Virus record (IMG/VR): IMGVR_UViG_3300044627_003499 | Location: 1 to 64,000 of that record | DNA length: 64,000 nt | From: a virus | Direction: 5' to 3' (one strand) | Part shown: in pieces, positions 1 to 64,000 of the stretch | Layout of the letters: each line of letters opens with the position of its first letter | How positions within the stretch are numbered: position 1 is the first letter of the stretch | Program-made: the position numbers and the translations under genes | Notes under the pieces: model-generated | Database searches by the model: none | What the model was told of the DNA's origin: nothing | The model's input: the letters and a program-made list of their open reading frames with translations, nothing else

Positions 1-483
1 TCTAGCGTTAAGGTTAGAAGTAAAAGCCGCTGACGGAAAAATAAAAGCTATGCCATCCAAAGAACCTGCTTGTGCATAAACAGAAACTGTGTAAGCAAGA
101 CCGCTTGTAAAAGATTGCGTTGGCGTAATTACGCTATGAGCCGCAGCGGCGCCATCGTTGCTATCAGTTAGAGTATCAGCAGTGACAGTTCCATTTGGCG
201 CTGAAACCGAGTTAGCGGAAATAGTAATGTTGCTTTTCCCCCAACTCGCATTATCAAACTCCTCACTCCTTAGCAGCAGGTTCGTCACCGCCGACTGCAG
301 CGTTCCCGCGCTGTCGATGTAGGTCGCGATGCTGGCGCGGGTGAACGCAACTAAATTTTGCCCAGTTGTAGAATCAATTAAACTTTTAGTAGACGCAAAG
401 TTTAAATCAAGAGCAGCATTTTTAAATACAGTAGAGACAAAGTTTCCAGCTGTTAAAGCTTTTAAATGAGGAAGTATAAACAT
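1..483 (-). CDS. Tail appendage / carbohydrate-binding protein, N-terminal part
   Basis: The gene runs off the left window edge, so only about 161 N-terminal residues are visible, starting MFILPHLKAL. The stretch FTRASIATYIDSAG followed by NLLLRSEEFDNASW is the recurrent phage module seen at the start of lectin-like (concanavalin-type) tail proteins. It starts 5 nt after the stop of the upstream small tail protein, so the two are probably co-translated. The DNA encoding the module (about 246-345) is visibly GC-richer than its AT-rich flanks. The role in host surface binding is inferred from the family. Confidence 0.7.
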   Translation of the reverse strand, partial: MFILPHLKALTAGNFVSTVFKNAALDLNFASTKSLIDSTTGQNLVAFTRASIATYIDSAGTLQSAVTNLLLRSEEFDNASWGKSNITISANSVSAPNGTVTADTLTDSNDGAAAAHSVITPTQSFTSGLAYTVSVYAQAGSLDGIAFIFPSAAFTSNLNAR

Positions 484-488
484 CTTGA

Positions 489-884
489 TTAGTTTGTAGT
501 ATCGCCAGTAAGAATGTATTCGTTTGTTATTACGCTAACTAAAGATGCAATTGCATATTGGCCACCTGTTTTATTTGTGTTATTTCGTAAACGCAAAGTT
601 GCGCCGGCTCCAGCGGTTACCGTTATTTGTCCTGTTCCATACTGGACGATGCTGCATGTAAAACGTTTGTCTAATCCTGCTGGAATTGTTAACGTAATAG
701 CAGATGAATTTGTAAAAACAACAATTTTTCCGTTGTCATTATTATTTAAAGTATAAGCGGTAGCTGTTTTTGTTGTTACCCCAGGGGGGTTTAATTGATA
801 CGTATCCGCTGAAACACCAGGAAAATTACAATACTGCTTGTAAATAGCTGTGCCTTCAGAATTTATTAAAGGAAATTTAGGCAT
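489..884 (-). CDS. Small tail fibre-type virion protein
   Basis: This 131-residue protein consists of short beta-rich stretches. The C-terminal half (ITLTIPAGLD, FTCSIVQYGTGQITV, then a Gly-Gly-Tyr-Ala turn and LTGDTTN end) matches the generic C-terminal domain of many phage tail-fibre and spike proteins. An AGAAGG ribosome-binding site lies 7 nt before the ATG. It is the first gene of the leftward tail operon. The exact structural role is not visible. Confidence 0.65.
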   Translation of the reverse strand: MPKFPLINSEGTAIYKQYCNFPGVSADTYQLNPPGVTTKTATAYTLNNNDNGKIVVFTNSSAITLTIPAGLDKRFTCSIVQYGTGQITVTAGAGATLRLRNNTNKTGGQYAIASLVSVITNEYILTGDTTN

Positions 885-1062
885 GTGCGTACCTTCTTGT
901 TTTTGTAAGTCTAGCAGGACAAATTAAGCTTGGGCTTCTGTCCAGGGAAGACGCGTAGCAATTGTGTTAGTAGTAACAGCTCACCGGATCACTCGTATTC
1001 CAATTTTAACACCACGTTTTGATTAGTAGCTTAAAATAATAGAAAGTATCTGTGGTAACCAA

Positions 1063-2370
1063 GTGCAAGTTCGTTATATCAATGATTATGGTGATGGAAC
1101 CTCAGGTTTTATTGACTATGGTTCTGGGATTGTGGTTACTACAGCTAGTGGTCAACCCCTTCCTGTAACAACGCAATCAAACAGCACAGCAACAGATGCA
1201 TTCGGTCGGCTTCGTACGTCTAGCCCTTTGACTCTGTTTGATTCAAGCCATCGTTACAAAGACAATGGACTGTGGACTACCGCTACGGGAACTGGTGGTA
1301 CAACAACGTTTGATGCTAATGCTGGTCTTGTCACACTAAATACAACTACTGCTTCTGGCTCGTCAATCGTTCGGGAAACAACTAAGTGTTTTTCCTATCA
1401 ACCAGGGAAATCCCTGTTGGTGATGTCCACGTTTGTAATGAACGCACCGCAAACAAACCTGCGGCAACGTGTTGGATACTATGGTGTTAGCAATGGCATG
1501 TTCCTTGAACAAGATGGAACAACCATATCGCTTGTTAAGCGTAGTGCAGTAACTGGTTCTACGGTTGACACCAAGGTTGCCAAGGCTAGTTGGAACATTG
1601 ATCCAATGGATGGCTCTGGTCCATCCGGTTACACACTTGATCTTACTAAAGCGCAAATCTTATGGATGGATATTGAGTGGTTAGGACTTGGTACGGTTCG
1701 CATTGGTTTTATTATCAATGGGGAATTTGTACACTGCCATTCATTTCACCATGCAAACTTAGTTACTTCAACGTATATAACAACAGCATCCCTTCCACTG
1801 CGATATGAAATTACCAATACAAATACAACAGCTGCTACCAGTACGTTAAAACAAATTTGTTCAACTGTTCTTTCAGAAGGTGGTTACGAATTACGTGGAT
1901 CGCAGCAAGCTGTAGGCACAACCATTACGGGAGCATACAATCTAACCGCCTCTGGAACTTACTATCCACCAGTAGCTATTCGACTTAAAGCTGCTAATTT
2001 AGATGCAATTGCAATTATTACAGCAGTTGCAATTATGGCAAGTGGGGGAACTGCCAATTATAGCTGGCGTGTTAACCAAGCCGCAACCGTTAGTGGCGGT
2101 ACATGGACCAGTGCAGGAGTTAATTCTTCTGTTGAATATAACTTATCTGGTGTGTCAAGCAGTGGTGGTCGTGTTTTGGCTCAAGGATATTTTGCTGGTG
2201 GTAACAACAATCAAGTTCCTATTAATATTCTTAAAGAAGCCGTGTTTCAATCTCAATTGGAACGAGATGGTTTAACAAGCACTCCTTATGAAATCAGTGT
2301 TACTGTTGCGGCTAGCTCAAATAACCAAGGTGTTTATGCATCGATAGACTGGGAGGAAATATCCAGGTAA
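1063..2370 (+). CDS. Virion structural protein (cyanophage type)
   Basis: The 435-residue protein starts with a GTG. Its N-terminus has the RYINDYGDGTSGFIDYGSG and DAFGRLRTSSPLTLFDSSH motifs I associate with a widespread cyanophage/environmental-phage virion protein. The remainder is Thr/Ser/Gly-rich and beta-like, as expected of a fibre or capsid decoration protein. It is transcribed divergently from the tail genes at 1-884; the 178-bp gap has no promoter I can call with confidence. Function beyond 'structural' is unknown. Confidence 0.65.
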   Translation: MQVRYINDYGDGTSGFIDYGSGIVVTTASGQPLPVTTQSNSTATDAFGRLRTSSPLTLFDSSHRYKDNGLWTTATGTGGTTTFDANAGLVTLNTTTASGSSIVRETTKCFSYQPGKSLLVMSTFVMNAPQTNLRQRVGYYGVSNGMFLEQDGTTISLVKRSAVTGSTVDTKVAKASWNIDPMDGSGPSGYTLDLTKAQILWMDIEWLGLGTVRIGFIINGEFVHCHSFHHANLVTSTYITTASLPLRYEITNTNTTAATSTLKQICSTVLSEGGYELRGSQQAVGTTITGAYNLTASGTYYPPVAIRLKAANLDAIAIITAVAIMASGGTANYSWRVNQAATVSGGTWTSAGVNSSVEYNLSGVSSSGGRVLAQGYFAGGNNNQVPINILKEAVFQSQLERDGLTSTPYEISVTVAASSNNQGVYASIDWEEISR

Positions 2371-2405
2371 GCTTTGGTAAACTAGATAGATAAAGGTATT
2401 TGACT

Positions 2406-2960
2406 ATGTATACTCCCGGTCCTCAACAGTATCAAGTTGCTGAAACTCCCCAGGCTCAACCGGTTCCTCAGCCTCAGGACAAACCTAAAGCTCCTACTAA
2501 ATCCAAGGCCGGTGGTGATGTGGGTGCATTCATCCAGCAGTGCATTTCACTTTGCGCTTACCTCAAGGAACTTGAAACCCAATCACATTTAATTCATCTC
2601 AACTACGAGGGATCAAACTTCCTTGGGGTCCATGCATTCCTGAAGGATCAATACGAGGCTCACCTGGAGCAGTTTGATACCCTTGCTGAGTTTGTTCGCA
2701 GCATGGACTACTTGATGCCAATGTGTGGTTGTGGGCTTAAAGATGCTGCTCCTCCCATGCAGGCAGTGACTTCCTACAAAGGCGCTGACATGCTTGGCGT
2801 GTACTACAAGAACCTTGAGGAGCTGGGCATGAAAGCCAAGAAGCTTGAGCCGGTAGCACAAAAGGTTGGGGCAATTGACATCCAAAACTACATGGCTGAC
2901 CTTGTTGGCCAGGCATTTAAAGCTGCTTGGTTTGTTAAAGCGGTACTTAGGTCTTCTTGA
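2406..2960 (+). CDS. Dps/ferritin-like protein with altered ferroxidase site
   Basis: Residues 60-100 match the Dps signature: H64, the NYEGSNFLGVH segment with H76 twelve residues later, then D91-T-L-A-E95. In E. coli Dps the residue four after the second His is an iron-ligand Asp; here it is Lys (K80). A Pro/Gln/Lys-rich N-terminal tail of about 35 residues could bind DNA. ATG 2406 is chosen because AAAGG (2392-2396) is spaced 9 nt from it; a TTG at 2400 is in frame. The predicted role is DNA binding or iron/redox protection. The fold call is firm, activity doubtful. Confidence 0.7.
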   Translation: MYTPGPQQYQVAETPQAQPVPQPQDKPKAPTKSKAGGDVGAFIQQCISLCAYLKELETQSHLIHLNYEGSNFLGVHAFLKDQYEAHLEQFDTLAEFVRSMDYLMPMCGCGLKDAAPPMQAVTSYKGADMLGVYYKNLEELGMKAKKLEPVAQKVGAIDIQNYMADLVGQAFKAAWFVKAVLRSS

Positions 2961-3405
2961 ATTTCTGCCCTGGGATAACTGGTTGCATTACAGCATCGTA
3001 ATGTGACCAGCCAAGCTTTAAACGTCGTTCAATAGTTTGGCGTTTAAGTCCTGTTTCTAATGCCCATTCTTTAACTGTTTGGCATTTGCCGTCAATCGTA
3101 ATAGAAATACACATTGAACGATTTCTATTTTGTTCGGTACGTGTTGCCCACCTGCAATTATCTGGGCAATAGTCTCCTGTTGAGCTAATGCGTTCAATTG
3201 AATAATTAGGGCCCGGCCTTTCACCCATGTCTTTTAAAAAATTTTCAAACACAGTCCACCGGCTGCAAACTTTTATCCCTTTTGCGCCGTAATTTTCATA
3301 CGCTTTTGTATTTGAATTTTGACAACGGGTTTTCATATTATGCCAAGTAGAATGAGTCAATGAACGCTTACTATTTAAAGAATGGCCGTGACGTTGGGTG
3401 CTCAT
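2947..3405 (-). CDS. HNH endonuclease (NUMOD-type C-terminus), freestanding
   Basis: About 152 residues. The THSTWHNMKTRCQNSNTKAY segment, YGAKGIKVCSRW, YSIERISSTGDYCPDNCRWA and TEQNRNR form the compact HNH fold common in phage homing endonucleases. The C-terminal 45 residues look like a helix-turn-helix recognition module. The reading frame is open up to 3435, but the in-frame ATG at 3405 gives the usual family N-terminus. It overlaps the 3' end of the Dps-like gene by 14 bp on the opposite strand. Predicted mobile endonuclease. Confidence 0.75.
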   Translation of the reverse strand: MSTQRHGHSLNSKRSLTHSTWHNMKTRCQNSNTKAYENYGAKGIKVCSRWTVFENFLKDMGERPGPNYSIERISSTGDYCPDNCRWATRTEQNRNRSMCISITIDGKCQTVKEWALETGLKRQTIERRLKLGWSHYDAVMQPVIPGQKFKKT

Positions 3406-3460
3406 GTAAAGTTGCCGTTGTAACCATGCTAACACATAAAGCTACGTTGAGGAATGGGTG

Positions 3461-4066
3461 ATGGAATTTTTTGATCCTTCTTCTTTGTCTAATTTGCCAA
3501 CAGACTTTGGCGATGTAGCCATGAGTCGTGGACAAGCTCGTCAAATTATTGATCGTTTTACCCAGGAAGCAGTAAAGAAAAACATAACTCCCGATGCTTT
3601 TCAAGAAGGTTTGTACTACTTAGGTCAAGTAGGCCAAAGTCCTGACTTCACTCGAAGCACAATTCGCAATACATTAAAAAGCCCAATGGGCAGATTAATG
3701 CTTGATAATCCACAGTTGGCAACGCAAGCAGTTGGCCAGTTTGGTAGTTTGGTTGAAGGTGTTAATCCTGCATTAGCAGGTAAACACATGGGATTGGTAA
3801 ACCAATTAATGCAAGAAGCTAAAAAAGATAACCTGTTGCGATCCAATGTAACTTATGACGAAATCAAACGTGAAGTACAACAACCCATGTACGGCGCTTT
3901 ACAGGATTGGGTAAAAGATAAAAAAAGTAATGCAGCTGCAGTAGAAGTTTTAAACAAGTCATCTTTAGGAAAAAATATTACACCGGGTACGGTAAATTAC
4001 ATCTTCCCTAAAGGTATGCCAAAGACTGGGCTTCCTCAATACGCATTGGGAATACCTTTTAAATAG
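3461..4066 (+). CDS. Unknown helical virion-associated protein
   Basis: 201 residues, mostly helical, with no domain I recognise. ATG 3461 is preferred over the adjacent GTG 3458 because GAGG (3449-3452) is correctly spaced. Its stop abuts the stop of the convergent HNH gene at 4067. Being among structural genes it may be a virion or assembly protein, but that is inference from position. Confidence 0.6.
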   Translation: MEFFDPSSLSNLPTDFGDVAMSRGQARQIIDRFTQEAVKKNITPDAFQEGLYYLGQVGQSPDFTRSTIRNTLKSPMGRLMLDNPQLATQAVGQFGSLVEGVNPALAGKHMGLVNQLMQEAKKDNLLRSNVTYDEIKREVQQPMYGALQDWVKDKKSNAAAVEVLNKSSLGKNITPGTVNYIFPKGMPKTGLPQYALGIPFK

Positions 4067-4315
4067 TTAATCACTCCAGTGCTCAAGCCGGTGGCAGTTA
4101 CAGCATAGCGGAATACATTTATTGATTTCTTCTTGGATACGGCGCCAGGCGTATCCGTGATTGACCATACTTGACACATTTAAATCCTTGTCACCTACAT
4201 GGTGAAACTCAAGGACTCTATAGTCTTCCAGGGCGCAATGCTCACACTTAAGAGTCTTCTTGTATTCCAAGAATCTCTTTCGGTTTTCTTGTAACCTGCG
4301 TGTACTTGTTGACAC
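4067..4315 (-). CDS. Small HNH endonuclease
   Basis: 82 residues with a classical HNH core: CEHC zinc knuckle, VLEFHHV (the H-H pair), LNVSSMV, then CIPLCCNCHRLEH. Length is typical of minimal phage HNH nucleases. It abuts the 3' end of the preceding plus-strand gene exactly (4066/4067) and lies just downstream of the tRNA-like sequence on its own strand. Predicted to nick or cut DNA as a mobile element. Confidence 0.8.
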   Translation of the reverse strand: MSTSTRRLQENRKRFLEYKKTLKCEHCALEDYRVLEFHHVGDKDLNVSSMVNHGYAWRRIQEEINKCIPLCCNCHRLEHWSD

Positions 4316-4344
4316 TAAAGCCTACGCATTCTTTTTCAGTATAA

Positions 4345-4416
4345 AGGGTCGTGCCGGAATCGAACCGACTTTCAATGTGTGTTGTCCACCCGTCCTTACC
4401 AATAGACTACCGACCC
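4345..4416 (-). tRNA. tRNA-like gene, anticodon unclear, probably degenerate
   Basis: The minus strand folds into a near-cloverleaf of 72 nt. Six of seven acceptor pairs form (position 7/66 mismatched). A good D-arm with GGTAA in the loop is present, and the T-arm is perfect (GTCGG, loop TTCGATT, CCGGC). The anticodon arm is poor: GTG/CAC encloses GACAACA, which lacks U33 and gives no convincing anticodon. No CCA is encoded. It could be a decaying tRNA or a tRNA mimic. Confidence 0.55.
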
Positions 4417-4457
4417 AGCCCGATGCAAAGCAGAGCGGGAACATAAACATCATACAC

Positions 4458-4486
4458 AAAAAATCCCGGCTACTCACACCGGGATT
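4458..4486 (-). terminator. Rho-independent terminator
   Basis: On the minus strand AATCCCGG, a 9-nt loop and CCGGGATT form an 8-bp stem followed by six T. It should end the leftward transcript coming from about 7.5 kb. Confidence 0.85.
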
Positions 4487-4574
4487 AAGCATCCTTACCG
4501 CTGTTGCAAGCCCTACCGTAAGGTGTCAGGGTTTCGACTATTACCCTGGAGCTTTAGTGCTCTCCGATACACTA
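4458..4574 (-). ncRNA. Candidate structured RNA ending in the terminator
   Basis: Directly after the stop of the Lys-rich gene the minus strand carries three back-to-back hairpins: GAGC/GCTC (4549-4562), CAGGGT/ACCCTG (4527-4548) and CCTTAC/GTAAGG (4493-4523). The terminator hairpin follows. There is no ORF. It may be a 3'-UTR-derived small RNA or simply a structured 3' end. No known family is recognised. Confidence 0.35.
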
Positions 4575-4724
4575 TCACTTTTTCTTTTTTGCTGCGGCAT
4601 CTTTTTTCTTGGCAATCATCTCTTTGAACTTATCGCGAGCCTCAGTTTGTTTGGCAGATGCGCCACCTTTGCCCTTGGCGGGAGGTACAGCTTTCTTGGG
4701 GGGAACAGGCTTTTTCTTTTCCAT
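4575..4724 (-). CDS. Small Lys-rich basic protein
   Basis: 49 residues beginning MEKKKPVPPKKAVPP and ending in a poly-Lys tail; about one third is Lys. It has no recognised domain and no clear Shine-Dalgarno. Similar tiny basic proteins recur in this genome (45974-46138, 52510-52734). It may bind nucleic acid; that is inference from charge only. Confidence 0.55.
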   Translation of the reverse strand: MEKKKPVPPKKAVPPAKGKGGASAKQTEARDKFKEMIAKKKDAAAKKKK

Positions 4725-4757
4725 GATAATCAGGAATCTTTATTAAGTATAAGCGGG

Positions 4758-4964
4758 TTATTTGTTTTTGTAACGCTTGGCTGCGCGAGCTGCACGCCCG
4801 GCTTTTTCCGCTGCTTCTGTGTTGGGAACAAACTGTTTTCCTTTTTGGCTACCAGTGCGTTTCTTTTGGTCGGTCTCCTGACGTTCTTCTTTTGACAGTG
4901 AGGCCCAGGCGCTTTCTGGTAGGTAGCGTTTTGTATATCCTTTTTGAATTGCTTTGTCTGCCAT
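4758..4964 (-). CDS. DUF5872-like protein, C-terminal segment
   Basis: 68 residues: KRYLPESAWASLSKEER, then KKRTGSQKGKQFVPNT, then an Ala/Arg/Lys tail. From memory these motifs form the C-terminal third of the basic DUF5872-type protein found in large viruses and phages. Its ATG overlaps the stop of the upstream segment as TAATG, which favours coupled re-initiation. The N-terminal and central thirds are encoded just upstream (5275-4964), so one ancestral protein appears to be split. Confidence 0.7.
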   Translation of the reverse strand: MADKAIQKGYTKRYLPESAWASLSKEERQETDQKKRTGSQKGKQFVPNTEAAEKAGRAARAAKRYKNK

Positions 4965-5149
4965 TACTTTGAGTCTTTATATTTTTTGGCAGCAGATTTG
5001 GCTTTACTTCGTTTCTCATATTCATCCTTAGTCATCCACTTCTCTTTGCCCCATTTCTCCAGGGACTTCTGCTTTTCTCCCTTGCCTCCTTTATATCCCC
5101 CTCCTTCTTTTTCGTACTCTTGTGCAACAAGCTGAGCCTTGCGTGCCGA
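4964..5149 (-). CDS. DUF5872-like protein, central segment (no ordinary start)
   Basis: The frame encodes SARKAQLVAQEYEKEGGGYK, KSLEKWGKEKWMTKDEY and a Lys-rich end, 61 residues before TAA. It is in the same frame as the segment at 5171-5275 but separated by TAG, TAA and TAA codons. It has no ATG, GTG or TTG near its start; only an ATT at 5152-5150 or a late ATG exists. It would be expressed by ribosome bypass from the upstream segment, by a non-canonical start, or not at all. Confidence 0.55.
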   Translation of the reverse strand, partial: SARKAQLVAQEYEKEGGGYKGGKGEKQKSLEKWGKEKWMTKDEYEKRSKAKSAAKKYKDSK

Positions 5150-5176
5150 AATAATTAATTAGCCTTACGGCTACGA
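5147..5176 (-). other. Candidate translational bypass element (T4 gene 60-like)
   Basis: On the minus strand a TCG codon (5176-5174) is followed at once by TAG, which opens a 5-bp hairpin TAGCC-GTAA-GGCTA with a GNRA-type loop. An AT-rich spacer and a second TCG (5149-5147) follow. Joining the two TCG codons removes 27 nt and restores the protein string GEWS-ARKAQ, which is the family consensus as I recall it. T4 gene 60 has the same layout: matched take-off and landing codons, a stop right after take-off, and a hairpin with a stable tetraloop. Function is inferred. Confidence 0.5.
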
Positions 5177-5275
5177 CCACTCTCCCGGTTTGCCTCCACG
5201 ACCTTCACGCATGACTTTATTTTTAATGCGCTCACGCAGATCTGGCTTGGTGTACTTGCTTTTGTCTTCAGCCAT
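5171..5275 (-). CDS. DUF5872-like protein, N-terminal segment
   Basis: 34 residues, MAEDKSKYTKPDLRERIKNK to GGKPGEWS, then TAG. Its ATG overlaps the end of the HNH gene (the endonuclease stop is inside GTTATGGCTGA). A second, diverged version of this N-terminus lies on the far side of the HNH gene at 5912-6010. The natural continuation is the in-frame central segment beyond the candidate bypass element. Confidence 0.65.
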   Translation of the reverse strand: MAEDKSKYTKPDLRERIKNKVMREGRGGKPGEWS

Positions 5276-5876
5276 AACTTCCTCGCTCTTTAAGATAAAT
5301 GACTGCGTTTGTCAATACATCTATATTATCACCAAACAAACCTAAAGCTCTGTTGCATTCTTTACACAACAAACCTCTGAATTCATTGGTTTTATGGTTG
5401 TGATCTATGGCTAAAGATTGACCAACTTTAGGTGGGTCTTGGCAAATTGCGCATAAACCTTCCTGGGCTTCAAGCACTATGTCGTATTGCTGTTTTGTTA
5501 TTCCTCTGCGTTCATATTTTTTGTGTTGATTATGAAGCAAATTTTGCCCTTGTTTTTTAACTTTCTGATAGTGTTCCTTGTTATTGTTTACCCATTTATC
5601 CCAACTTAGTTTATTGCAGGCTTTGCATGAAGAATGAAGATACAATTTACCGTCTTGCTTTCTTCTTCTAAAACAATCCCAATCTAAATAATGAGCACAT
5701 TTAGAGCATTGTTTTTGACCGTCTGCTCCATACAACAATTTAAATCGACGGTTAACTAAAGAGCTGCAATCCTTGCATACGCTGTCTCTTTTTATATTAC
5801 CGGCAGAGTTATACCCTTTGTTTCCAAAATTTTCATGCGGCTTTCGGGTTCCGCATTCTCGGCAAAGCTTTTGCAT
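5268..5876 (-). CDS. HNH endonuclease of the endonuclease VII family
   Basis: 202 residues. Two CxxC...CxxC zinc modules (C5/C8 with C34/C37; C57/C60 with C84/C87) precede a recombination endonuclease VII core. The core has C142-x2-C145, the catalytic D158-H-N-H161 and C171-x2-C174, followed by a conserved LG.FGDN helix. It lies between two versions of the same 5' coding end (5912-6010 and 5171-5275). This is what a homing endonuclease that brought a replacement exon would leave. Confidence 0.85.
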   Translation of the reverse strand: MQKLCRECGTRKPHENFGNKGYNSAGNIKRDSVCKDCSSLVNRRFKLLYGADGQKQCSKCAHYLDWDCFRRRKQDGKLYLHSSCKACNKLSWDKWVNNNKEHYQKVKKQGQNLLHNQHKKYERRGITKQQYDIVLEAQEGLCAICQDPPKVGQSLAIDHNHKTNEFRGLLCKECNRALGLFGDNIDVLTNAVIYLKERGSYG

Positions 5877-5911
5877 TGGTTAGTTTGTGCTTTTCTTACA
5901 ATAGCACAAAA

Positions 5912-6010
5912 TCACTGCCCCGGCTTGCCACCCTTGGAGCCAGCCATCACCCGATCTTTGATGCGCTCGCGTAACTCTGGTTTTGAATACTTACTATCGT
6001 CCTGAGCCAT
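5912..6010 (-). pseudogene. Stranded N-terminus of the DUF5872-like gene
   Basis: 32 residues, MAQDDSKYSKPELRERIKDR through GSKGGKPGQ, ending in TGA exactly where the family has Trp (TGG). It parallels the N-terminal segment at 5171-5275 (same YxKPxLRERIKxxVM and GGKPGx pattern, different codons). It is probably the original 5' end, cut off by insertion of the HNH cassette. It could still be translated: its ATG overlaps the upstream stop as TGATG. Confidence 0.65.
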
Positions 6011-6174
6011 CAGGATTGTTTTTGTTTTTCTTCTAATATTTTAACCCACTTACATGGTTTCATACTCAATTCCCACCCAAGGGGTGGCTTGGGAATTTGA
6101 TAACTCAACCATGCAAAGTAACGGTCTAACCGTTCTTCATCCGAAGGGACTGTCCTCTTTTTGTTTGTGGCCAT
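6010..6174 (-). CDS. Small unknown protein
   Basis: 54 residues starting MATNKKRTVPSDEERLDRYF and ending in a basic helix (KILEEKQKQS). It overlaps the 3' end of the gene at 6137-6394 by 38 nt and the next start by one base (TGATG), so it sits in a tightly coupled operon. No domain is recognised. Confidence 0.55.
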   Translation of the reverse strand: MATNKKRTVPSDEERLDRYFAWLSYQIPKPPLGWELSMKPCKWVKILEEKQKQS

Positions 6175-6394
6175 GACCAAACTTCTCTAAGATCTGATCC
6201 ATGGATTCAACTGATTCTAAACGTACGAGAAGATCAGAGATAGTTGCAATGGTCATTGGATGTTCAGATCTGGCGGCAAACGCAAGCGCGTCACGAAGTT
6301 GCTCGGCGGCTTGATTGACTGCTTCTTTGACCTGACTGGATAAAGACATTTCAGAAGTGCGGGGTCCTCTAAGTATAAACGTGTTGGTGTACAT
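6137..6394 (-). CDS. Small helical protein, unknown
   Basis: Up to 85 residues. An internal start, MSLSSQVKEAVNQAAEQ (ATG 6349), may be the true one. The sequence is amphipathic helical throughout (EQLRDALAFAARSE, LLVRLESVESMDQILEK). No family is recognised. Confidence 0.5.
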   Translation of the reverse strand: MYTNTFILRGPRTSEMSLSSQVKEAVNQAAEQLRDALAFAARSEHPMTIATISDLLVRLESVESMDQILEKFGHGHKQKEDSPFG

Positions 6395-6423
6395 ATGTCT
6401 TTTGGACTAACCCAAACAGTATG

Positions 6424-6456
6424 AAATGCCGTATCAACTTTTGCAATACGGCATTT
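6424..6456. repeat. Perfect 11-bp inverted repeat between genes
   Basis: AAATGCCGTAT (6424-6434) and ATACGGCATTT (6446-6456) flank an 11-nt loop. They lie between the methyltransferase stop and the next gene. There is no T-run on either strand, so this is more likely an RNA stability/processing hairpin or operator than a simple terminator. Confidence 0.6.
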
Positions 6457-6474
6457 ACTGCTATGAGGTAGGGG

Positions 6475-7056
6475 TTACAGCTCCTGCCACACCCAGCCAA
6501 CTTGATAGTCGTCAAGGAATGGCTCGATGCCCAGGGACTCCATTAGTTCGTAGACCAGGCGTCCTTTGCCCAGGCGTTTACCCTCGTGCTTGATGTTGTC
6601 ATCAATGACAATAAGGGTGTCATGCTGAATGATGTCCTTAGCTGCAAACAATTCCTTAAGATGATGTGCAGCGGGGGCCCAATCATCGTGCCAATTTTGG
6701 ATGTTGTAGGAATCCAGGTAGAGGAGCGTGACGTTTCCCCGTAACGTGCCAAGGAATTCAACTGAGTCGGACTCGACAACTTCGGTAAGATTACTGGTGT
6801 TTGCTGATGCCAGAGCGCAGGCTTTGGGGTCATTGTCAATAGAGATTACGTTGCCACAACGATCGTTGGCGTAGTTGTCAAAGAGGAGGGTCGAGCAACC
6901 ATCTCCGGTGAAGTTGTTCTCCTCGCGGTATGTGCCAGTTTCAATAATGGTTGGATTGGTGGTTTCATCCAGGTAGGCAAAGATCTTTTCAAAGCCTTGT
7001 GCCCTGGCGCCAAGCTTTGGTTTTACTTCGGTAAAGTAGTCGTCCCAGCTAGTCAT
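6475..7056 (-). CDS. Class I SAM-dependent methyltransferase-like protein
   Basis: 193 residues with Rossmann methyltransferase features. IIETGTYR....GDGCST is the glycine-rich SAM loop region, VISIDNDPKACALA is motif II with the acidic ribose ligand, and LLYLDSYN and LIVIDDNI are later strands. It resembles the Methyltransf_24/FkbM-type group that often modifies sugars or peptides. The substrate is unknown; a glycosyltransferase lies in the same early region. It heads the leftward operon after the Hli genes. Confidence 0.65.
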   Translation of the reverse strand: MTSWDDYFTEVKPKLGARAQGFEKIFAYLDETTNPTIIETGTYREENNFTGDGCSTLLFDNYANDRCGNVISIDNDPKACALASANTSNLTEVVESDSVEFLGTLRGNVTLLYLDSYNIQNWHDDWAPAAHHLKELFAAKDIIQHDTLIVIDDNIKHEGKRLGKGRLVYELMESLGIEPFLDDYQVGWVWQEL

Positions 7057-7062
7057 GGCGTT

Positions 7063-7200
7063 TTACAAATCAACTCGAGTATAAGAGATATCTTCGTTCT
7101 GTAAGCTTTGTTCAAATGCGTCGGCTTCAATGGTTTCAATGTCTTCCACTACGGGCCAGCCGTCAAGGTCGTAGTAGAAACGGGTGAGATTACAGGACAT
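7063..7200 (-). CDS. Small acidic protein, unknown
   Basis: 45 residues, MSCNLTRFYYDLDGWPVVED followed by an acidic helix and YTRVDL. It overlaps the 3' end of hli by 11 nt. No domain is recognised, but the operon position and overlap support coding. Confidence 0.5.
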   Translation of the reverse strand: MSCNLTRFYYDLDGWPVVEDIETIEADAFEQSLQNEDISYTRVDL

Positions 7201-7438
7201 GGACAAGATTCCAAATGGAAGATTTGGTGGTTAACTCGGTGACTAAGATGATGGTTACTGCTAGCATAGCGAGCCTTCCGTTGACACGCTCTGCATACCA
7301 GGTGAAATCATCTGGGTGAGTGGGTGGTTTCCAGAAGACTAAGTCTGGGAGATACTCCTTGACAATTTCAGTAATGATCCAGGAGGTGCAGCTGTACCAT
7401 CCACGGATTGAGTACCAGAACTTATCGAGTCCTGTCAT
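7190..7438 (-). CDS. hli: High-light-inducible protein (Hli)
   Basis: 82 residues. The C-terminal transmembrane helix carries E50-R-V-N-G-R-L-A-M58, the ExxNGRxAM chlorophyll-binding signature of Hli/Scp proteins. It continues as a hydrophobic helix with the usual TELT stretch. The longer N-terminus includes DLVFWKPPTHPDDFTWYAER. Cyanophage Hli proteins are thought to protect host photosystems during infection. It is translationally coupled (ATGA) to the small membrane peptide upstream. Confidence 0.85.
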   Translation of the reverse strand: MTGLDKFWYSIRGWYSCTSWIITEIVKEYLPDLVFWKPPTHPDDFTWYAERVNGRLAMLAVTIILVTELTTKSSIWNLVHVL

Positions 7439-7545
7439 TGTCCTGTAGTAGAGGCAATAAAGATCAGATAAGCATCAATAGCCACAACTGTCAATAGAGC
7501 CAGGAGGATGCTGGAGATTGCGTACACAAAACCGTTCGTTCGCAC
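7435..7545 (-). CDS. Small single-span membrane peptide
   Basis: About 36 residues from a GTG, with one hydrophobic helix (FVYAISSILLALLTVVAI). Its TGA overlaps the hli ATG as ATGA, a strong sign of translation. It may be a photosynthesis-related or stress membrane peptide, but no family is recognised and the exact start is uncertain. Confidence 0.45.
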   Translation of the reverse strand: MRTNGFVYAISSILLALLTVVAIDAYLIFIASTTGQ

Positions 7546-7591
7546 TTTGATAATTAGTGTGGTAACTTGAGGATAATATATAAAAGCTTCA

Positions 7592-8446
7592 ATGGTTGCT
7601 AAGATAGATTTATCGGATCCTTGGATTAAGGTCCAGGATAAGCAACCGGATCTCATGCGGAACCTAAACAGGGCCGCAACCAGAATTACGCTTAACGGCA
7701 AAAGGCATTACACCACGCCGTTACCCACTGGCCCAGCCCCGTCTGTAACTACAATCATATCTGAGACTGCTTCCGAAGCAAACAAACGGAAGCTCGAAAT
7801 GTGGTCAAAAAATAATCCAGGTGTTAAGGAGGCCGCTGCTGAAAGGGGGACTGCCATCCACTATGGTATGGAGCAGTACCTAAAAGGGAACAAAACCCCG
7901 GAGATCGCTGATGAGTACCAAGACTTTTGGCAAGGTATGCCGTCAATTCTGGATCAGTTTGACGAAGTCTTATGGGCAGAGACGCCTGTGGTTGATCGGT
8001 TTAAATTCACTATTGGCGCTGATGACGTTGCTCGCGTTTGGGGTTGCGATCCTGACGGGCGAGCTTGGGCTGGTGCTCCCGACATTATCGGTGTGGTTAA
8101 TAACAAGCTTACTCTCGCTGATTTGAAGACCAGCGTCAAACCCTACAGTCGCAAGTGGCCTAAAGACCTGGAGAAAGGGTCGCCTGAATGGCGTGATCTC
8201 TTGGGTGGTCATATGAAATTTAAAAAAACTTTGAAGCAGCTCGCAGCTTACGACTTGGCTATTGCCCAGACGCTTGGCATCAAGGTCCAGCAGGCTGCCA
8301 TCTTGGTATCAACACCGGTGCGTACACAAGTCTTTAAGATCTCTAGGAATTTTCTTAATGCTTTGCATGCGGATTGGCACAAACTGGTTGAAGAGTATTA
8401 CACGCAAATGAAAGAGTATGGTCAGCAGGACCAGGATCTTGTCTGA
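7592..8446 (+). CDS. PD-(D/E)XK (RecB/Cas4-type) nuclease
   Basis: 284 residues. The RecB-family nuclease motifs are in order: H90 in the ERGTAIHYG helix, D164 (APDIIG), D177-x-K179 (LADLKTS) and Q216-xxx-Y220 (LKQLAAYDLAI). This is the exonuclease found in many cyanophages, used for host DNA breakdown or recombination. It is the first gene of the rightward replication block and is divergent from hli. The 46-bp gap contains TTGATA and GATAAT-like hexamers with a long 19-nt spacer. Confidence 0.8.
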   Translation: MVAKIDLSDPWIKVQDKQPDLMRNLNRAATRITLNGKRHYTTPLPTGPAPSVTTIISETASEANKRKLEMWSKNNPGVKEAAAERGTAIHYGMEQYLKGNKTPEIADEYQDFWQGMPSILDQFDEVLWAETPVVDRFKFTIGADDVARVWGCDPDGRAWAGAPDIIGVVNNKLTLADLKTSVKPYSRKWPKDLEKGSPEWRDLLGGHMKFKKTLKQLAAYDLAIAQTLGIKVQQAAILVSTPVRTQVFKISRNFLNALHADWHKLVEEYYTQMKEYGQQDQDLV

Positions 8447-8545
8447 GATATAAGTGGGTCTAATGAGTCTCAAAACTCTGGGAAGTCGTAAGGTTGTCCT
8501 TGGATTGGTGGCTCTAGGATAAGTAAACAACCAAGCAACCCTCCG

Positions 8546-8731
8546 ATGGAAATCTACGTTTCCGTTGGTGAGTGGATGAATAGTCTTCAGAATCGCATGA
8601 ATAGTGCGATGGATGGGGACTGTTTTTATCTGCCCACCACCATGCATCTTCATGCTTTTTTCTTGGTGAAGGACCAGGCATTTGCCAATAAAGACTTTAA
8701 AGTGGAACTCATGCCATCAGTTAACGAATGA
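8546..8731 (+). CDS. Small protein coupled to the primase-helicase
   Basis: 61 residues, MEIYVSVGEWMNSLQNRMNS... It overlaps the primase-helicase start as ATGA, which argues strongly that it is real. No domain is recognised. The preceding 100 bp hold no convincing gene, only a 19-codon hydrophobic ORF that I do not call. Confidence 0.6.
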   Translation: MEIYVSVGEWMNSLQNRMNSAMDGDCFYLPTTMHLHAFFLVKDQAFANKDFKVELMPSVNE

Positions 8732-11358
8732 CTAATACTTCTCAGCTCTCGCTCCGGCCCGGCGAAATTCGTTTTGATTACATCCCAGCGGATTGGCCAC
8801 TCACTCCGCTTGGTGCCAATAAGGATCCGTATGTTGCTGGATGGCAGAACAAACCGTTTAGTGTCAAGGAAATTGAAAATGAATTGACAAGCGGGAAGTG
8901 TAAGGCTATCGGCCTGCTCGGTGGTCCTGTTTACAACCATCCGTACGGTTTCATCTGGATTGACATTGATGGCCCATCGGTGTACCAGCTGGTGGAAGAG
9001 TTGGCTGATGCACCTTTCATTGAGGTGATGCCGCCCACGCTGACAATTTTCAGTGGGAAGGAAGGTAGGGAGCGTAGGTTATACCGGGTTAGTCGTGAGA
9101 AACATAAGCACATCGTTCGGAATAAGTACACGTGGCACGCAGCAGTAGACAAAGAGAAGCTTGAGATTCTGTGGAAGCGGCACCAGGGTGTGTTAATGGG
9201 GTTACATCCGGAAACGGATGGGTACTACACAGCTCCAGGCCTTGGGTTTGAGTGGGCAAAGTCTGTGCCTGAAGTGCCGGACTTCTTGTTGAATGCCATC
9301 ATCAACAAAAATGTCAAGCAAGGTATTCCGGCAAAGGAAACAACGCGTGTTATCGGTCCAGGGTTTGCGATCAACAGTGTTGTGGACCTTGACCGGGATA
9401 TGAAGCTTGCCGCAGAGGCAATGTGGGGTATGCCTCCAGAGGCGGCGGATGACTATGACATCTGGATTACGGTCGGTCAATCACTCCATAATCTCGATGA
9501 ATCACTCCTTGATCAGTGGGAAGAATGGTCCAAGCAGTCGGACAAGTATAGGGAGGGGGAGTGTCACCGGCGGTGGCTGTCGTTTACTCGTGGCTCCGGT
9601 CGCAGCATTGGCTCACTGATTCACGTTGCTCGTGAGCAAGGGTGGCAGCCGTCCCAGGAGTATAGGGGGCTGAGTGTTGATGATGCGACATTAGAGCACG
9701 CTTCAAAATTATTGGCTGAAATTGATCTGGAAGAATCTCAAATGACTCCCGTAATCGCTCCATGTGCTGCATCCGATGCCACTCAGACAAATCAATGGCA
9801 GTCGCAGGAGCTGGACACAAAAAACATGAAGTCAAAAGAAGAGAAGAAAACGTCAAAGAACCCGTCATCCAGCCAAATCGTAGATCATTTGCGCTCAACA
9901 TATAACGGAGATCTGCGCTTTAGTCAAGCCCACGGTCAATTCTTTATTTATGCTAAAGAAAGTGATGGGCTTTGGTCGCCTCTCACAAAGATCGAAATGA
10001 TGGGTGACATTCGGGAAAAACTGCAAGTACTGCACCTTCCCGGTGGATTCACTTCTAATTTAATGAATGACATCTACCTGCAGCTCCAGGCGGTGTTGGT
10101 GTTTGATGATTGGTATGACGGTTCCAACTACCTGTTGTTTACTAATGGGGTGCTGGATATTGAGAAGAAGGAGTTGCTTCCGTTCAATCGGGGGATGCAT
10201 CTGACCCAGCAAATGCCTTATCGGTATGATCCAGCGGCTGGGTGTGAAGACATCATTAAGTGGCTGAAGCATGTGCAGCACGGTAGCTGGGAACGTGTTC
10301 AGGTGTTACGTGCATGGTTGCGTGCCACGCTATTAGGGCGTTATGAGATCCAGAAGTTTGTGGAGATTGTTGGCCCTGGTAAGTCCGGTAAGTCGACCTA
10401 TGCAAACCTGGCTGTGGCATTGGTTGGTAAGCAGAATACCTACTCAACAGACTTTGAGAATCTGGAGAAGAATAGGTTTGAAGCTGCAAGCTACATGGGC
10501 AAGAAGCTTCTGCTGTTCCAGGATGCGGATAGGTGGGGTGGATCGGTATCGAAGTTGAAGGCAATTACCGGTAATGATTGGATCCGTAGTGAACGCAAGT
10601 ATCAAAGCGAAAGTCAGGATCCGTTTCAGTATCATGGAGTTGTGATGATTACAGCCAATGAAGCTATTCAATCAACTGATTACACTTCTGGCCTTGCGCG
10701 TCGCCGCCTTACTATTCCGTTCGACCGTCCGTTTGAGGGCGGTCAGGCAGAACAAAAAGAACTGATTAAGTTCGATTCCAAGGGTGTACCCCAGGGTGTG
10801 TTCGCTCCCTTGCTACCAGGGTTGGTGAACTGGTTGTTGGATATGACTGAGGATGACATGCGTGCTTGCCTCATGGAAACCGGTAAGAAGATTGATTTCT
10901 TCCGTAAGTATGAGAAGCAGCAAAGCCTGCGGTCGAATCCACTGTTGGATTGGATGGATCACAAGTTGGTGTTCCAGCCGAATGTGATGACGCACGTTGG
11001 TTTCTGTCAGCAGAATCCGAATGGAACTGGTGGCTATTACAAGGACAATACGCGTTGGTTGTATGCCAGCTATGCGGAGTTCTGTCGTAATTGCAACGTG
11101 GGCATCATGTCACGCGGCAGGTTTGAGCCTTTGTTCTTGGATATTTGCAGGCATCAGCTCAAACTGAACGTCTACTCCAAGAAAGCAGCGTCTGGTATGC
11201 AGGTCTTTAACATTGCCATCAAGGAGTCAAATATTGACAGGTACTTACAGCTGCCTTCGGTTGTGGAATTTGCAGCAAACCCTGACCGTTATAAGGATCA
11301 ATACCCTGAGCTTTTTGTGCCTACTGGTGAGACAATAGAGAATGATGCAACAATGTAG
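8728..11358 (+). CDS. Bifunctional primase(-polymerase)/SF3-like replicative helicase
   Basis: 876 residues. The N-terminal prim-pol-like domain (about 1-190) has the catalytic acid pair W-I-D79-I-D81. A PriCT-2-like linker follows near 240-320 (DIWITVGQSLHNL... RWLSF). The C-terminal D5/SF3 ATPase has Walker A G549-PGKSGKS-T557, a Walker B-like LLLFQDAD and VMITANEA. The enzyme should prime and unwind phage DNA. It is coupled at its start to the 61-aa gene and at its end to speD (stop/GTG overlap). Confidence 0.85.
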   Translation: MTNTSQLSLRPGEIRFDYIPADWPLTPLGANKDPYVAGWQNKPFSVKEIENELTSGKCKAIGLLGGPVYNHPYGFIWIDIDGPSVYQLVEELADAPFIEVMPPTLTIFSGKEGRERRLYRVSREKHKHIVRNKYTWHAAVDKEKLEILWKRHQGVLMGLHPETDGYYTAPGLGFEWAKSVPEVPDFLLNAIINKNVKQGIPAKETTRVIGPGFAINSVVDLDRDMKLAAEAMWGMPPEAADDYDIWITVGQSLHNLDESLLDQWEEWSKQSDKYREGECHRRWLSFTRGSGRSIGSLIHVAREQGWQPSQEYRGLSVDDATLEHASKLLAEIDLEESQMTPVIAPCAASDATQTNQWQSQELDTKNMKSKEEKKTSKNPSSSQIVDHLRSTYNGDLRFSQAHGQFFIYAKESDGLWSPLTKIEMMGDIREKLQVLHLPGGFTSNLMNDIYLQLQAVLVFDDWYDGSNYLLFTNGVLDIEKKELLPFNRGMHLTQQMPYRYDPAAGCEDIIKWLKHVQHGSWERVQVLRAWLRATLLGRYEIQKFVEIVGPGKSGKSTYANLAVALVGKQNTYSTDFENLEKNRFEAASYMGKKLLLFQDADRWGGSVSKLKAITGNDWIRSERKYQSESQDPFQYHGVVMITANEAIQSTDYTSGLARRRLTIPFDRPFEGGQAEQKELIKFDSKGVPQGVFAPLLPGLVNWLLDMTEDDMRACLMETGKKIDFFRKYEKQQSLRSNPLLDWMDHKLVFQPNVMTHVGFCQQNPNGTGGYYKDNTRWLYASYAEFCRNCNVGIMSRGRFEPLFLDICRHQLKLNVYSKKAASGMQVFNIAIKESNIDRYLQLPSVVEFAANPDRYKDQYPELFVPTGETIENDATM

Positions 11359-11711
11359 TGGGAAATGGCCGGCATCTGATACTGGATCTATACGATTGTG
11401 ATCCAGAGGTTTTGGATGATTACCAGGAGCTTCAACGATTGCTTGAGGCTTCTTTGGTAATGGCCAAAGCAACTATCCTGCGCATTATTGGCGAGAAGTT
11501 TAAGCCGCAAGGTGTCACACTATTGGCACTGCTGGCTGAATCCCACGCATCCATTCATTCGTGGCCTGAGATTGGGTATTGTGCAATCGATCTTTACACT
11601 TGTGGCGATACCACGCAGACGCATCGGGCAGCAGAATTCCTCAAGAAGAAGTTGAAGGCTAAAACTGTAGAGCAAAAAGAGTTGGTACGGTCGACTACTC
11701 CGTTGAATTGA
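11358..11711 (+). CDS. speD: S-adenosylmethionine decarboxylase proenzyme
   Basis: 117 residues of the bacterial type 1b SpeD family. HLILDLYDCDPEVLDD is at the N-terminus and the self-cleavage site L-A-E61-S62-H-A-S-I-H67-S-W-P is present. S62 would become the pyruvoyl group, and H67 and C82 match the processing and catalytic positions. It starts with GTG overlapping the primase stop. SpeD makes decarboxylated AdoMet for spermidine; it is a known cyanophage auxiliary gene. Confidence 0.88.
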   Translation: MGNGRHLILDLYDCDPEVLDDYQELQRLLEASLVMAKATILRIIGEKFKPQGVTLLALLAESHASIHSWPEIGYCAIDLYTCGDTTQTHRAAEFLKKKLKAKTVEQKELVRSTTPLN

Positions 11712-11740
11712 GTATAGTAAAACGAGATAATTCGTCTTAA

Positions 11741-13003
11741 ATGACTAAAAAAACTAAGATCCTTTGGGTTGCTGACTTTGCAGCAATGACTGGTTTCGGC
11801 CGTGTCAGTGGTGCGGTACTACCGCGACTGAAGGATGACTTTGAAATTGTGGTGCTCGCATGTAATTGGCATGGGGATCCAACGGATGAACAGAAAGATT
11901 TCAAGATGTATCCTGCGTCCAACCGATTCCAGCAGGCGCCCTTTGGTGAGGATCGCATTCGGGAGATTGTTGAGAAGGAACAGCCGGATATTGTGTTCAG
12001 CTTGAATGATCCTTGGATTGTTAGTGAACAGTACAGGCGTATTCAAGATCTGCACCAGCAGAAGAAGTTTAAGTTCTGTGGCTACCTCACGATGGATAGC
12101 TACAACTGGATTGGTGGCATCGATGCACACATCAATGAATGGGATGCGTTGATTGCATTTACGGAATTTGGTGCATACGAATTCTTTAAGGCGGGTATCA
12201 CCAAGCCGGTCACTGTAATTCCGCATGGGTTGGATACGGATCTCTTTTATCCCATGGATAAGAAGGAGGCACGCAAGAAGCTGGGGCTGTCGGATGACAT
12301 CTTCATCTGCCTGAATGCCAACAGGAATCAGTTCCGCAAACGGATGGACATTACGATTACAGCCTTTGCCAAGTTCGCAGTTGGTCGCCCGGATACGCAA
12401 CTTTATATGCACTGCGGTACCAAGGATCAGGGGTGGGATATCATGCCGCTCTTCGGGCGGGAGATGAGTAAGAACGGACTTGATCCAAACGGTCGCATCA
12501 TCATGACCAATAACAACCAGGGGCCGCCGAACGTTTCGGTGGAGTTCCTGAATTGCATCTATAACGCGGCTGATATTGGGATCAATACCACCAAGGGGGG
12601 TGGCTGGGAGCTAGTCAACTTTGAGAATGCTGCCTGCCGTGTGGCGCAAGTGGTGCCGGATCACACGAGCACCAAGGAGATTTTTGAGGGTTATGCCCCA
12701 CTGATTCGTTGTGACCACGTGGATGTAGACACCAACATGGCACGGGAGATGCCCTGCCCCTCCGACCAACACCTGGCAGACATCCTTGCCAACCTCTACG
12801 ACGATCGGGAGTACCTGAACAGTGTGGCCGATGCCTGCTACAAGCGGGTGACGGATCCTCAATTCAGTTGGGACTCAGTTGCGTCTCAGTTTGGCGGAGT
12901 GTTCCAGGAGGTGATGGAGGGTGGTGAGCCGGAAGTGGAAGAGAAACCAAAGAAGAAAAAGAAGGAAAAGCGGGTGAAACGGACGGTTGGGGCTGCGGCG
13001 TGA
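11741..13003 (+). CDS. Glycosyltransferase, GT4/GT-B type
   Basis: 420 residues. It has an N-terminal Rossmann start KILWVADFAAMTGFGRVSGA, the linker VIPHGLDTDLFYPMDK and ANRNQFRKRMD typical of GT4. The donor-site segment GGGWELVNFE replaces the usual EGFGL. The last ~35 residues are a Glu-then-Lys-rich tail outside the fold. It probably glycosylates phage DNA, virion or host surface; the substrate is not visible. It is last in the operon, before a strong terminator. Confidence 0.8.
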   Translation: MTKKTKILWVADFAAMTGFGRVSGAVLPRLKDDFEIVVLACNWHGDPTDEQKDFKMYPASNRFQQAPFGEDRIREIVEKEQPDIVFSLNDPWIVSEQYRRIQDLHQQKKFKFCGYLTMDSYNWIGGIDAHINEWDALIAFTEFGAYEFFKAGITKPVTVIPHGLDTDLFYPMDKKEARKKLGLSDDIFICLNANRNQFRKRMDITITAFAKFAVGRPDTQLYMHCGTKDQGWDIMPLFGREMSKNGLDPNGRIIMTNNNQGPPNVSVEFLNCIYNAADIGINTTKGGGWELVNFENAACRVAQVVPDHTSTKEIFEGYAPLIRCDHVDVDTNMAREMPCPSDQHLADILANLYDDREYLNSVADACYKRVTDPQFSWDSVASQFGGVFQEVMEGGEPEVEEKPKKKKKEKRVKRTVGAAA

Positions 13004-13053
13004 GACTGGTCTCATGTGAGATGACTGAGGCTTGATTGGTGCCAAGGTGATGG

Positions 13054-13079
13054 ATCCCCTGGAAACAGGGGATTTTTTG
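13054..13079 (+). terminator. Rho-independent terminator
   Basis: ATCCCCTG, loop GAAA, CAGGGGAT, then a T-run. It ends the primase-speD-glycosyltransferase transcript. Confidence 0.88.
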
Positions 13080-13121
13080 TAGCAAGGTGTACGCATTGAG
13101 GAGGTGGAGTACGGGTAAAAT

Positions 13122-13337
13122 CCGATAAAACCCCCTTCCTATCTTTACGTGACGCACATGACACTTTCAGTAAAGTGTCATTATTTGAGTCATGGTGAGA
13201 CGGGAGTGAGACGGTGGGATTGGTGGGTTGTGCTTAGTGTCTCAAGTACAATCTCACTTGAGAATCCTTGACAAATAATGACACTTTCGGCAAAGTGTCA
13301 TTTGGATCTAATAAAGATAAACAGGGGGTTTTATCGG
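13122..13337. repeat. 216-bp nested quasi-palindrome
   Basis: The outer arms are a perfect 14-bp inverted repeat (13122-13135 and 13324-13337). Next come TATCTTTA (13140-13147) and TAAAGATA (13312-13319), offset by 4 nt on both sides. Then, after 10 nt on both sides, come two copies of the hairpin ATGACACTTT-4nt-AAAGTGTCAT (13158-13181 and 13278-13301), with arms extending towards the centre. GTGAGAC/GTCTCA motifs fill the middle. The symmetry suggests an origin, a large cruciform, or a MITE-like insertion. It ends 5 nt before the next gene. Confidence 0.75.
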
Positions 13338-13342
13338 GTTCT

Positions 13343-13678
13343 ATGGCTAGACCAGGCGCACCACTGCCACCTCTCTGGTACTTGGAGTCCCAGCTTCGGT
13401 TGTCGGCTCAGTACCCATCTGGCCTGGAATGGGCCTGTACAACGGGCTGGCACGCTAAAGGAGACATGGCCGGGAAATACGTCCCATCCACCCGCTACTA
13501 CGTGGTGAGGCTGGGGGGAGGGCAGTACCAGGCCCACAGGCTTGTCTACTTCCTGCGCACCGGCCAGGACCCCCTGGAGTCCTCTGTCATTCACGTCGCA
13601 TCTGATCGTGACAACCGCAAGGAACTGATCCTTCGTTCCAGATCCCTTACCACCAATCTCATATTGGACTCAAACTGA
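13343..13678 (+). CDS. HNH-like protein with degraded catalytic motif
   Basis: 111 residues from ATG 13343; the frame is open to 13268, but that would lie inside the palindrome. YYVVRLGGGQYQAHRLVYFL followed by GQDPLESSVIHVASDRDNRK matches the 'AHRLVYxLxTGxDP...DHxxxDxxxNR' core of phage HNH_3 endonucleases. Val-Ile-His replaces the usual Asp-His pair. It may be an inactive or altered nuclease. It is followed after 1 nt by another HNH-like gene. Confidence 0.55.
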   Translation: MARPGAPLPPLWYLESQLRLSAQYPSGLEWACTTGWHAKGDMAGKYVPSTRYYVVRLGGGQYQAHRLVYFLRTGQDPLESSVIHVASDRDNRKELILRSRSLTTNLILDSN

Positions 13679-13679
13679 C

Positions 13680-14351
13680 ATGGCTAATTTGATCGCTCAA
13701 GTTTCCGAACTCAACGCTCGGCTCAACATTCGTTATTTGCGAAATGCAAATCAATGTGACGACAAAACCCTCGATGAGTACGGCTACTACCGGGGCTATG
13801 TGTGTCCGCACAACCACGACATACGTGACCAGGAAAACCACTGGTGTTACTACTGTGTCCAGAAAATCTGGAAGAACGTCTGTGGTTTTGACATCAACTA
13901 CCTGGATCCCAACTACAAACACAAATATGCTGCGATCTGGAACCGAATCAATGTCACAACCATGGATGAGTGCTGGCACATACGTGGCAATTCCAAACGT
14001 GCATGCCTTCCTTCTTACCGCTCTCACTACGCCAAGCAATCATCTGAATACGTTTCGCTCCATAAAGCTGTCTACCAGTGCGCATGGGGAGATGTTGGTA
14101 AGTTTTTTGTGACTCGCGTGTGTGGTAATCCGGAATGTTTTAATCCTGTCCACATGCTTTCCAGCTGGAACAGGGACTATCCTCCTGGCCGCATTCACCC
14201 ACTCGTCTTGGAATTTGAGCCAAGTAAATTGATGTGCTATGCCAGGGCGCGGAAGAAAGTGCAGGCTGACGCTCTGGCTGCCACGCAGTATAAACAAACG
14301 ATTACCAATCCACGGGAAGCAGGACCACCACCTGAATACGATGAGGGTTGA
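13680..14351 (+). CDS. HNH/zinc-binding loop protein
   Basis: 223 residues. A CPHNH...WCYYC zinc module lies near 42-59. A C-terminal half (ECWHIRG..., SLHKAVYQCAWGDV, RVCGNPECFNPVHM) resembles the zinc-binding loop of phage HNH homing enzymes (C-x-N-P-x-C-x-N-P-x-H). Predicted DNA-binding endonuclease; the substrate is unknown. It is co-directional with the preceding HNH-like gene. Confidence 0.55.
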   Translation: MANLIAQVSELNARLNIRYLRNANQCDDKTLDEYGYYRGYVCPHNHDIRDQENHWCYYCVQKIWKNVCGFDINYLDPNYKHKYAAIWNRINVTTMDECWHIRGNSKRACLPSYRSHYAKQSSEYVSLHKAVYQCAWGDVGKFFVTRVCGNPECFNPVHMLSSWNRDYPPGRIHPLVLEFEPSKLMCYARARKKVQADALAATQYKQTITNPREAGPPPEYDEG

Positions 14352-14393
14352 ATTGAGCGCACTTACAATAAGGAAAAGGAATTATATCAAATA

Positions 14394-15338
14394 ATGTCGC
14401 GCAACCCGGCTATCGCCCAAGCCAATCGCAGTAAATCAAATCCATTGGTACTTGGTACCTTTAGTACAACCTCGCTGCGCTATCTAAAGGGTAAGCTGGG
14501 CCCGCAAAATAAAGTCATTGGCTATAAGGATACCAACCAAACGTCAAACGGTGGCTTCGGCGGCGGCACCTACAATCATTGGTTTCAAATTAATCTTGTA
14601 ATCCCTGGTTGGATTGTTGTTACCAAAGGGCCACCGCGTCCAAACTACATTCAAGTTTCTGCGTACGACTTAGATTCAATTCCAATCCAAGGACGTGGAG
14701 TTTTTGATGATGACTCTGTGTCAATCATCAGTGACAACGAAATCTCACATCCGTACCTTGGTACGGTTATGGGCGCACAATCGAATTTATACAACTTCTT
14801 CTCAAGGTTTCGCGTTGACCGTGGCGACGATCGCTACTACGCGCTGGAAGCTGGTGCATACTTAATTTGTGTTTCGACTACTCGCAATGAACCACTTGAT
14901 TACGAGCTTGGACTTGTTGTTGAGTTTCCTCCAACCGAAATGTTTATCTCCCTGGAGGATGAGGGTGATATTGTTTACCTGCTCCAGGAGACCTCAATTG
15001 ATTTCAGCCGTACAATCAATGTCATTTCTCCTGTTTCTGTTAACACTGTCATTTCCAGCAGCGTACAACAACCAAATGGATTTACCGAACTACTCTGCGC
15101 TATTAACTCAGGCATTACCGTTACCGTGCTCGATGGTTCCACTTGGTTTATTGGTGACCAGATTCCATCTGAACAAGGTGATCAATATTGGGTAAGCGTT
15201 GACACTGCAGACGACGAAGCCTATTTTCTTGCCATTCACGATCACTCTCTGTCAGAATGGCAGCAAGCATGGGAGTCTGAGCACCAGGACACGGACAAGT
15301 TCCCTGATATCTTTATCCCTCTCACTAACAGACCATGA
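14394..15338 (+). CDS. Virion structural protein, unknown
   Basis: 314 residues, beta-rich with no membrane segment. NHWFQINLVIPGWIVVTKGP and the ordered acidic loops suggest a structural or adhesion protein. The leader AAGGAAAAGGAATTATATCAAATA precedes the ATG. It is coupled (ATGA) to the next small gene. Function is unknown. Confidence 0.6.
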   Translation: MSRNPAIAQANRSKSNPLVLGTFSTTSLRYLKGKLGPQNKVIGYKDTNQTSNGGFGGGTYNHWFQINLVIPGWIVVTKGPPRPNYIQVSAYDLDSIPIQGRGVFDDDSVSIISDNEISHPYLGTVMGAQSNLYNFFSRFRVDRGDDRYYALEAGAYLICVSTTRNEPLDYELGLVVEFPPTEMFISLEDEGDIVYLLQETSIDFSRTINVISPVSVNTVISSSVQQPNGFTELLCAINSGITVTVLDGSTWFIGDQIPSEQGDQYWVSVDTADDEAYFLAIHDHSLSEWQQAWESEHQDTDKFPDIFIPLTNRP

Positions 15339-15472
15339 TTTACCGATTGCTTTCGTTTTGGTCTCGTCTTACAAAACAAAGGCCAACCAAAACAAAAACT
15401 CAGGAACATCGTTGGTATCAGTACTGCCAGGAAAATCCACACGCTAGTTGCTGCAAAATGTATGACGTATGA
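15335..15472 (+). CDS. Small basic protein
   Basis: 45 residues, MIYRLLSFWSRLTKQ then Lys/Thr-rich and HRWYQYCQENPHASCCKMYD. The start overlaps the upstream stop (ATGA) and the end overlaps the next start by 11 nt. The tight packing is the main evidence for coding. Confidence 0.5.
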   Translation: MIYRLLSFWSRLTKQRPTKTKTQEHRWYQYCQENPHASCCKMYDV

Positions 15473-15908
15473 AGCTAAACGCTTTAGACGCCGCAAAAAA
15501 ACAACAACGTATCAACTGAAAAACGGGTACATCTTTAAGATGCGCCTGATGCCGTGGCTAAGGACGGATGCTGGTTGCATTTGGCTGGCCAGCTTGGCAG
15601 TCGGCAAATCAAAACGTCAACTTAATGACTGGCTCAATAGACGCAACAAAAAGTCGGTGCGTTCCTTGTCAGCATCTTTGACGGGCCAAGAAGGAAACAA
15701 GATACAAGCTTTAGCTATCCGCCAAGTTCGTCATTGGGTAACTGATTTACCGCCTGGTGATTCTTTGTGTTTAAGGTGTGAGTCTGCAGTACCAGACAAA
15801 CAATTTAATGTGTGGCGACGTTGGTTTGAAACGCATGAAGATCCAAGGTGGAGAATAAATCCAGATCTTAAATCTTTCTATATTTACAGGCCTAGCACTT
15901 TAGAATAA
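15462..15908 (+). CDS. Basic protein, unknown
   Basis: 148 residues, strongly basic at the N-terminus (RFRRRKKTTTYQ), with SLCLRCESAVPDKQFNVWRR near the C-terminus. It may bind nucleic acid. It is the penultimate gene of the rightward operon. Confidence 0.55.
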   Translation: MTYEAKRFRRRKKTTTYQLKNGYIFKMRLMPWLRTDAGCIWLASLAVGKSKRQLNDWLNRRNKKSVRSLSASLTGQEGNKIQALAIRQVRHWVTDLPPGDSLCLRCESAVPDKQFNVWRRWFETHEDPRWRINPDLKSFYIYRPSTLE

Positions 15909-15925
15909 GGAAAAAGGTATTGATC

Positions 15926-16090
15926 ATGTCCCAATTTCAGCGTTACCTGGAAATCTTGTTTGCTTTCCACGCTTTTTGTTCGTTAGTTTGTGCGCTGACT
16001 CCGACGCGCAAAGACGACACATTTATTGGTTATCTCTATCGTTTCCTTGAAGCCGGTGCTCTGTTGGTTGGTCGCGCCAAAGATCGCTGA
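15926..16090 (+). CDS. Putative holin-like small membrane protein
   Basis: 54 residues. An N-terminal hydrophobic helix (LEILFAFHAFCSLVCALTP) is followed by TPTRKDDTFIGYLYRFLEAG and a basic end. I recall this 'HA..VxxxTPTPxDD..GKxYxxxE' layout from small phage membrane proteins near lysins. It ends 1 bp from a convergent gene and within 200 bp of the endolysin. The holin role is inferred. The ATG follows an AAAAAGG site. Confidence 0.5.
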   Translation: MSQFQRYLEILFAFHAFCSLVCALTPTRKDDTFIGYLYRFLEAGALLVGRAKDR

Positions 16091-16258
16091 TCAATCGGGC
16101 AACGCTTGAAACCACCAGGTGCATCCGCCCTGTTTCTCTACCCAATCCCGTGTTGCATACGCCGCCTCTTTCGAGAGTGTGGCGCATTTTTTTTCATCCC
16201 CAACTTGCCAACACATATTGACACGTATGTGTGGATCTTTGTTTTTTACTTTAGCCAT
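16091..16258 (-). CDS. Small protein downstream of the endolysin
   Basis: 55 residues, MAKVKNKDPHIRVNMCWQVG... CTWWFQALPD. Its ATG overlaps the endolysin stop (TGATG). Its stop is directly next to that of the holin-like gene on the other strand. No domain is recognised. Confidence 0.55.
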   Translation of the reverse strand: MAKVKNKDPHIRVNMCWQVGDEKKCATLSKEAAYATRDWVEKQGGCTWWFQALPD

Positions 16259-17265
16259 CAGTAGTCCCAGCGAATTCGTGCTTTACTTTCCCTCAGCCCA
16301 AGATGAACAAATCCCTTTTTGGCACCGTAACCAACTGAGTACGGCCAATTTTTGTCACACCAGTCTTGCAGTGTGTAGACACTGACGCCATCAATGTAAA
16401 AGTCAACGGCACCTTTGGAGGGTGTGTCGTAGGTGTGCTCACTGTTTCTTGCACCACCAACTTGTGAATTAATTGGTTCCGGTCGTGAACCACTAGTAAT
16501 TACCAACGGCTTGTTTCCAAATGCAGCACGTGCTTTTTCTAAGAACTTACACAGTTCCAAAGCTGTCTCACACTGATACTGCTTGGTAAAACGACGAGCT
16601 TCTTGATTCAAAGTCAATTCACCGTAGGTGATGTGTTCCGTGACTTTGGTTGTGAATGGGCTCCAGGGTTGAAATTTAGCTGGCGTTTCAGGCTTTATTG
16701 CTGGCGCTGCGGGTTTATCTTGTTTGGATAAAATGCCAATCAGTTTTGTTGCGTAGTTTGGATCAGTTGCATACCCTTCGGTAACCAAAAGCCTGGCGCA
16801 CTCTTCAGCACTTTTGGCACGATTAACACCTTTGTAACGACCAAAGTCTTTGTACCAGCGCTCGACTAAGTAGCAAACACAGGTGTAAAGGTCGGGAAAA
16901 TCAATGAATCCGGCTTTGATCGTGACCCATTTACCGTTAAGAAATTCTTGGGTGTTGACGTTGGACCCACTTCCCTTTAATCCAAAGTAGTTGTGAGTAC
17001 CTGATGTGTGTTTGCCCCAGCCTGATTCCAGTGCCCACTGAGCTGCAACAACTTCCGGATATTTACTGCCCGCTGCTTTTGCTGCTGCAAATACATTGTC
17101 CCAGGTGTTGTCAAAACTCTGGGGCGGTGTTGGTTTTTTTCGGTACATAGACGCAAAAGTCTCCAGGACCGAGGAGGAAACCTGATCCTGGAGCCAGTTA
17201 AATGCGTCAACTTGATGTGGCAGTCCTTTGAAAAACTCGGCTGCCTCGACAAATTTTATCGACAT
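16258..17265 (-). CDS. Bidomain endolysin: glucosaminidase + M15 peptidase
   Basis: 335 residues. The N-terminal half (about 45-170) is a FlgJ/glucosaminidase-type muramidase (VVAAQWALESGWGKH, then GTHNYFGLKG). The C-terminal half is a Peptidase_M15_3-type zinc enzyme (LVITSGSRP, H277 and D288 in the SxHx...AVD segment, H321 in FVHLGLR, final RWDY). It should cut peptidoglycan glycan and peptide bonds at lysis. It lies close to the holin-like gene. Confidence 0.85.
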   Translation of the reverse strand: MSIKFVEAAEFFKGLPHQVDAFNWLQDQVSSSVLETFASMYRKKPTPPQSFDNTWDNVFAAAKAAGSKYPEVVAAQWALESGWGKHTSGTHNYFGLKGSGSNVNTQEFLNGKWVTIKAGFIDFPDLYTCVCYLVERWYKDFGRYKGVNRAKSAEECARLLVTEGYATDPNYATKLIGILSKQDKPAAPAIKPETPAKFQPWSPFTTKVTEHITYGELTLNQEARRFTKQYQCETALELCKFLEKARAAFGNKPLVITSGSRPEPINSQVGGARNSEHTYDTPSKGAVDFYIDGVSVYTLQDWCDKNWPYSVGYGAKKGFVHLGLRESKARIRWDY

Positions 17266-17306
17266 CGACCTAAAGCTTTTTACTAACTTTAGATCAGGTG
17301 TGCCAA

Positions 17307-17498
17307 TTACTCAGCAGTTTCTTCTGCCACAACTTCGGGAGTAATGGCTTCTTCTTCCGATTCCGGTTCAAACTCCAAAGTATCAACCAGTTTGCCAATG
17401 AGTTCAACGGCAAACGCAATAAGGTTGCCGTCACCTGTGGCACGTGCAGAACCAAAGGAGTTGATGGCGGAAACCAGTTGAGACTTTTTGCAGGCCAT
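17307..17498 (-). CDS. Small protein with acidic tail
   Basis: 63 residues: a helical first half (SQLVSAINSFGSARATGDGN) and a Glu-rich tail (EPESEEEAITPEVVAEETAE). No domain is recognised. It lies between the endolysin and tail genes. Confidence 0.55.
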   Translation of the reverse strand: MACKKSQLVSAINSFGSARATGDGNLIAFAVELIGKLVDTLEFEPESEEEAITPEVVAEETAE

Positions 17499-17534
17499 GT
17501 CAGTCAGTTAGCTTACGTAAAGTATAGCAAATAA

Positions 17535-17858
17535 TCACCAGGGGATGCCAGCCGCTAATGTCGGGTTGAGCTTCTGTTGAATCTGGTTGTTCAAACCTTC
17601 TTCAATAGAAACAACTTGATCAACGCCAAGTGCTGCCAGTAACCAACCAACAACTTGCGCTTTGGTCAGTTGATTGTACGGCGTAAAAGAACCGGAGGCT
17701 GGCTCACCTAACCCAATGCTGCCGTAAGCACTGGCTGCTTCACCGCCTTCTTCCAGGGATGCAGTCCAGTGGATCGTGGAAACAGCACCGTCTGGGCATG
17801 TGTCTCCATCGGGAAGACGACGCTCAAGCTGTGCAATATCCCAGGTAACAGTAGACAT
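17535..17858 (-). CDS. Small conserved phage protein, probably virion-associated
   Basis: 107 residues. The pattern STIHWTAS...YGSIGLGEP...PYNQLTKAQVVGWLLAALG...NP...GIPW resembles a small protein common in large tailed phages. I know it only as a conserved hypothetical near structural genes. Role unassigned. Confidence 0.6.
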   Translation of the reverse strand: MSTVTWDIAQLERRLPDGDTCPDGAVSTIHWTASLEEGGEAASAYGSIGLGEPASGSFTPYNQLTKAQVVGWLLAALGVDQVVSIEEGLNNQIQQKLNPTLAAGIPW

Positions 17859-17910
17859 GTTAATAAATGTTTTTCTTATTTTAACAGTTTGTTGATTTAA
17901 GCAACCTTAG

Positions 17911-18417
17911 TTAAAAACCAAGTTCCAAAAATGAATGTCTTTCTGTTGACACAAACCCACTTCGTGCTTGCCTTACGGAAATCCAATACGGCAGAATGCC
18001 AAACCTATGCCACATCCAGGCTCTCCATGTGTCAATTTTGATGTGAGTGGCGTCGGATGTTTTGTAGCCATCACCATCTTGGTAGCTGTGACCTTCAATG
18101 GGAACACGCCCACCCCACACTTGTTTTGCAATAGCAAGCGCTCGTGGCATGTGGGAGGAATCAGTGACTACAAACAAACGTGTGATGCCAAGTCGACGCA
18201 ACAACTTATAAGTATGAGTGAAGTTGGTGACGGTGTCCCAGGCCTGCATGTCAATTGTGATTCGACTGCGATCAATGCCAGCAGCATCGTAATAACTGAG
18301 TCCATGGTCACCCCCTTCCGAGGAGATGACCACAGTTGCATCTGAATACTGTAAAGCAAGTTCAGCAGCTTTAGTTGCCCTGACCGGATTACCTCCCAAG
18401 TGAAGAATAATATCCAC
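17911..18417 (-). CDS. YdcF/SanA-like (DUF218) protein
   Basis: About 168 residues. VDIILHLGGNPVRATKAAEL, VVISSEGG, AGIDRSRITIDMQAWDTVTN and LFVVTDSSHMPRALAIAK are the strand-helix motifs of the DUF218/YdcF family, which has been linked to envelope sugar metabolism. The GTG at 18417 is preferred. The frame is open further upstream, but that would overlap the tail fibre by 82 nt. The GTG is only 4 nt past the fibre stop. Confidence 0.7.
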   Translation of the reverse strand: MDIILHLGGNPVRATKAAELALQYSDATVVISSEGGDHGLSYYDAAGIDRSRITIDMQAWDTVTNFTHTYKLLRRLGITRLFVVTDSSHMPRALAIAKQVWGGRVPIEGHSYQDGDGYKTSDATHIKIDTWRAWMWHRFGILPYWISVRQARSGFVSTERHSFLELGF

Positions 18418-18421
18418 GTGC

Positions 18422-20443
18422 TTACCAAGAAGAAAGGGCTGTACGTCGCCACGTATCTGTAGCAGTGCAGACGTAAATGTAGTTGGCATCCCAGCAGATT
18501 TCACCGGCGGTGCCAGTGGCTGTTGCTGATGCTGGAGTACGGGCAGTGCGCAGGCGAACGGTGTCAGAGTTTACATCTAATAGCGTGGTAGGGCTACTAA
18601 TCCCAATCCCTACGCGACCTGATCCATTGACACAAAACTGAGTATCCCAAGTAGTTCCACCAGCAAATTGCCTAATAGCAAAAGTTCGGCTATCGGTATT
18701 AACACTATTTGTTGCACCCGAGGAAACGTTTCCACCTCCTTTATCAATAGAAAACCCCCAAAAAGCCCTGATATGAAAGTCACCATTAAAATTGTTAGCT
18801 ATGCCATTTACACCTATTCCTATAGATGTTGAATTGATTTGCGCAACAGTTAACCCAGGGGTAGTGATGGATAAATCCGCACCATTACTTACGCTTGAAG
18901 TATCTGGACCGGAGACAACTTGAAGCAGTTTTGTGGGGCTACTCGTCCCAATCCCTACGCGGCCGGAGTCGTCGATGCGGAGGCGTTCGTTATAAGCGTT
19001 ACTGCTTCGAACAATTAGGTACCCGTGAGAAGCGCTGCCTGTTGCCAGATCAATGTAAGTAGCTGAGCCGGTGCCAGTGTCTCTGATTGCACAAGAAGCG
19101 CCGCCTAGATAAATACCGACCTGTGAACCATCACCGCGAGCCGTTACTGCCCCGTTGACATCCAACTGTGAATTAGGACTATTCGTACCAATCCCCACGC
19201 GGCCGGAGCTGTCGATGCGGGCGGCCTCGAACAAAGAGCCACCTGCGTTGGTGACTTCAAAAGAAAGAGCCGTTGCGCTAGTTGAGGCGTAGTTATAGTT
19301 TGTTTTGATCTTGCAGCCGTGAAGCCTATCAGTTCCGGTTGAAGTCCACGCGCCTAGGTATAACGAGTGGGATCCTGCAAAGCCTCCAGACACGTGTGTA
19401 AGCAGAGGATTAAAAGCCCCAGCCGCAGACGAAGAAGCAATGTTGACAACACTGTCTTGAGGGTTTGTCGTCCCAATCCCCACGCGGCCGGAGCTGTCGA
19501 TGCGGAGGCGCTCGGTGCCGGAAATGTTGCCGAACAATACTGCTCCAGCTGATGTTAATGAAACATCATTTAAAGAAGCTCCGGTAATAAAATTTGCGCC
19601 TAACCCTAGCGTGGCTCTTGTTGTTCCGCTGGCGCGTAAAGAGATGCCGCCACCATTTGCGGCAGTAGAGTTGAATAGCGCTATTGTTGAATTGTTTCCA
19701 GTGTCAACCTCAAAAATTGCCCCTGGCGAACTTGTCCCAATCCCCACGCGGCCGGAGCTGTCAATGCGCATCCGCTCGGTACTTGTAGTTGCAAAAACAA
19801 GTGGCGTTGCACCATTTGTAACAATTAAACCTGCGCTTGTATTTTGAAAATTAAGAATGCCAAGATTTGCGTTTGACAGTCCAGCGTTACTGCCAGCGGT
19901 GGTCGATCCGTTCTGAACGATTGAGGTGCCTATATATGAAGGCCCACTAGCGTAATCTTGTACTTGCGCTTCAATACGTGCTATACCGCTGTTTGTTGCA
20001 TTGCGGCAAACCATACGTTCGCCGTCACCAATAACTTCGAGTTTGTTTTGAGGAGTGCTTGTCCCAACCCCAAGCTGACCCGTTGAATCAATAAAAATTC
20101 TTCCTGCACCACCAGTGCTAATACCTAAAAGGTCAGTACCAGCACCATATAAACCAGGTGCCACACTTGCACCAACACCTACTTGAATACTTGGAGCACC
20201 AGCGCCTCCTGCTGGAACTTTAACAATTGCACCTGAAATTTGTGTGGTGTAAACACCTGATGCAAAGTTGGCAGTCGTACCAGTTACCGTTGGGGCCTGA
20301 ACAATTAAACCAGAGATGGTACCTGTTGCCGTGACGTTACCAGTGAAGGTAGGGTTTTGAACTAAACCTGAAATTGCGACACTCTTATCTACGCCCGCAT
20401 TCGTAAACGTAATCGTATCAACCTTGATAGTACCGTACGGCAT
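18422..20443 (-). CDS. Tail fibre with RIDSSGRVGIGT repeats
   Basis: 673 residues. An N-terminal baseplate-like part (TIKVDTITFTNAG) is followed by beta-rich modules, each ending in (E)RxRIDSSGRVGIGTSSP, with about six variants. The protein closes with AGEICWDANYIYVCTATDTW, a common C-terminal fibre signature. The repeat-encoding DNA is much GC-richer than its surroundings and highly similar between copies, so recombination between modules is likely. Role: host receptor binding. Confidence 0.85.
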   Translation of the reverse strand: MPYGTIKVDTITFTNAGVDKSVAISGLVQNPTFTGNVTATGTISGLIVQAPTVTGTTANFASGVYTTQISGAIVKVPAGGAGAPSIQVGVGASVAPGLYGAGTDLLGISTGGAGRIFIDSTGQLGVGTSTPQNKLEVIGDGERMVCRNATNSGIARIEAQVQDYASGPSYIGTSIVQNGSTTAGSNAGLSNANLGILNFQNTSAGLIVTNGATPLVFATTSTERMRIDSSGRVGIGTSSPGAIFEVDTGNNSTIALFNSTAANGGGISLRASGTTRATLGLGANFITGASLNDVSLTSAGAVLFGNISGTERLRIDSSGRVGIGTTNPQDSVVNIASSSAAGAFNPLLTHVSGGFAGSHSLYLGAWTSTGTDRLHGCKIKTNYNYASTSATALSFEVTNAGGSLFEAARIDSSGRVGIGTNSPNSQLDVNGAVTARGDGSQVGIYLGGASCAIRDTGTGSATYIDLATGSASHGYLIVRSSNAYNERLRIDDSGRVGIGTSSPTKLLQVVSGPDTSSVSNGADLSITTPGLTVAQINSTSIGIGVNGIANNFNGDFHIRAFWGFSIDKGGGNVSSGATNSVNTDSRTFAIRQFAGGTTWDTQFCVNGSGRVGIGISSPTTLLDVNSDTVRLRTARTPASATATGTAGEICWDANYIYVCTATDTWRRTALSSW

Positions 20444-20481
20444 TGTCGCTTACCTGTTTTTACTTATTTTAAGCCAAAAAA

Positions 20482-22221
20482 TTAAGGAAGGATGATTAAT
20501 GGTCCTTGAATTACAAAACCAGATGTACTACCAGAAACAACACCGGAGCAAACAATGGCTGGTGTTGCGCCAGAAGGAGTTGTAACCCGAAGAATACTAC
20601 CGGTGATATTGGTGAATGCACCGGTGGCACCGGTCACTGTGGTACCAGAGACTTGTGTACTGAAATTACCGTTGACAAAATTGGCGGTAGTACCAGTGGT
20701 TGTTGTACCGGTTAGCGATGTGAAGTTACCACTGACAGCATTTGCAGTTGTAAAATTAGCCGTTGCGCCAGTAACGGTTGTACCTGAAACAACGGTGGTA
20801 AATACACCAGATGCAAAGTTGGCAGTAGTACCGGTCGTTGTTGTACCAGTTAATGACGTGAAGCTACCAGTGACAGCAGTTGCAGTTGTAAATTGACCTG
20901 CAGTGCCGGTAACAGTGATACCACTAATTGTTCCAGTAACACTAAGACCGGAAGTAATAAAGCCGGATCCAAGTGTTGTTGTATTACCAGAGAATGTAAG
21001 GTTACCGCCAAACGTCTGGTTGGTTGCCGTTAAGTTCTGGAAAATACCACTGGTTGCGCTTACGGTTGTACCAGTAATTGTTGTGCCGGAAATTCGCGTT
21101 GTGAATACGCCTGATGTAAAGTTAGCCGTTGTACCCGTAATGGTCACACCAGTAAGAACAGTAAATGCTCCACTAATGCCAGTGACGGTAGTGAACTGAG
21201 CCGTGGTACCGGTTACGGTTGCGCCTGATAACGTTGTAGTAAAGACGCCTGTTACTCCGGTCAGCGATGTAAATGCACCACTAACACCTGTGATTGTTTG
21301 TCCTGTTAACGATGTAAATGCACCGCTGATGCCAGTGACAGTTGTAAATCGAGCCAGCGTACCTGTTGTGGTTACACCGGTAAGTGACGTAAAGTTCCCT
21401 GTGACAGCATTTGCGGTTGTAAATTGTCCCGTATCACCTGTAATGGTGGTACCAGAAATAGATGTTGTAAATATACCCGTAACACCAGTAAGAGACGTAT
21501 ATTGCCCCACATTTCCAGTAATCGTGGCACCCGATAACTGTGTTGTATAGACACCGGATACACCTGTTACAGATGTAAAGACTCCCGTTGCACCAGTAAT
21601 TGTGTTGCCGCTGAGCGTACCAGTGACATTGACGTTGCCCTGGAAAAGACCTGAGCCAATGAACGTACTAACGCCAGTGACCGTAAGTGTCGACTGAATG
21701 ATTCCAGTGGCAGCCGTAAGTGTCGACTGAATGATTCCAGTGGCAGCCGTAAGTGTCTGGAAATTTCCTGTGGTGACGTTAGCGGTAATACCGGTGACAG
21801 TTGTCGCTTGGATGTTATTGCCGGTGATCGTGGCGCCAGATACTCTGTCCGTAAATCGTCCGGACACAAAGTTTGCCATGGAGCCAGTGAAGGTTGTTCC
21901 ACTGGTAGTGCCGCTGACATTTAAATTGTTCTGGACGATAACACCGCTAAATGTTCCAAGGCCTGAACTTGTGACAGTGCTCAGGCTTGTCGCACCACTA
22001 ACGGTTAAACCACCTTGAATTACAACATTGCCGCTGATTGTTTCGCCAGTGACGTTTGCATAGTATTGATCTAGGTAAGTACGGAACTGACTGAAGGTAA
22101 TTTTTTTGTTGCGCAGTACCGGGTCCACTTCAAAAACGTGGACCAGCGTCATGAGGTCTTCATCAACAATCGCGGTGCCGTCAATCGACGGAAACTCGCT
22201 GATCCTTCTATTGGTGGCCAC
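20482..22221 (-). CDS. Tail fibre / baseplate protein with TG-rich repeats
   Basis: 579 residues. The N-terminal 60 residues (RRISEFPSIDG.. FSQFRTYLDQYY) look like a virion-attachment domain. The rest is dozens of copies of a 13-15-residue repeat of the type TGxFTxLTGxTxTGTTAxF, likely a beta-helical or triple-stranded shaft. It is upstream of and co-transcribed with the second fibre. The antisense frames stay open because of the repeats. Confidence 0.8.
   Translation of the reverse strand: MATNRRISEFPSIDGTAIVDEDLMTLVHVFEVDPVLRNKKITFSQFRTYLDQYYANVTGETISGNVVIQGGLTVSGATSLSTVTSSGLGTFSGVIVQNNLNVSGTTSGTTFTGSMANFVSGRFTDRVSGATITGNNIQATTVTGITANVTTGNFQTLTAATGIIQSTLTAATGIIQSTLTVTGVSTFIGSGLFQGNVNVTGTLSGNTITGATGVFTSVTGVSGVYTTQLSGATITGNVGQYTSLTGVTGIFTTSISGTTITGDTGQFTTANAVTGNFTSLTGVTTTGTLARFTTVTGISGAFTSLTGQTITGVSGAFTSLTGVTGVFTTTLSGATVTGTTAQFTTVTGISGAFTVLTGVTITGTTANFTSGVFTTRISGTTITGTTVSATSGIFQNLTATNQTFGGNLTFSGNTTTLGSGFITSGLSVTGTISGITVTGTAGQFTTATAVTGSFTSLTGTTTTGTTANFASGVFTTVVSGTTVTGATANFTTANAVSGNFTSLTGTTTTGTTANFVNGNFSTQVSGTTVTGATGAFTNITGSILRVTTPSGATPAIVCSGVVSGSTSGFVIQGPLIILP
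21681..21746. repeat. Exact 33-bp tandem duplication in the fibre gene
   Basis: Two identical 33-bp copies (21681-21713, 21714-21746) are followed by a partial third. They encode the repeated TAATGIIQSTL segment in frame. This looks like a recent shaft-length change. Confidence 0.9.
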
Positions 22222-22227
22222 CTACTT

Positions 22228-22241
22228 ATACTGCGCAGTAT
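22228..22241. promoter_or_regulatory. 14-bp perfect palindrome upstream of fibre operon
   Basis: ATACTGCGCAGTAT lies 7 bp before the fibre ATG (minus strand), in the gap to the next gene. It may be an operator or a short RNA hairpin. Confidence 0.4.
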
Positions 22242-22266
22242 TATACCTAATTATAGTTCTCTTTGC

Positions 22267-22578
22267 TCACTTAACCCTTACCTCAATCTTTGGCAGCAGG
22301 TTGGAAACACCGTGCCAAACAAATTGGATTCCTGTTACAATTCCACAAGAAATGAGAAATACAACCAGTAATTCTGCAACGGTAAGGTTGCGCCGAACAT
22401 ACATCACCTGCGGCGGTTGCTGTTGAAAGCTCGCTTGCTGGGCCAAGGCTTGTTGGATGGCTAGTTCTTTTGCCCTTGCTTTCATTGCTGCAAGATTTTC
22501 AGGACTGATCTCATTCATGAAATAGTCCTGACCATTGGGTTGACCCGGAAACTGACTAGGGGGAATTTGTTCTTCCAT
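22267..22578 (-). CDS. Membrane-anchored virion/accessory protein
   Basis: 103 residues from ATG 22578. A Gln-rich helix (LAIQQALAQQASFQQQPPQ) precedes one transmembrane span (LLVVFLISCGIVTGIQFVW). It is the first gene of the leftward fibre operon and is divergent from the HTH operon. Function unknown. Confidence 0.55.
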   Translation of the reverse strand: MEEQIPPSQFPGQPNGQDYFMNEISPENLAAMKARAKELAIQQALAQQASFQQQPPQVMYVRRNLTVAELLVVFLISCGIVTGIQFVWHGVSNLLPKIEVRVK

Positions 22579-22629
22579 GATGCAAAACCTTTTCACACAC
22601 ACTAGCATCTATAGAGAGGATTTGTCACC

Positions 22630-23055
22630 ATGAACTACGGCTTACGAAAAGGTTTGGAGGATATTGCCACCGAACTCAAAGGTATTCGCAACATCCTTTC
22701 GTCAATGTGGCACAGTCGTTACGGAGAAGACGAGACAAATATCTTGAATCCCCAGATTTACGCAGATGAATACGTATCAACTGAGGAGTGTGCCAAGCGG
22801 TTGGGCGTATCCGATCAAACGATCAGAAATTGGATTTCTATTGGGCGTAAGACTCCTGACAAAGGTTGGGTAGAAGGTGTTCACTACGTCAATATTTCGC
22901 CAGATCCCAATCGTAAAGCGGTTATTCGCATCCCATGGAACCAGATGATCCAAGCATTCTGTAAGAATCGCCAAAGTGATCTTTGGGATTTTATTGGCAA
23001 TACCGGTGCACGGTCGACCAAATATAAAACAACCAACCCCGATCGTCTCGTATAA
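22630..23055 (+). CDS. HTH DNA-binding protein (excisionase/MerR-like)
   Basis: 141 residues. VSTEECAKRLGVSDQTIRNWISIGRK is a clear helix-turn-helix, followed by a wing (WVEGVHYVNISPD). AGAGAGG precedes the ATG. It heads a five-gene operon whose genes overlap or nearly abut. A regulatory role for the early/middle switch is inferred. Confidence 0.7.
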   Translation: MNYGLRKGLEDIATELKGIRNILSSMWHSRYGEDETNILNPQIYADEYVSTEECAKRLGVSDQTIRNWISIGRKTPDKGWVEGVHYVNISPDPNRKAVIRIPWNQMIQAFCKNRQSDLWDFIGNTGARSTKYKTTNPDRLV

Positions 23056-23522
23056 TGCCGCACAGATTTCACGGGATTAAAACTGAGGTTGTAACCCTGG
23101 TCAATTACAGGGAAGTATTGCCAGCATCACTTGCAGATCAAGTGGAGATGTTCTTGCCACCCGAAGGATCTTTCGATGACGGGTGCCTGCAAAGATACCT
23201 GGAAAACTTAAAAAATTATGAAGAAGAAGATGCGAACTTTGGTATGACACTTGCCAATCGTTTGCGTCTTGCGTTCCAGGACTTAACACCTGATACGATC
23301 TGCGGCAAATTCCCGCAAGCCGAATTGCCACTTAAACGACGGCTACGTTGTGTGGCAGAATATCTGATCCGTTCAGGAGAATTTGAAAAACTGAAGGACG
23401 ATACTGGACGCCTCGTAAAAAAACGCGGTATCCTGGGCAAGATGGTTGTCTTGTACAAACCAACCAATAAACTACTGGAAGCACTAATTAAGCAGGGGTT
23501 GATCAAAAATGAGCCGTCGTGA
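23055..23522 (+). CDS. Unknown protein with possible winged-helix C-terminus
   Basis: 155 residues. Its ATG overlaps the stop of the HTH gene. The C-terminal part (RGILGKMVVLYKPTNKLLEALIKQGLI) looks like a winged-helix with a terminal recognition helix. No known family is assigned. Confidence 0.55.
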   Translation: MPHRFHGIKTEVVTLVNYREVLPASLADQVEMFLPPEGSFDDGCLQRYLENLKNYEEEDANFGMTLANRLRLAFQDLTPDTICGKFPQAELPLKRRLRCVAEYLIRSGEFEKLKDDTGRLVKKRGILGKMVVLYKPTNKLLEALIKQGLIKNEPS

Positions 23523-23895
23523 AAAATTGATCGCATCGGTGATCGGTCCTGAACTTGATCAAACGAAAGCCAAGATGCTTGATGCAACTATCAAGTTGAT
23601 CCTTGGTGACATGGGGCAGCATTATTGCAAAATGTGGGAGCATGAAGGTCCAGGGGTGATGGTGTTTCAACCCGACAATTCCGACCGTTCGATGTTCTTC
23701 ATGACGCTAAAAGAGATGCACTCAGCGCAAGAGGAGTGTGAACGCGGTAATGATGGTGATTTAGCTGAGACATTCAGGCGTATCCTCAGTGCCGCACAGA
23801 AGATTGATCCAGCGGAAAAAGCTGGTTACATCATCAATGATGCAGCGGGCATGCGTTATTTGGAAATCGACTATACCAAAGTGTCAGAAAACTGA
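23509..23895 (+). CDS. Unknown operon protein
   Basis: 128 residues, helical N-terminus (KLIASVIGPELDQTKAKMLD), acidic overall. It overlaps the previous gene by 14 nt and the next by 1 nt. No recognised domain. Confidence 0.55.
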   Translation: MSRREKLIASVIGPELDQTKAKMLDATIKLILGDMGQHYCKMWEHEGPGVMVFQPDNSDRSMFFMTLKEMHSAQEECERGNDGDLAETFRRILSAAQKIDPAEKAGYIINDAAGMRYLEIDYTKVSEN

Positions 23896-24482
23896 TGGCA
23901 ATTGAAAACATCAAGGCTCACGCAGAAGATCGTGAGTTAATCACAAGTTCTGACCTGGTTTCAGCAGCGCACGCCCTGATGGAGGGTATTGATCTTGATG
24001 TTGCCAGCTCGGATTTTGCAAATGAATACGTCGATGCCAAGAAGTATTTCACTCCATCTGACGATGGATTGAACTGCCAAACGTGGTACGGCAAGGTTTA
24101 CGTCTTTCCTCCCAGCGGTGCATACTTCTGGGATAAGAAGAATGAACGTTGGAAGATGACACGGTCTTCTTCTCCAACTTTGACATCGTCACATGCGGTG
24201 TGGTTCCGAAAGCTTTACCGCAGCTGGTTAGCGAGAGAAGTAAGTCAGGGCTTGTACTTTACCAACTGCCCGGACATGATTCGTTACGAGTTTAAGATCT
24301 TTGATTTTCCCATCTGCATCTTGCGGACGCCACCGACGTTAACAGTTCGCAAGAGCACAGGTGTTGGCGTGCATAAAACGTGCACCTCACTATTGGTGTA
24401 CCTGCCCCCCATGGAAGATACGGGGAAAGCGATCGAACGTTTTAAGGATATTTACGAGCCAAGGGGGCACATTCTCTGTTAA
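23895..24482 (+). CDS. Dam-like (phage N6A methyltransferase) protein with altered motif IV
   Basis: 195 residues. LDVASSDFANEYV, KKYFTPSDDGLNCQTWYGK and VYVFPPSGAYFW align with the phage N6A-methyltransferase family (LDAAA...NA...Y.T...DDALN..W.G.V..NPPY). The catalytic N/D-PP-Y is F-P-P-S here, so adenine methylation is doubtful. It may be a DNA-binding or otherwise repurposed member. It is followed by dCTP deaminase. Confidence 0.6.
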   Translation: MAIENIKAHAEDRELITSSDLVSAAHALMEGIDLDVASSDFANEYVDAKKYFTPSDDGLNCQTWYGKVYVFPPSGAYFWDKKNERWKMTRSSSPTLTSSHAVWFRKLYRSWLAREVSQGLYFTNCPDMIRYEFKIFDFPICILRTPPTLTVRKSTGVGVHKTCTSLLVYLPPMEDTGKAIERFKDIYEPRGHILC

Positions 24483-24514
24483 TTTCTCTAGAGTGAAAAG
24501 GATTAAAAGGAATT

Positions 24515-25102
24515 ATGAGCATCCTTGCCGACTGGGAAATTCGTGAGCAGGCCCTTGAACATGGGATGATTGATCCATTTGTGGATCATTTGGTAAGCAA
24601 GGAGAATGGACGGAAGCTTCTCAGTTACGGCCTCAGTTCGTATGGATATGACATTCGCCTGTCACCTAGTCAGTGCCTGATTTTTGGCCGTGTACAAGCT
24701 GGGGATTGTGACCCCAAGAATTTTGATCCCGACATTTTGAAGCCAGCGGATCTGCGGGAAGACGAACGTGGTCAATACTTCTTGCTGCCGCCGTACGGTT
24801 ACTGTCTTGGGGTAGCGCACGAACGTTTGAAGCTCCCTGACAACATCAGTGTTGTAGCTGTTGGTAAATCTACGTATGCGCGGTCAGGGATCATGGTGAA
24901 CATCACGCCTGCCGAAGCGGGATGGGAGGGTTACCTCACGCTTGAAATCAGTAACTGCACTGGTTTATTCAATCGCATTTATGCGAATGAGGGAATTACT
25001 CAGCTGTTGTTCCACACTGGCAGCCGTTGTGAAGTTACTTACCAGGACCGGAAAGGTAAGTATCAAGACCAACCAAAAACCGTTGTGTTCTCCCAAGTTT
25101 AG
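24515..25102 (+). CDS. dcd: dCTP deaminase
   Basis: 195 residues, the full usual length. The N-terminal SYGLSSYGYDIRLS, the GKSTYARSGI loop and TPAEAGWEGYLTLEISN (catalytic E144) are the dCTP deaminase signatures. The enzyme turns dCTP into dUTP to feed dTTP synthesis. AAAAGGAATT precedes the ATG. It is last in the operon and its stop overlaps the convergent gene by 4 nt. Confidence 0.9.
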   Translation: MSILADWEIREQALEHGMIDPFVDHLVSKENGRKLLSYGLSSYGYDIRLSPSQCLIFGRVQAGDCDPKNFDPDILKPADLREDERGQYFLLPPYGYCLGVAHERLKLPDNISVVAVGKSTYARSGIMVNITPAEAGWEGYLTLEISNCTGLFNRIYANEGITQLLFHTGSRCEVTYQDRKGKYQDQPKTVVFSQV

Positions 25103-25470
25103 TATTGCTTACCAAAGCTTGATCCAGGTTTACGGGCGTAGCCGGTACTTCCGGCTCGTCCGATTGTATCCCCCATACTTGGCAGTGCAACACCGTCCAT
25201 TGTTGCTTCTGTTCTTGGTGTTTTACCTCGGATGGTTGGTTCAGCAATACCTGCTCTTTGTCGGTATGCCCCAGCGGTTTTGGCTGCCCTAAAGAACTTA
25301 CCAACGCGGTCTTGATTATCGTTTAATGACTCAACAACTTGTCTTTCTTCTGACGGGAAACGACGTAAATCTGTATCGTACGCCTGTTCAGGATTAAGGT
25401 CAGTAACCTCAGCCCCTGACGTACCAGCGTCAGCCGTTGGATCGTAATTGGGGTCAAAGAATTTTGCCAT
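25099..25470 (-). CDS. Unknown protein, probably virion-associated
   Basis: 123 residues from ATG 25470 (AKFFDPNYDPTADAGTSG). It is hydrophilic and largely disordered, with a basic C-terminus (GYARKPGSSFGKQY). It converges with dcd (4-nt overlap). No domain is recognised. Confidence 0.55.
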   Translation of the reverse strand: MAKFFDPNYDPTADAGTSGAEVTDLNPEQAYDTDLRRFPSEERQVVESLNDNQDRVGKFFRAAKTAGAYRQRAGIAEPTIRGKTPRTEATMDGVALPSMGDTIGRAGSTGYARKPGSSFGKQY

Positions 25471-25511
25471 AGTATCATTGTAGAAGCAATAAATCAACCA
25501 GGGTATTCGCC

Positions 25512-25853
25512 ATGCATGGCGTCGCAGGTTTCTTAGATAGCTTCATTCAAGACGAAGTAAAGTGCCGCTGCCTCAGCGAAGAAGATTTTGGTGCACCGCT
25601 CGACAATGAAGCGAATGATGTACCATTAATGGATATGTACAACCGAGGCTTGGTCGCATGTCAACAGGGGCGGGAAAGGAATCCACTGAATCTCGAGGGG
25701 CAACGGCCTGGAACGACGGGGTATATTCCGTCAATGGAGGAGGGCCTGCAGATGGGGGCATCACCGAAACCCAGGGCGTTAGTGCTGGACCTGGAGGGAC
25801 CCAGCGAGGAGATGCTGGAGCAGTCACGCAAACGTCGTGGTTTGAGCCGGTAA
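25512..25853 (+). CDS. Possible small protein overlapping the DUF3310 gene
   Basis: 113 residues, MHGVAGFLDSFIQDEVKCRC ... KPRALVLDLEGPSEEMLEQS. The last 196 nt are shared, in another frame, with the 25658-26140 ORF. The first half is unshared and looks protein-like. It may be real with the DUF3310 gene starting later, or both frames may be used. Confidence 0.45.
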   Translation: MHGVAGFLDSFIQDEVKCRCLSEEDFGAPLDNEANDVPLMDMYNRGLVACQQGRERNPLNLEGQRPGTTGYIPSMEEGLQMGASPKPRALVLDLEGPSEEMLEQSRKRRGLSR

Positions 25854-26140
25854 CAGACGATTCTGGCTGCAAGGACGGTATTTGTCCTGTGCCCTGGCTA
25901 ACGAAAGAAAAAGCTCCGGTGCTCCAGGAGGATGTGGTTAACCATCCTTCTCATTACACCGATGGGGGCATCGAAACAATTGAAGCCATTGAGGCAGCTT
26001 TAACCACCGAAGAATTCCGTGGTTACTGCAAGGGCAACTGCATGAAGTATATCTGGCGTGAGAAGCATAAAGGCGGGACAGAATCACTGAAGAAGGCACA
26101 GTGGTACATCAACCGCCTTATTGATTTGGACGAAGCTTAA
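25658..26140 (+). CDS. DUF3310 protein
   Basis: Up to 160 residues. The C-terminal 65 residues (VVNHPSHYT, GGIETIEAIEA, YCKGNCMKYIWR, KKAQWYINRLI) are a DUF3310 domain, common in phages and once labelled nucleotide kinase-like. The N-terminal ~90 residues are Gly/Thr-rich and overlap another ORF, so the true start may lie downstream of 25853 at a GTG. The stop overlaps the NblA-like gene by 4 nt. Confidence 0.75.
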   Translation: MSTGAGKESTESRGATAWNDGVYSVNGGGPADGGITETQGVSAGPGGTQRGDAGAVTQTSWFEPVTDDSGCKDGICPVPWLTKEKAPVLQEDVVNHPSHYTDGGIETIEAIEAALTTEEFRGYCKGNCMKYIWREKHKGGTESLKKAQWYINRLIDLDEA

Positions 26141-26442
26141 AACGGTTGAAGCTCATCTTCGTCTTCGTCATCCTCGTCGTCGCCAATGCAAGCGGCGGCG
26201 AGTTCTGCTAATTCCAAGTCGGTGGGAATGTCGAAGTCAATCGAGATGTTTTCTGCTGCGAGGATATCCTTGATGGCATACCACTCCATCAGGCGCTGGT
26301 GGTAGAGGTTCAGAAGTGCGTACAGCAATTCATCCCATGTCATCTCTTGCGCTGCAAGTTCTGCCTTGCGCATGGAGAACTGCAATTCCAACGGGAGTTC
26401 AAATTCCCTGGGCTCGACTGATCTCTCCATTCCAGCCTTCAT
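26137..26442 (-). CDS. NblA-like phycobilisome degradation protein
   Basis: 101 residues. FELPLELQFSMRKAELAAQE followed by MTWDELLYALLNLYHQRLMEW matches the NblA pattern (ELSLEQQFSLR... MSREQAQEFLVMLYEQMV) in spacing and key positions. NblA proteins target phycobilisomes for proteolysis, and cyanophages carry homologues. Here there is an added acidic tail (GDDEDDEDEDE). The assignment is by motif; no alignment was run. Confidence 0.6.
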   Translation of the reverse strand: MKAGMERSVEPREFELPLELQFSMRKAELAAQEMTWDELLYALLNLYHQRLMEWYAIKDILAAENISIDFDIPTDLELAELAAACIGDDEDDEDEDELQPF

Positions 26443-26466
26443 TTGCGTGTTGCAATTATTCTAATG

Positions 26467-27126
26467 CTAGCTGGCGGACAGAAGATCTGCTTCTTGGTCG
26501 TTAAAATCAAACCAAAGGTTTTCATCAATTCTGAAGTTGTTTCCAAACTCTGCCAGGATGTATGGACTCATGAGTTCTTCCAAGCGTCGCACTGCTTTCA
26601 CCTGATGGGGTGCTGCGGTGTAATTGCGGAATGCCGTCAACAATACTTCGGTAGAGGCCCAGGGATTTGCATCAACTCCTTGGAGGAACAAGTTGATTTC
26701 TTCTCGGCGTCGATCCAGGAGATTACCAACGACTTGATGATCAGCATTGAAGATCCACCGGCCCATTTCTCGCGTGGCACCGCAGTAATCTTCGTGCTCA
26801 ATGCAATCGATAATGGCGCTGTAAAGGAAGGGCTCCCAGCCGATGGAGTGAATAAAAGAAATCAAAGCTTGACGCATGCCGTCATCAAGGCCCAGGTTTT
26901 GCTTTAGCAGCTGGGTGTCAATGATATTTGTTTCGTGAAATAACAGCTCTAGTGCTTTTTGTGAACTGCAACGTTGACCACGTTTGACAGGAGAACCGTC
27001 AGGGTAAAACTGTGTGCCGTAACCAATGGTGTACGGATCTTTCCCTGTGTGAGGATCTGCGAAAGCTTGTTCGTTAAAACCTTCGTATTTCCTGATCAGA
27101 TTAAGCGCAGCAGAAAGATCCGACAT
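26467..27126 (-). CDS. GH24 muramidase (T4-type lysozyme)
   Basis: 219 residues from ATG 27126. E15 in RKYEGF, D24 and T33 in YTIGYGT have the T4 lysozyme E11/D20/T26 geometry. The following helices (MRQALISFIHSIGW, LLDRRREEINLFLQG) fit the family. The C-terminal ~75 residues extend beyond the lysozyme fold. This is a second, unrelated lysin besides 16258-17265, perhaps virion-associated since it lies in the late operon. Confidence 0.82.
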   Translation of the reverse strand: MSDLSAALNLIRKYEGFNEQAFADPHTGKDPYTIGYGTQFYPDGSPVKRGQRCSSQKALELLFHETNIIDTQLLKQNLGLDDGMRQALISFIHSIGWEPFLYSAIIDCIEHEDYCGATREMGRWIFNADHQVVGNLLDRRREEINLFLQGVDANPWASTEVLLTAFRNYTAAPHQVKAVRRLEELMSPYILAEFGNNFRIDENLWFDFNDQEADLLSAS

Positions 27127-27127
27127 A

Positions 27128-27147
27128 GGAGTAACATTAGTTACTCC
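27128..27147 (-). promoter_or_regulatory. 8-bp hairpin just before the lysozyme start
   Basis: GGAGTAAC and GTTACTCC around a 4-nt loop form a perfect stem ending one base before the ATG. It could block ribosome access and delay lysozyme translation. A TTG at 27150 lies in frame upstream of it. Confidence 0.45.
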
Positions 27148-27161
27148 CAATCATACACAAT

Positions 27162-27287
27162 TTACTTACCTTGGCCGCGTGTTTGTTTGCGTCCGTGATT
27201 AGGAAGTGAGTGTTGCCCCTGTCCTTGACGAGTCTTTTTAGGGCGGGATTCAATCTTGACGACTGAGCTGGACTTGGGTTTGGCCAT
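27162..27287 (-). CDS. Small basic conserved cyanophage protein
   Basis: 41 residues, AKPKSSSVVKIESRPKKTRQ then GQGQHSLPNHGRKQ. I recall close relatives (MAKPK...VVKIESRPKKTRQGQG) as tiny conserved proteins in cyanophages. Function unknown; strongly basic. Confidence 0.65.
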   Translation of the reverse strand: MAKPKSSSVVKIESRPKKTRQGQGQHSLPNHGRKQTRGQGK

Positions 27288-27305
27288 GGGAAACCAATGT
27301 GGTGC

Positions 27306-27605
27306 TCACCATTTTACACGGTGGCTCCAGTAGCGTGCTGACATTTTGTCGGGACTTGAATCTTGTGCATTGTGACGTGCGTAATAAGACTTGCGACGTG
27401 CCTTGTCCTTTTCTGAAGTTGGGTTTTTACCTGCGCCTTCAACTCCTTGCTGTCCAAATCTGATAATTTTTTCTTCACCGTCTTTACATGCTTTTACAAC
27501 ATGAGACTTTGTGGCATGACCTGGAGTGCGCTGCGGTTTGTTGCAGGCCATTTTATCTTTTGCCAACTTGGCAGCACCAGCGGCTTTCTTGCGTTTGTCA
27601 GACAT
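27306..27605 (-). CDS. Small Lys/Arg-rich phage protein
   Basis: 99 residues: an N-terminal Lys/Ala helix, a middle GEEKIIRFGQQGVEGAGK, and a C-terminus ARRKSYYARHNAQ...KMSARYWSHRVKW. The 'RKSxxARHxxN...KMSxxYWxxxVKW' ending recurs in large-phage proteins. Its ATG overlaps the stop region of the big structural gene by one base. Confidence 0.65.
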   Translation of the reverse strand: MSDKRKKAAGAAKLAKDKMACNKPQRTPGHATKSHVVKACKDGEEKIIRFGQQGVEGAGKNPTSEKDKARRKSYYARHNAQDSSPDKMSARYWSHRVKW

Positions 27606-30322
27606 CAGAATCCTTTAAACATTGATGTAAATTCACCCAAGATTTGGCTACCTGTCTTTGATTTGTAGCTTGTTTCTTCATCATCCAATCCTAAGTTAAA
27701 GATACTTTTTTCTTTGGTGGTTGTCTCATCTGTTGTATCGGTGTCCTCATCACCAAAGAAACTTTGGATAGTACCAAGGGATGCGAATGGATCACTTAAG
27801 TCAAGTCCTTTTAACTGAAGGGCGCTGCCTGCGCCCGCCTTGGTGAGAAGCTGTTGCTCACTTCGGTCCGTATCGGGGAACAGATCAGTGTAAAACTCAT
27901 CTTCTGTGCCCTTGTAACCAGCTTGTTGAAAGACTCTGTACATTTCTGTTTCTGATTTGATCGAGTCCGTTTTGTAGTCTTCGGGTCTTTCAATGTAATC
28001 AACACCCAAAATTTTTTGAGTGGGCTTTTTACCTTTTTCATTCAGGTATTTGATCTGCTCTCTGATTTGTTGTGCGGAACCCGTACGTAATGTCTCTGCA
28101 ACTAAGTCTTTAAATTCACCCAGGTTCCCCTGGAAATCCTTTAGGCCAACTGCATCTAGCGCTTTTTGCCAAGTAGCCTTATCCGTTGGGTCCAGGCCTT
28201 GCAACATCTCGTCGGCAAATTCTTCTGGCGTGATAAATTGACCAAAGATTGATCCTTGTTTTAATGCTTCTTCCTTAAGAGAAGGCAAGATTTTATTGTA
28301 AATTTCATCTTGTACTTTCCCTGCGTTTAATACGTCTTCCGCCGGGTCGTATCCCAATCCTTTTCCTTTTACCTGGAAATGCATTCGCGCAAATTGTTCT
28401 TTGTTATTTGGATCAATACCAAAGCGATATGCCTGGCTTGCCCAATATTCGTCACCGGCTTTTGCCTTTTCCCAATCATCTGCTACTACCTGGGACTGTT
28501 GAGAGTAAGCATCAGTCCTAGCCTTGTCTCCAGTGGGATTGAAATAAAAGTCGGCGTTAAAGTAACGGTCGGGAGTATTTTGAACTTGAGCTAAAAACTG
28601 ATCGGCACGCAAGTTGGCAACCTGACTAACAGCGTTCAGCATGTCCTGCGTTTGGAACGGGTTTTGCTCTTGTTGCCGAACATCAAGGTACTCCGTGAAT
28701 TCACTGATTGAACGAGAGGTGTTAAAACGTGGGATCAAGTACTTGTCCATGAAATCCCTTGCAAACTGCGCTTCAACTTTGATGGTGTCTTTTGCTGCCT
28801 CGGTGCTGTAACCAAGTTCAACTTCTTGTTCGTACTTCTTCTTTAGCTCCGTATCAAACCATTGTTGCCAGTTGTAGGTGGTGCTGTTGTTGACACCTGT
28901 TATGTTTTGAAGGCTTTTCTCCAGGGAATCCTGGGACGCCTTGCCGGATGTAAAAGAAAGAATGCCACCAACCCCAGAATCACCAAGGATGCTGTTACTG
29001 AGTTCTTTGTTGATGTCCATGATTTCTCCAAAGCCGGAGAAACCTTGCATAAGGCCAAGCATTTGTTCTTTTCCCTTGGCCTTCTTCATTTGCTCAATAG
29101 TGTCCTTTAACACATTTTGAGTTAACGCACCAAATTTCTTTGCGTCTACTGTTGCCTTTTCACCAACGGCTTGGTTTACTGCATCTTCTAATTCCGTGAC
29201 GCCATACCCAGCATTTAAGTTGTAAGCAAAACTTACTTGTTTGTCTTCTGGTCGTTGGGACAAACGGAACAGTGCGGCGAATTCATCAGGTTTCTCTGGG
29301 TTTAAGAACTTCTCTTTGCCCAGTGTTTTCCAGTATTGATCACCTGCTTTTGCTTTATCCCATTCAGCAGAAACCTCAGGTACTGCCAAGAGGCGTTCAG
29401 TTTGTGTGTCAGTATTAAGGCCTAGCTGGAGACTACGGGCAGCCTGAATGTCGGCATCGGTTGGCTTGCGTTCCAGGTATTGGTTTGCTGCTGTTGTTTG
29501 TTCTGCGGCATTACCTCGCTTCCCAGCTGCTTTCCCTTGGGATGTGTAGTGTTGAAGGTAATAAGAGTTTTCAGAATATCTTTGGGTAATGTCAATATCA
29601 TCATTAGCAACGGCAGCTTTCCACTTTTGTTCTACATCTGGATTGATCGATTTGTAGTACTTTGGATCAAAGTCGCCGTACTGCGGTTTTGCCCCCAGGT
29701 TTGCATTCCAGGTTTGCAACTTTTCAGTTGAATAAAAAGCTTTGAAGTAATCCTCTAATTGCGATTTGGTTACATCACTAATACCCTGGAGCTTTCTAAT
29801 CTGCTCCCTTTGTGTAACATAGTCTCCCCCTTGAGTTGAATTAGCGGTTGCAAGGACGGTGTTGTAAGCGTTGTTTTTGTTTGTGTTCTCAGTGTTTAAG
29901 GTTGTATTCTCTTGGTTTCTTTGGGTGTTTAAGTTGTTTGTTTGTTCATTATTTCTGTAAGTCGTTGCTGTACTTGCAGCTTTATCGCGCAATGCTTGAG
30001 TTGCTGACAAATAAGTAAGACTGTCTAGTCCTCCAAACCTTGAGTTAATTGCTTGTCTAACGCTTTCATCACTAACGTTGTCCCTTGGTACCGACCCTGC
30101 GCTAATCCAACCTGCCCCTGGCGACGAAGATTGCGCTGCTGTGTCGGCTACGACGGTAGAGTAATAAATTTGTCCCTTAACTGGACGGGGCACAGTTATT
30201 GTTTTTACCCAAAGATTTACCGTGCCCGAGTTCTCTAGGTTAGTTGGAAAATTAGTTTGGTAGTCTGTTTTTTCCTGTGCCAGATTCCACTTTTTATTTG
30301 TTGGATCGTAAGTTAATGCCAT
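27605..30322 (-). CDS. Large virion structural protein (905 aa)
   Basis: 905 hydrophilic residues, Gln/Asn-rich near 110-160, otherwise helical. It contains an internal repeat: WDKAKAGDQYW (about residue 316) and WEKAKAGDEYW (about residue 620), each followed by an EFA.LFR/EQFARMHF stretch. No membrane or catalytic motif is seen. It is probably an internal virion or tail-tube/tape protein by size and place; the role is unproven. The ATG overlaps the HNH stop (TAATG). Confidence 0.6.
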   Translation of the reverse strand: MALTYDPTNKKWNLAQEKTDYQTNFPTNLENSGTVNLWVKTITVPRPVKGQIYYSTVVADTAAQSSSPGAGWISAGSVPRDNVSDESVRQAINSRFGGLDSLTYLSATQALRDKAASTATTYRNNEQTNNLNTQRNQENTTLNTENTNKNNAYNTVLATANSTQGGDYVTQREQIRKLQGISDVTKSQLEDYFKAFYSTEKLQTWNANLGAKPQYGDFDPKYYKSINPDVEQKWKAAVANDDIDITQRYSENSYYLQHYTSQGKAAGKRGNAAEQTTAANQYLERKPTDADIQAARSLQLGLNTDTQTERLLAVPEVSAEWDKAKAGDQYWKTLGKEKFLNPEKPDEFAALFRLSQRPEDKQVSFAYNLNAGYGVTELEDAVNQAVGEKATVDAKKFGALTQNVLKDTIEQMKKAKGKEQMLGLMQGFSGFGEIMDINKELSNSILGDSGVGGILSFTSGKASQDSLEKSLQNITGVNNSTTYNWQQWFDTELKKKYEQEVELGYSTEAAKDTIKVEAQFARDFMDKYLIPRFNTSRSISEFTEYLDVRQQEQNPFQTQDMLNAVSQVANLRADQFLAQVQNTPDRYFNADFYFNPTGDKARTDAYSQQSQVVADDWEKAKAGDEYWASQAYRFGIDPNNKEQFARMHFQVKGKGLGYDPAEDVLNAGKVQDEIYNKILPSLKEEALKQGSIFGQFITPEEFADEMLQGLDPTDKATWQKALDAVGLKDFQGNLGEFKDLVAETLRTGSAQQIREQIKYLNEKGKKPTQKILGVDYIERPEDYKTDSIKSETEMYRVFQQAGYKGTEDEFYTDLFPDTDRSEQQLLTKAGAGSALQLKGLDLSDPFASLGTIQSFFGDEDTDTTDETTTKEKSIFNLGLDDEETSYKSKTGSQILGEFTSMFKGF

Positions 30323-30693
30323 TATCCAGCAGCAAATGTATCTGGTACCGTCTCAATATTATAAGTAAACAGGTCGATAATTTCTTGGTGTATCCAGGCC
30401 TCAATCCTGTTCATCCTTACTTCGGTGTAGTACGTCTGCTGTGGATACCATTCTTCCATTTTTGAACTGGCTTTGTTTGCATTACATCTTTTGCAGCAAG
30501 GCAGAAGGTTGTTCCGATTACTGGAACCAGAACGAAACCTTGGGACAATGTGATCCAAGGATGTAGCTTGGTCCTCGCAATAACCACACTTGTGATCCCA
30601 CGCATCGTATATGGATTGACGGTAACGTTTCTTGGCCAATTTAGGAGTTAATTCAAGGAGAAGGGAAAGGGGTTCCTGCTCACAGTTGAACAT
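30322..30693 (-). CDS. HNH endonuclease
   Basis: 123 residues with a classic HNH core: CGYCEDQATSLDHIVPR (zinc knuckle and the DH pair), SSNRNNLLPCC, KRCNANK, then EEWYPQ. It lies upstream of the 905-aa gene and overlaps its start (TAATG). I looked for a stranded second copy of the 905-aa N-terminus beyond it and found none. Confidence 0.85.
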   Translation of the reverse strand: MFNCEQEPLSLLLELTPKLAKKRYRQSIYDAWDHKCGYCEDQATSLDHIVPRFRSGSSNRNNLLPCCKRCNANKASSKMEEWYPQQTYYTEVRMNRIEAWIHQEIIDLFTYNIETVPDTFAAG

Positions 30694-30828
30694 ACTCTTT
30701 TATTGCCGTTACCTTATTCTAATTTCAGGACATATAGACCACTGTAAACAAAGAGATGAAATCTTACTTAAATCCATTGACAACCTGCTTGAGTCCCATA
30801 ACGTACAGGGGCACGCACATGCCTTTTT

Positions 30829-31047
30829 ATGGCTAAGCATCCAGGTTGGGTCACGGTCCAACAAGCCGAAGAACTTCTCGGCATTGATAAAAAGACTCTC
30901 TTCAAGTACCGCGACGACGGCACACTGAAGCTTGGCCCCCACTACGCTGCCTTTTCTGATACACGTTCACGCGACACCTATCGTTGGAACGTAGCAACAG
31001 TACGTAAGCATCTGAAAAAAATTGAAATGCAAACAGCTGCTGCCTGA
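30829..31047 (+). CDS. Small HTH regulator (excisionase/MerR-like)
   Basis: 72 residues: WVTVQQAEELLGIDKKTLFKYR is a helix-turn-helix, followed by a wing and a basic helix (TVRKHLKKIE). A TTGACA lies at 30777-30782, but its -10 partner is weak. A strong terminator follows 23 bp after the stop, so this is a single-gene plus-strand unit inside the leftward late region. Confidence 0.7.
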   Translation: MAKHPGWVTVQQAEELLGIDKKTLFKYRDDGTLKLGPHYAAFSDTRSRDTYRWNVATVRKHLKKIEMQTAAA

Positions 31048-31070
31048 AGTTAGACAAACACTGATCAAGT

Positions 31071-31095
31071 GCCCCGTCTTGTACGGGGCTTTTTT
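31071..31095 (+). terminator. Rho-independent terminator
   Basis: GCCCCGT, 5-nt loop, ACGGGGC and six T. It terminates the small HTH gene. Confidence 0.88.
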
Positions 31096-31097
31096 GT

Positions 31098-31328
31098 CTA
31101 CTCTTCTGGTGGAATGCCGTTTACATAACCAGACCAAGCAAGTCCCACGGCTTCAATGGTTGATAGCTCGCCAGATGCAAAAGGTAGGTGAACAACATCC
31201 CCGGCGTGATAGATAGTAGGTCGTCCGCTTATTTGGAATTCACTAAAACCATACTTGCGAACATCATCTTGTTCTTGCGAGTAAATAAAGTTTGTATCTA
31301 CGATGTCCCCAAAGTTTGGTGTCGTCAT
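31098..31328 (-). CDS. Small protein, unknown
   Basis: 76 residues, beta-rich (FGDIVDTNFIYSQEQDDV, PTIYHAGDVVHLPF). It overlaps the upstream 520-aa gene by 4 nt (coupled). Probably a small virion component. Confidence 0.55.
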   Translation of the reverse strand: MTTPNFGDIVDTNFIYSQEQDDVRKYGFSEFQISGRPTIYHAGDVVHLPFASGELSTIEAVGLAWSGYVNGIPPEE

Positions 31329-32887
31329 GATGAAGAAGGATTTTGACCTAAAGATGGTTTATAAGCGGTGCCATCTTTGTCATACATTGTAAAACCTCTC
31401 ATCATCACAAAGTTGGCGGGAATATTGAACAGCTTTTGCATCATTGGCATCATCATTGGCGATTGACAGTTGTATGGGGGCACATCCATCATTGACAAAG
31501 ATCTTCTTGATAAATTTGCTGCAGTCAACTCCTGTTGATCATTTTCATTTTCGTCGACTAGCTTTTGCTCCCAAGCAACCATGCTTCCTTCTTCCACGGG
31601 GAAATCAGATGGCTCTGGTGGGAAATTGCCTTCCGCAAACTTCATGGCATAAATGTGTTTACAATAACGCATCTCATCCAGTAAAGGAGTCCAGAAATCT
31701 GTGATGGATGTGATTTGTCCATTTGTTGCAGTGTAATCCTTATAGGAGGGCATACCTTCTGCCCTGGAACCAGGTATAGAGGGGTCCGCTGTACTTCTTA
31801 AGTAGGTGGCGCCAAACTCACGAAACACTCCAGCGAAATCCCTGGTGGCATCTGGATCTACCGTTGAAATTGTATTTACTTCAGGGGGAACCGTGTATTG
31901 AGATGTGGGCGCAATAATATCCATCTTGCGATCAACCGTTGCACTTGTCATTGCATTGTTATTTAGTTTTCCGTTTAATTTTGTTTTTTCATATCGCCCA
32001 GGCTTGATAGAGGCAATGCTTGTTCTTGGGAATATTCTTTTTGTTCCTTCGCTAAGGGTAGTCATAAATGCATAATCTCGATGCGTAAAATCTTGGCAAG
32101 AGCAACAGTATCTTGCGCCGGTTATAAGGTATCTATTGGGAGTGGGACCCTTGGTTGCGGGTGTAACCAGTGTTGCGTCTGGTGTCGCTTCAACAGAACC
32201 CGACTTACGAAGCTTTAAGATTCCAGTGAATGGATATGTTTCTACAATTACTGCTTGAATGTAGCCGTATCGCTTTTGCGTTGTTGGATTGATTGTTTCC
32301 CTTGTAATAGGCGGCGCCCCAACAGTAATAACACGGTCCTCCAGGATCTCACCATTGATTGCCCTAAGGCCATTAGGAACGCCAGGAAGGGCTACGTAAA
32401 ACGGTGGGGGTAGTGGATTGCTGGTACTCCAGTTTCCAGCTAGCTTAACGTACCAGTACGCGGCATCTTCCGTCACCATTTCAATGTAAAGCCTGGTGCC
32501 TGTCGTTTTATCAACCAAGTTGTCACACCGTAAAGAGCCCGCCAATCTGGCACCGGCCCAGTGCATGCCAAACTCTTTGTTTGTAGTAGGAAACCCAACA
32601 AAGGTTCCAGGGATAGTCGGTTGTACTGCCGCAACAGAAGCAGGTGTTCCCGCTGGTACCGGAATTACATAGCTAAATGGATATTCATAGGAGTTGTCAT
32701 AAAAAGAAGCAGTTGCAATTTCATATCCCCTGCGCCAACGAGACCACGCTGACTCTCTGTTTATAGCGCTTAAAGAGTTTGGAACAGAACCGGAAGAGAA
32801 TTCAGTTGTAATAGGTTTTAAACGAAAAGGATCCTTGTCATAAGACTTGACAAAAGACCCAAATTTGTCCCCACCTTTCGGGGCCAT
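31325..32887 (-). CDS. Virion structural protein (520 aa)
   Basis: 520 residues, beta-rich with many aromatic and Pro positions and a cluster of Met near the C-terminus (PMMMPMMQKLF). CSCQDFTHRDYAF in the middle is Cys-rich. No enzymatic motif is visible. It lies in the leftward late operon between other structural genes. The specific role (tail, baseplate) is not determinable. Confidence 0.6.
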   Translation of the reverse strand: MAPKGGDKFGSFVKSYDKDPFRLKPITTEFSSGSVPNSLSAINRESAWSRWRRGYEIATASFYDNSYEYPFSYVIPVPAGTPASVAAVQPTIPGTFVGFPTTNKEFGMHWAGARLAGSLRCDNLVDKTTGTRLYIEMVTEDAAYWYVKLAGNWSTSNPLPPPFYVALPGVPNGLRAINGEILEDRVITVGAPPITRETINPTTQKRYGYIQAVIVETYPFTGILKLRKSGSVEATPDATLVTPATKGPTPNRYLITGARYCCSCQDFTHRDYAFMTTLSEGTKRIFPRTSIASIKPGRYEKTKLNGKLNNNAMTSATVDRKMDIIAPTSQYTVPPEVNTISTVDPDATRDFAGVFREFGATYLRSTADPSIPGSRAEGMPSYKDYTATNGQITSITDFWTPLLDEMRYCKHIYAMKFAEGNFPPEPSDFPVEEGSMVAWEQKLVDENENDQQELTAANLSRRSLSMMDVPPYNCQSPMMMPMMQKLFNIPANFVMMRGFTMYDKDGTAYKPSLGQNPSSS

Positions 32888-32890
32888 GGC

Positions 32891-33676
32891 TTAGAAGAAA
32901 CCGCCTTGCGCAGCAACGTGTACACCTGGGATGTAACCAGAACTATTGGGACCATCAGGGAACACGCCAACGTAAACACGGTCGCCACGCTCAAGGTAAA
33001 TTCCTTTGTTACGTAGTGGAGCTGTAGTACCAAGGCCGTTGGTATTACCTGCGCTCACACTGGGAACTGCCAGTTGCGGCATCACATCCGAACAATCAAC
33101 CACACCGCTGTTTGCGGGGATTGTTTTGGCGAATAACACTTTGTAGTCACCAGAGCCAGGGATTGGTGTGGTTGTGCCACGTGTCTGGTAAAAGACAAAG
33201 GTAGCAGCGGGTTGATTCCCGTATGCAATACCGTTGTACAAGAAACCAGACGTAGTGCCGCCCGAATAATTCAATGCACTATTGACGCCTGTCAGTGTGC
33301 CAGAACCGGTGTATGTGTAATAGCCGTAACCACTGTATGGTGCGCCAGCACCAGTGAGGGAACCTGTGGCGGATACAAAAACAATCTGTCCGCTAACCAG
33401 GGAGACTGGTGTTCCTGACGTTGTGGAATTTACTGTATAGTCGGGGCCGCGATAAAAATCGTTACGTGTGATCGTGATGGAATCAATGACACCGCCACTG
33501 TTATTGTCTTCGCTCAGTGACGCATCCATGTCCACCAGAATGGAGGGCGCTTGGCCACCTTGTACAAACAAAGTATTACTTGCTGCACTACCAACGGTTT
33601 GCGTTGTAACACGCACCGAATCAAATAAGGGCCTATCAACCAACAGTGGCTGCTTGTTTGTAGATGTCGAGCTCAA
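32891..33676 (-). CDS. Virion structural protein (261 aa)
   Basis: 261 residues, Thr/Ser/Gly-rich beta protein (YTVNSTTSGTPVSLVSGQIV, YSGYGYYTYTGSGTLTGVNS) typical of a head-decoration, fibre or tail protein. It is separated from the 520-aa gene by 3 nt. Confidence 0.6.
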   Translation of the reverse strand: MSSTSTNKQPLLVDRPLFDSVRVTTQTVGSAASNTLFVQGGQAPSILVDMDASLSEDNNSGGVIDSITITRNDFYRGPDYTVNSTTSGTPVSLVSGQIVFVSATGSLTGAGAPYSGYGYYTYTGSGTLTGVNSALNYSGGTTSGFLYNGIAYGNQPAATFVFYQTRGTTTPIPGSGDYKVLFAKTIPANSGVVDCSDVMPQLAVPSVSAGNTNGLGTTAPLRNKGIYLERGDRVYVGVFPDGPNSSGYIPGVHVAAQGGFF

Positions 33677-33708
33677 TTTCCCAATGCCGCTTTTTGTTAA
33701 TTATAACG

Positions 33709-33975
33709 TCAACCACCCATGCCTGACATCGCCATAAAGGCTTGGAAATTTGCAGGTAATTTCATCTTAGATTCAACCAGGGCATTGGGATTGTTTTGCA
33801 ATGCAAGGAAACGACCGAACAGATTACCGTCTTCCGCTGGTTGAAATTTAAATTTCTTAGCGGCTAGGTAATCTGTTTCGGCTTGTGGCTCTGAGAGGAA
33901 GCTATCGCCAATCCCAACTTTCAAGGCTTCGCTTGGAAGGTAATCATAGTCAGAGTATTTGTAAAAACGAGACAT
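33709..33975 (-). CDS. Small virion-associated protein, unknown
   Basis: 88 residues (SRFYKYSDYDYLPSEALKVG... KFKFQPAEDGNLFGRFLAL). It lies between the structural genes and the transglycosylase. No domain recognised. Confidence 0.55.
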   Translation of the reverse strand: MSRFYKYSDYDYLPSEALKVGIGDSFLSEPQAETDYLAAKKFKFQPAEDGNLFGRFLALQNNPNALVESKMKLPANFQAFMAMSGMGG

Positions 33976-33980
33976 TGTGA

Positions 33981-34643
33981 TTACTGAAGAAAGCCAAAGG
34001 GATTAAGCAGTCCCGACAAATCTGGAAGCAGTGATTTGAGCACTGTTTCTTTCATCGCGTCAGCGATAGAGTTCCTTTTGTTTAACTCTGGTTTTGCCGC
34101 TCCCTGTAAAGCAGAAGACAAAATTTCTTCTACAGAACGTTGGCCGCTAGCCATTTGTTGCGGAGCGGCAACAGGCGCAGGTTGAGTCAGTGGATCTCCC
34201 AGGGTTGTTTGTGCAGCCTTATAGAGGGAACCTCCAGATTTGAATTTAGGGATCGAGGAGGCAACGGAAGTGCCAAACGAATCTTTTGCTGTCAAAGAAA
34301 CATTTGGATTGCCGCCAAGAATCGTGGCATACGCACGATCAATACCCATTTTTCCAGGCTGAAAACCACGGTCCCGTAAAAACCGCTCAACTGCAGGCAT
34401 TTGTTCTGCAATTGTGTAGTTACCAAGCTTGGATTTATCTAGGTACTTTGCGCGTTCCGGGCCGCCAAACTGAATTAGTCCGTAGTAATTACCACCGGCA
34501 CCACCGTAAACATTCGGGCGGAATCCAGACTCTTGGTGAATGAGCGCACCAAACTCGTACGGATCCAAGCCAAGCCGTTTTGCCGAAGAGAATACAGCTT
34601 GCCTGTCTTCTGGTTTTAGTGTTCCAACGCGTACTGGTGCCAT
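33981..34643 (-). CDS. Virion-associated lytic transglycosylase
   Basis: 220 residues. FGALIHQESGFRPNVYGGAG with catalytic E38, then YYGLIQFGGPERA, is the SLT/lysozyme-like fold. It resembles virion transglycosylases that open the wall during DNA entry. The C-terminal half is a helical, virion-anchoring type tail ending LNPFGFLQ; the M23-like gene nearby has LNPIGFLD, which hints at a shared anchor. Confidence 0.75.
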   Translation of the reverse strand: MAPVRVGTLKPEDRQAVFSSAKRLGLDPYEFGALIHQESGFRPNVYGGAGGNYYGLIQFGGPERAKYLDKSKLGNYTIAEQMPAVERFLRDRGFQPGKMGIDRAYATILGGNPNVSLTAKDSFGTSVASSIPKFKSGGSLYKAAQTTLGDPLTQPAPVAAPQQMASGQRSVEEILSSALQGAAKPELNKRNSIADAMKETVLKSLLPDLSGLLNPFGFLQ

Positions 34644-34859
34644 GGCTTTAGGTTTTTCAATCTCCTACCCAATTTGAACTTGCTCTGAGACCAGGGATAA
34701 ATACTGTTTGAAGAACCAGTGTTGATGCCAGGTAGGTCAGGGTTCGTTTAACAAATTTTGGGCAGAGAATCATGGGTTTAAAGCAACTACACTGGCCCCC
34801 GTGAATCAAAAGATTCGTGTCCAGTCGGCTGGGCTTACATGCTTTGCAATGCCAGGGTA
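34644..34859. other. 216-bp gap, no gene recognised
   Basis: Neither strand shows a convincing ORF or tRNA. A short hairpin GAATC-TTTT-GATTC (minus strand, near 34806-34820) is present. It may hold a promoter for the transglycosylase-to-fibre part of the late operon. Confidence 0.3.
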
Positions 34860-35738
34860 TTACTTTTGTGTAGTGAAAATGGAGTCCTTGAACATTTCCA
34901 GGAGCCTTTGGGCCTCTGGCCCCTTAGGGTCAAACTTATCAACAGCGGACCCCATTGGTTGGATACCTGTTGCGCCTGCGTATGAGGCAGTGGGCATTTC
35001 TGAGGGGAAGCCTAGGGGGGCGCTCTGAAGTGTGGGGCCCTGACTGAAACCAGCATAAGGGGCTGCAGAGGCACCAGCGAAGGCATTCCTCGGCACAGTG
35101 GAAAGACCTAATCCTTGGGCCACCTTGCCAGCATCATAAGAAGCAGGAGAAATAGGGGGCGTAGTTCCAAGGGGGGAGCTGGTGTCAAACGGTAAGTTCA
35201 ACGGTGAACCCATCTGACCCGCACCAAGGGTACGTTGGATGACATCGTATCCTGACTGGCCAGGCTTGACTTTAGCTGCAAGTTTTGGATTGGCCTTAGC
35301 CCACATCTGCATACCCATATCTTCTGCAGATTGTTCGGCAGCAGAACCGGGACCAAATTTAGCAGCTTCTTTGGTTGCAGCTTGATAACGCTGAAGCTCA
35401 GGGTCTTGAGCGGTTAGCTGGGCAACACGAGAAACTTCCTGTCGATAAGCACGTTCTGCTGCGGGAGAAAAAGTCCCCTGCGGAGCGCCAGTAGATGTTG
35501 AATAACCTGCGTTACCACCACTGCCACCACGATTTCCTAATCGTAACTCAGCATCACGATAAGACTCGCCAAATTTATCTTTAGGTGGAATACTGCCAAC
35601 ACGAGTAGTGCGTCGTGCCGCATCAGCAGTCAAACCAGCTCCGAGAAGAGAACCTAAGCCTGCTGCAAAACGTCCGACTTGAGCTACACCGCCAAGGGCG
35701 CGTGCACCTGCCAAGGCTGGTCCAAGTAATTGAATCAT
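34860..35738 (-). CDS. Virion protein, Ala/Gly/Pro-rich
   Basis: 292 residues from ATG 35738, which overlaps the upstream stop (TAATG). A hydrophobic glycine-zipper-like N-terminus (LLGPALAGARALGGV, FAAGLGSLLGAGLTADAA) resembles membrane-active internal virion proteins. The rest is disordered. Probable ejection or internal head protein, by inference. Confidence 0.55.
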   Translation of the reverse strand: MIQLLGPALAGARALGGVAQVGRFAAGLGSLLGAGLTADAARRTTRVGSIPPKDKFGESYRDAELRLGNRGGSGGNAGYSTSTGAPQGTFSPAAERAYRQEVSRVAQLTAQDPELQRYQAATKEAAKFGPGSAAEQSAEDMGMQMWAKANPKLAAKVKPGQSGYDVIQRTLGAGQMGSPLNLPFDTSSPLGTTPPISPASYDAGKVAQGLGLSTVPRNAFAGASAAPYAGFSQGPTLQSAPLGFPSEMPTASYAGATGIQPMGSAVDKFDPKGPEAQRLLEMFKDSIFTTQK

Positions 35739-36199
35739 TAGCGCCAAACCTCATGTAAATAAATACGGGAACCAACTGCGGTGTCGGCAGGTCCAGGTAA
35801 TGCCTGGATGAATTCAGCACCAGAGCGTTCGTAACGGTATCTGGCCTGGAACGGATCCTTGTAGTTTGGAACGTAAAGGATGCCGGCTAAACGGTTTGTT
35901 TCGTAGAGATAAATCTCATCCCAAACCTTTAAGGCTTCTTTGGCATTGCTGGATCTAATGGTACGATCAACGTCACCAGCAATGCTTTCAAGGCGCGTGG
36001 AAGGAGAAGTAGCAACTTCAGTTTTCTTTTCAGCTGTGTCACAACGGCCCAACTGAATAGCGATCTTGTCGTAGAAATACGAATCCGGCACGGTATTCAT
36101 TGCTTCTTCCAGGCGGGCGTAATCGCCAGCCGGAACAGAAACAGTAAAGTAACCGAGGTGGTAACGAACTCTACTTTTGTCGTAGTCGCTTAACTGCAC
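35738..36199 (-). CDS. Virion/connector-type protein, unknown
   Basis: 153 residues from a GTG. YFTVSVPAGDYARLEEAMNT, then a helical KVWDEIYLYETNRLAGILYV and GSRIYLHEVWR. It is the size of a head-tail connector or neck protein and lies in the late operon; the assignment is positional. Confidence 0.5.
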   Translation of the reverse strand: MQLSDYDKSRVRYHLGYFTVSVPAGDYARLEEAMNTVPDSYFYDKIAIQLGRCDTAEKKTEVATSPSTRLESIAGDVDRTIRSSNAKEALKVWDEIYLYETNRLAGILYVPNYKDPFQARYRYERSGAEFIQALPGPADTAVGSRIYLHEVWR

Positions 36200-36238
36200 T
36201 TCTACGTGTCGTTGTCTTTCAATTATAAAAGCAAGTAA

Positions 36239-36976
36239 TCAACCAAACAGGCCATTAAGGTAATCTGATGTGGCGCTGGATTGACCCATAAGTAACGGAT
36301 CGTTTGTTCTGTAAGAATCCAGGAATCCGATGGGGTTGAGTGCTTGTGAAATTAAACCTCCAACCAACTGTTCTTTGAGTGTGTCTTGTATTGTTTTCTT
36401 GGGTTTTTCTGGTTCTTTACCCTGCAACTGAGCACCGTACATAAATGCTTTAATGATGTCTTCAGCGCGAGAATCGGTGCCCCCTTGTGGTTGAGTCGGT
36501 GCTGCAGTTGGTGCAGTTGATGCAATAGCCCCGGCTTTGCCAAGGGATTTCATGTGTCCAAAACCAAGTTCGTATTTGTTATCCCCTGTGGTAAATGCTG
36601 CCAGATTGCCGTAACCACCTTGATTAGCAAGGGGCTTGTATGTACCAGAGCCTTCGAAATAAACCGGAGTTCCTTCTGGAAGAGCCCAATCTTCCCCCCG
36701 GTGAAACGAACTAGCTCCCTTGGTTGGGGCACTACGCGGACCATACTTGGAAGTCAAGCTGATCCCAGCTTGTGGATTGAAATCGTATTTGCCTTCTTTG
36801 TTTTTAATCAGTGCTGGTACTCTTTGCTCGCCAACGCGAACGCCAGCTAAAGCAGAACGAATAGTAGAAGGGTCAATATACTGTCCAGTCGAAAGATCTT
36901 TCACATAAACATGCTTATGTGGGCCGGTTGACACCCCGGTAGAACCCACCTGTCCTAAGTATGTTATGCCTGCCAT
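36239..36976 (-). CDS. Circularly permuted M23-like peptidase
   Basis: 245 residues. The N-terminus has the normally C-terminal M23 block (GSTGVSTGPH20-K-H22, then IDPSTIRSAL). It is followed by the normally N-terminal block: SKYGPRSAP, FH92-RGED96-WALPEGTPV, GYGNLAAF and GFGH141-MKSL. All expected residues (H92, D96, H141, H20/H22) are present but in permuted order. The helical C-terminus ends LNPIGFLD like the virion transglycosylase. Likely a virion endopeptidase for wall penetration. Confidence 0.75.
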   Translation of the reverse strand: MAGITYLGQVGSTGVSTGPHKHVYVKDLSTGQYIDPSTIRSALAGVRVGEQRVPALIKNKEGKYDFNPQAGISLTSKYGPRSAPTKGASSFHRGEDWALPEGTPVYFEGSGTYKPLANQGGYGNLAAFTTGDNKYELGFGHMKSLGKAGAIASTAPTAAPTQPQGGTDSRAEDIIKAFMYGAQLQGKEPEKPKKTIQDTLKEQLVGGLISQALNPIGFLDSYRTNDPLLMGQSSATSDYLNGLFG

Positions 36977-37005
36977 GGTATCGTTTTATTCTTCATTGTA
37001 AGATT

Positions 37006-37029
37006 AAAAAACCCCTGGTTTCCCAGGGG
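37006..37029 (-). terminator. Rho-independent terminator (minus strand)
   Basis: CCCCTGG-GAAA-CCAGGGG followed by six T on the minus strand. It lies just after the stranded end of the helix-hairpin-helix gene and was probably that gene's original terminator. Confidence 0.85.
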
Positions 37030-37043
37030 CTTGGTGGAGATGG

Positions 37044-37091
37044 TTATACGCGAATTAAATCAGCAGCAAGTACGCCAATAAAACGTTTCAG
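37044..37091 (-). pseudogene. Stranded recoded 3' end of the HhH gene
   Basis: The minus strand reads LKRFIGVLAADLIRV then TAA, with a TAG two codons upstream. VLAADLIRV is identical to the end of the intact gene at 37595-38005, yet seven of the nine codons differ. It is separated from that gene by the HNH gene at 37121-37564 and keeps its own terminator. Best explained as the original 3' end displaced by the HNH cassette. Confidence 0.75.
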
Positions 37092-37120
37092 GTGCTATAG
37101 TTTTATTTTGCTGCTTTGGA

Positions 37121-37564
37121 ATGAAAAGGATTAATCCGGATACGGGGCAGGCCTTTAAGCACGGGGATCGCCGAGAAGACGGCTTTATGTTCACTGGTTA
37201 CAATTTTAAAAAAATAAAACAAGACGGCACTTTCCTGGAAGTATGGACAAGCCCTGAGCAAATAAACCACAAGAAAGCGTATGACAAAAAAAGAAGCCAA
37301 CGCATTTCCATAGAAAACAGAAATTGGATGAACGAGTTAAAGGTGAGCCAAGGTTGCGCCTGCTGCGGATACAAAGATCACCCAGAAGGCCTTGACTTTG
37401 ATCATCTTTATGATAAAAAATTTAACATCGGCAGGGGCGGCACGTTAAGCAAAAAAAGACTGGAGAAAGAAATTCAAAAATGCCAAGTTCTTTGTGGAAC
37501 TTGTCATCACATAAAGACAAGAAATGAGCAAAAATTTAATGAACTAATGAAAAAGAGGGGTTGA
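37121..37564 (+). CDS. HNH endonuclease, opposite strand to its host gene
   Basis: 147 residues. The N-terminal module (NPDTGQAFKHGDRREDGFMF) is shared with the HNH at 43954-44415. The core is QGCACCGYKD...LDFDHLYDKK...KCQVLCGTCHHIKT. Transcribed rightward inside the leftward late operon. The stop codon lies within the bidirectional terminator. It separates two versions of the HhH gene's 3' end. Confidence 0.85.
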   Translation: MKRINPDTGQAFKHGDRREDGFMFTGYNFKKIKQDGTFLEVWTSPEQINHKKAYDKKRSQRISIENRNWMNELKVSQGCACCGYKDHPEGLDFDHLYDKKFNIGRGGTLSKKRLEKEIQKCQVLCGTCHHIKTRNEQKFNELMKKRG

Positions 37565-37574
37565 AACCCCTCTT
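37553..37574. terminator. Bidirectional terminator
   Basis: AAGAGGGGTT-GA-AACCCCTCTT is a perfect 10-bp stem. The minus strand continues with a T-run, ending the HhH gene; the plus strand ends the HNH gene, whose TGA is inside the hairpin. Confidence 0.8.
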
Positions 37575-37594
37575 GTTTGAGTTATGCATTTAAA

Positions 37595-38005
37595 TTAAAC
37601 CCTAATCAAATCGGCCGCCAGGACCGCATTCCAATCAACACGCTTGATTTGCTTCAGCTGTTCAAGATTATTGAATCTTTCACCCGACAGAGACATCTGA
37701 AGGTCTTTAATCTCACGTGCTGTTTTAAGACCAATTCCCTTAATGTGATCCGCAAGCATTTGTGCGGTAGCGGAATTGACATTTAAACGGTGATCTGGGG
37801 GAAAATCCCGTGGGTCCTCTTTGGCTGCTTTATCTTTGACTTGAAGAGTTTTTACCTTTTTGGTAGCTTCTTCATCTGGGATAAGTTCAGAGTTGTAAGC
37901 GGTGTAAAGGCGACCGTCCTGATCTTCGACCATGAACCAATCGCCATTATCAAACTCACTAACAACTTTGACGCGAGCGCCAGTTTTTTTGTGCTGGTAA
38001 AGCAT
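37595..38005 (-). CDS. Helix-hairpin-helix (ComEA-like) DNA-binding protein
   Basis: 136 residues. The N-terminus is a small beta module (TGARVKVVSEFDNGDWFMVED). The C-terminus is a ComEA-type helix-hairpin-helix (RLNVNSATAQMLADHIKGIG, LKTAREIKDLQ). It is between capsid genes and virion enzymes, so it may bind packaged DNA. Its last nine residues are duplicated beyond the HNH gene at 37044-37091 with different codons. Confidence 0.7.
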   Translation of the reverse strand: MLYQHKKTGARVKVVSEFDNGDWFMVEDQDGRLYTAYNSELIPDEEATKKVKTLQVKDKAAKEDPRDFPPDHRLNVNSATAQMLADHIKGIGLKTAREIKDLQMSLSGERFNNLEQLKQIKRVDWNAVLAADLIRV

Positions 38006-38043
38006 GAGGACCAGATGTTAATTCTGGTCCTAGTTTAGCTTAT

Positions 38044-38853
38044 TCAGCTGACAGTGCGGCCAAGCAGGTAAGCTTCGATGTCTTCGTAGCCAGGGGCAAT
38101 GTCAGGCTGGACGTAGCAGGTTTCCACAACCAGGTAACCAACACGACCGGCGGCGGCGTCACCGCTGGAGATGTAGAAACCACCGGAAGTTGTGGTGGAG
38201 TTTGCAGTTTCCTTAGCAAACACACGCAACGTGGTCGAGGCAGTAACCGGGTAGTTGACCACAGAACCAGAGACACCAGCGGCGCCAGTAGCGGTCAGGA
38301 CGGCGTTGGTACCATAACCGGCAGTGCCGCCAGCGAAGTAAATTTCGCCAGCTTGGAGACCGGAAACAGTGGAAGTCATGTTGGCTTGAATCACGCCTTC
38401 ACCAACGCCAGAAGCGGCGACAGGTGCACCACCGTTGCTACGACCGAACGAAATGACGTTACCGGTAGCGGCATACACACCAGAGGCAACACGGCCATCA
38501 CCCCAACCAGAGGCAACCGAAATTGCGGTGCGGTACACGTAAGCAGGCAGTGTGCTGCTACCAGAGATCACCATACCCGTGATGTCGGGACGAGTGTCAT
38601 CCTGACGATAGGGCGACGGAACGATCACAGCAGCGGAGTTGACGCTACCAGCACCAGAGGTGGTTGTCACTGCGACATAACCACGCTGCTGGAAATAACG
38701 GTAACCAGGCAGAGCAAGGACCGAGGTGGGGCCACCAAGGGAGCTGTCGAGAGCAGTACCGGCTTCGACAATAGAGTCGATGTTCTTGTACCAGCCGTTC
38801 AGGGGTTCTGCCCAGTTGCCTGGGAAGATTTTTTTAGCGGACAAATAGGTCAT
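38044..38853 (-). CDS. Capsid-associated (decoration-like) structural protein
   Basis: 269 residues, beta-rich and Gly/Ala/Ser/Thr-heavy, starting TYLSAKKIFPGNWAEPLNG and ending APGYEDIEAYLLGRTVS. AAAAGGAAAAATAA precedes the ATG. It is immediately downstream of the capsid gene, where decoration or head-fibre proteins usually lie. Confidence 0.6.
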   Translation of the reverse strand: MTYLSAKKIFPGNWAEPLNGWYKNIDSIVEAGTALDSSLGGPTSVLALPGYRYFQQRGYVAVTTTSGAGSVNSAAVIVPSPYRQDDTRPDITGMVISGSSTLPAYVYRTAISVASGWGDGRVASGVYAATGNVISFGRSNGGAPVAASGVGEGVIQANMTSTVSGLQAGEIYFAGGTAGYGTNAVLTATGAAGVSGSVVNYPVTASTTLRVFAKETANSTTTSGGFYISSGDAAAGRVGYLVVETCYVQPDIAPGYEDIEAYLLGRTVS

Positions 38854-38888
38854 TTATTTTTCCTTTTGTTAGTTGTTTACGTTATTGA

Positions 38889-40052
38889 TCAGATGTTACC
38901 GTCATCTTGCACGAAGCTGAACGCGGTGGTCACGAAGTCCTTGTTCAGGATTTCAAAACCGGCGTACAGTTGCCAAATAAGAATGATGAAACGGCTGAAA
39001 TCGTCGTTGTTGTTGATCAGAACTTGAGCGTTCGGACCACCGATGCCAACACCAATCGCTTGAGGACCGAAGAAGTAACCTTGAGCGGCTTCTTTCACGG
39101 CATAGGTAGAACCACCGTCAAAGGAAGTGCTGATGCTCTTGATCGGGAAGTTGGTGGATTCGAAGAACTTAACGCCTTCAAACTGCACACCAGTAGGCAT
39201 GACAGGTTCGCCAGCCAGGAAGTAGGCTTGACCAGCCTGGGGGCCTTGGTAGAAGCTAGCGTTGTTAGGCAGCATGGGGTTACCCATGTACATGCCTTGA
39301 CCAGGATTACCAGCGTAACGGGCGATCTCACGGAAGTCAGGGTCACGACGCAGGTGCATCATGAACGTGGGATCGCAAATACAACGATACAGACCATCGG
39401 CATAGGTCGGAACGTTGCGCTTGCGCAGGTCCTTAACAACGGTCAGCAGATCGGTACGCACCTGGAACTGCTGCAGGTCAGCGGTGTATTCAGTACCAGT
39501 GTAGGAAATACGACCGGAAGCATCCTTGACCTTGTTACCAGCGAAGTAGTAACCGCCTTGAGTTGTGGAAGCAAGACCGTTGGCTTCAGCTTTGGACAGT
39601 TCATCAATGAACACGCGGTCACGCCAGCGGCGATAGTCGTCAAGCAGCGTCAGGCTACCGATCGACTGGTGGAACATATTCAGGTTGCCGGTATCCAGCA
39701 GCATGCGCTGAGCGGTAACCAGAGTTTCGCGAGCAATCTTGAATGTGCTGGGCTGAGTCGGGTCGCCCGGATCCGCAGGACCGGTGTACTCCTTAAGCAC
39801 CACCAGAACTTTCTCTTTGGTGATGTTACGGCTGTTAGCGGTACCGATCGTTTGGTCAGCAATACGCTCACGGCTATCCTTAGTACCAGGGGTACCCCAG
39901 AACTTGTAGCGGTCTAACTGAACGGTTTGACCAGGCTGACGTGTGAAGTCGTGGACAACCACGGGCTCCACAGCCATCTCAGCGATGTACGCAGGGTGAG
40001 GACGATAAAGTTCCGCACCTAAAATCTTTGGAAAGTCGTTATCAATAAACAC
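38889..40052 (-). CDS. Major capsid protein
   Basis: 387 residues from a GTG with a strong GGAGG site 10 nt upstream. It is called by place (after TerL, portal, scaffold), size, and HK97-like composition: NITKEKVLVVLKEYTGP near residue 76 recalls the N4-gp56-type capsid family. An extended N-terminal arm and a long helix (NMFHQSIGSLTLLDDYRRWR) fit. The fold is inferred, not shown. Confidence 0.75.
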   Translation of the reverse strand: MFIDNDFPKILGAELYRPHPAYIAEMAVEPVVVHDFTRQPGQTVQLDRYKFWGTPGTKDSRERIADQTIGTANSRNITKEKVLVVLKEYTGPADPGDPTQPSTFKIARETLVTAQRMLLDTGNLNMFHQSIGSLTLLDDYRRWRDRVFIDELSKAEANGLASTTQGGYYFAGNKVKDASGRISYTGTEYTADLQQFQVRTDLLTVVKDLRKRNVPTYADGLYRCICDPTFMMHLRRDPDFREIARYAGNPGQGMYMGNPMLPNNASFYQGPQAGQAYFLAGEPVMPTGVQFEGVKFFESTNFPIKSISTSFDGGSTYAVKEAAQGYFFGPQAIGVGIGGPNAQVLINNNDDFSRFIILIWQLYAGFEILNKDFVTTAFSFVQDDGNI

Positions 40053-40171
40053 TTTGTTTTATCCTCCAGTGTCGCAGGAAGTGTGTTGTCAGGTGAAAGA
40101 TTCAGACATGATTATGTCTTATCTAACACAAATTTTAGCAGCCGATAATTTATTTAATTACCGGCATTAAA

Positions 40172-41158
40172 TCATTCCATTACAAATAATTTGTTTGCAA
40201 CGGTCTGAGGCTGAGCTTGGTTCAGGACGCGCCAGGCATTCTGAGGATCGCGATTCATCATCTCGCCAAAAGTGCCCCAGAAATTCTCAGGTGCTTGCGG
40301 AGCAGCAGCTGTCGGGGGAGCAGGGAAGTTGCCAGCTTGGAACTGACCAATCGACTGAGTCGGATAACCGCGTGTCTCAAGTTCCTGCTCGTTTTCGTAC
40401 ACAGGGTACGGACCTTCAGGACCAAAGAACTTAAGCGTGTAATCGCTCAGGACATCGGGATTGGTAAGGATCTCGTTGTAGGCAAGATTCTCTTGGTGCT
40501 CGTTAACAGCGAAATTAGCGTAACCCTTGATGGTATCAGCTGCGCGGTTTCCCCACGCGACGGCGCTGTCCAGCATTTGCTCCAGGTTTAGAGCGTAGTT
40601 GTTCAGCACTGCCGGAGCTTCGATCCCGAACGCGTCCATCACGTACCGACTGTCCTGGCTCATTCCCAGGAGGTCCGCCATTTGAATTGCCGCCTCCTGC
40701 AAGGATTGATTGGAGGAGGTTGGGGAATAGCTGGGCGAGTATGCCTGGTTGGGAGACCAAGTCTGCGGAGCCGATTGTTGCGTAGCTTGGCTGCTGTACT
40801 GTCCGTAATTGGCCGGGGTATACGCCGTCGTCGGCGGCGATGGTTGACCCTGGAACGGGGATTGGACTGGTGCGCTCAGCAGATTCACCACCTTGTTGAA
40901 CGCCGATTCCCAGGGATTCCCCGCCGAGTCCACCGCCGGTTGGGATTGGGGGGCGTACTGAGTAGGGCTGGATTGGTAGCTGGGGGCTGCCTGAGGTACC
41001 GCTTGGGGGTAACTGGTACCCACCTGATACGCCACCGGAGCCGGAGCCTGGTAACTGGCCGGAGCTGCTTGCGGTGCTGCCACCACGTAGCTGCTCGGCG
41101 CGACGGCCGCTGGTGCTTGGCTCGTCTGTGGGATCGATTGGACGGTAGCGTCCTGCAT
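40172..41158 (-). CDS. Putative scaffolding protein
   Basis: 328 residues. The first ~150 are Pro/Gln/Ala/Tyr-rich and disordered; the rest is helical and acidic (LQEAAIQMADLLGMSQDSRY...). It lies between portal and capsid genes, the standard scaffold position. Its first 623 nt are read in a different frame from the portal gene's 3' end, so this is a long same-strand overlap. Confidence 0.65.
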   Translation of the reverse strand: MQDATVQSIPQTSQAPAAVAPSSYVVAAPQAAPASYQAPAPVAYQVGTSYPQAVPQAAPSYQSSPTQYAPQSQPAVDSAGNPWESAFNKVVNLLSAPVQSPFQGQPSPPTTAYTPANYGQYSSQATQQSAPQTWSPNQAYSPSYSPTSSNQSLQEAAIQMADLLGMSQDSRYVMDAFGIEAPAVLNNYALNLEQMLDSAVAWGNRAADTIKGYANFAVNEHQENLAYNEILTNPDVLSDYTLKFFGPEGPYPVYENEQELETRGYPTQSIGQFQAGNFPAPPTAAAPQAPENFWGTFGEMMNRDPQNAWRVLNQAQPQTVANKLFVME

Positions 41159-42908
41159 AACTCATCTCCTTTTGTAAAGCTTCTAAAGTGCGATATAGAT
41201 AGGGTGTTAAATCTAATCGCGGGTCCGCAGCCATCGGTAAGTCCGGTGATTGCGGATGGGGAGTTTGCATCATTCCCCCCACAAGGCGAGCAAATTGAGA
41301 GTATGCACCCTGCAATTCATTCACCATTCTGAACGGAAACCCAGATAACATCTCGGCCCGTTCCTCATCCGTCTTGGACGGGAAGAGGTATTTCAGTGCC
41401 TCAATGCTATCAACACCTAACTCTTGTAAGTTGCGCACCACGATGGAGTTGTTCAGTATGTCTTGAGTGGAATCCTCATACACAGGGCCAAGCCAACGCC
41501 ACTGCATGGTCACATCGCCATCTGGAATTAAACCAGAAACACCGGGCGGGATCTGCTGCGTTTGAAGGCAAGCCATCATCAACTGCTTGACCTGATCATC
41601 AAATGCACTCATGGCATCGTTGTACGCTGCCAAGTCTTCCGCACTAGATTCCTCTGGAAGATCCAGGGGTTTTTCTAATCCTGCAGCAGCGGCAAGCGTT
41701 TCTTTGAACAGACGTTCTTCTTGGTAGATAATTAGCTCAAAACAACGGCAAATGCCGTAAGTGTAAATAGCAATTGCCTTTTTCTTGGACGTGGCAGAAA
41801 CACGACCAAACAATGACTTGTACTCAGTTGCAGTCACGCCTGCAGAAATTGACAGTTCGTCAACGCCGCCCAGGGCAGTGCGAATTTCTTCTCGGTACTG
41901 ACGTGCGAAAGAATTCTGGTCGCCAGTGATGGCATCAGGAACAATGTAACCAACACGGTCGTTTGGTTCCAGGTTTGCAATGACGCGTGGAACTCGGATC
42001 TGTCCGTCAACACCACGGTGAATGGGATCAGCCTTGAAGCGGGATTGACTCAGTCCACTGGGGCCACTAAACCCAGAGTTGGCTGCGATAGAAGGACGCT
42101 GGACAACGTTCTCGCCACCGGCCTCCATCAAGTCAGTCTTAGGCCTAGATGAAAGAAGCGTAGGGTTACCAAAGAACTGCACGTTCTTACGCATGGTGCG
42201 AACCATTTCATCATGCGTGCAGATGTGATTGGCTAACGCTTCAAATTCACCAACACCTTCAGTAGAGAAACCTTTGACGTTATGGAAAATTTCTACGCAA
42301 GGAATAAAGCCCAGCGTATTTATGAACGTTTTTGTTCTACCGAAATTTGCTTGGTAGTTGCTATCAAACGACAGCTCGCCTTCCGAGTGTGTTTCTTCAA
42401 TCGTTTTGCGTTTGATTGAAAGGCGAATGTAACGCTTTGCACCGCCCTGCCCCATGGTGGCCGGACCACTTAAACTTGCGGAATCGATGTCCTGCTGGTA
42501 ACCAAACCCGTTCTTGACCTTGTAGCTGTAGATGATTACAACTTCATCAAGCTCGCCATCAATGTTGTAATAGCTACGATATTCATGCTTACGAAAGTAG
42601 TAAAGACGATAGTTATTCTGAGTTGGACGAATGTAAAAAAGACCTTGTCCATCACAAAGTGAATAATCCCAGATCGAATCGAAGCGGATGTCGAGAGAGT
42701 TGTATTTAATTACACGATCAATAAAGTCTTTGCGCTGATTGCCAAAGTTATCCTGCACAGGAAAAAACTCGACACCCTGGCGGATGCCGAATAATTTCAT
42801 CTGCGCTAGGTGTGAAGCTACGACGCCAGTGTCAATCATTGACCCGCCGTCTTTTTCAAGATACGAGTCAATAATTTCCTTGAGTCTAGACTTAGCGTCG
42901 ACGGCCAT
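40536..42908 (-). CDS. Portal protein with C-terminal overprinted extension
   Basis: 790 residues. The first ~580 are a well-structured helical/beta protein (RFDSIWDYSLCDGQGLFYIR, TATEYKSLFGRVSATSKKKA) in the portal position between terminase and capsid. Residues ~584-790 are Gly/Ser/Pro-rich and disordered and lie entirely over the scaffold gene in another frame. Portal identity is positional plus size. The ATG overlaps the upstream stop (TAATG). Confidence 0.7.
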   Translation of the reverse strand: MAVDAKSRLKEIIDSYLEKDGGSMIDTGVVASHLAQMKLFGIRQGVEFFPVQDNFGNQRKDFIDRVIKYNSLDIRFDSIWDYSLCDGQGLFYIRPTQNNYRLYYFRKHEYRSYYNIDGELDEVVIIYSYKVKNGFGYQQDIDSASLSGPATMGQGGAKRYIRLSIKRKTIEETHSEGELSFDSNYQANFGRTKTFINTLGFIPCVEIFHNVKGFSTEGVGEFEALANHICTHDEMVRTMRKNVQFFGNPTLLSSRPKTDLMEAGGENVVQRPSIAANSGFSGPSGLSQSRFKADPIHRGVDGQIRVPRVIANLEPNDRVGYIVPDAITGDQNSFARQYREEIRTALGGVDELSISAGVTATEYKSLFGRVSATSKKKAIAIYTYGICRCFELIIYQEERLFKETLAAAAGLEKPLDLPEESSAEDLAAYNDAMSAFDDQVKQLMMACLQTQQIPPGVSGLIPDGDVTMQWRWLGPVYEDSTQDILNNSIVVRNLQELGVDSIEALKYLFPSKTDEERAEMLSGFPFRMVNELQGAYSQFARLVGGMMQTPHPQSPDLPMAADPRLDLTPYLYRTLEALQKEMSYAGRYRPIDPTDEPSTSGRRAEQLRGGSTASSSGQLPGSGSGGVSGGYQLPPSGTSGSPQLPIQPYSVRPPIPTGGGLGGESLGIGVQQGGESAERTSPIPVPGSTIAADDGVYPGQLRTVQQPSYATIGSADLVSQPGILAQLFPNLLQSILAGGGNSNGGPPGNEPGQSVRDGRVRDRSSGSAEQLRSKPGANAGQRRRVGKPRS

Positions 42909-43054
42909 TAACTATTTTCCTTTTTCTTTGACTCAATCTTAGCAGCTTTTGCCTGCTTCTTAAGGTCTAACCATTTGCCAAAATACACCAGTTCGGCAGA
43001 GGAATAAAGCTCTGGATGATGCAGCGCTTGCTTTACAAGTTTTTTAGTTTTCAT
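42908..43054 (-). CDS. Small basic protein before portal
   Basis: 48 residues, MKTKKLVKQALHHPELYSSA, then FGKWLDLKKQAKAAK and a Lys/Glu tail. Its stop overlaps the portal ATG (TAATG). Unknown function. Confidence 0.6.
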   Translation of the reverse strand: MKTKKLVKQALHHPELYSSAELVYFGKWLDLKKQAKAAKIESKKKENS

Positions 43055-43063
43055 AGCGTTTCC

Positions 43064-43387
43064 TCACGAAACAAATTTGGAATTAAACCCAGCTTGGCCG
43101 AGCTGATAAGCGTCGACCATCCCCTGGATATTACCGATAGCGCCAGGTAAATTGCTGGAACCAAACGCCATAGGGAGCTGAGGGCCAGCTCCGGGCTTGA
43201 TGCCGCGTCTCATTAGCTCGTCGTTGAGTTGTTGATTTTGTTGTGTACCGCCTTCATATAAACGACGCAGTTGTTCACCCGACCTACCACCCAACGCACC
43301 TGGTGTACGCCTAATATCAAAACTTGGGTTACCAGCAAGTAAATTACCGGGGGCCCCAGGGACGTTAGATTCTCCGCCGTAATACAT
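43064..43387 (-). CDS. Small virion-associated protein, unknown
   Basis: 107 residues, Gly/Pro-rich (YYGGESNVPGAPGNLLAGNP), with a basic helical middle (GEQLRRLYEGGTQQNQQLND). Late operon, between AbrB-like and portal-linked genes. Confidence 0.55.
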   Translation of the reverse strand: MYYGGESNVPGAPGNLLAGNPSFDIRRTPGALGGRSGEQLRRLYEGGTQQNQQLNDELMRRGIKPGAGPQLPMAFGSSNLPGAIGNIQGMVDAYQLGQAGFNSKFVS

Positions 43388-43411
43388 GTGACTATCTGGT
43401 TTTCCCTTATT

Positions 43412-43594
43412 CTAGTCCTCTAAAACTTCGTAACCTGAAGCGTCATTTACCTTGGAAATTACGATACCTTCGCCGCGTACATCCCAATTTAAAACATCGC
43501 CTTCTTGCCAACCCAACTCTTCGATCACTTCGTCGGGCAAAATAATGTATTGATCTCCGTTTTCGTCCTCTTGTACTTCAAGAATGTAGCTCAT
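43412..43594 (-). CDS. AbrB/MazE-like swapped-hairpin protein
   Basis: 60 residues: YIILPDEVIEELGWQEGDVL then NWDVRGEGIVISKV is the AbrB-type beta-hairpin DNA-binding or antitoxin-like fold. It is coupled to the upstream membrane gene (ATGA-type overlap). It may regulate late genes; no toxin partner is seen. Confidence 0.65.
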   Translation of the reverse strand: MSYILEVQEDENGDQYIILPDEVIEELGWQEGDVLNWDVRGEGIVISKVNDASGYEVLED

Positions 43595-43863
43595 TTGGTC
43601 AAAAGCTTTTCCATCAGTTTATCAAGCTTATTATTGATCTCGCGAAAATTGTTGTGCATTTCTTGAATTTCCCTTAAGAAGTCCACCTTGAGCACGTAGT
43701 CCAGTGGCATGCGGTTGACCTGGTCTTCCAAGAGGTCCACCCTTCGGTTTTGTGAATTAATTCTTTCGCCCAGGCGACTCATAAGCTTACTCATTACCCA
43801 GGAGCCACCTGTCGCAGCTGAGATCACTGCCGTAAGAGCAATAGCTAAATACTCTGGTCCCAC
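43591..43863 (-). CDS. Membrane protein with coiled coil
   Basis: 90 residues from a GTG. One N-terminal transmembrane helix (YLAIALTAVISAATGGSWVM) and a long coiled coil (ERINSQNRRVDLLEDQVNRM... NNKLDKLMEKLL). The layout resembles XhlA/holin-associated proteins. Conserved in cyanophages as I recall; role unproven. Confidence 0.6.
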   Translation of the reverse strand: MGPEYLAIALTAVISAATGGSWVMSKLMSRLGERINSQNRRVDLLEDQVNRMPLDYVLKVDFLREIQEMHNNFREINNKLDKLMEKLLTK

Positions 43864-43892
43864 GAATCCAAGGTTTTTTAATATTCTAAGAG

Positions 43893-43952
43893 TCAGTAAT
43901 CGAGGTGAAGCTGTCCTTTTCTTGCTAATCCGGTAACGAGCCAGACGAGAGC
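43893..43952 (-). pseudogene. Stranded, fully recoded 3' end of the terminase gene
   Basis: The 20 codons read ALVWLVTGLARKGQLHLDY and TGA, identical in protein to the last 19 residues of the terminase at 44412-45941. Almost every codon with a synonym is changed (for example GCA/GCT, TTA/CTC, GTA/GTC, ACA/ACC). It starts one base after the HNH stop (43954). It is probably the original terminase 3' end left behind when the HNH cassette arrived with a rewritten one. Confidence 0.85.
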
Positions 43953-43953
43953 G

Positions 43954-44415
43954 TTAAAGATTGTGTTTAATACAGAGCTTATTGAAAGCTTCTATATCAT
44001 GCGTTTTGATGCGATGACAGTTGGCGCATAAAACTTGGCATTTTAAAATTTCTTCTTTTATTGTTTCAATGTTTCTAGACGACATTCTTGAAACACCTTC
44101 AACTTTAGAGCTTGGATCAAGATGATCAAAGTCGAGGGCATAAGCACTTTCTTTGTAACCACAGCAAGCGCAACCTTGTTTTAGTTTTTCTTCATGAATA
44201 ATTTTTATGTTTTTGCTATGGTTTTCTCTTACACTTTTTTTGTAGTATTCTTTGCGCTTTTCCCATGACTCTGGGGACAGCCAATTCATTTGATATGTAC
44301 CATCTTTATTTATGCGTGATTTTCTTCTATAGGCAAGAAATATCCGGCCATCTGGACCAACTTCGCCATACTTCCAAGGCTCGCCTGTTTCTGGGTTTGT
44401 TCGTTCCATTTTCAA
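43954..44415 (-). CDS. HNH endonuclease inserted at the terminase 3' end
   Basis: 153 residues. The N-terminal NPETGEPWKYGEVGPDGRIF module is followed by QGCACCGYKE...ALDFDHLDPSS...EILKCQVLCANCHRIKTH, paralogous to the HNH at 37121-37564. It overlaps the terminase stop by 4 nt. A second copy of the terminase tail follows its stop directly. The likely target is the conserved nuclease-motif codons (HDDCIDALVW) of terL. Confidence 0.87.
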   Translation of the reverse strand: MKMERTNPETGEPWKYGEVGPDGRIFLAYRRKSRINKDGTYQMNWLSPESWEKRKEYYKKSVRENHSKNIKIIHEEKLKQGCACCGYKESAYALDFDHLDPSSKVEGVSRMSSRNIETIKEEILKCQVLCANCHRIKTHDIEAFNKLCIKHNL

Positions 44416-45941
44416 TAATCAAGATGTAACTGACCTTTTCGGGCAAGGCCTGTTACTAACCATACTAATGCATCAATACAATCGTCGTGACTACTTACGC
44501 CAAAGTTGGTAAGCTCTTCAAACATATTGGTGAAGTTACGAAAACGATTGAAGATGATCTTGCGGTCCTCAAACATTCCCATAATGCCACGGAAACGAGC
44601 CAACTTATCTGCCCTGAAACCTTTGACGGGATGCCAAATTAAATTGTAGAGGCCTTCATTGTTCAAGCAAACACGCTTGAAGTCTGCCTCCAGAGAAGCC
44701 TGATACTGTACGGCCTCACTCCAAATATCACACGTTGAATAGCTGGGGTAATACAAACCGCTTTGTTCGTCTTTGGCAATCACTGACCAATCATTCAACA
44801 ACTCCTTGAGGGCATCAAGTTTTTCAAGGTTACCCATGACGCGAATACGTCGGTAATCAATGATATGAATGCGGTCGCCAATGCGACCACCGAGAATCAT
44901 AACTGTGTAATCGTTTTTCTCTTTAGTGCCAGCGGAGAGGTCAACCCCAACCCCAAGGGCGTCAAACTCCGTTGCAATTTCCGCTTTTACAATTAACTCC
45001 GGAGCCAGCGAAAGTTCGTTCTGCCGGATGACTTGATTCATGTACTGGAACGAGAAAGCAATTGGTGCCTGCCGTTTTTTCTCCTTCAGGTAATCCAATG
45101 ACCACATGTCTGGCCAATACGATTCCTCTTCGCCGGAAATGGGATTGTTTTGAATTGCTGAAAGGATAATCTGTTGCCAGTTGTTTTGTTCATTAAATGT
45201 TGTGGAGTGAATGTCATCGTGTCTGAAGCGAGTACCAAGGCAGATTGCTCGTGCACCTTCAAACATGGTGGGTGCAATCACAGCATTCCAGTTGTCCTGC
45301 ATCTGTTTCCTGATGTCAGGGTTGGCAATATCTGCGGCTGACTTGATGGCGTCATCAATCATGACCAAGTGCGAACGCTTGGAAGTCACCGAACCCTTGA
45401 GGCCTGCTGCGCAAAGCGTAAACTGTTCGTCGCCTGTTACGTCAATGCCAGCAAACTTGTGATCAATTGACCAGTACTCATTACTGGTGGCGTTCTTCAG
45501 AAGGCGAACTTTAGGGAAAACTTCTTGGTATCGTTTGCTTTCAATGATGCGTTTAATGGTGGAAGATTTGGAACGAGCGATGTCAACGGTGTAGGACAGA
45601 TACAGAATCTGCAGTGGCAACCCTGCGTGCGTATGGATGCCAATGGCCCACGCCGTAAGCAGACCCAACACTGTGGACTTGGCAGAACCCCTGGGCGCCA
45701 GGAGATCCACATTGGGACCAGCGATCTTAATGAGGCAACTGCTGTCCTCCTCTGTGACGAAGTGTCGATGCCAGTTGAGGTGATGAGCAGCCGGTGGTTT
45801 ATCTGCTACGTATTCACAGAAGAAGCCAAAATCTTCCTGGGCTTTCTTCAGTGCTTCTGCGTTACGTGGCTTGCGTATTTGCTGTCTGCGTGCGGCGGCT
45901 TGAGCATTGCGGCGGTAAGCAAGATGCGTATAGCTTGGCAC
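44412..45941 (-). CDS. terL: Terminase large subunit
   Basis: 509 residues from a GTG. Walker A is A82-PRGSAK88-ST, Walker B LVMID196-D197, with a coupling segment AICLGTRFRHDD. The RNase H-type nuclease has D334 (GVDLSAG) and the terminal acidic cluster H485-D-D-C-I-D490. It powers DNA packaging and cuts concatemers in the prohead. The last 19 codons (A491-Y509) exist twice; see 43893-43952. Followed by HNH, AbrB-like and portal genes. Confidence 0.92.
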   Translation of the reverse strand: MPSYTHLAYRRNAQAAARRQQIRKPRNAEALKKAQEDFGFFCEYVADKPPAAHHLNWHRHFVTEEDSSCLIKIAGPNVDLLAPRGSAKSTVLGLLTAWAIGIHTHAGLPLQILYLSYTVDIARSKSSTIKRIIESKRYQEVFPKVRLLKNATSNEYWSIDHKFAGIDVTGDEQFTLCAAGLKGSVTSKRSHLVMIDDAIKSAADIANPDIRKQMQDNWNAVIAPTMFEGARAICLGTRFRHDDIHSTTFNEQNNWQQIILSAIQNNPISGEEESYWPDMWSLDYLKEKKRQAPIAFSFQYMNQVIRQNELSLAPELIVKAEIATEFDALGVGVDLSAGTKEKNDYTVMILGGRIGDRIHIIDYRRIRVMGNLEKLDALKELLNDWSVIAKDEQSGLYYPSYSTCDIWSEAVQYQASLEADFKRVCLNNEGLYNLIWHPVKGFRADKLARFRGIMGMFEDRKIIFNRFRNFTNMFEELTNFGVSSHDDCIDALVWLVTGLARKGQLHLDY

Positions 45942-45973
45942 AGCAGTAATTCAGAGTATTACTGAATACTACC

Positions 45974-46138
45974 TTACTTTTTGTCTTCTTGTTTTTTGGC
46001 CTTTTGCTTTTGATACTTACGTGCTTTTTCTAAAGCGGCCTTACGCTTTTCCTTGTCCGACATCTCAGTGCCGTCTTCTTTCTTTGCATCTTTTTTCTTA
46101 AGGTGCGCAAGAAACTGCGGAGGAACTTTACCAGCCAT
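45974..46138 (-). CDS. Small Lys-rich conserved protein
   Basis: 54 residues, AGKVPPQFLAHLKKKDAKKE then EMSDKEKRKAALEKARKYQK. I recall near-identical small proteins just upstream of terminase in cyanophages. Possibly nucleic-acid binding. Confidence 0.65.
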   Translation of the reverse strand: MAGKVPPQFLAHLKKKDAKKEDGTEMSDKEKRKAALEKARKYQKQKAKKQEDKK

Positions 46139-46192
46139 TTAAATCAGTTATCTGTTAACAATGTTGTATTGCACTTTAATATTTTAAGGCAG

Positions 46193-46852
46193 TTATTCGT
46201 CAAGTTGCATTTTTGCCCACACACTCATGGTCGCTTCTTCCAGGGGGATCTCGATGGGATCATCCTTGAAGACGGATAGGAGTTCACGAATGGCACGATC
46301 GGCACCAGCCATTAACAGACCTTTGCGATCTTTCATGCCAGTGAATCGGTCAATTTGTTCGATGTGACCACGGATTTCTTTTTGCATTGACGCAATGCGG
46401 GCAACGCCTGCATCACGTTTAACATTGCCGTTCTCAACATCTTCACGGAGTTTGCGAACATCCTCCTGCATCTCGTCAATTTCATACAGAAGTTTTTGAC
46501 GATGATCGGCCTTAGGGTAATTGTTTTGGACCCAAAGCTCACACGCAGTAATGCTACCTGTATACCGTAGGAACCGGGCATACAAGTAGACTTCGACTAC
46601 GGAATAGTTGTTGCTAGCAAAAGAGCAAAATGTTTCCTGAGTTGACGCATCGAGATTGTCAACCCAGGAATCAAATAACTCAATATCGATAAGCTCGTTG
46701 GGCCTGCCCGTAATCCCGCTCTTCGTCGCGTTGCTTGAACTGCTGGCCTTGTTCGGCAGAGCTACGTTGTTCTTCTGCGCCCTTACCGATGGTTTCACGT
46801 TCTTGTTCACCAGCAGTCTCCATTTTTTTCTTGGAAAATTCGTAAGCCACAC
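46193..46852 (-). CDS. Candidate small terminase-like protein
   Basis: Up to 219 residues; the start is uncertain. The N-terminal ~57 codons overlap the gene at 46680-46928 in another frame, and in-frame GTG codons at 46810 and 46795 are alternatives. The core (VEVYLYARFLRYTGSITACE, then a coiled-coil LLYEIDEMQEDVRKLRED) and position two genes upstream of TerL suggest TerS. This is inference. Confidence 0.55.
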   Translation of the reverse strand: MWLTNFPRKKWRLLVNKNVKPSVRAQKNNVALPNKASSSSNATKSGITGRPNELIDIELFDSWVDNLDASTQETFCSFASNNYSVVEVYLYARFLRYTGSITACELWVQNNYPKADHRQKLLYEIDEMQEDVRKLREDVENGNVKRDAGVARIASMQKEIRGHIEQIDRFTGMKDRKGLLMAGADRAIRELLSVFKDDPIEIPLEEATMSVWAKMQLDE

Positions 46853-46928
46853 CAGCAGCCTGGCGGTACTTGTCTAGATCAAACCAGTCGTCAACGTCTG
46901 TTTGACCAGAGGGTACACTGCTTGTCAT
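46680..46928 (-). CDS. Small highly charged protein
   Basis: 82 residues: DDWFDLDKYRQAAGVAYEFS then a Glu/Gln/Arg-rich coiled coil (EQERETIGKGAEEQRSSAEQ). The DxxxYFDxxKFxxL-like start resembles the neighbour at 46954-47130, hinting at a family of small virion proteins. The 3' 173 nt are shared with the next gene's 5' end in another frame. Confidence 0.6.
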   Translation of the reverse strand: MTSSVPSGQTDVDDWFDLDKYRQAAGVAYEFSKKKMETAGEQERETIGKGAEEQRSSAEQGQQFKQRDEERDYGQAQRAYRY

Positions 46929-46953
46929 GGCTTAGATAGTTTACAAGAAAAAA

Positions 46954-47130
46954 TCAGAAATTGGACATCATTGAAGCCAAACCTTGAGCATAAATGTCAC
47001 GGCGGCTTTCAAGGGATTTTTGGCGCTGTTGACGACCCTTAGAACCTTCAAGCCGTTCAAGTAACTGCTCAAACTTGTTGATGTCAAAATAGTTGTCGTT
47101 AGGATCTTGACCAGTAGGAGTGGCAGACAT
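46954..47130 (-). CDS. Small virion-associated protein
   Basis: 58 residues, SATPTGQDPNDNYFDINKFE, then a basic helix (EGSKGRQQRQKSLESRRDI). The N-terminal D-x-YFDINKF motif parallels DDWFDLDKY in the neighbouring gene. Unknown function. Confidence 0.6.
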   Translation of the reverse strand: MSATPTGQDPNDNYFDINKFEQLLERLEGSKGRQQRQKSLESRRDIYAQGLASMMSNF

Positions 47131-47186
47131 CTAAATATCTTGCGGACTAAAACGATTATAACAAGGGTAATTTAACTGGAAATAGA

Positions 47187-48080
47187 TTAGCTCCAGAAAC
47201 CAGAAACAAGGTTTGATGCCACACTGCCAAAGGAATTAATCTTGGCAACTTCTTTGGAGCCTTCATTTTTCAACTTCTGGGTTTCTTTGTCGATCTCCCC
47301 TTGAAGGTTGGTCAACCCGGCGCTGTAAAGATACTTGCGGGTGTCACGTACGTTTTGTAGGTTCTCTTCAATTTCACTGGGAGTCCCCGTGAAGCTATCA
47401 GCAAAGTTTGGCAGCTGGACCCCAGCCCTTGCTTTGGTTGCGTCTGCGTAAGTAGGAAGAAAATTTTTGTCAAATTTAAAAGTACGTTGTCCTGTTTTCT
47501 TGCCAGCAGCGTCAGTCGCCTGCTTGCCATACATTGTGTCGTAGTAGTTATCAAGATAGCTATTGTTGAACTTATCTTGATACTCAGTACTCTTTGCAAG
47601 AGAATCTCGAAGATCTTGGACGGTACTGTAGTAGCCCTGATTAAAACGTTCCAGTGCTTCTGTTTTTTCTTCTTCTTTAGCCTCTCGACCCAATACTTCT
47701 TTATACGCAGACGTAATGCCTGTGGCACGCCGACCAGGGAGGAGTTCTTTCGTATAGATATCCGTCAATCCGGCAACGTCTTGCTCCGGTGGAGAAAGAT
47801 CATATTTGGATGCATAATCACGTAATTGTGACGCTGCATCGTTGTACGAAATTAAACCCTGACGAAGTTGAGATTCAATTCCGGAACGCATTCCGGAGTA
47901 TGCAGCTGCACCAGATGATTTACGTGCCTCGGCGGCTGCTTTTTGTTCTGCTTTTTCCGTATCAGCACGCTGCTCTGCACGCGCCTCTCTTTCTTGCTGG
48001 TACTTTAAATACTCAGCAAAAGTATTGTCCCTTGGAATTTCAGGGGATTTGTATTCAACCCTAGTGCCGCCGCCACCCAT
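47187..48080 (-). CDS. Virion protein, helical
   Basis: 297 residues. A Glu/Ala/Arg-rich coiled coil (YLKYQQEREARAEQRADTEK) is followed by helical repeats (AYKEVLGREAKEEEKTEALE) that resemble the 905-aa and other internal proteins. It ends in a hydrophobic helix (VASNLVSGFWS). Probably an internal or ejection protein. Confidence 0.55.
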   Translation of the reverse strand: MGGGGTRVEYKSPEIPRDNTFAEYLKYQQEREARAEQRADTEKAEQKAAAEARKSSGAAAYSGMRSGIESQLRQGLISYNDAASQLRDYASKYDLSPPEQDVAGLTDIYTKELLPGRRATGITSAYKEVLGREAKEEEKTEALERFNQGYYSTVQDLRDSLAKSTEYQDKFNNSYLDNYYDTMYGKQATDAAGKKTGQRTFKFDKNFLPTYADATKARAGVQLPNFADSFTGTPSEIEENLQNVRDTRKYLYSAGLTNLQGEIDKETQKLKNEGSKEVAKINSFGSVASNLVSGFWS

Positions 48081-48090
48081 GATTTAATCC

Positions 48091-48561
48091 TCAAACGAAC
48101 GTTGTGCTCAAATTAGGTCTAGCAATGGGACCAAACATGCCAGCCATAACGGCTTCTTTTTCAGCCAGGGAACGATTTAACGCAGCCCTGTTTTCTCTTT
48201 GACTTTGCTCGCGTGCTTCAAGAGAATTTTCAAGGGCAAAACCACGGCGAGCACGATCAGATAAAGTAGCTGATTCCATTTCAGCAAGTGGGCCCCGTTC
48301 AAACTTCTTCGCAAACATCTGCCTGCCAAGTTCCAGGTCTGGCATCCAGGTGCCTTGTGCGGTGCGGCCTGCCATTTCCTGGGCAGCTTGGCCATATCCT
48401 TGTTCGCGGCCAAGCATCACCTGCCATTTGAGCTGGTCGGCCCCAAGCCTCATCTTTGCATTGGCAACTTGTGCTTGCGTATCAGCTGCTCTATTTGCGC
48501 CAAATAGAGAAGCAAGTGCGCTTCCGCCAGCCAAACCTAATGTAATCGGATCAAAAGCCAT
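48091..48561 (-). CDS. Virion protein with N-terminal membrane-active segment
   Basis: 156 residues from ATG 48561, chosen because AGAGG sits just upstream; the frame is open to 48678. AFDPITLGLAGGSALASLFG is a Gly-zipper hydrophobic start typical of phage internal virion proteins, followed by long basic helices. Confidence 0.55.
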   Translation of the reverse strand: MAFDPITLGLAGGSALASLFGANRAADTQAQVANAKMRLGADQLKWQVMLGREQGYGQAAQEMAGRTAQGTWMPDLELGRQMFAKKFERGPLAEMESATLSDRARRGFALENSLEAREQSQRENRAALNRSLAEKEAVMAGMFGPIARPNLSTTFV

Positions 48562-48702
48562 TTTTCCTCTTTTACTTACTCCTTTGCTTAAACTCCCTGT
48601 ATTTTCACCAAAAGCAACTGGGGTAAACGAATTAAAGTTTGTGTTGCTAAAAGAAGAAAGATAGTTGGGAAATTCCATTTCTACAGTCTACTGTCATTCA
48701 CA

Positions 48703-49122
48703 TTAGAAATAACGATTCGGACTGAAGTTAAACGAACCGCGTTGATAGTTTGTCAACTGAGGAATGTTTGCAGCACCCTGGGACATCATTTGCGCAATAT
48801 CAGCTGCACCTTGGGCTTGAATCCTGGAGGGAACAGAGTATGCGTTGATCAGCGTATTTGGTAAATCAAACAGGGCTTTGTATTTACCAGCTTCCCTCAT
48901 GCGATCTTTGTCAAGTTCATTTGCAAGAGTTAAGCGTTTGCTGATTTCTTCTGTACTGTTTAAACGTTCCACTCGCTCCAGCAATCCTCCAAACAGCTCC
49001 GAGTCTGGAGACCTTTCTGGATATAAACGCTTTAAAACAAAATCTTGCTGCTCAGGAGTTAAACCCTTAAGTTGATCAAGGTCACTTCTAAATTTTGTTA
49101 AATCAAAAGGTGATTGGGTCAT
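48703..49122 (-). CDS. Virion-associated protein, unknown
   Basis: 139 residues from ATG 49122. DLTKFRSDLDQLKGLTPEQQ and ERLNSTEEISKRLTLANELD are helical; the C-terminus is Gln/Ala/Asn-rich (AQGAADIAQMMSQGAANIPQ). Four-base overlap with the upstream gene. Confidence 0.55.
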   Translation of the reverse strand: MTQSPFDLTKFRSDLDQLKGLTPEQQDFVLKRLYPERSPDSELFGGLLERVERLNSTEEISKRLTLANELDKDRMREAGKYKALFDLPNTLINAYSVPSRIQAQGAADIAQMMSQGAANIPQLTNYQRGSFNFSPNRYF

Positions 49123-49124
49123 GA

Positions 49125-50141
49125 TCAACCAGCCCTAAAGACGGAAGCAGCATAAGGATTAGAAGAAGCAAGAATATCGCGCACTGTTTGACCAGCCTGT
49201 TGCTGTGCACCGCCTGCAAGTTGTGCAGCGTACATCTGACGGTTTAATGCGCCAGTGAGTTGACCAAGTTGTTGGTTGAGCTGCATTTGGTTCTGCATGT
49301 CAACGCCGCGATACTGTTGATAAAGCGGAAGCATTTGTTCAGCAGTTTTGACGTTGCCACTACGAAGTGCTTCAGCTGCTTGAAGATCGCCCGTGGTAAG
49401 ACCGGGGATGGCACCACCAAGAATCCCAGATTGTCCTGCTTCACGTTTTGCGCCAGTTACTGCTTCAACAGCTTTGGCAGCACCACCGGCAAGAGCTTTA
49501 GTCGCGCCGCCACCAATTGTGGCACCAATGATGGAACCAACGGGTCCGCCAACAGCACCACCAAGTAAACCACCAGCAACAGTACCGGCCGCACCAAGTA
49601 CATCACCTTGTGCAAGAGCAAGGCCACCACCAATCAAGGGGCCGTATTTACCAGCGAGTGCTAATCCTGCACCACGTAAAGTTGTTCTACCGGTGTTCTG
49701 TAAAACAGACTGACCCAACTGACTTGCCCTTGCTTGATCACGCATCCCGGCAAGGTTAATACCGGGTCCGCTATTTCCGCCAGGGGGGGATGCTGAAACG
49801 CCCGCACCTGTCACAGGAGGGCGTCCACTGCCGCCACCACCAGCTGCACCCATCGGAGGAATAGAAGAGGCGCCTCCTCCCGTCCCTGGGGCTGCATTTG
49901 CTCCGGCAGTTCCAAAAGTAGATCCGGTAACTTGCGCACCGCCACCACCGCCGCCCGTAATAGGAAACCCTTGACGAGTGCTACTTGCCCCACCACCAGT
50001 AACTTGAACACCCGGCTGGGAAGCACCGCCCCCGCCAAGGTAATTCATGATTTGTTGAAGAAAGCCAGGGTCCTGTTGCATCCGACGTTGCAGGTCCCCT
50101 GGATCCATAGAAGCACCGCCGCTTCCTGTAACGTTTGCCAT
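49125..50141 (-). CDS. Gly-rich internal virion protein with glycine zippers
   Basis: 338 residues. Residues ~35-130 are Gly/Pro/Ser-rich low complexity. Residues ~150-225 are a long hydrophobic glycine-zipper (GPLIGGGLALAQGDVLGAAG, GGPVGSIIGATIGGG), which suggests membrane insertion on DNA ejection. The rest is helical and Gln-rich. Confidence 0.6.
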   Translation of the reverse strand: MANVTGSGGASMDPGDLQRRMQQDPGFLQQIMNYLGGGGASQPGVQVTGGGASSTRQGFPITGGGGGGAQVTGSTFGTAGANAAPGTGGGASSIPPMGAAGGGGSGRPPVTGAGVSASPPGGNSGPGINLAGMRDQARASQLGQSVLQNTGRTTLRGAGLALAGKYGPLIGGGLALAQGDVLGAAGTVAGGLLGGAVGGPVGSIIGATIGGGATKALAGGAAKAVEAVTGAKREAGQSGILGGAIPGLTTGDLQAAEALRSGNVKTAEQMLPLYQQYRGVDMQNQMQLNQQLGQLTGALNRQMYAAQLAGGAQQQAGQTVRDILASSNPYAASVFRAG

Positions 50142-50182
50142 TATTGGAATATTTGTTATTGCTAAATTCTATCACTGCTATT

Positions 50183-51211
50183 TCACTGAGGAGTGTAAGA
50201 AGAATACTCAGAAGTTGTAGGCAGTTGTGGTCGATTGCCTGCAGCAATTGCGGCATTGGTAAGATTGCCTGCCGCAACACCAGCCACTGAGCCACCTGCT
50301 GCTGCGGCAATGGTTCCCAATAATTTCTTAACTGGTGAAGTACCTGGTCGATTCAAAGCAATAGCCGCCTGCCGTGCAGCAAGAGTACCTGCAGTAAAGC
50401 CGCCAACCATTGGTAAGGTAACTGGAAATCCAAGCATGCGAACTTCGGGATTACCTTGTAGGTTTTCTGTGGTTCCTTTGATAATACCAAGACCAAGCAG
50501 GCCCTTATCGTTGTACAAGTAATTCATGTAGTTACCGTAACGCTGGGGAGTAAGACTTGGAATGTCTTGTTTTGCTGTTTCATATTTCAACGGATCACCA
50601 GTACGCCCTAAAAAGAAACGTTCAAACATTTCTTGAACAGGTTGTCCGGTTTGACGCCTATCCTCTGCGCCTTTTGGTGAATAAGATTGAGCGTACCCCT
50701 CAGGCCGAAACTGCTCTTCTGGATTAGTAATGTCAAATGTGCCAGCGGCTGAAATAGCTGGAGCAGCAATTGCAAGTGCAGTGGCAGCACGAATTGTGGG
50801 GGAGGGAATTACCTTTTCATTAATGCCTAAACCAACACCTGCCTGCGATACGGCAAGCGGGTGATTGTAACGCCACATGTAGGTACGTGTGCCGTCATTA
50901 GCGGCGTCCACAACGAGACGTGAGGTATAAGCACCTAAGAACTGCGCTGGTGTGCCACGGAGGGTCACACCTTCTGCTGCTAACGATTGTTTAAAACGTG
51001 GATCAAGAATACTTTGGCCGTAACCAAGTCCCGATCCAACAGAAGATGCACCGGGTTTATATGCAGCATTTGCACCTCCTGCGCTGGTACCTGGGGCACT
51101 TTTTGTGTACACACCTTTTTGGCCAGCTTGAATTACATCGGCTTTACGTGCACCAAGTTTGATGTCTTCCCAGATGCTTCCAAGTTGTTGTACAAGATTT
51201 TCTTTCTTCAT
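50183..51211 (-). CDS. Virion structural/internal protein (342 aa)
   Basis: 342 residues with a C-terminal Ala/Gly hydrophobic stretch (LLGTIAAAAGGSVAGVAAGN). The start overlaps the upstream stop (TAATG). No enzymatic motif; belongs to the run of membrane-active-looking virion proteins. Confidence 0.55.
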   Translation of the reverse strand: MKKENLVQQLGSIWEDIKLGARKADVIQAGQKGVYTKSAPGTSAGGANAAYKPGASSVGSGLGYGQSILDPRFKQSLAAEGVTLRGTPAQFLGAYTSRLVVDAANDGTRTYMWRYNHPLAVSQAGVGLGINEKVIPSPTIRAATALAIAAPAISAAGTFDITNPEEQFRPEGYAQSYSPKGAEDRRQTGQPVQEMFERFFLGRTGDPLKYETAKQDIPSLTPQRYGNYMNYLYNDKGLLGLGIIKGTTENLQGNPEVRMLGFPVTLPMVGGFTAGTLAARQAAIALNRPGTSPVKKLLGTIAAAAGGSVAGVAAGNLTNAAIAAGNRPQLPTTSEYSSYTPQ

Positions 51212-51822
51212 TACATTGCCCCCCTGGTCAGTGCATATGGATCAATGGCGCCACGGAAAAGACTTGATTCGACGCCTTGCATTTGAAACATCGTCCCAGG
51301 TGATAATGCTTCTTGGCTTCCAGGATTCATTGCTTGGCGCTGCATTAATTGTTGTTCAGCAGTTGCCGTTTGATCCATTACAACTGGTTCTGCAGATAGC
51401 TGTTGAAGTTCCTGTTGAGATAAACCTGCAATTTGACTGGAAGCAAAAATAGGTTCCACAAGCATTGGTGCTGCAATCGATGTACCAATCATCAATGCAG
51501 ACTGAGGACCACTTGGTCGATATTCTTGATGGCTAACCTTGCTACCCGGTGGAGTAACGGTGTAGTATTTACCCGCAAGCTTGGGATTAATTTTACCAAG
51601 TTGCTTGGCCGCACCCGCACTTAACAGGGCATCGGCTGCGCCAACCGCAAGTCCTGCAACCGGATTGCCTGTAAACATTGCAGTGGATGCACCTGACCAC
51701 AAACCGCCGAGCGCAGAATGTCCCAACAATTCTTTGCCGCCACCAGCGAGACGTTGCTGGATAACAGGGGCGTTTTTAACACCTTGCAATGCAGCCCCAA
51801 TTCTTCCAGCTAGTCCCAACAT
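51211..51822 (-). CDS. Virion structural/internal protein (203 aa)
   Basis: 203 residues, Ala/Gly-rich N-terminus (ALGGLWSGASTAMFTGNPVA, GLAVGAADALLSAGAAKQLG), then Gln/Met-rich. Coupled to the 342-aa gene. Function unknown. Confidence 0.55.
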   Translation of the reverse strand: MLGLAGRIGAALQGVKNAPVIQQRLAGGGKELLGHSALGGLWSGASTAMFTGNPVAGLAVGAADALLSAGAAKQLGKINPKLAGKYYTVTPPGSKVSHQEYRPSGPQSALMIGTSIAAPMLVEPIFASSQIAGLSQQELQQLSAEPVVMDQTATAEQQLMQRQAMNPGSQEALSPGTMFQMQGVESSLFRGAIDPYALTRGAM

Positions 51823-51856
51823 TTTTATACTTCTTATTTGCTTATTTTACGATCAG

Positions 51857-52510
51857 TTATTTAAGTGTTTTGCCGGGGGAGGTATTTGTTTCAACTGATT
51901 CTTCGTCGACAGTGTCCTCGCCTTCTTTTTCTTCTTCCTTGACCGGCATTGATTTCATGACGCCTTTACGATCAAGAAGTTGAGCAATTGACGGTTTATC
52001 CTTAACCTCGTTCTCCGCACGTTTTTCTGCCATTGCCATTAAGTATCCATTAGGATCCGGATTACGCATCCGTGGCATTGGATTCTTAGCGACCTTACTT
52101 GGATTTAGTGTTGGACTAAGTTTGTATGCTTCAATCCATTGAGGATTGAAGTCAGGTTGGTCCTGGGGGCGCTGCGCAGTTTTTGGTCGACCTTCTTCAA
52201 AATCGTAAGCAGTAGGACGATCAAACGTCCCTAGGCCAAACATGTCATATGCTTCGGTTACTTTGCTGTTGTCATCAAAGAATGGTGTATTACCAACAAA
52301 GTCAAGATCCGGGTTTAAGGTGATCTTACGCGTCATGGCACGACGCATTAAATCTTGTTGACCAAACCTTGATGGGTTCCAGGGATACTGGCCGGTTTCC
52401 GCTTCGGAGCGAAACAAGTCGTCAAAATCTAATCGTTTGGCAATTTCACCACGGCGATTAAATGGGTTTTGAATGTAACGACCTAGATCAAGCCTGTCAT
52501 CTTTTGCCAT
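51857..52510 (-). CDS. Virion-associated protein (217 aa)
   Basis: 217 hydrophilic residues; basic N-terminus with RYIQNPFNRRGEIAKRLDFD and an acidic C-terminus (VKEEEKEGEDTVDEESVETN). One-base overlap with the small Lys-rich gene upstream. Role unknown. Confidence 0.55.
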   Translation of the reverse strand: MAKDDRLDLGRYIQNPFNRRGEIAKRLDFDDLFRSEAETGQYPWNPSRFGQQDLMRRAMTRKITLNPDLDFVGNTPFFDDNSKVTEAYDMFGLGTFDRPTAYDFEEGRPKTAQRPQDQPDFNPQWIEAYKLSPTLNPSKVAKNPMPRMRNPDPNGYLMAMAEKRAENEVKDKPSIAQLLDRKGVMKSMPVKEEEKEGEDTVDEESVETNTSPGKTLK

Positions 52511-52734
52511 CAGCCTTCAGATTTCTTCTGGTCTTTTTTCTTCTTTAATCCTACCAACGTTTGGCGAAGCCGTGCTTGCTTCACCGTTTTTTCGTCGTAC
52601 TTATCCGGATTGGAAAGAACATTCTCCTGGAGCTGGGCAGAAGTAATGCCTTTCTTTTTGGCTTTAGCTGTAAAGGCGCCTTCTTTGATGTCAGCGCCTT
52701 GGATCCACTTTTTGTTTTTCTTTTTTTCAGCCAT
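52510..52734 (-). CDS. Small Lys-rich protein
   Basis: 74 residues (AEKKKNKKWIQGADIKEGAF, then VLSNPDKYDEKTVKQARLRQ). The segment 'KxxITSAQLQENVLSNPDKY' looks folded rather than just charged; I recall similar small phage proteins. Function unknown. Confidence 0.6.
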   Translation of the reverse strand: MAEKKKNKKWIQGADIKEGAFTAKAKKKGITSAQLQENVLSNPDKYDEKTVKQARLRQTLVGLKKKKDQKKSEG

Positions 52735-52766
52735 TGTTTTAAGAGATTGTTTTAACTTTACCGAAA

Positions 52767-55700
52767 TTATCCTTGGTAAGTGCGAATTGGTCCACCGCGC
52801 CTATACGCAGATCGCATAAGGTCATTCCTCCAATCTTCAGCACCAGGATCAATGCCATACGGTGGGATGTTGGTAACTTTACCACCACGGAAGCCTTCTG
52901 CTGTAACAAGTTTATCCATCCGTGGATAAGCAATGTTTTGTCCTTGAGTAGTAGTTTGAATAACCGGCTGTAAACCAGCGCCCATTACTACTTGTTCTGT
53001 CCAACCGCCAATACGAGACAAACCTGGGGACTGCGTTAATGGACCAATTGGGGCAGGCTCTAATCCAGTCACAAAAAATTCTTGTGGCTCATTGCTGTAA
53101 TAACGAGCTTTCTCGCCACGGCGAGTTAAATTCAAACTTTCAGAAGGGGCTCCAATGTCACGGCGGACACCAGGGGTAACACTTGTTGTTGGTTGAACAA
53201 CCACGGTGCCGCCGGGCATATCACCAATGAACGGGCTTAAAGGAGTTAACGCACTACGCCCCGGTTGATATTGCGCATAAAGGGTACGTTTGCTGGGATC
53301 TTGACCAGGGAGGCCGAGCGTTGACTTAAGACGTAACGGAGACCTGCGCGATACTTGGGCTGATTCACCAGGATCAGGTAAAAGTTCTAATTGCCTTAAT
53401 GGCGTTCTTGTTGGAGTTACAAACCTTTCCGGAGATGCAATAACTTTTGCTTGAAGACCGCCCGTCAAAGCGTCTGCCAAGAAAGCCTGGGCATTTGCTT
53501 CGACTTGAGTTGAAATTGCACGGTTTGCTCGAGTACCTGCAACGTTGTAAACAGTACCCAAGACATCGGGATTGTCTTGAGTTAAATAACGACCTGTTGG
53601 CGTTTTAATGGCGCCAGTAATGCGTGGTTGACGAATGACGCTATTTGCTTTGCTTTTGCCTGTAAAAATTACAGGGCCAGCAGCTTCGGCGGCAGCTCCT
53701 GTATAAACATCAGCAGCTCCCAGGATTGGGCCAAGGTCTTCGTCAGTGGTATACCCAGTTCTAAGTTGAGTGACACTCGGAAGCACGGGGAGTGGCTCAG
53801 AAGGATCAACAATCATTCCGCGCCTTAACGTTTCCATTGAACGAGCTACGTCTTGTGCAGGTCCAGAGGGAACCGTTGGGCGCAGATTACGAGCTTGCTG
53901 CAATACCTCTTGCGAGGCAGCAACAGCAGCCCTGGAGCGATCCAAAGCATCTAACTGTAAAGACGTAGGTTCTGCTCTTTTGGATGCCCTAGTACGCAAA
54001 ACTTCAGACGCCATTCTGGCAAGTTCTTCATCAAATGCACTACCAAAAGTTTTTTCAGGATCAACAGATTGAACAGGCAAGTTTAATTGTTGAGTTGCGC
54101 CATATTTTGTATATTTAGATGTTACAAGATTTTTTAGATATTGATTCATTGAGGCCTGCTGGCCCATTGTAATCAATTCCGTTAGGTCTTCATCGGAAGC
54201 TCTATTAAGTTCATTTAAAAGTTGTGCTTTTATTTTATATTCCGTACCTTGTTTTAACCTGGTTTTTAACCCTGTATCGGCAGAAACAAACTCACCAGCC
54301 GCATCTTGATAAACAACATCGCCAGTAACACCAGGTTTACCACCACGCAAAGCTTTGCCGCGCATGGTGGTTTCAATTGGAACAGCGCCACCTGTCAATA
54401 AAGAATCAATGTCTTCACCTAAATTTGTAGTTGGCGCATCGCGTAATTCAGCGCGTTGGCGAGCATTGTCAACAAGTTGTAATTGATCGTTTAATTCTTC
54501 TCTGTAAGTTTTGTTAAATTCTGCGGCAAATTGTTCGGGTGACAATTGCTCGCGTGGCAGTTGATTTTCATTCCTGATGTCAGCAAGAATTTGTTCGGCT
54601 TGCGCTTGAAGAGTTCTTGCTTTTTCTACACGATCTTGAACTTGTGCTGCTTGAATTTTATTCTCCGCAGAGTAATCAAAATCTGTATCAATTTCTTTTG
54701 CACGTAAATATTGACGCGCTTGTTGTGCCAGGGGATCACCAATTTCTTCTTGGCTTAAAGCCCTGGGGGAAATACGAAAAGATTGTTTGTTTTGAAGATC
54801 AAGTACGTTTAATCCCCAATCTTCTGCCTGATCAACAGGAAGACCATCTGGAAGTTGTGCAGCAACTCGATTAATTGGAGCATCTGCTTCATATCCAATC
54901 ATTTCAGATGGAGTTGCATTTTGAATCATGGCTTGACGGTCAGCTTCTGCCATGTCCTCCAGAAGGTCAACCCTGGACAGGTCAACATCCTCATTACGTT
55001 GAAGTTGTTGTTTTACTCGCCCTGTTTGTTGATCTTCTGCAGAGTAAACGGCATTAACTGATTGATCGGAAATTACCGCAGCAGTTGATTGTTGTTTTTC
55101 AACTTGCGTGGGAACATATCCAGATTGTTCCAGGCGTTCTTGTAGGAAGTTTTTAGGTGTAGCACGGAGTGGCTCTAAAACTTTTTCTTCTGCTGTATCA
55201 CGAATTAAGTTACGGTACTCAGCTTGAGCTTTTGCCTGCATACTGCGGGCTTCTGACAGCTCTTCTGCTTTTTGTTGACGAACAAGCGACAATAACTCTG
55301 GATCTTGTGACAAACGCTCTGCTGCATTGACACCAGTAATTTCACGTTGTGCAGAAGTGATGTCTGCAAAAGAACCTGGTTGACGACTGTAGTAAGTAGA
55401 CGGTAATTCAGTTGCTTGACCTTGTAAACGTGACAAATCAGTCACAATCGGTCCGGTGACTGGGCGTACGGGTGTGGCACTGACGGGTACAGCGCTTAAT
55501 GACGGGGAAGGAGCACCGGTTTGTGCAACTAATGAGGCAAGGTCGGTCTGAATTACCCCGGGCATCCGCTCAGCACGGGCTTCACGGGTGATTTGCTCCA
55601 TGCGACGCACTCGGTCGGCAGTGGAGCCAGGGGATGGTGGTGTTTGTGACCTTGTTACCTTTGGGTTCTCCGGCATTTGAGTTGCAGCCGCACGCCGCAC

Positions 55701-55901
55701 CGCCTCATAGTTGGGTGCGCCAGGGCGTTTAGCTTCACGCGGAGGGGCCTGCTGGGCCATACGACCCCTTAAGTAGCGTGTTCCAGCAATACCGCCGGCT
55801 ACAGCACCTGCTGCAAGGGCGGCTTTACCCAAAAAGTCAAGCAATCCACCTTCTTCTTGCTGCTGAGGTTGTTGATAGTACGCGTATTGCTCAGGAGTCA
55901 T
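52767..55901 (-). CDS. Largest virion protein (1044 aa)
   Basis: 1044 residues. A Gln/Tyr-rich start (TPEQYAYYQQPQQQEEGGLL) is followed by one hydrophobic segment (FLGKAALAAGAVAGGIAG) and then long helical, Gln/Glu/Ala-rich stretches. The last third has beta-like loops. The single membrane segment near the N-terminus and the size fit an internal ejection or baseplate-hub protein. First gene of the leftward late operon, divergent from the small-gene array. Confidence 0.6.
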   Translation of the reverse strand: MTPEQYAYYQQPQQQEEGGLLDFLGKAALAAGAVAGGIAGTRYLRGRMAQQAPPREAKRPGAPNYEAVRRAAATQMPENPKVTRSQTPPSPGSTADRVRRMEQITREARAERMPGVIQTDLASLVAQTGAPSPSLSAVPVSATPVRPVTGPIVTDLSRLQGQATELPSTYYSRQPGSFADITSAQREITGVNAAERLSQDPELLSLVRQQKAEELSEARSMQAKAQAEYRNLIRDTAEEKVLEPLRATPKNFLQERLEQSGYVPTQVEKQQSTAAVISDQSVNAVYSAEDQQTGRVKQQLQRNEDVDLSRVDLLEDMAEADRQAMIQNATPSEMIGYEADAPINRVAAQLPDGLPVDQAEDWGLNVLDLQNKQSFRISPRALSQEEIGDPLAQQARQYLRAKEIDTDFDYSAENKIQAAQVQDRVEKARTLQAQAEQILADIRNENQLPREQLSPEQFAAEFNKTYREELNDQLQLVDNARQRAELRDAPTTNLGEDIDSLLTGGAVPIETTMRGKALRGGKPGVTGDVVYQDAAGEFVSADTGLKTRLKQGTEYKIKAQLLNELNRASDEDLTELITMGQQASMNQYLKNLVTSKYTKYGATQQLNLPVQSVDPEKTFGSAFDEELARMASEVLRTRASKRAEPTSLQLDALDRSRAAVAASQEVLQQARNLRPTVPSGPAQDVARSMETLRRGMIVDPSEPLPVLPSVTQLRTGYTTDEDLGPILGAADVYTGAAAEAAGPVIFTGKSKANSVIRQPRITGAIKTPTGRYLTQDNPDVLGTVYNVAGTRANRAISTQVEANAQAFLADALTGGLQAKVIASPERFVTPTRTPLRQLELLPDPGESAQVSRRSPLRLKSTLGLPGQDPSKRTLYAQYQPGRSALTPLSPFIGDMPGGTVVVQPTTSVTPGVRRDIGAPSESLNLTRRGEKARYYSNEPQEFFVTGLEPAPIGPLTQSPGLSRIGGWTEQVVMGAGLQPVIQTTTQGQNIAYPRMDKLVTAEGFRGGKVTNIPPYGIDPGAEDWRNDLMRSAYRRGGPIRTYQG

Positions 55902-55950
55902 GTAATTAAAGGTTTATTGCCTGATTATTTGATATGTCAACATTCTATTG

Positions 55951-55982
55951 TTGACAAATCTAGAAAACATGGGCGCTATAGT
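55951..55982 (+). promoter_or_regulatory. Candidate promoter
   Basis: TTGACA (55951-55956) and TATAGT (55977-55982) are good hexamers, but the 20-nt spacer is long. It would drive the gene at 56010. The late operon starts divergently at 55901. Confidence 0.4.
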
Positions 55983-56009
55983 GAAACAATAACGTATTTG
56001 ATTCCAGGG

Positions 56010-56222
56010 ATGGACGCCGGTACACGCCAAAAACGGGTCGAAGCTCTTGAAGCAATTAAAGATAGGGCTCTTGGGATGGCTGAAAAGAATACTGATCCGT
56101 TTGAAGTGCGTGATTTTGTGACTTCAGCCAAAAAAGAACTGGCATATGAGTTGCCAGACGAAGAAGCATTCAAAAAAGCAATGAACGCAACCCTCGCGTA
56201 CAAGCGTAAAAAGGAATCTTAG
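56010..56222 (+). CDS. Small helical protein
   Basis: 70 residues, MDAGTRQKRVEALEAIKDRA, EKNTDPFEVRDFVTSAKKEL, ending KRKKES. Start chosen at ATG 56010, just past the candidate promoter. Followed by a strong terminator, so it is a single-gene unit. Unknown. Confidence 0.6.
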   Translation: MDAGTRQKRVEALEAIKDRALGMAEKNTDPFEVRDFVTSAKKELAYELPDEEAFKKAMNATLAYKRKKES

Positions 56223-56246
56223 AAATATAAGGACTTTTAAATATCG

Positions 56247-56273
56247 GCCGGGGTAAATGACCCCGGCTTTTTT
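56247..56273 (+). terminator. Rho-independent terminator
   Basis: GCCGGGG, loop TAAATGA, CCCCGGC and six T. Separates the single gene at 56010 from the array region. Confidence 0.9.
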
Positions 56274-56739
56274 GTCTAAAAATTTGGGATAAACCTTGTT
56301 TTACATGACACAATCGCACTTTTACTTAAAAGAGGGGCCGTATAGACCCCAAAAAGGGACTAGATTTTCCTGACGCTTCTCCACCCACCCACCCGAATGC
56401 GATCACGGGGAGAAAAAAAAGAATGGCGGCGGTGGCAGTGAGAGTAGGAGGGGGTGCGGTGGCACCAATAATCCCCTAACTACGTTATAACGATAGTGTT
56501 ATACCCGCTCACTTCGTTCGCTAGTGCGACGAGCGGGCAAATATATACTGTCGTCCCTATCAAGCCTCAACCAACAGTAAGAACTAAGACATTCAGCTGA
56601 TATAATCCCGTATCGCGCTGCGATATGCTTAGCTACACTCTCCTCCTGTTTTCAGGAAGAACTGTTGTCAATACTGGGTTTTCGGGGGTTGCGCATCCGT
56701 ACAACGCAGACATTCCATTGCAAACTTGAGGTCAACTCA
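56274..56739. other. 466-bp non-coding control region before the small-gene array
   Basis: No ORF is convincing. It holds a G-rich stretch (about 56415-56462) and a strong imperfect hairpin CCCGCTC...GAGCGGG (56504-56537) next to AT-rich sequence. A TATAAT box and a hairpin TATCGC-GCT-GCGATA (56611-56625) follow. The mix of G-rich, AT-rich and dyad elements makes it a candidate origin or main early promoter region. Confidence 0.5.
56598..56606 (+). promoter_or_regulatory. Extended -10 promoter TGATATAAT
   Basis: A perfect TATAAT with the TG extension one base upstream. There is no clear -35, which extended -10 promoters tolerate. Likely drives the 56.7-64 kb array; the transcript would begin with the TATCGC/GCGATA hairpin. 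Confidence 0.55.
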
Positions 56740-57045
56740 ATGCTAACCAAAGAGATTCGCCGCGTCCGCTTGTCGGGTCGCGAATATCACGGCGTCACTT
56801 GCAACAAGCTTGCAGAGAAAGCCGCACAAGAAGCAAGGGCTAAAGGATGGCAGACCTGGACAATGTACAACCAATCAGACGTTTTGGACTGGGCTACCAC
56901 GGTGGCACAGAAACCTGGAACCAACTGGTACATCATCGGTCAATGGATCGAGGATGACGAAGTTGTATACAAGGTCCAAGGCAAACGGCAGGACGTACTG
57001 AAACAGTGGCTCTGCTACACCAACGCCCTTGAACCAAACTACTGA
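56740..57045 (+). CDS. Small protein, first of the array
   Basis: 101 residues from ATG 56740 (leader GTCAACTCA, no clear Shine-Dalgarno). LTKEIRRVRLSGREYHGVTC, then a helical KLAEKAAQEARAKGWQTWTM and beta strands (NWYIIGQWIEDDEVVYKVQG). Could be a small modification or inhibitor protein; no family recognised. Confidence 0.6.
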   Translation: MLTKEIRRVRLSGREYHGVTCNKLAEKAAQEARAKGWQTWTMYNQSDVLDWATTVAQKPGTNWYIIGQWIEDDEVVYKVQGKRQDVLKQWLCYTNALEPNY

Positions 57046-57119
57046 TCCGTACAAGCGGGTCCAGGGGTGCAAACCCCCTGGTAGTTATTGCCACACACTG
57101 AGTGTGGCTTCAGAGGACC
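57046..57119 (+). promoter_or_regulatory. Intergenic RNA module 1: T-arm-like hairpin + second hairpin
   Basis: CCAGGGG-TGCAAAC-CCCCTGG (57061-57081) has a 7-nt loop like a tRNA T-loop (C at 56, A at 58). A linker AGTTATT follows, then GCCACAC-ACTGA-GTGTGGC (57090-57108) and GAGG before the next ATG. Preceded by GATCCGTACAAGCGGG, shared with modules 3 and 5. Confidence 0.65.
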
Positions 57120-57320
57120 ATGGGACTTCGCTCTTCACTCGGCAAAGCTGTAAGCGCTGGTTGGACTGTGTTCAACCATGAGATGGCTGCAGGTTTGGCC
57201 GAACATCAGATCAATGCTGCTGCTGCTGCTGTTCAACGCAGAAACAAGCATATTGACAGCTTGATCACTGGTGACTACGGACGCTCAACTTCGAGCGGTC
57301 GAAAGATCACCTTTAGCTAA
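57120..57320 (+). CDS. Small helical protein
   Basis: 66 residues (GLRSSLGKAVSAGWTVFNHE, MAAGLAEHQINAAAAAVQRR), basic, ending SSGRKITFS. GAGG sits 5 nt before the ATG. Unknown. Confidence 0.6.
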   Translation: MGLRSSLGKAVSAGWTVFNHEMAAGLAEHQINAAAAAVQRRNKHIDSLITGDYGRSTSSGRKITFS

Positions 57321-57402
57321 CCCTGGTGGGTCAAGGGAGGTTCGATTCCTCCCTTAGTTATTGCCTCCAGCGGAGATAGGCACCGCACAACAGGAGATTC
57401 CT
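57321..57402 (+). promoter_or_regulatory. Intergenic RNA module 2
   Basis: AAGGGAGG-TTCGATT-CCTCCCTT (57333-57355) is an 8-bp stem with a canonical T-loop sequence, the same loop as the tRNA-like gene at 4345. The second hairpin TGCCT-CCAGCGGAGAT-AGGCA (57362-57382) follows, then a GTG start with AGGAG. Confidence 0.7.
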
Positions 57403-57603
57403 GTGGCCAAGCGCGCAATTATTGTTCAATTTCAGGAAGATCATCCCGGCAATCCGGGGTGGTGGAGGTACAGCCGACCTGTGCTTCGGCACGTAACACA
57501 AGTACCAAACAGCTCCACTATTAGGTGGCGATCATGCGGTTCACAGCCTTGCTTTGAGTGCCGTCAGGCACAAAAAGAGTGGGATCTGAAGTACAGCAGC
57601 TGA
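57403..57603 (+). CDS. Small protein with Cys pair
   Basis: 66 residues from GTG 57403 (AGGAG 7 nt upstream). AKRAIIVQFQEDHPGNPGWW, YSRPVLRHVTQV and a C-terminal CGSQPCFECRQAQKEWDL with three Cys, perhaps a small zinc site. Unknown. Confidence 0.6.
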   Translation: MAKRAIIVQFQEDHPGNPGWWRYSRPVLRHVTQVPNSSTIRWRSCGSQPCFECRQAQKEWDLKYSS

Positions 57604-57687
57604 TCCGTTAAAGCGGGTTGGGAGGTGCAAACCCTCCCACAGTTATTACCCCCAGCGGAGATGGGTACCGCATGTTTTATCGTCATC
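57604..57687 (+). promoter_or_regulatory. Intergenic RNA module 3
   Basis: TGGGAGG-TGCAAAC-CCTCCCA (57619-57639) and TACCC-CCAGCGGAGAT-GGGTA (57647-57667). The second stem changes on both sides compared with module 2 (TGCCT/AGGCA) while the 11-nt loop stays identical: compensatory change. Confidence 0.72.
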
Positions 57688-57843
57688 ATGACAACTACAT
57701 ACCAGCAACTCCGTCAGTATTTTACTGAACAAGAGTTAGACAACGCAACAATTATTACGCGCCATATTCAACATAATTTTCCGCACATGACATATGCAGA
57801 AATCTACATCAATCTTCTGGTTCAGATGATTGCCGAACGTTAA
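57688..57843 (+). CDS. Small helical protein
   Basis: 51 residues, TTTYQQLRQYFTEQELDNAT... NLLVQMIAER. It may be a small regulatory helical bundle. No clear Shine-Dalgarno. Confidence 0.55.
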   Translation: MTTTYQQLRQYFTEQELDNATIITRHIQHNFPHMTYAEIYINLLVQMIAER

Positions 57844-57929
57844 GTACCGGGCGTGATGCCGGGGGATCGAATCCCCCCACTTAACACTTGCCTTCAGCGG
57901 AGATAGGCACCGCACACATGGAGTTATCC
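57844..57929 (+). promoter_or_regulatory. Intergenic RNA module 4
   Basis: GGGGG-ATCGAAT-CCCCC (57861-57877) T-arm-like hairpin, preceded by CCGGGCGTGATGCCGGG. The second hairpin TGCCT-TCAGCGGAGAT-AGGCA (57889-57909) shares its loop with modules 2 and 3 except one base. Confidence 0.7.
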
Positions 57930-58220
57930 ATGGATCTGACTACAGGTTGGAAACAACATACCAACGTACCTGGTGGTTATCACCTGGTTTACGTTGATGC
58001 TTTGGTTGGTGAGATATCCATTGTTACCGGACCGCAAGGTTCAGGACTAATGGCGTCTAACAATCCAGGGCAAGAACCCACGTATGAAGTGTGGTTTCCA
58101 GGTATGCGCAATCCAACCGGCCATTTAACACTTGATGAGATTAAAGGAATCATCAAGTACATGCGCCAATGTGAAGAAGAACGCATATGGACAGCGTGTA
58201 GTGAATACGAGAACGATTGA
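57930..58220 (+). CDS. Small protein, unknown
   Basis: 96 residues from ATG 57930 (GG AG upstream). DLTTGWKQHTNVPGGYHLVY, then GEISIVTGPQGSGLMASNNP, acidic helical C-terminus. No family recognised. Confidence 0.6.
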   Translation: MDLTTGWKQHTNVPGGYHLVYVDALVGEISIVTGPQGSGLMASNNPGQEPTYEVWFPGMRNPTGHLTLDEIKGIIKYMRQCEEERIWTACSEYEND

Positions 58221-58298
58221 TCCGTAAAAGCGGGAGGCAGGGTGCAAACCCCTGCCCAGTTATTGCCACACACTAAGTGTGGCTCAACTTAACGCAAC
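58221..58298 (+). promoter_or_regulatory. Intergenic RNA module 5
   Basis: GGCAGGG-TGCAAAC-CCCTGCC (58236-58256) and GCCACAC-ACTAA-GTGTGGC (58265-58283), then the C/A-rich leader CTCAACTTAACGCAAC before ATG without a Shine-Dalgarno. Confidence 0.7.
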
Positions 58299-58487
58299 AT
58301 GAGCCCAACTAAATTTATCGTAATCAGCGTATCCATCTGGATGGTAAGCATGGGTGCTATCAGCCCCATCATTATTCATCAGTTGGATAAAGCAACTGCC
58401 AAACAGTGTTTGACACATGATTGGCCCAAGACTGCACATCAGCTCCATATGGACTGGTGCGCCGCTAACAACTATCCCACTCACTGA
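58299..58487 (+). CDS. Small membrane protein
   Basis: 62 residues, one N-terminal hydrophobic helix (FIVISVSIWMVSMGAISPII) followed by a hydrophilic tail with a Cys (DWPKTAHQLHMDWCAANNYP). Unknown. Confidence 0.55.
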   Translation: MSPTKFIVISVSIWMVSMGAISPIIIHQLDKATAKQCLTHDWPKTAHQLHMDWCAANNYPTH

Positions 58488-58488
58488 C

Positions 58489-58686
58489 ATGTATTTCATC
58501 ACACTTGACGGTAAACAGTACCGTCAGTACTCAGCCAACGAGTACGTCGATGCATTGGAAGATGCCGCACAATTGGACCACATCTACAACTCACCAGAGT
58601 TGAATGATGGCGTCCAGGGTACCCATGACATCAGACTTCTCATCCTTCCTGAGATGATGATGTCCGATGTTGAGATGGTCATCTGA
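58489..58686 (+). CDS. Small acidic protein
   Basis: 65 residues from ATG 58489, one base past the upstream stop. YFITLDGKQYRQYSANEYVD then acidic helix and DIRLLILPEMMMSDVEMVI. Unknown. Confidence 0.55.
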   Translation: MYFITLDGKQYRQYSANEYVDALEDAAQLDHIYNSPELNDGVQGTHDIRLLILPEMMMSDVEMVI

Positions 58687-58764
58687 CCAGGCGTGATGTC
58701 GGGGGATCAAATCCCCCACTCAACAATTGCCACCCACTGAAGGTGGCTTACAACTCAACTCAAC
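58687..58764 (+). promoter_or_regulatory. Intergenic RNA module 6
   Basis: GGGGG-ATCAAAT-CCCCC (58701-58717) T-arm-like hairpin, then GCCACC-CACTGAA-GGTGGC (58729-58747), then CAACTCAACTCAAC directly before ATG. Confidence 0.7.
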
Positions 58765-58953
58765 ATGACTGCACTCAACCTGCGTAAGAACACTGCTGAG
58801 CTTCTAAAGCTCTCTGCTAAAGCTATCGAGAATGCCAAGGCACCTAACATGTCTATTGTTGGTGCCAAGCTGATCGAGTATCGTATCCGTGCGGCGGCAC
58901 TCATGATGCCGAACGACATGGCATTCGTTATCACACCTAAGGCTGACGCATGA
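58765..58953 (+). CDS. Small helical protein
   Basis: 62 residues (TALNLRKNTAELLKLSAKAI, GAKLIEYRIRAAALMMPNDM). Stop overlaps the next ATG (ATGA). Unknown. Confidence 0.6.
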   Translation: MTALNLRKNTAELLKLSAKAIENAKAPNMSIVGAKLIEYRIRAAALMMPNDMAFVITPKADA

Positions 58954-59084
58954 CTAACAATCAACTTGCACAGCTAATGTCTTTAACAACCGACATGGCT
59001 GACTTAGTACGTACTACAGGTGATGAAGATCTCTCTGAGATTTTCGATCAACTACTTGTGTACATCAATAAGTTAGAAGACTGA
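58950..59084 (+). CDS. Small acidic helical protein
   Basis: 44 residues, TNNQLAQLMSLTTDMADLVR, DEDLSEIFDQLLVYINKLED. Coupled to the previous gene by an ATGA overlap. Unknown. Confidence 0.55.
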   Translation: MTNNQLAQLMSLTTDMADLVRTTGDEDLSEIFDQLLVYINKLED

Positions 59085-59166
59085 CTTTTGACGTTTGCAC
59101 TAAGGGGTTACGGCCCTTTTCTGCAGACCTCATTGTCTGCATTCAATTCACACCACTTGGATTCAC
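59085..59166 (+). promoter_or_regulatory. Intergenic RNA module 7
   Basis: AAGGG-GTTACGG-CCCTT followed by TTCT (59102-59121), then TGCAGAC-CTCATT-GTCTGCA (59122-59141), then a C/A-rich leader. The first hairpin plus T-rich tail could act as a weak terminator. Confidence 0.6.
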
Positions 59167-59406
59167 ATGACTCCTAAAGCTGTTGAACATTTACTCACGC
59201 AGGACGCTCGCCTGCTTGCCAGGAGAGATGCACCTGTCATTGACCAAGATCTTGAGCAGCAGCGTCAAGCTGCACTCGAAATCTTTTTCAAATGGCAGGA
59301 TCATGCCTGTCAATTTGAAGACGTCATACCATTCTGCGTGGTACTCCAACGCCAGGTGAATCTCAACCGAGATTTGCTACGTTGGGAACGCCAAAACGCA
59401 GACTGA
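59167..59406 (+). CDS. Small protein, unknown
   Basis: 79 residues, helical (AVEHLLTQDARLLARRDAPV, QQRQAALEIFFKWQDHACQF). No family recognised. Confidence 0.55.
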   Translation: MTPKAVEHLLTQDARLLARRDAPVIDQDLEQQRQAALEIFFKWQDHACQFEDVIPFCVVLQRQVNLNRDLLRWERQNAD

Positions 59407-59500
59407 CTTCTGTACTTAACCTTCCGTTGATACGAATTCGTATCGGCGGTAGGTTTTCTACAGGACTCAACATCCTGTATCCCATTGTCAATTCAATTCC
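59407..59500 (+). promoter_or_regulatory. Intergenic RNA module 8
   Basis: A long hairpin with outer stem AACCT/AGGTT (59418-59422, 59451-59455) encloses the 16-nt palindrome GATACGAATTCGTATC (59429-59444) and is followed by TTCT. Next is ACAGGA-CTCAACA-TCCTGT (59460-59478) and an unstructured leader. Confidence 0.65.
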
Positions 59501-59881
59501 ATGCTGAGCAACACCATCATTGGCAACATCACTTACATGGAGAAAGTTCTGCACGAGGGTCGCGAGTTCCTTGCGATCACCATGGCAGTTAACGACATGT
59601 ACGACGGTGCTTGCAGAGTCCGGTTCAACAATTCCAACGGGTTGTTGACTGCATACAACAATGGCACACTCGTTGTTGGACACCAGCTCATCCTCAGTCA
59701 GTACGACGTGCGCATTAGCAGCATTCGTACGCACTACCTGAAGGATGGACTGATGCATCAACTCAAGTACCCTGAGCTTGCACTCACTCGAGTGAGGGCT
59801 ATTATCGGTGCTGCACCCAGGCCTAAACCTGAGGTTGTGGCACCAACTATCGAACCAACTCTTGAAGAGATTGCGTTCTGA
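59501..59881 (+). CDS. Small beta-rich protein
   Basis: 126 residues. It begins LSNTIIGNITYMEKVLHEGR, with an OB-like run of strands (FLAITMAVNDMY, CRVRFNNSNGLLTAYNNGTL, LVVGHQLILSQYDVRISSI) and a Pro-rich acidic C-terminus (PRPKPEVVAPTIEPTLEEIA). The acidic tail after a beta core recalls single-stranded-DNA-binding proteins; this is inference only. Confidence 0.55.
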   Translation: MLSNTIIGNITYMEKVLHEGREFLAITMAVNDMYDGACRVRFNNSNGLLTAYNNGTLVVGHQLILSQYDVRISSIRTHYLKDGLMHQLKYPELALTRVRAIIGAAPRPKPEVVAPTIEPTLEEIAF

Positions 59882-59976
59882 CTCCTGCTGACTCCTGCAT
59901 CAAGGGCCTTGGGTTACCAGGGCTTTTCTTGCAGGACTCAACATCCTGCTCAACATTTGCCCAACATCTTAATCAC
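59882..59976 (+). promoter_or_regulatory. Intergenic RNA module 9
   Basis: CCTTGG-GTTA-CCAGGG then CTTTTCTT (59907-59930), then GCAGGA-CTCAACA-TCCTGC (59931-59949). The second hairpin has the same 7-nt loop as in module 8 with a changed closing pair (A-T to G-C): compensatory change. Confidence 0.68.
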
Positions 59977-60234
59977 ATGCCAATTACTATTGACAACCAA
60001 GAAATCCAGGATGCACTGGAAGAGTTTGACATCCGTCCGACAGATTATTATCTGTCGTTTGACACCAATGTTGTTTACCTCGTTTGGTGTACGAACGGCA
60101 TTAGAGCCAGTCGTCTCGTACACAACAACGGATGTATAGACATTGAAATCAAAGGAGTATGGCATGACGAAGTGCCGGAAGGTTTCATCCTTCCTGAATA
60201 CGTATGTATTCGGTACATCCTTGCAACTAACTGA
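59977..60234 (+). CDS. Small protein, unknown
   Basis: 85 residues from ATG 59977 (PITIDNQEIQDALEEFDIRP, then aromatic beta strands YYLSFDTNVVYLVWCTNGIR). C/A-rich leader, no Shine-Dalgarno. Stop is 1 base from the next ATG. Confidence 0.58.
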   Translation: MPITIDNQEIQDALEEFDIRPTDYYLSFDTNVVYLVWCTNGIRASRLVHNNGCIDIEIKGVWHDEVPEGFILPEYVCIRYILATN

Positions 60235-60235
60235 C

Positions 60236-60442
60236 ATGAAGCAAATTATCTCTCTCGGCAAAGGCCGATTTGTCCACGTTGATTCTTACGGTGCGTCTCA
60301 TGAGACACGCCGTGGATCAATCATTGTGGCAGCCTTTGCCATGATCATCTCTGCACTCACTGTCGGTGCCGTACTTGGCATCGACATTACCTCACCCAAC
60401 ACCACCACACAACATGGCTATACACATCGCACTGATCGTTGA
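60236..60442 (+). CDS. Small membrane protein
   Basis: 68 residues: hydrophilic N-terminus, one transmembrane span (GSIIVAAFAMIISALTVGAV), and a His/Thr/Arg tail that overlaps the next gene by 29 nt. Unknown. Confidence 0.55.
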   Translation: MKQIISLGKGRFVHVDSYGASHETRRGSIIVAAFAMIISALTVGAVLGIDITSPNTTTQHGYTHRTDR

Positions 60443-60638
60443 TCGCAGCGGTCGCTATGCCCACGTTTGGGGCGAAGCTCCAAGCTGGAGTAAGTTTTCC
60501 GACCAGCTCGAAGACCTTGGCGCAGAGGTGGTAGAAGAACAAACAGACGACTGGGAAGGCAGTACCAAAGATAAGATCGCTGAAGATTGCGTGGCAATCA
60601 ACCAGCTTCTCAGCGGTACGGATTTCCTGCCCCTCTGA
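60414..60638 (+). CDS. Small acidic protein
   Basis: 74 residues from ATG 60414 (leader CACCACACAAC). AIHIALIVDRSGRYAHVWGE, acidic middle, DKIAEDCVAINQLLSGTDFL. Unknown. Confidence 0.58.
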   Translation: MAIHIALIVDRSGRYAHVWGEAPSWSKFSDQLEDLGAEVVEEQTDDWEGSTKDKIAEDCVAINQLLSGTDFLPL

Positions 60639-60665
60639 TAGCGTCAACAGAACAGACCACACCAC

Positions 60666-60697
60666 ACCTGGTACTTGTCATGTGATAGGTACCAGGT
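60666..60697 (+). promoter_or_regulatory. 9-bp intergenic hairpin
   Basis: ACCTGGTAC and GTACCAGGT around a 14-nt loop lie between a stop and the next ATG. Followed by the leader CAACCAACTCAAACC. Same position as modules 1-9 but different sequence. Confidence 0.65.
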
Positions 60698-60724
60698 ACT
60701 CTATGCAAGCAACCAACTCAAACC

Positions 60725-61177
60725 ATGGAAGCACTCAGCCAACTTGACGTTCAAGCCCCTGATCACGTCAGTGTGATTACAAGGGAAGGCAAGGTCACCA
60801 TCTCCGTTGTCAAAGACGGAACATCAGTGACTCTTGGATTCCCCATTAAAACTGCAGGGCTTGATACAACCCCCAGACCCCCGCTTCAGCCGCCAGCACC
60901 AAAGGTAATGGCTGTTAAGGAGACCCAGCATTCCACTGCAGTGCAGTTGGAAACATCTTATCTTTCTTTGAAAGGTAAGCACTCTCCCGTTGGCAACTGT
61001 AAGTTGACACCACAGCAGGTACGTCAAATCAAACTGATACTGACGGATGAACGGTTCATGAAAGCATTTGGTTCTAGGCAACAAGCTTACGAAGCAATTG
61101 CCGCTAAGTTCAACGTCAGTTGCCACACGATCTCCAACATCCACAAAGGACTTGCTTGGAGGAACGTAAGTATCTAA
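60725..61177 (+). CDS. Putative HTH regulator
   Basis: 150 residues. The N-terminal part is short beta strands (VSVITREGKVTISVVKDG). The C-terminal part (LTPQQVRQIKLILTDERF, EAIAAKFNVSCHTISNIHKG) is a helix-turn-helix of the kind seen in phage regulators and NUMOD modules. Largest regulator candidate in the array. Confidence 0.6.
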   Translation: MEALSQLDVQAPDHVSVITREGKVTISVVKDGTSVTLGFPIKTAGLDTTPRPPLQPPAPKVMAVKETQHSTAVQLETSYLSLKGKHSPVGNCKLTPQQVRQIKLILTDERFMKAFGSRQQAYEAIAAKFNVSCHTISNIHKGLAWRNVSI

Positions 61178-61322
61178 CACCGCAATAGTATATTTGTACT
61201 ACGAATGGACCTGAGTACACGAAGTGTAGCGACACAATGTGTTCCTTTGTTTTCAATGGAATGCATTGTGTTACCACCTTCGGTGTCCTTAAACTGCTCA
61301 ACACACCACTGCAATTCACACG
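61178..61322 (+). promoter_or_regulatory. 145-bp intergenic with three hairpins
   Basis: TACAC-GAA-GTGTA (61216-61228), a large stem-loop ACACAATG...CATTGTGT (61232-61239 and 61264-61271) and CACC-TTC-GGTG (61275-61285), then a C/A-rich leader. Possible transcription stop or processing region. Confidence 0.5.
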
Positions 61323-61526
61323 ATGAGAGACCCTGACTTCATTGATGAACAACGCAATGCTGATGCCCTTGACGCAATGGCTGATCGTGCATACGAATTG
61401 GAAGAAGCCATGCGTGAAGCAGAACAAGATGGTTGGACAGGTGTTTTCAATGATGAGATATCAAATGAAGAACGTTACGCATGTGACCATTACAACGAGA
61501 GGTATGTAATCAATGACTACCACTAA
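61323..61526 (+). CDS. Small acidic protein
   Basis: 67 residues (RDPDFIDEQRNADALDAMAD, EEAMREAEQDGWTGVFNDEI). Strongly acidic. The start of the next ORF overlaps its end by 14 nt. Unknown. Confidence 0.55.
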   Translation: MRDPDFIDEQRNADALDAMADRAYELEEAMREAEQDGWTGVFNDEISNEERYACDHYNERYVINDYH

Positions 61527-61992
61527 ACAAATCTGGGATGAAAGCCCAGTGCTACTAGGTATTGTCCTGGTATCAATCACAGTCACACTCATTGGAGATT
61601 TCATTAAATGCCTACTGCAAATCCATTTGCCAAGACAGAATCAGCTCGTCGTTGGATCAGTAGTTACAACTGGACAACCGAGCTTGAAGACAAAGAACCA
61701 ACTACGATCACACTCCACGAATGCACCATGCATTACGGTGGACCAGAAGAAGGAGGATGGTATTGGGAATCAGGTTGGCCCATCAAAACAATCTGTGTCT
61801 TCTCCAAGAAGCAAGCCATCCGCGAAGCAATCGAACTCGAAGAGTACGCACTCGAAACCATTGGTGACAAGAAGGACAACCTTGGATGGCCCCAATGGTG
61901 TGTTAGTTTCTCCAACGAGTACGCCAAAGCGTACCCCGAAGAACGTCCGTACTACTGCTGATGTCAAATCAACTGGACCTGCCCAGGCTTGA
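61513..61992 (+). CDS. Possible small membrane ORF overlapping the next gene
   Basis: 159-residue frame. Only the first ~35 residues, with a transmembrane helix (PVLLGIVLVSITVTLIGDFI), lie outside the 61608-61961 gene. The remainder is low-complexity Ser/Thr/Lys and may be a shadow of that gene's codons. I judge the first part plausible and the rest doubtful. Confidence 0.35.
   Translation: MTTTKQIWDESPVLLGIVLVSITVTLIGDFIKCLLQIHLPRQNQLVVGSVVTTGQPSLKTKNQLRSHSTNAPCITVDQKKEDGIGNQVGPSKQSVSSPRSKPSAKQSNSKSTHSKPLVTRRTTLDGPNGVLVSPTSTPKRTPKNVRTTADVKSTGPAQA
61608..61961 (+). CDS. Small conserved phage protein (HYGGPEEGGW motif)
   Basis: 117 residues: ARRWISSYNWTTELED, TLHECTMHYGGPEEGGWYWE, then a helical AIREAIELEEYALETIGDKK. 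The HYGGPEEGGW motif recurs in small proteins of large phages, as I recall. Stop overlaps the next start (TGATG). Unknown function. Confidence 0.65.
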   Translation: MPTANPFAKTESARRWISSYNWTTELEDKEPTTITLHECTMHYGGPEEGGWYWESGWPIKTICVFSKKQAIREAIELEEYALETIGDKKDNLGWPQWCVSFSNEYAKAYPEERPYYC

Positions 61993-62215
61993 TCCCAAGA
62001 TCAGGCTGACAATCAACCAACGCAACATCTGGTTTTACTTTCTGAATCACAGGAAGAAGTACAAGAACTTACCTTGTTATGTACCAAAGCTTCCGATGCA
62101 GGAGACCAGGCGTCAAGACTATTACACAGCCTTGGAAAGGTTGGAGCAATACGGATTGATACGCGTGGACAGAACCAGTCGTAACTACACGGGCTGGATC
62201 ATGCTTGATCCCTGA
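61961..62215 (+). CDS. Winged-helix-like small protein
   Basis: 84 residues. IRLTINQRNIWFYFLNHRKK, YYTALERLEQYGLIRVDRTS and a short beta wing (NYTGWIMLDP) form a winged helix-turn-helix. Likely DNA-binding regulator. Confidence 0.6.
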   Translation: MSNQLDLPRLDPKIRLTINQRNIWFYFLNHRKKYKNLPCYVPKLPMQETRRQDYYTALERLEQYGLIRVDRTSRNYTGWIMLDP

Positions 62216-62391
62216 CCAATATATAAGTTTTGCTTATATCTCATTCGCTATTTGCGAATAGCGAACAAAGGGTATTGCCAGATAACTACTGGCCTACCCC
62301 CCGAACCCCCCGCTGTTCAGTACCAGGGGGGATCCTTAGATGTACATACGTTATATCCATTTACTCCCACCATTCACTCATCAACTCAATC
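62216..62391 (+). promoter_or_regulatory. 176-bp intergenic with two strong hairpins
   Basis: ATATAAG-TTTTG-CTTATAT (62221-62239) and a perfect TTCGCTATT-TGCG-AATAGCGAA (62244-62265), then C-run/G-run sequence (about 62297-62330) and the leader CATCAACTCAATC before ATG. Possible terminator-plus-promoter junction. Confidence 0.5.
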
Positions 62392-62724
62392 ATGGCTAGA
62401 ACCAAGTCTTCACTTAGCAAAGGACAACCATCACCAGACTATCCCCAAGGTAAACACACAGTTACATTCACTGACCTTGAAGAAGATGACTGGTGGCTAA
62501 TCACCAACATGTTCAAAGGTCGTATTGAAATGATGTCCCATCGTTTGCTTGAGATTGAACGATCGAATGATCCTGATGTCATTCATAACACAGCTCCTTG
62601 GTACGAAGAAACAATTGCAAGATTGATCACAAGACTTGAAGAGTTTGAAGACCAGATTAGTCCTGTGTATTTCAAACGTAAACGAGCAGAGCATGCTGCT
62701 CGTAACAAACAACCTAACAAGTAA
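62392..62724 (+). CDS. Small helical protein, unknown
   Basis: 110 residues from ATG 62392 (ARTKSSLSKGQPSPDYPQGK, then helical MFKGRIEMMSHRLLEIERSN, EETIARLITRLEEFEDQISP), basic C-terminus. No Shine-Dalgarno. Confidence 0.58.
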   Translation: MARTKSSLSKGQPSPDYPQGKHTVTFTDLEEDDWWLITNMFKGRIEMMSHRLLEIERSNDPDVIHNTAPWYEETIARLITRLEEFEDQISPVYFKRKRAEHAARNKQPNK

Positions 62725-62725
62725 T

Positions 62726-62757
62726 ACCTGGGCATCCGTAAGGTATAAGTCCCAGGT
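62726..62757 (+). promoter_or_regulatory. Repeat element CTGGGCATC...GTATAAGTCCCAG, copy 1
   Basis: ACCTGGG and CCCAGGT pair around an 18-nt loop. The framework CTGGGCATC-x-GGTxTxTAAGTCCCAG recurs at 63885-63919 with compensated end pairs. Both precede a CAACTCAAC-type leader and ATG. Confidence 0.65.
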
Positions 62758-62786
62758 GTACACTCCATTCATTCATCAACTCAACC

Positions 62787-63086
62787 ATGGAACAATCACA
62801 GAAGTATCCAACGATTGATTGGACTAAGAACGAATATTACCAAGTGCAACGTGCATTGGAGATCCTCCAACATGTTGTTGATCGTGAATCAAAACGTCAC
62901 GAGATGAATCAACATCTCACACACAGCATGCTCAGCATGTTGGAAGATGAGATCATCCCAATGCTCAGTAACGAACTTGACTGTGACGGTGGACCAAGCG
63001 ATGACGAAATCTGCGGTGAACCACCGATGACGGCAGACGAAATGTACACTGCTGCATTGCTTCAGCACCAGGAGCTTCACTCCTAA
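62787..63086 (+). CDS. Small acidic protein
   Basis: 99 residues, helical (YQVQRALEILQHVVDRESKR) with an acidic C-terminus containing two Cys (ELDCDGGPSDDEICGEPP). Leader CATCAACTCAACC. Unknown. Confidence 0.58.
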   Translation: MEQSQKYPTIDWTKNEYYQVQRALEILQHVVDRESKRHEMNQHLTHSMLSMLEDEIIPMLSNELDCDGGPSDDEICGEPPMTADEMYTAALLQHQELHS

Positions 63087-63177
63087 CCAAACATTAAGAG
63101 AATCTGTAAGTCTGCCTTGGATTTTACATTCAGGGTAGACTGACCCTGCTTAACTCATTCCGCAAAACACACATCAG

Positions 63178-63381
63178 ATGTCCGACAAACCACGCATTCC
63201 CGACGCACTTGACATGCAACGTCTGCATGCCATGCAGCTCGTCGCCAAGATGAAAGAAGCTGCTGATAAACAAGGTGTCCAATTCATCGGGGGTTTTGTC
63301 ACCCCCGATGGAGAAAAATTTGTAATGACCAATATGGATGAAGATGATCAACGTATGCTCATGCCTGAGGAACTCAAGTGA
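63178..63381 (+). CDS. Small protein, unknown
   Basis: 67 residues (SDKPRIPDALDMQRLHAMQL, GVQFIGGFVTPDGEKFVMTN). The stop overlaps the next GTG start (GTGA). Unknown. Confidence 0.58.
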   Translation: MSDKPRIPDALDMQRLHAMQLVAKMKEAADKQGVQFIGGFVTPDGEKFVMTNMDEDDQRMLMPEELK

Positions 63382-63689
63382 CTAACCAACACCTAATCAT
63401 CCCACCGCGGGAGCTACTGGATAAGTGGTTCAACTTACCGATGAGTACTCAGGAAATCTTCGTGGTTGCCGCCCAATGGGGCGCCGACCAGGAGCTAAAG
63501 GCGTGCGTCGGATGGCTTGACCGAAATGGTTACTTCGATTCTGCGCATGACCTCGGCGCCGCCCGCCGCTCTAAGCCGCCGAGCTTAAAGGAGCAAGGGT
63601 TGACAGCACTGAAACTACTGAAGCAACGAACTACAGATCCAAACATTATCGAACCGCTTAGCCAAGCAGTGGAGCAACTCGATGACTAA
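63378..63689 (+). CDS. Small conserved cyanophage-type protein
   Basis: 103 residues from a GTG. LIIPPRELLDKWFNLPMS is the 'PPRELxxKWxxx' opening I associate with small proteins of cyanophages and cyanobacteria; C-terminus LKLLKQRTTDPNIIEPLSQA. Function unknown. Confidence 0.6.
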   Translation: MTNQHLIIPPRELLDKWFNLPMSTQEIFVVAAQWGADQELKACVGWLDRNGYFDSAHDLGAARRSKPPSLKEQGLTALKLLKQRTTDPNIIEPLSQAVEQLDD

Positions 63690-63882
63690 AGACAAATCAC
63701 CAATCAACTTTGACAAGACAATTGCTGGCTTTAACATAACTGAGCACGGCGTTAAGTCTTATACCAAGTCAATTAAACTTGGTCCGTTCCAGGTTACACT
63801 CAACGCTCGTGGCTCTGGTGTCAGAGGATCTATCAGTATCCCTGGCACAGGCATAAGCAAACGTAACATCCAACTGTTCTAA
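63682..63882 (+). CDS. Small DUF4236-like protein
   Basis: 66 residues. IKLGPFQVTLNARGSGVRGS and SIPGTGISK match the DUF4236 pattern (small glycine-turn beta proteins ending in GTGIS). Overlaps the previous gene by 8 nt. Function unknown. Confidence 0.55.
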   Translation: MTKDKSPINFDKTIAGFNITEHGVKSYTKSIKLGPFQVTLNARGSGVRGSISIPGTGISKRNIQLF

Positions 63883-63884
63883 TA

Positions 63885-63919
63885 GCTGGGCATCACCACT
63901 ACGGTGTGTAAGTCCCAGC
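63885..63919 (+). promoter_or_regulatory. Repeat element CTGGGCATC...GTAAGTCCCAG, copy 2
   Basis: GCTGGG and CCCAGC pair, with an inner CACC-ACTAC-GGTG hairpin. Same framework as 62726-62757 but with changed end base pair (G-C for A-T one position out). Followed by GCTCAACTCAAC-ATG. Confidence 0.65.
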
Positions 63920-63942
63920 ATTTACCTTACGCTCAACTCAAC

Positions 63943-64000
63943 ATGGATTCACTCACACTATTTGATCGCATCAATCTTGCAAAGTGTGCACAGTTGCGGG
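63943..64000 (+). CDS. Small protein, N-terminus only
   Basis: The ATG follows the recurrent CTCAACTCAAC leader; DSLTLFDRINLAKCAQLR is visible before the window ends. Identity unknown. Confidence 0.5.
   Translation, partial: MDSLTLFDRINLAKCAQLR

Follow-up and report, generated by a model that had tools for sequence, protein, structure and literature searches.

A candidate T4 gene 60-like translational bypass within a putative homing-endonuclease cassette of freshwater phages

A split DUF5872-like gene

The window, by which we mean the whole 64,000-nucleotide stretch analyzed here (IMG/VR virus record IMGVR_UViG_3300044627_003499), encodes a DUF5872-like gene on its minus strand, and a non-coding gap breaks up the reading frame of this gene. 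The first part begins with ATG at 5275 and runs for 34 codons, MAEDKSKYTKPDLRERIKNKVMREGRGGKPGEWS, of which the last is TCG at 5176-5174. The gap that follows is 24 nt long (5173-5150, TAGCCGTAAGGCTAATTAATTATT), contains in-frame TAG, TAA and TAA, and is laid out 5' to 3' as TAGCC-GTAA-GGCTA-ATTAATTATT. The second part opens with another TCG at 5149-5147, continues with GCACGCAAG to encode a protein reading SARKAQLV...KDSK, and ends with TAA at 4966-4964. The features of the split gene are as follows.

5174..5275, minus strand: recoded N-terminal exon of 34 codons, cassette-borne
5174..5176, minus strand: take-off codon TCG
5150..5173, minus strand: non-coding gap of 24 nt starting with TAG
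5160..5173, minus strand: take-off hairpin UAGCC-GUAA-GGCUA, 14 nt
5147..5149, minus strand: landing codon TCG
4964..5149, minus strand: remainder of the DUF5872-like gene, landing codon included

An earlier sequence-only reading of the window had proposed bypassing like that of T4 gene 60 at this place, and the insert that it described between two TCG codons is confirmed; its "27-nt gap" is a real interruption, although that length counts the 24-nt gap plus one TCG. Another assembly of the same virus (L003) has an identical arrangement. Joined, the two parts encode a protein that clearly matches phrog_17747 (E = 1.2e-18). Against DUF5872 (PF19197) it scores 21.2 bits, below the Pfam curated cut-off of 27.5, and for that reason we limit the name to DUF5872-like.

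A mobile cassette with its own start and first exon

Most relatives have an uninterrupted gene, which reads ...GGKPGQWSARKAQ..., as in the empty loci L071 and L006. Alignment of the window to L071 breaks off at 5913 and picks up at 5146, so that 5912-5147 (766 bp) is an insertion. The closely related pairs L035 (filled) and L036 (empty), and L045 and L050, share the same insertion site. The inserted segment joins an endonuclease VII-type HNH gene to a recoded version of host-gene codons 1-34, and the end of the HNH gene overlaps the ATG of the recoded exon. The earlier reading had overlooked this HNH gene, the older N-terminal copy and the empty relatives.

5912..6010, minus strand: original N-terminal part, MAQDDSKYSKPELRERIKDRVMAGSKGGKPGQ, with stop TGA at 5914-5912; continuous with ...WSARKAQ in empty relatives
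5147..5912, minus strand: mobile cassette of about 766 bp that alignment shows to be missing from empty relatives
5268..5876, minus strand: HNH endonuclease ORF of 202 aa, a putative homing endonuclease (Pfam PF02945, E = 1.6e-21; PHROG endonuclease VII)
5278..5288, minus strand: Shine-Dalgarno-like sequence GAGCGAGGAAG of the recoded gene, inside the HNH C-terminus

The original N-terminal part has been severed by the cassette and lies upstream of the HNH gene, and as we read the sequence the cassette supplies a new start together with a replacement for the 34 codons that were cut off. The endonuclease gene was inserted together with the candidate bypass sequence, and both empty and occupied alleles are present among relatives. 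A skip from TCG to TCG would restore the family sequence, as the earlier reading had it; the empty relatives run through ...WSARKAQ continuously. The residue two before the take-off serine (codon 32) is Glu in the carried exons and Gln in nearly all empty genes; the Glu is possibly a nascent-peptide or anti-cleavage change.

The window phage resembles Synechococcus phage S-EIV1, with a primase 54.6% identical over 876 aa, and the filled elements belong to freshwater phages of this type. In S-EIV1 itself the DUF5872-like gene is uninterrupted. No cultured phage carrying the element was found, the best HNH match being at 37% identity.

Codons and gap lengths in 41 filled elements

The arrangement is far beyond chance, recurring in 41 distinct filled elements that were collected from IMG/VR by DNA pattern and by HNH protein. 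The DNA patterns required TAG after the take-off codon; the HNH-protein search presupposed neither TAG nor hairpin, and none of the patterns used to collect the 41 elements constrained the landing codon. The pattern TCGTAGCCGNRAGGCTAN{2,20}TCG has 49 matches in IMG/VR, of which 46 are members of the family. In the DNA-pattern search behind the collection of the elements, the remaining matches are chance occurrences in unrelated frames.

All 41 elements have TCG as take-off codon, and in every one TAG follows it directly, as the window had suggested. The landing codon is TCG in 39. At 51 distinct empty sites, by comparison, the serine codon is TCT in 21, AGT in 11, TCA in 6, TCG in 6, AGC in 5 and TCC in 2, giving an enrichment of TCG at filled sites with Fisher p = 5e-17, for sequences that share ancestry and are not fully independent. 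The codons beside the landing site vary freely (GCA, GCT, GCG or GCC, then AGA, CGT, CGC, CGG or AGG). At the position where the window carries its landing TCG, AGT is found in the empty relatives most like the window phage, so it seems that the landing codon moves together with the cassette. The other two elements (L087 and L161) land on TCT, a natural wobble mismatch with their TCG take-off; they count against the bypass reading.

Gap lengths are 24 nt in 14 elements, 21 in 12, 25 in 7, 26 in 5, 20 in 2 and 30 in 1, and on the tree of the carried exon they have changed at least 7 times, or at least 4 times when counted by frame class. All three frame classes are thus covered, and the downstream frame, noted before as unbroken in the window, is intact in 41/41, so that the second half is kept whatever the frame in which reading would have to resume. 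This bears on stop-codon readthrough, or reassignment of TAG, as a rival account. Such decoding would suit the window itself, whose gap length is divisible by three, but each gap holds 2-4 stops, usually of different kinds, and gaps of 20, 25 and 26 nt shift the second half to another frame. The account is already contradicted, and we give it practically no weight.

The hairpin at the take-off site

The stem of TAGCC-NNNN-GGCTA is intact in 40 of the 41 elements, and its loop is GTAA in 25, GTGA in 11, GGGA in 2, GCAA in 1 and GAAA in 1. The hairpin with a GNRA loop that was first noticed in the window is accordingly a property of the family, and since all of the loops are GNRA, selection at the RNA level is indicated. 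Variation of up to 1.9 bits is seen at fourfold degenerate sites of the exon next to it, against which the hairpin is conserved. Folding from UAG onward returns the hairpin as the predicted structure in 37 of the 40. The folding energy z-scores of short constructs range from -0.7 to -1.8, which is not significant alone, and as far as sequence comparison goes the case for the hairpin rests on its conservation. The sole element lacking it is L186, with the gap TAGCTATAATATTAAATAATT, in which both halves are still open; it is a natural loss mutant, and its intact second half counts against bypassing.

Signals of other kinds were looked for around the gap. RNAalifold on the elements gave no conserved helix 5' of the take-off codon, and no Shine-Dalgarno-like motif was found at a constant distance before the landing codon, where the gap ends in A/T-rich sequence. 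Both are departures from T4 and weigh against the bypass reading.

The GNRA-looped hairpin suggests a process acting at the RNA level, and this might also be an unfamiliar excision reaction that cuts the gap out of the mRNA and leaves an ordinary ribosome to read the joined message. Removal of TAG...TCG would restore the frame at any gap length. Rfam, however, matches no intron, group I or other self-splicing, in window positions 1-20000, and we know of no self-splicing RNA as short as the 20-30 nt gap. Excision would need an unknown enzyme, whereas bypassing in a gene laid out like this one has already been established by experiment, and we regard excision as very improbable.

Selection, start codons and decay of the endonuclease

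The carried N-terminal exon has pN/pS of 0.11-0.28 and the second half 0.05-0.22, by which measure both halves of the gene are judged to be under purifying selection. Because many insertions are recent, the second-half values may partly reflect time before insertion. In the group with gaps of 25, 26 and 30 nt the region to the right of the gap appears to travel with the cassette, and its pN/pS of 0.08 is less open to this objection.

In nine copies the HNH gene is wholly or largely gone, and the start, the gap and both halves are kept. HNH remnants are all that is left in L091, L115, L121, L125, L127, L087 and L144, and no HNH at all in L105 and L128. The remnants retain the C-terminal end, which contains the ribosome-binding region and the ATG, and in L091, L115 and L125 the Shine-Dalgarno-like sequence of the recoded gene is retained at the deletion edge. 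That gap and halves stay intact after the endonuclease has decayed argues that the gapped gene is used.

The contrary possibility is that the cassette ruined the gene, so that only a 34-aa peptide is made and the second half is a relic. The three stops in the gap and the recent look of many insertions would fit a dead gene. They do not fit with a second half intact in every element, with a pN/pS of about 0.06 in a small group consisting mostly of endonuclease-decayed copies, or with the retention just described, and we think it most unlikely that the gene is dead.

A further alternative is that ribosomes stop at UAG and re-initiate at some non-canonical start close to the second TCG, making two separate proteins. 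The family does tolerate being split: many marine-type relatives have the gene divided some 20 codons downstream of the TCG site. The loop-stem sequence GTAAGG or GTGAGG is weakly Shine-Dalgarno-like, and ATT or ATA stands in frame near the gap end in 26 of the 41 elements. In the other 15, though, neither of these rare codons is present, and no in-frame ATG, GTG or TTG is found within the last 12 nt of any of the 41 gaps, nor any canonical in-frame start within the first 25 codons of the second half in 23 elements. The distance from AGG to the landing codon varies widely with gap length, and re-initiation leaves the invariant TCG on both sides and the GNRA loops unexplained. We consider it improbable, if somewhat less so than excision or a dead gene.

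The sequence-only reading had allowed that relatives with two properly started genes would speak against it, and this does not apply at the TCG site. The marine-type division does have a start codon where it occurs, and so serves as a control from within the family. It follows ...GGGY(TS/K) in L364, L367, L369, L371, L391, L394, L415 and about 35 other loci, and its junctions are mostly overlapping stop and start codons (ATGA, GTGA, TTGA, TAATG), a pattern that suggests a translationally coupled two-chain protein.

Neighborhood and searches elsewhere

Near the cassette is a tRNA-Leu (CAA) at 4345-4416 on the minus strand, the only Rfam match in window positions 1-20000. Also on the minus strand, small ORFs at 4067-4315 and 2947-3435 resemble HNH or AP2-type homing endonucleases on visual inspection, with no Pfam match, and a non-coding stretch at 4579-4460 ends in a terminator-like hairpin and T run, with no Rfam match. 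Neither a duplicated exon nor a bypass hairpin was found in other genes among HNH relatives at 31-54% identity, bar one 19-aa similarity in L206. A scan of viral contigs for the T4-like GGA version gave at least 120 matched stretches; six pass a loose reading-frame filter, none convincing, among the matches listed. The TCG scan of bacterial and archaeal genomes gave 12 matches, judged to be chance from their number and varied hosts.

Proposed mechanism

We consider it highly likely, on the comparison of the elements, that the gap is crossed by TCG-to-TCG translational bypassing within a homing cassette, in analogy with T4 mobA/gene 60. The predictions that sequence can address mostly hold across the 41 variants, and the original proposal is to that extent supported: we infer bypassing itself from the cassette with its empty sites, the matched codons, the conserved hairpin, a gap indifferent to frame, selection on both halves and persistence after decay.

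In the proposed sequence of events, the cassette has inserted into the small DUF5872-like phage gene and brings its own start and the recoded 34 codons. Ribosomes would start at the ATG that overlaps the HNH gene end and translate those codons. As UCG reaches the P site, UAG would be in the A site with the hairpin UAGCC-GNRA-GGCUA right there. The peptidyl-tRNA-Ser would then let go, the mRNA would slide by 20-30 nt, and the tRNA would re-pair at the second UCG, with reading resumed at GCN (the Ala of ARKAQ) in whichever frame follows. With regard to mobility, we infer, in line with what has been proposed for T4 mobA/gene 60, that cleavage of the uninterrupted gene close to its Trp-Ser codons is probably how the cassette spreads, and that the gap and the recoding would protect the carrier from being cut.

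Taken as a class, the elements quite likely make up a second, independent and diverse kind of phage bypass, with UCG-to-UCG hops of 20-30 nt, a minimal GNRA hairpin and a homing gene of endonuclease VII type, which also provides a new first part for the gene that it splits. Such a class would persist after loss of the endonuclease, and perhaps works without the 5' stem-loop and landing signals of T4.

Comparison with known systems

Since the 1980s there has been one proven case of efficient programmed bypassing in bacteria and phages, T4 gene 60, and because it stands alone the essential signals are hard to tell. The 41 variants, including the hairpin-less, mismatched and length-shifted members, are ready-made natural mutants. 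If the bypass reading is true, coupling a bypass to a homing endonuclease would be a strategy that can recur, rather than an accident of T4. Genes with such gaps escape gene callers and proteomics searches.

The byps of Magnusiomyces capitatus mitochondria are likewise short inserts in coding genes that are skipped by ribosomes and are probably mobile. To our knowledge they have no adjacent endonuclease gene. They differ in using mitochondrial ribosomes, in being present as 81 copies in many genes, and in a bypass that seems independent of mRNA context, with landing codons often unmatched (PMC5009743). Short-gap bypassing has also been proposed for the Streptomyces phage Hau3 terminase, thought to depend on a UUA codon, and for a 29-nt hop in Prevotella loescheii; these are unconfirmed candidates with no described tie to a homing cassette (PMC5009743). 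In the literature covered, published papers with few from subscription journals, T4 gene 60 is the only proven phage bypass, in keeping with the earlier remark that few such elements are known.

The T4 gene 60 sequence is GGA, then TAGCC-TTCG-GGCTA..., then GGA, that is GGA-TAGCCTTCGGGCTATCTATAG...ATTATT-GGA. In T4 a Shine-Dalgarno-like sequence stands about 6 nt before landing, a 5' stem-loop upstream of take-off raises efficiency, and a nascent-peptide stimulator, KKYK, lies about 30 residues before take-off. Our elements have K-x-x-Y-T-K at 24-29 residues before take-off, with a similar stretch in the empty relatives too. The T4 ribosome takes off from the codon before UAG with a stem-loop in the A site, slides and re-pairs at a matched codon, and in T4 constructs processivity is constant up to 56 nt (PMC11194080). 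The effect of the Shine-Dalgarno-like sequence is modest (PMC5009743).

Compared with T4, the cassette uses UCG (Ser) in place of GGA (Gly), a gap of 20-30 nt in place of 50, and GNRA loops in place of UUCG. Its endonuclease is of the endonuclease VII-type HNH kind, its host gene in the S-EIV1-like phages is unrelated, and it brings along a substitute for codons 1-34 of that gene. It is represented by 41 natural variants, with no 5' stem-loop detected. What the two systems share is a UAG directly after take-off and a tetraloop hairpin that starts at that UAG. The stem UAGCC/GGCUA is identical, which may be convergence, given that three of its five pairs are dictated by UAG. The T4 bypass adjoins a homing endonuclease insertion (PMC5009743; PMC3014915), and a homing cassette has been suggested as the origin of its gap, with protection from cleavage as the effect of that gap (PMC5009743). 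In both systems the host gene is split by insertion of an HNH endonuclease and the gap outlasts decay of that endonuclease, as with the decayed mobA of T4. The homing-endonuclease cassette is the strongest parallel between them.

Follow-up and report, generated by a model that had tools for sequence, protein, structure and literature searches.

The window analyzed here, a 64-kb stretch of an 85.7-kb viral record, contains a long dyad-symmetric inverted repeat that, judged from sequence comparisons, is an orthologous locus of the S-EIV1-like cyanophages, present at a single position in nearly all of the phages sampled. Conservation of the dyad, symmetric turnover of its arms, co-segregation of its outer motif with the adjacent gene for the HNH protein HNH1 and the lack of wobble bias are directly supported. 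We tentatively propose, as a reading that comes near to an even chance, that the dyad is a DNA control site, a multi-site platform that would be read by the nuclease-derived HNH1 and would probably control the HNH operon.

Direct reading and a repeat search confirmed that a 216-bp nested inverted repeat with strict arm symmetry is present at 13122-13337, as the original prediction had described, and that it is slightly larger than first reported (Table 1). Its arms are 79% complementary and constitute the longest inverted repeat in the window. The outer block is perfectly paired as predicted, but over 15 bp instead of 14 bp; its spacer to the second paired block (TATCTTTA with TAAAGATA, the latter at 13312-13319) is consequently 3 nt on each side and becomes the predicted 4 nt only if the outer block is counted as 14 bp. 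The 8-bp second block, the 10-nt spacers of equal length that separate it on both sides from the inner palindromes, and the two 24-nt palindromes themselves, placed at equal offsets, were all found with the predicted symmetry. That such symmetry is not expected by chance was borne out by the fold energy of -103.9 kcal/mol, compared to -68.9 +/- 4.8 kcal/mol in shuffled sequences (z -7.2; 0 of 200 shuffles as stable). The hairpin matches nowhere else in the window at up to 3 mismatches (shuffle expectation, 0.00). The center had also been described as rich in GTGAGAC/GTCTCA motifs, for which two GTGAGAC copies in the loop were confirmed, but across the window as a whole GTGAGAC occurs no more often than expected (5 copies vs. 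6.7).

Table 1. Features of the dyad locus and its surroundings, with positions in the window.
Feature	Coordinates	Strand	Remarks
Primase-helicase (Prim-Pol/PriCT_2/D5_N/DUF5906, P4-alpha-like)	8728-11358	+	Candidate initiator if the dyad were an origin
Glycosyltransferase (GT)	11741-13003	+	Last gene before terminator and dyad
Upstream palindrome GTCTCA-TGAGAT	13009-13022		GTCTCA-N3-TGAGAC counterparts in relatives almost restricted to this locus
Intrinsic terminator of upstream operon (hairpin and T-run)	13054-13079	+	Read from the sequence; few changes in close relatives
Left arm	13116-13187	+	72 nt; all close relatives retain it as an arm
Outer motif, left copy, CCGATAAAACCCCCT	13122-13136	+	Lineage-specific; varies together with 13323-13337 and HNH1
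AT-rich block, left arm, TATCTTTA	13140-13147	+	Left counterparts aligned among relatives
Inner palindrome 1, ATGACACTTT-N4-AAAGTGTCAT	13158-13181		ACACTTT enriched among relatives
Loop between arms	13188-13271		GTGAGAC at 13195-13201 and 13206-13212; TCTCAAGT..ACTTGAGA at 13240-13263
Right arm	13272-13343	-	72 nt; kept in close relatives
Inner palindrome 2, ATGACACTTT-N4-AAAGTGTCAT	13278-13301		From repeat search
AT-rich block, right arm, TCTAATAAAGATAAA-type	13308-13322	+	Best conserved block; many relatives have CTTATATAAAGATAAAA and then a G run
Outer motif, right copy, AGGGGGTTTTATCGG	13323-13337	-	Reverse complement of left copy
HNH1 (111 aa, HNH_3-type, without metal-ligand Asp)	13343-13678	+	Proposed reader of outer motif
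HNH2 (223 aa, zinc/HNH-like)	13680-14351	+	Found at every locus compared

The primase-helicase gene is followed, in this order, by those for an S-adenosylmethionine (AdoMet) decarboxylase and a GT, the terminator, the dyad, HNH1, HNH2 and further genes. The terminator, which had been predicted upstream of the repeat, is plain in the sequence, although a consensus scan did not list it. Any promoter of the HNH genes has to be located downstream of this terminator and upstream of HNH1, which makes the dyad an obvious place for an operator; a consensus scan found no sigma-70-like promoter in the element, and a conserved AT block lies upstream of HNH1. The AdoMet decarboxylase gene (11358-11711), located inside the primase operon, is a probable auxiliary metabolic gene, and a tRNA-Leu (caa) is found on the minus strand at 4345-4416.

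For the primase and HNH2, one full-length cultured match was found, Synechococcus phage S-EIV1, which has the same layout with a dyad at about 7.9 kb and no HNH1 at this locus. Across the lineage, the 330 nt preceding HNH1, or preceding HNH2 in loci that lack HNH1, were scored with Watson-Crick pairs only, and an inverted repeat was counted if it exceeded the best of 20 dinucleotide shuffles. Such a repeat, with a median arm of 71 pairs, was found just upstream of the HNH genes at 117 of the 118 distinct loci, compared to 13 of 116 controls taken from the 330 nt downstream of HNH2. Spacers of 750-860 nt are weakly folded as a whole, and in them the repeat is clear within the 330 nt before the gene. 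In about 80 loci recovered via the glycosyltransferase, the gene order is the same almost without exception. Absence from close relatives had been named as evidence against the original prediction; the structure is present in all nine. It is also kept in 16 of 16 phages without HNH1 at the locus. Thus, HNH1 would not be the sole reader of the dyad, and another factor must also use it.

Some loci depart from the common arrangement. In L018 (5348-7914), the order is AdoMet decarboxylase, dyad, HNH1, HNH2 and then glycosyltransferase; because the dyad, HNH1 and HNH2 all precede the glycosyltransferase there, the dyad appears to travel with the HNH genes. In L019 (4876-5945) and L020 (4802-5871), two HNH1 copies flank the dyad, the second one being upstream. 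It should be noted that the HNH2 orthologue of S-EIV1 (KJ410740.1, 7027-7725) covers three short annotated hypothetical genes, so that the annotation in this region is probably wrong.

A hairpin-transposon or MITE remnant, which had been among the initial suggestions, was rejected. The dyad sequence matches only the locus and its two arms in its own 85.7-kb record, and a DNA search of the phage collection gave no match. The flanks GGTAAAAT and GTTCTATG have no direct repeat in common and hence no target-site duplication, and the element occupies the same orthologous locus in more than 100 diverged phages.

The arms stay symmetric while their sequence turns over, such that compensatory changes between the arms are found among close relatives and distant phages differ almost completely in arm sequence. 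What recurs among relatives is the AT-rich CTTATATAAAGATAAAA of the right arm followed by a G run, palindromes of ACACTTT/AAAGTGT, and GTCTCA-N3-TGAGAC, which in ten records is nearly confined to the dyad locus. Compensatory changes and the very stable fold would also fit a structured RNA, with the HNH operon transcribed behind a long hairpin in its 5' leader, but several observations make this very improbable. Selection for an RNA stem would be expected to leave more G-U than A-C mismatches on the transcribed strand. The arm mismatches show no such excess, either overall (118 G-T and 181 A-C) or outside the AT block (83 G-T vs. 91 A-C), which renders an RNA helix unlikely; nor is the A-C excess evidence for a minus-strand RNA, because it reflects a fixed arm difference inside the AT block. 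In addition, the element has no Rfam match, its equal-length spacers do not pair, and motif copies in direct orientation in the loop co-vary as well. This last observation also disfavors a pure cruciform, as suggested originally, or a pure stem.

Co-segregation was analyzed over 7.2 kb in the window and eight near-identical phages (nine in all), which fall into two outer-motif types. The differences fixed between these types number 6 in the left arm, 4 in the right arm and 12 nt in HNH1. The latter correspond to seven amino acids (A2G, G5R, A6V, Y13H, Q17K, Q23R, and S81D) and are located in codons 2-23 and 80-81, with none between. Elsewhere in the nine phages, the fixed/variable sites are 0/15 in the 84-nt loop, 0/119 in the GT, 0/59 in HNH2, 2/379 in g6 and 1/177 in the primase, where the fixed site is silent and no amino-acid difference is fixed. 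The contrast between HNH1 and the other non-arm regions has a Fisher p of 7e-16, which is indicative only, as the sequences are related. Some linkage of the motif with HNH1 is expected because HNH1 adjoins the right arm. Had a single linked block been exchanged, however, fixed differences would also be expected in the loop, which has none.

Members of the marine clade L117-L126 have three exact copies of the outer motif, two direct and one inverted, and most of them also have a degenerate fourth. The exact copies are identical within each phage and differ between phages (ACACAATG, ACACTATG, AGACTATG, and CCGGAATG). The agreement of direct copies can be explained by a common reader, but not by base pairing alone. 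Among L120, L122, L123, and L126, HNH2 is 95-98% identical at the nucleotide level and HNH1 is 72-78% identical where the motifs differ, while L122 and L126, which have a common motif, are 91% identical in HNH1. In the 34 close pairs with at least 3 compensated arm changes, which come almost wholly from two clades and are not independent, the divergence of HNH1 exceeds that of HNH2 by 9.8 points; in the 240 close pairs with 0-1 such changes, the difference (HNH1 minus HNH2) is -1.1. Within the marine clade, motif distance and HNH1 identity show no significant rank correlation, and the L070 clade, searched for a third test of co-segregation, yielded no usable pairs. Variation of an adjacent, putative DNA-binding protein with the operator sequence, by which an autoregulatory operator may be recognized, is found here except between L123 and L125, which differ in motif yet are 90% identical in HNH1. 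Together, the change of the outer motif with HNH1 suggests that HNH1 reads the site.

By sequence, HNH1 resembles the I-HmuI/HNH_3 homing endonucleases of phages. PF13392 (HNH_3) matched 21 of 26 HNH1 members (best E 2.6e-6); the HNH1 of the window had no Pfam match and matched the HNH endonuclease family phrog_99 (E 7.6e-8). The predicted model of HNH1 is confident (pLDDT 86) and tentatively I-HmuI-like, the nearest structure being I-HmuI (1u3e, with a TMq of 0.49, a Foldseek E of 0.12 and a VIA Z of 6.7 at an rmsd of 7.0). PDB sequence searches with HNH1 and HNH2 gave no match, the sequence patterns used found no HNH1 relatives in genome contigs, and the HNH2 model (pLDDT 56) was too poor for use. 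Unlike its relatives in this family, HNH1 has only about 100 amino acids, lies beside a dyad whose sequence tracks it, and is without the Asp that precedes the active-site His and is a metal ligand in the I-HmuI-like HNH fold. Among the 26 aligned members, His84 and Asn91 are nearly invariant, the active-site His is missing in two, and this Asp is found in none, whereas a Klebsiella phage HNH homologue has VDH. Because the metal-ligand Asp is missing in all 26, catalysis was probably lost, and HNH1 probably no longer cuts DNA. In the predicted model, motif-linked residues 2-6 fall in a flexible N-terminal arm, residues 13 and 17 in the first helix (11-17), and motif-linked change is also found next to the active-site strand. 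Of the three guesses originally offered, a site recognized by the nuclease is the best supported, since the arms co-segregate with HNH1, although the protein probably no longer cuts.

That HNH1 is nevertheless still, or was until recently, an active nuclease of the free-standing homing or exclusion type, cutting dyads of other motif types, with the co-variation reflecting the need of each phage to escape its own enzyme, appears improbable. Such a role would agree with the HNH_3/phrog_99 membership of HNH1, with its presence or absence beside an otherwise conserved dyad and with the joint movement of stem, HNH1 and HNH2 in L018, and it has a precedent in the conflict between ICP1 and PLE, in which iterons diversify against the iteron-directed nuclease Odn (PMC8263062). 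It is at odds with the absence of the Asp of the DH pair in 26 of 26 members and of the active-site His in two. The comparison with Odn and PLE extends to iterons and an iteron-binding nuclease diversifying under conflict, but Odn targets the origin of a satellite (PMC8263062), whereas in the phages described here a single genome carries both the gene and, next to it, the site.

In the control site that we propose, the dyad would act at the DNA level. It lies downstream of the terminator that closes the block of primase, AdoMet decarboxylase and glycosyltransferase genes, and upstream of HNH1-HNH2. From the center outward, each half has a palindrome of the AAAGTGTCA type, then an AT-rich block and a G run, and finally the outer motif, which is lineage-specific. 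In phages that have HNH1, this homing-endonuclease-like and probably non-catalytic protein would bind the copies of the outer motif via its N-terminal arm and first helix, and the likely output would be transcriptional control, with the dyad serving as operator/promoter of the HNH operon.

The main rival to this control site is a phage replication origin, likewise among the initial suggestions, in which the motifs and palindromes would load initiators, the AT blocks would melt, the primase-helicase 1.8 kb upstream would start bidirectional replication and HNH1 would be an accessory or specificity factor; we consider it possible, though on the whole unlikely. An origin would explain the symmetric AT-rich blocks, which lie in both arms beside a G run, and the iteron-like motif copies confined to a single locus per genome equally well, and the near-universality of the dyad in the lineage and the nearby PriCT_2/D5_N-type primase-helicase are consistent with it. 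A P4-type origin combines a primase-helicase alpha protein with iterons. The locus described here is similar in its related primase-helicase architecture nearby and its repeated motifs, but differs in the long inverted-repeat layout of the dyad and in the constancy of the primase across motif types. No amino-acid difference in the primase is fixed between the motif groups, which speaks against an origin as far as the outer motif is concerned.

GC skew gave no proof of an origin and was dropped as such. An abrupt step occurs exactly at the dyad, though the flanking genes are co-directional (window 12.2-14.2 kb, from about +0.18 to -0.08), and matching steps are found at about 7.9 kb in S-EIV1 and about 10.6 kb in G003. 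In all three, the primase-GT operon ends where the step lies, and the sign of the step is that of a terminus or a transcription effect and not of a simple origin. G001 and G002 have no clear step, and the extremes of whole-record skew are not at the element, except for the maximum in G003.

A further reading, in which the disarmed HNH endonuclease and the dyad with its iterons would make up a pair of exchangeable specificity at a master control site (origin or switch), giving incompatibility-like groups among co-infecting phages or satellites, is speculative and seems rather unlikely. Packaging sites and their readers can also co-diversify. Given that HNH proteins work with terminase at cos in HK97 (PMC10448857), the dyad might be a cos/pac site read by the HNH proteins, but this is extremely unlikely, as in S-EIV1 the terminase large subunit maps to 54-56.6 kb, whereas the element is found near 7.9 kb.

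The Smad MH1 domain is a non-catalytic relative of the His-Me finger that binds DNA without cutting; HNH1 also matches it structurally (Z 3.0-3.6), but the similarity is weak and Smad is a eukaryotic transcription factor. The phage homing endonuclease I-TevI also represses transcription, and CapR and plant AP2 factors derive from homing endonucleases (PMC10448857). These are likewise DNA-binding proteins of endonuclease families that serve as regulators, but they belong to other nuclease families, and no co-diversifying 72-nt dyad of this type was found for them in the literature searched. Nor was any description of the dyad or of its pairing with HNH1 found in the open-licence literature searched. 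If HNH1 indeed reads the dyad, it would be another selfish nuclease turned regulator. The apparent pairing of protein and site would offer a natural series of matched specificities that is directly testable, and a conserved single-copy control site would provide a first handle on regulation or replication in a widespread and little-studied cyanophage lineage, with S-EIV1 as a cultured relative of the same layout, though without HNH1 at the locus.

Other repeats were also noticed in the window. At 57037-58284, three spaced repeat copies, with a second repeat family interleaved, contain a hairpin around TGCAAA whose stems vary with compensation (CCAGGGG..CCCCTGG, GGGAGG..CCTCCC, and CAGGG..CCCTG); they resemble a structured element and have no Rfam match. 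At 20563-21746, where a minus-strand ORF lies, there are many degenerate repeats, with an exact 33-bp tandem duplication at 21681-21746.
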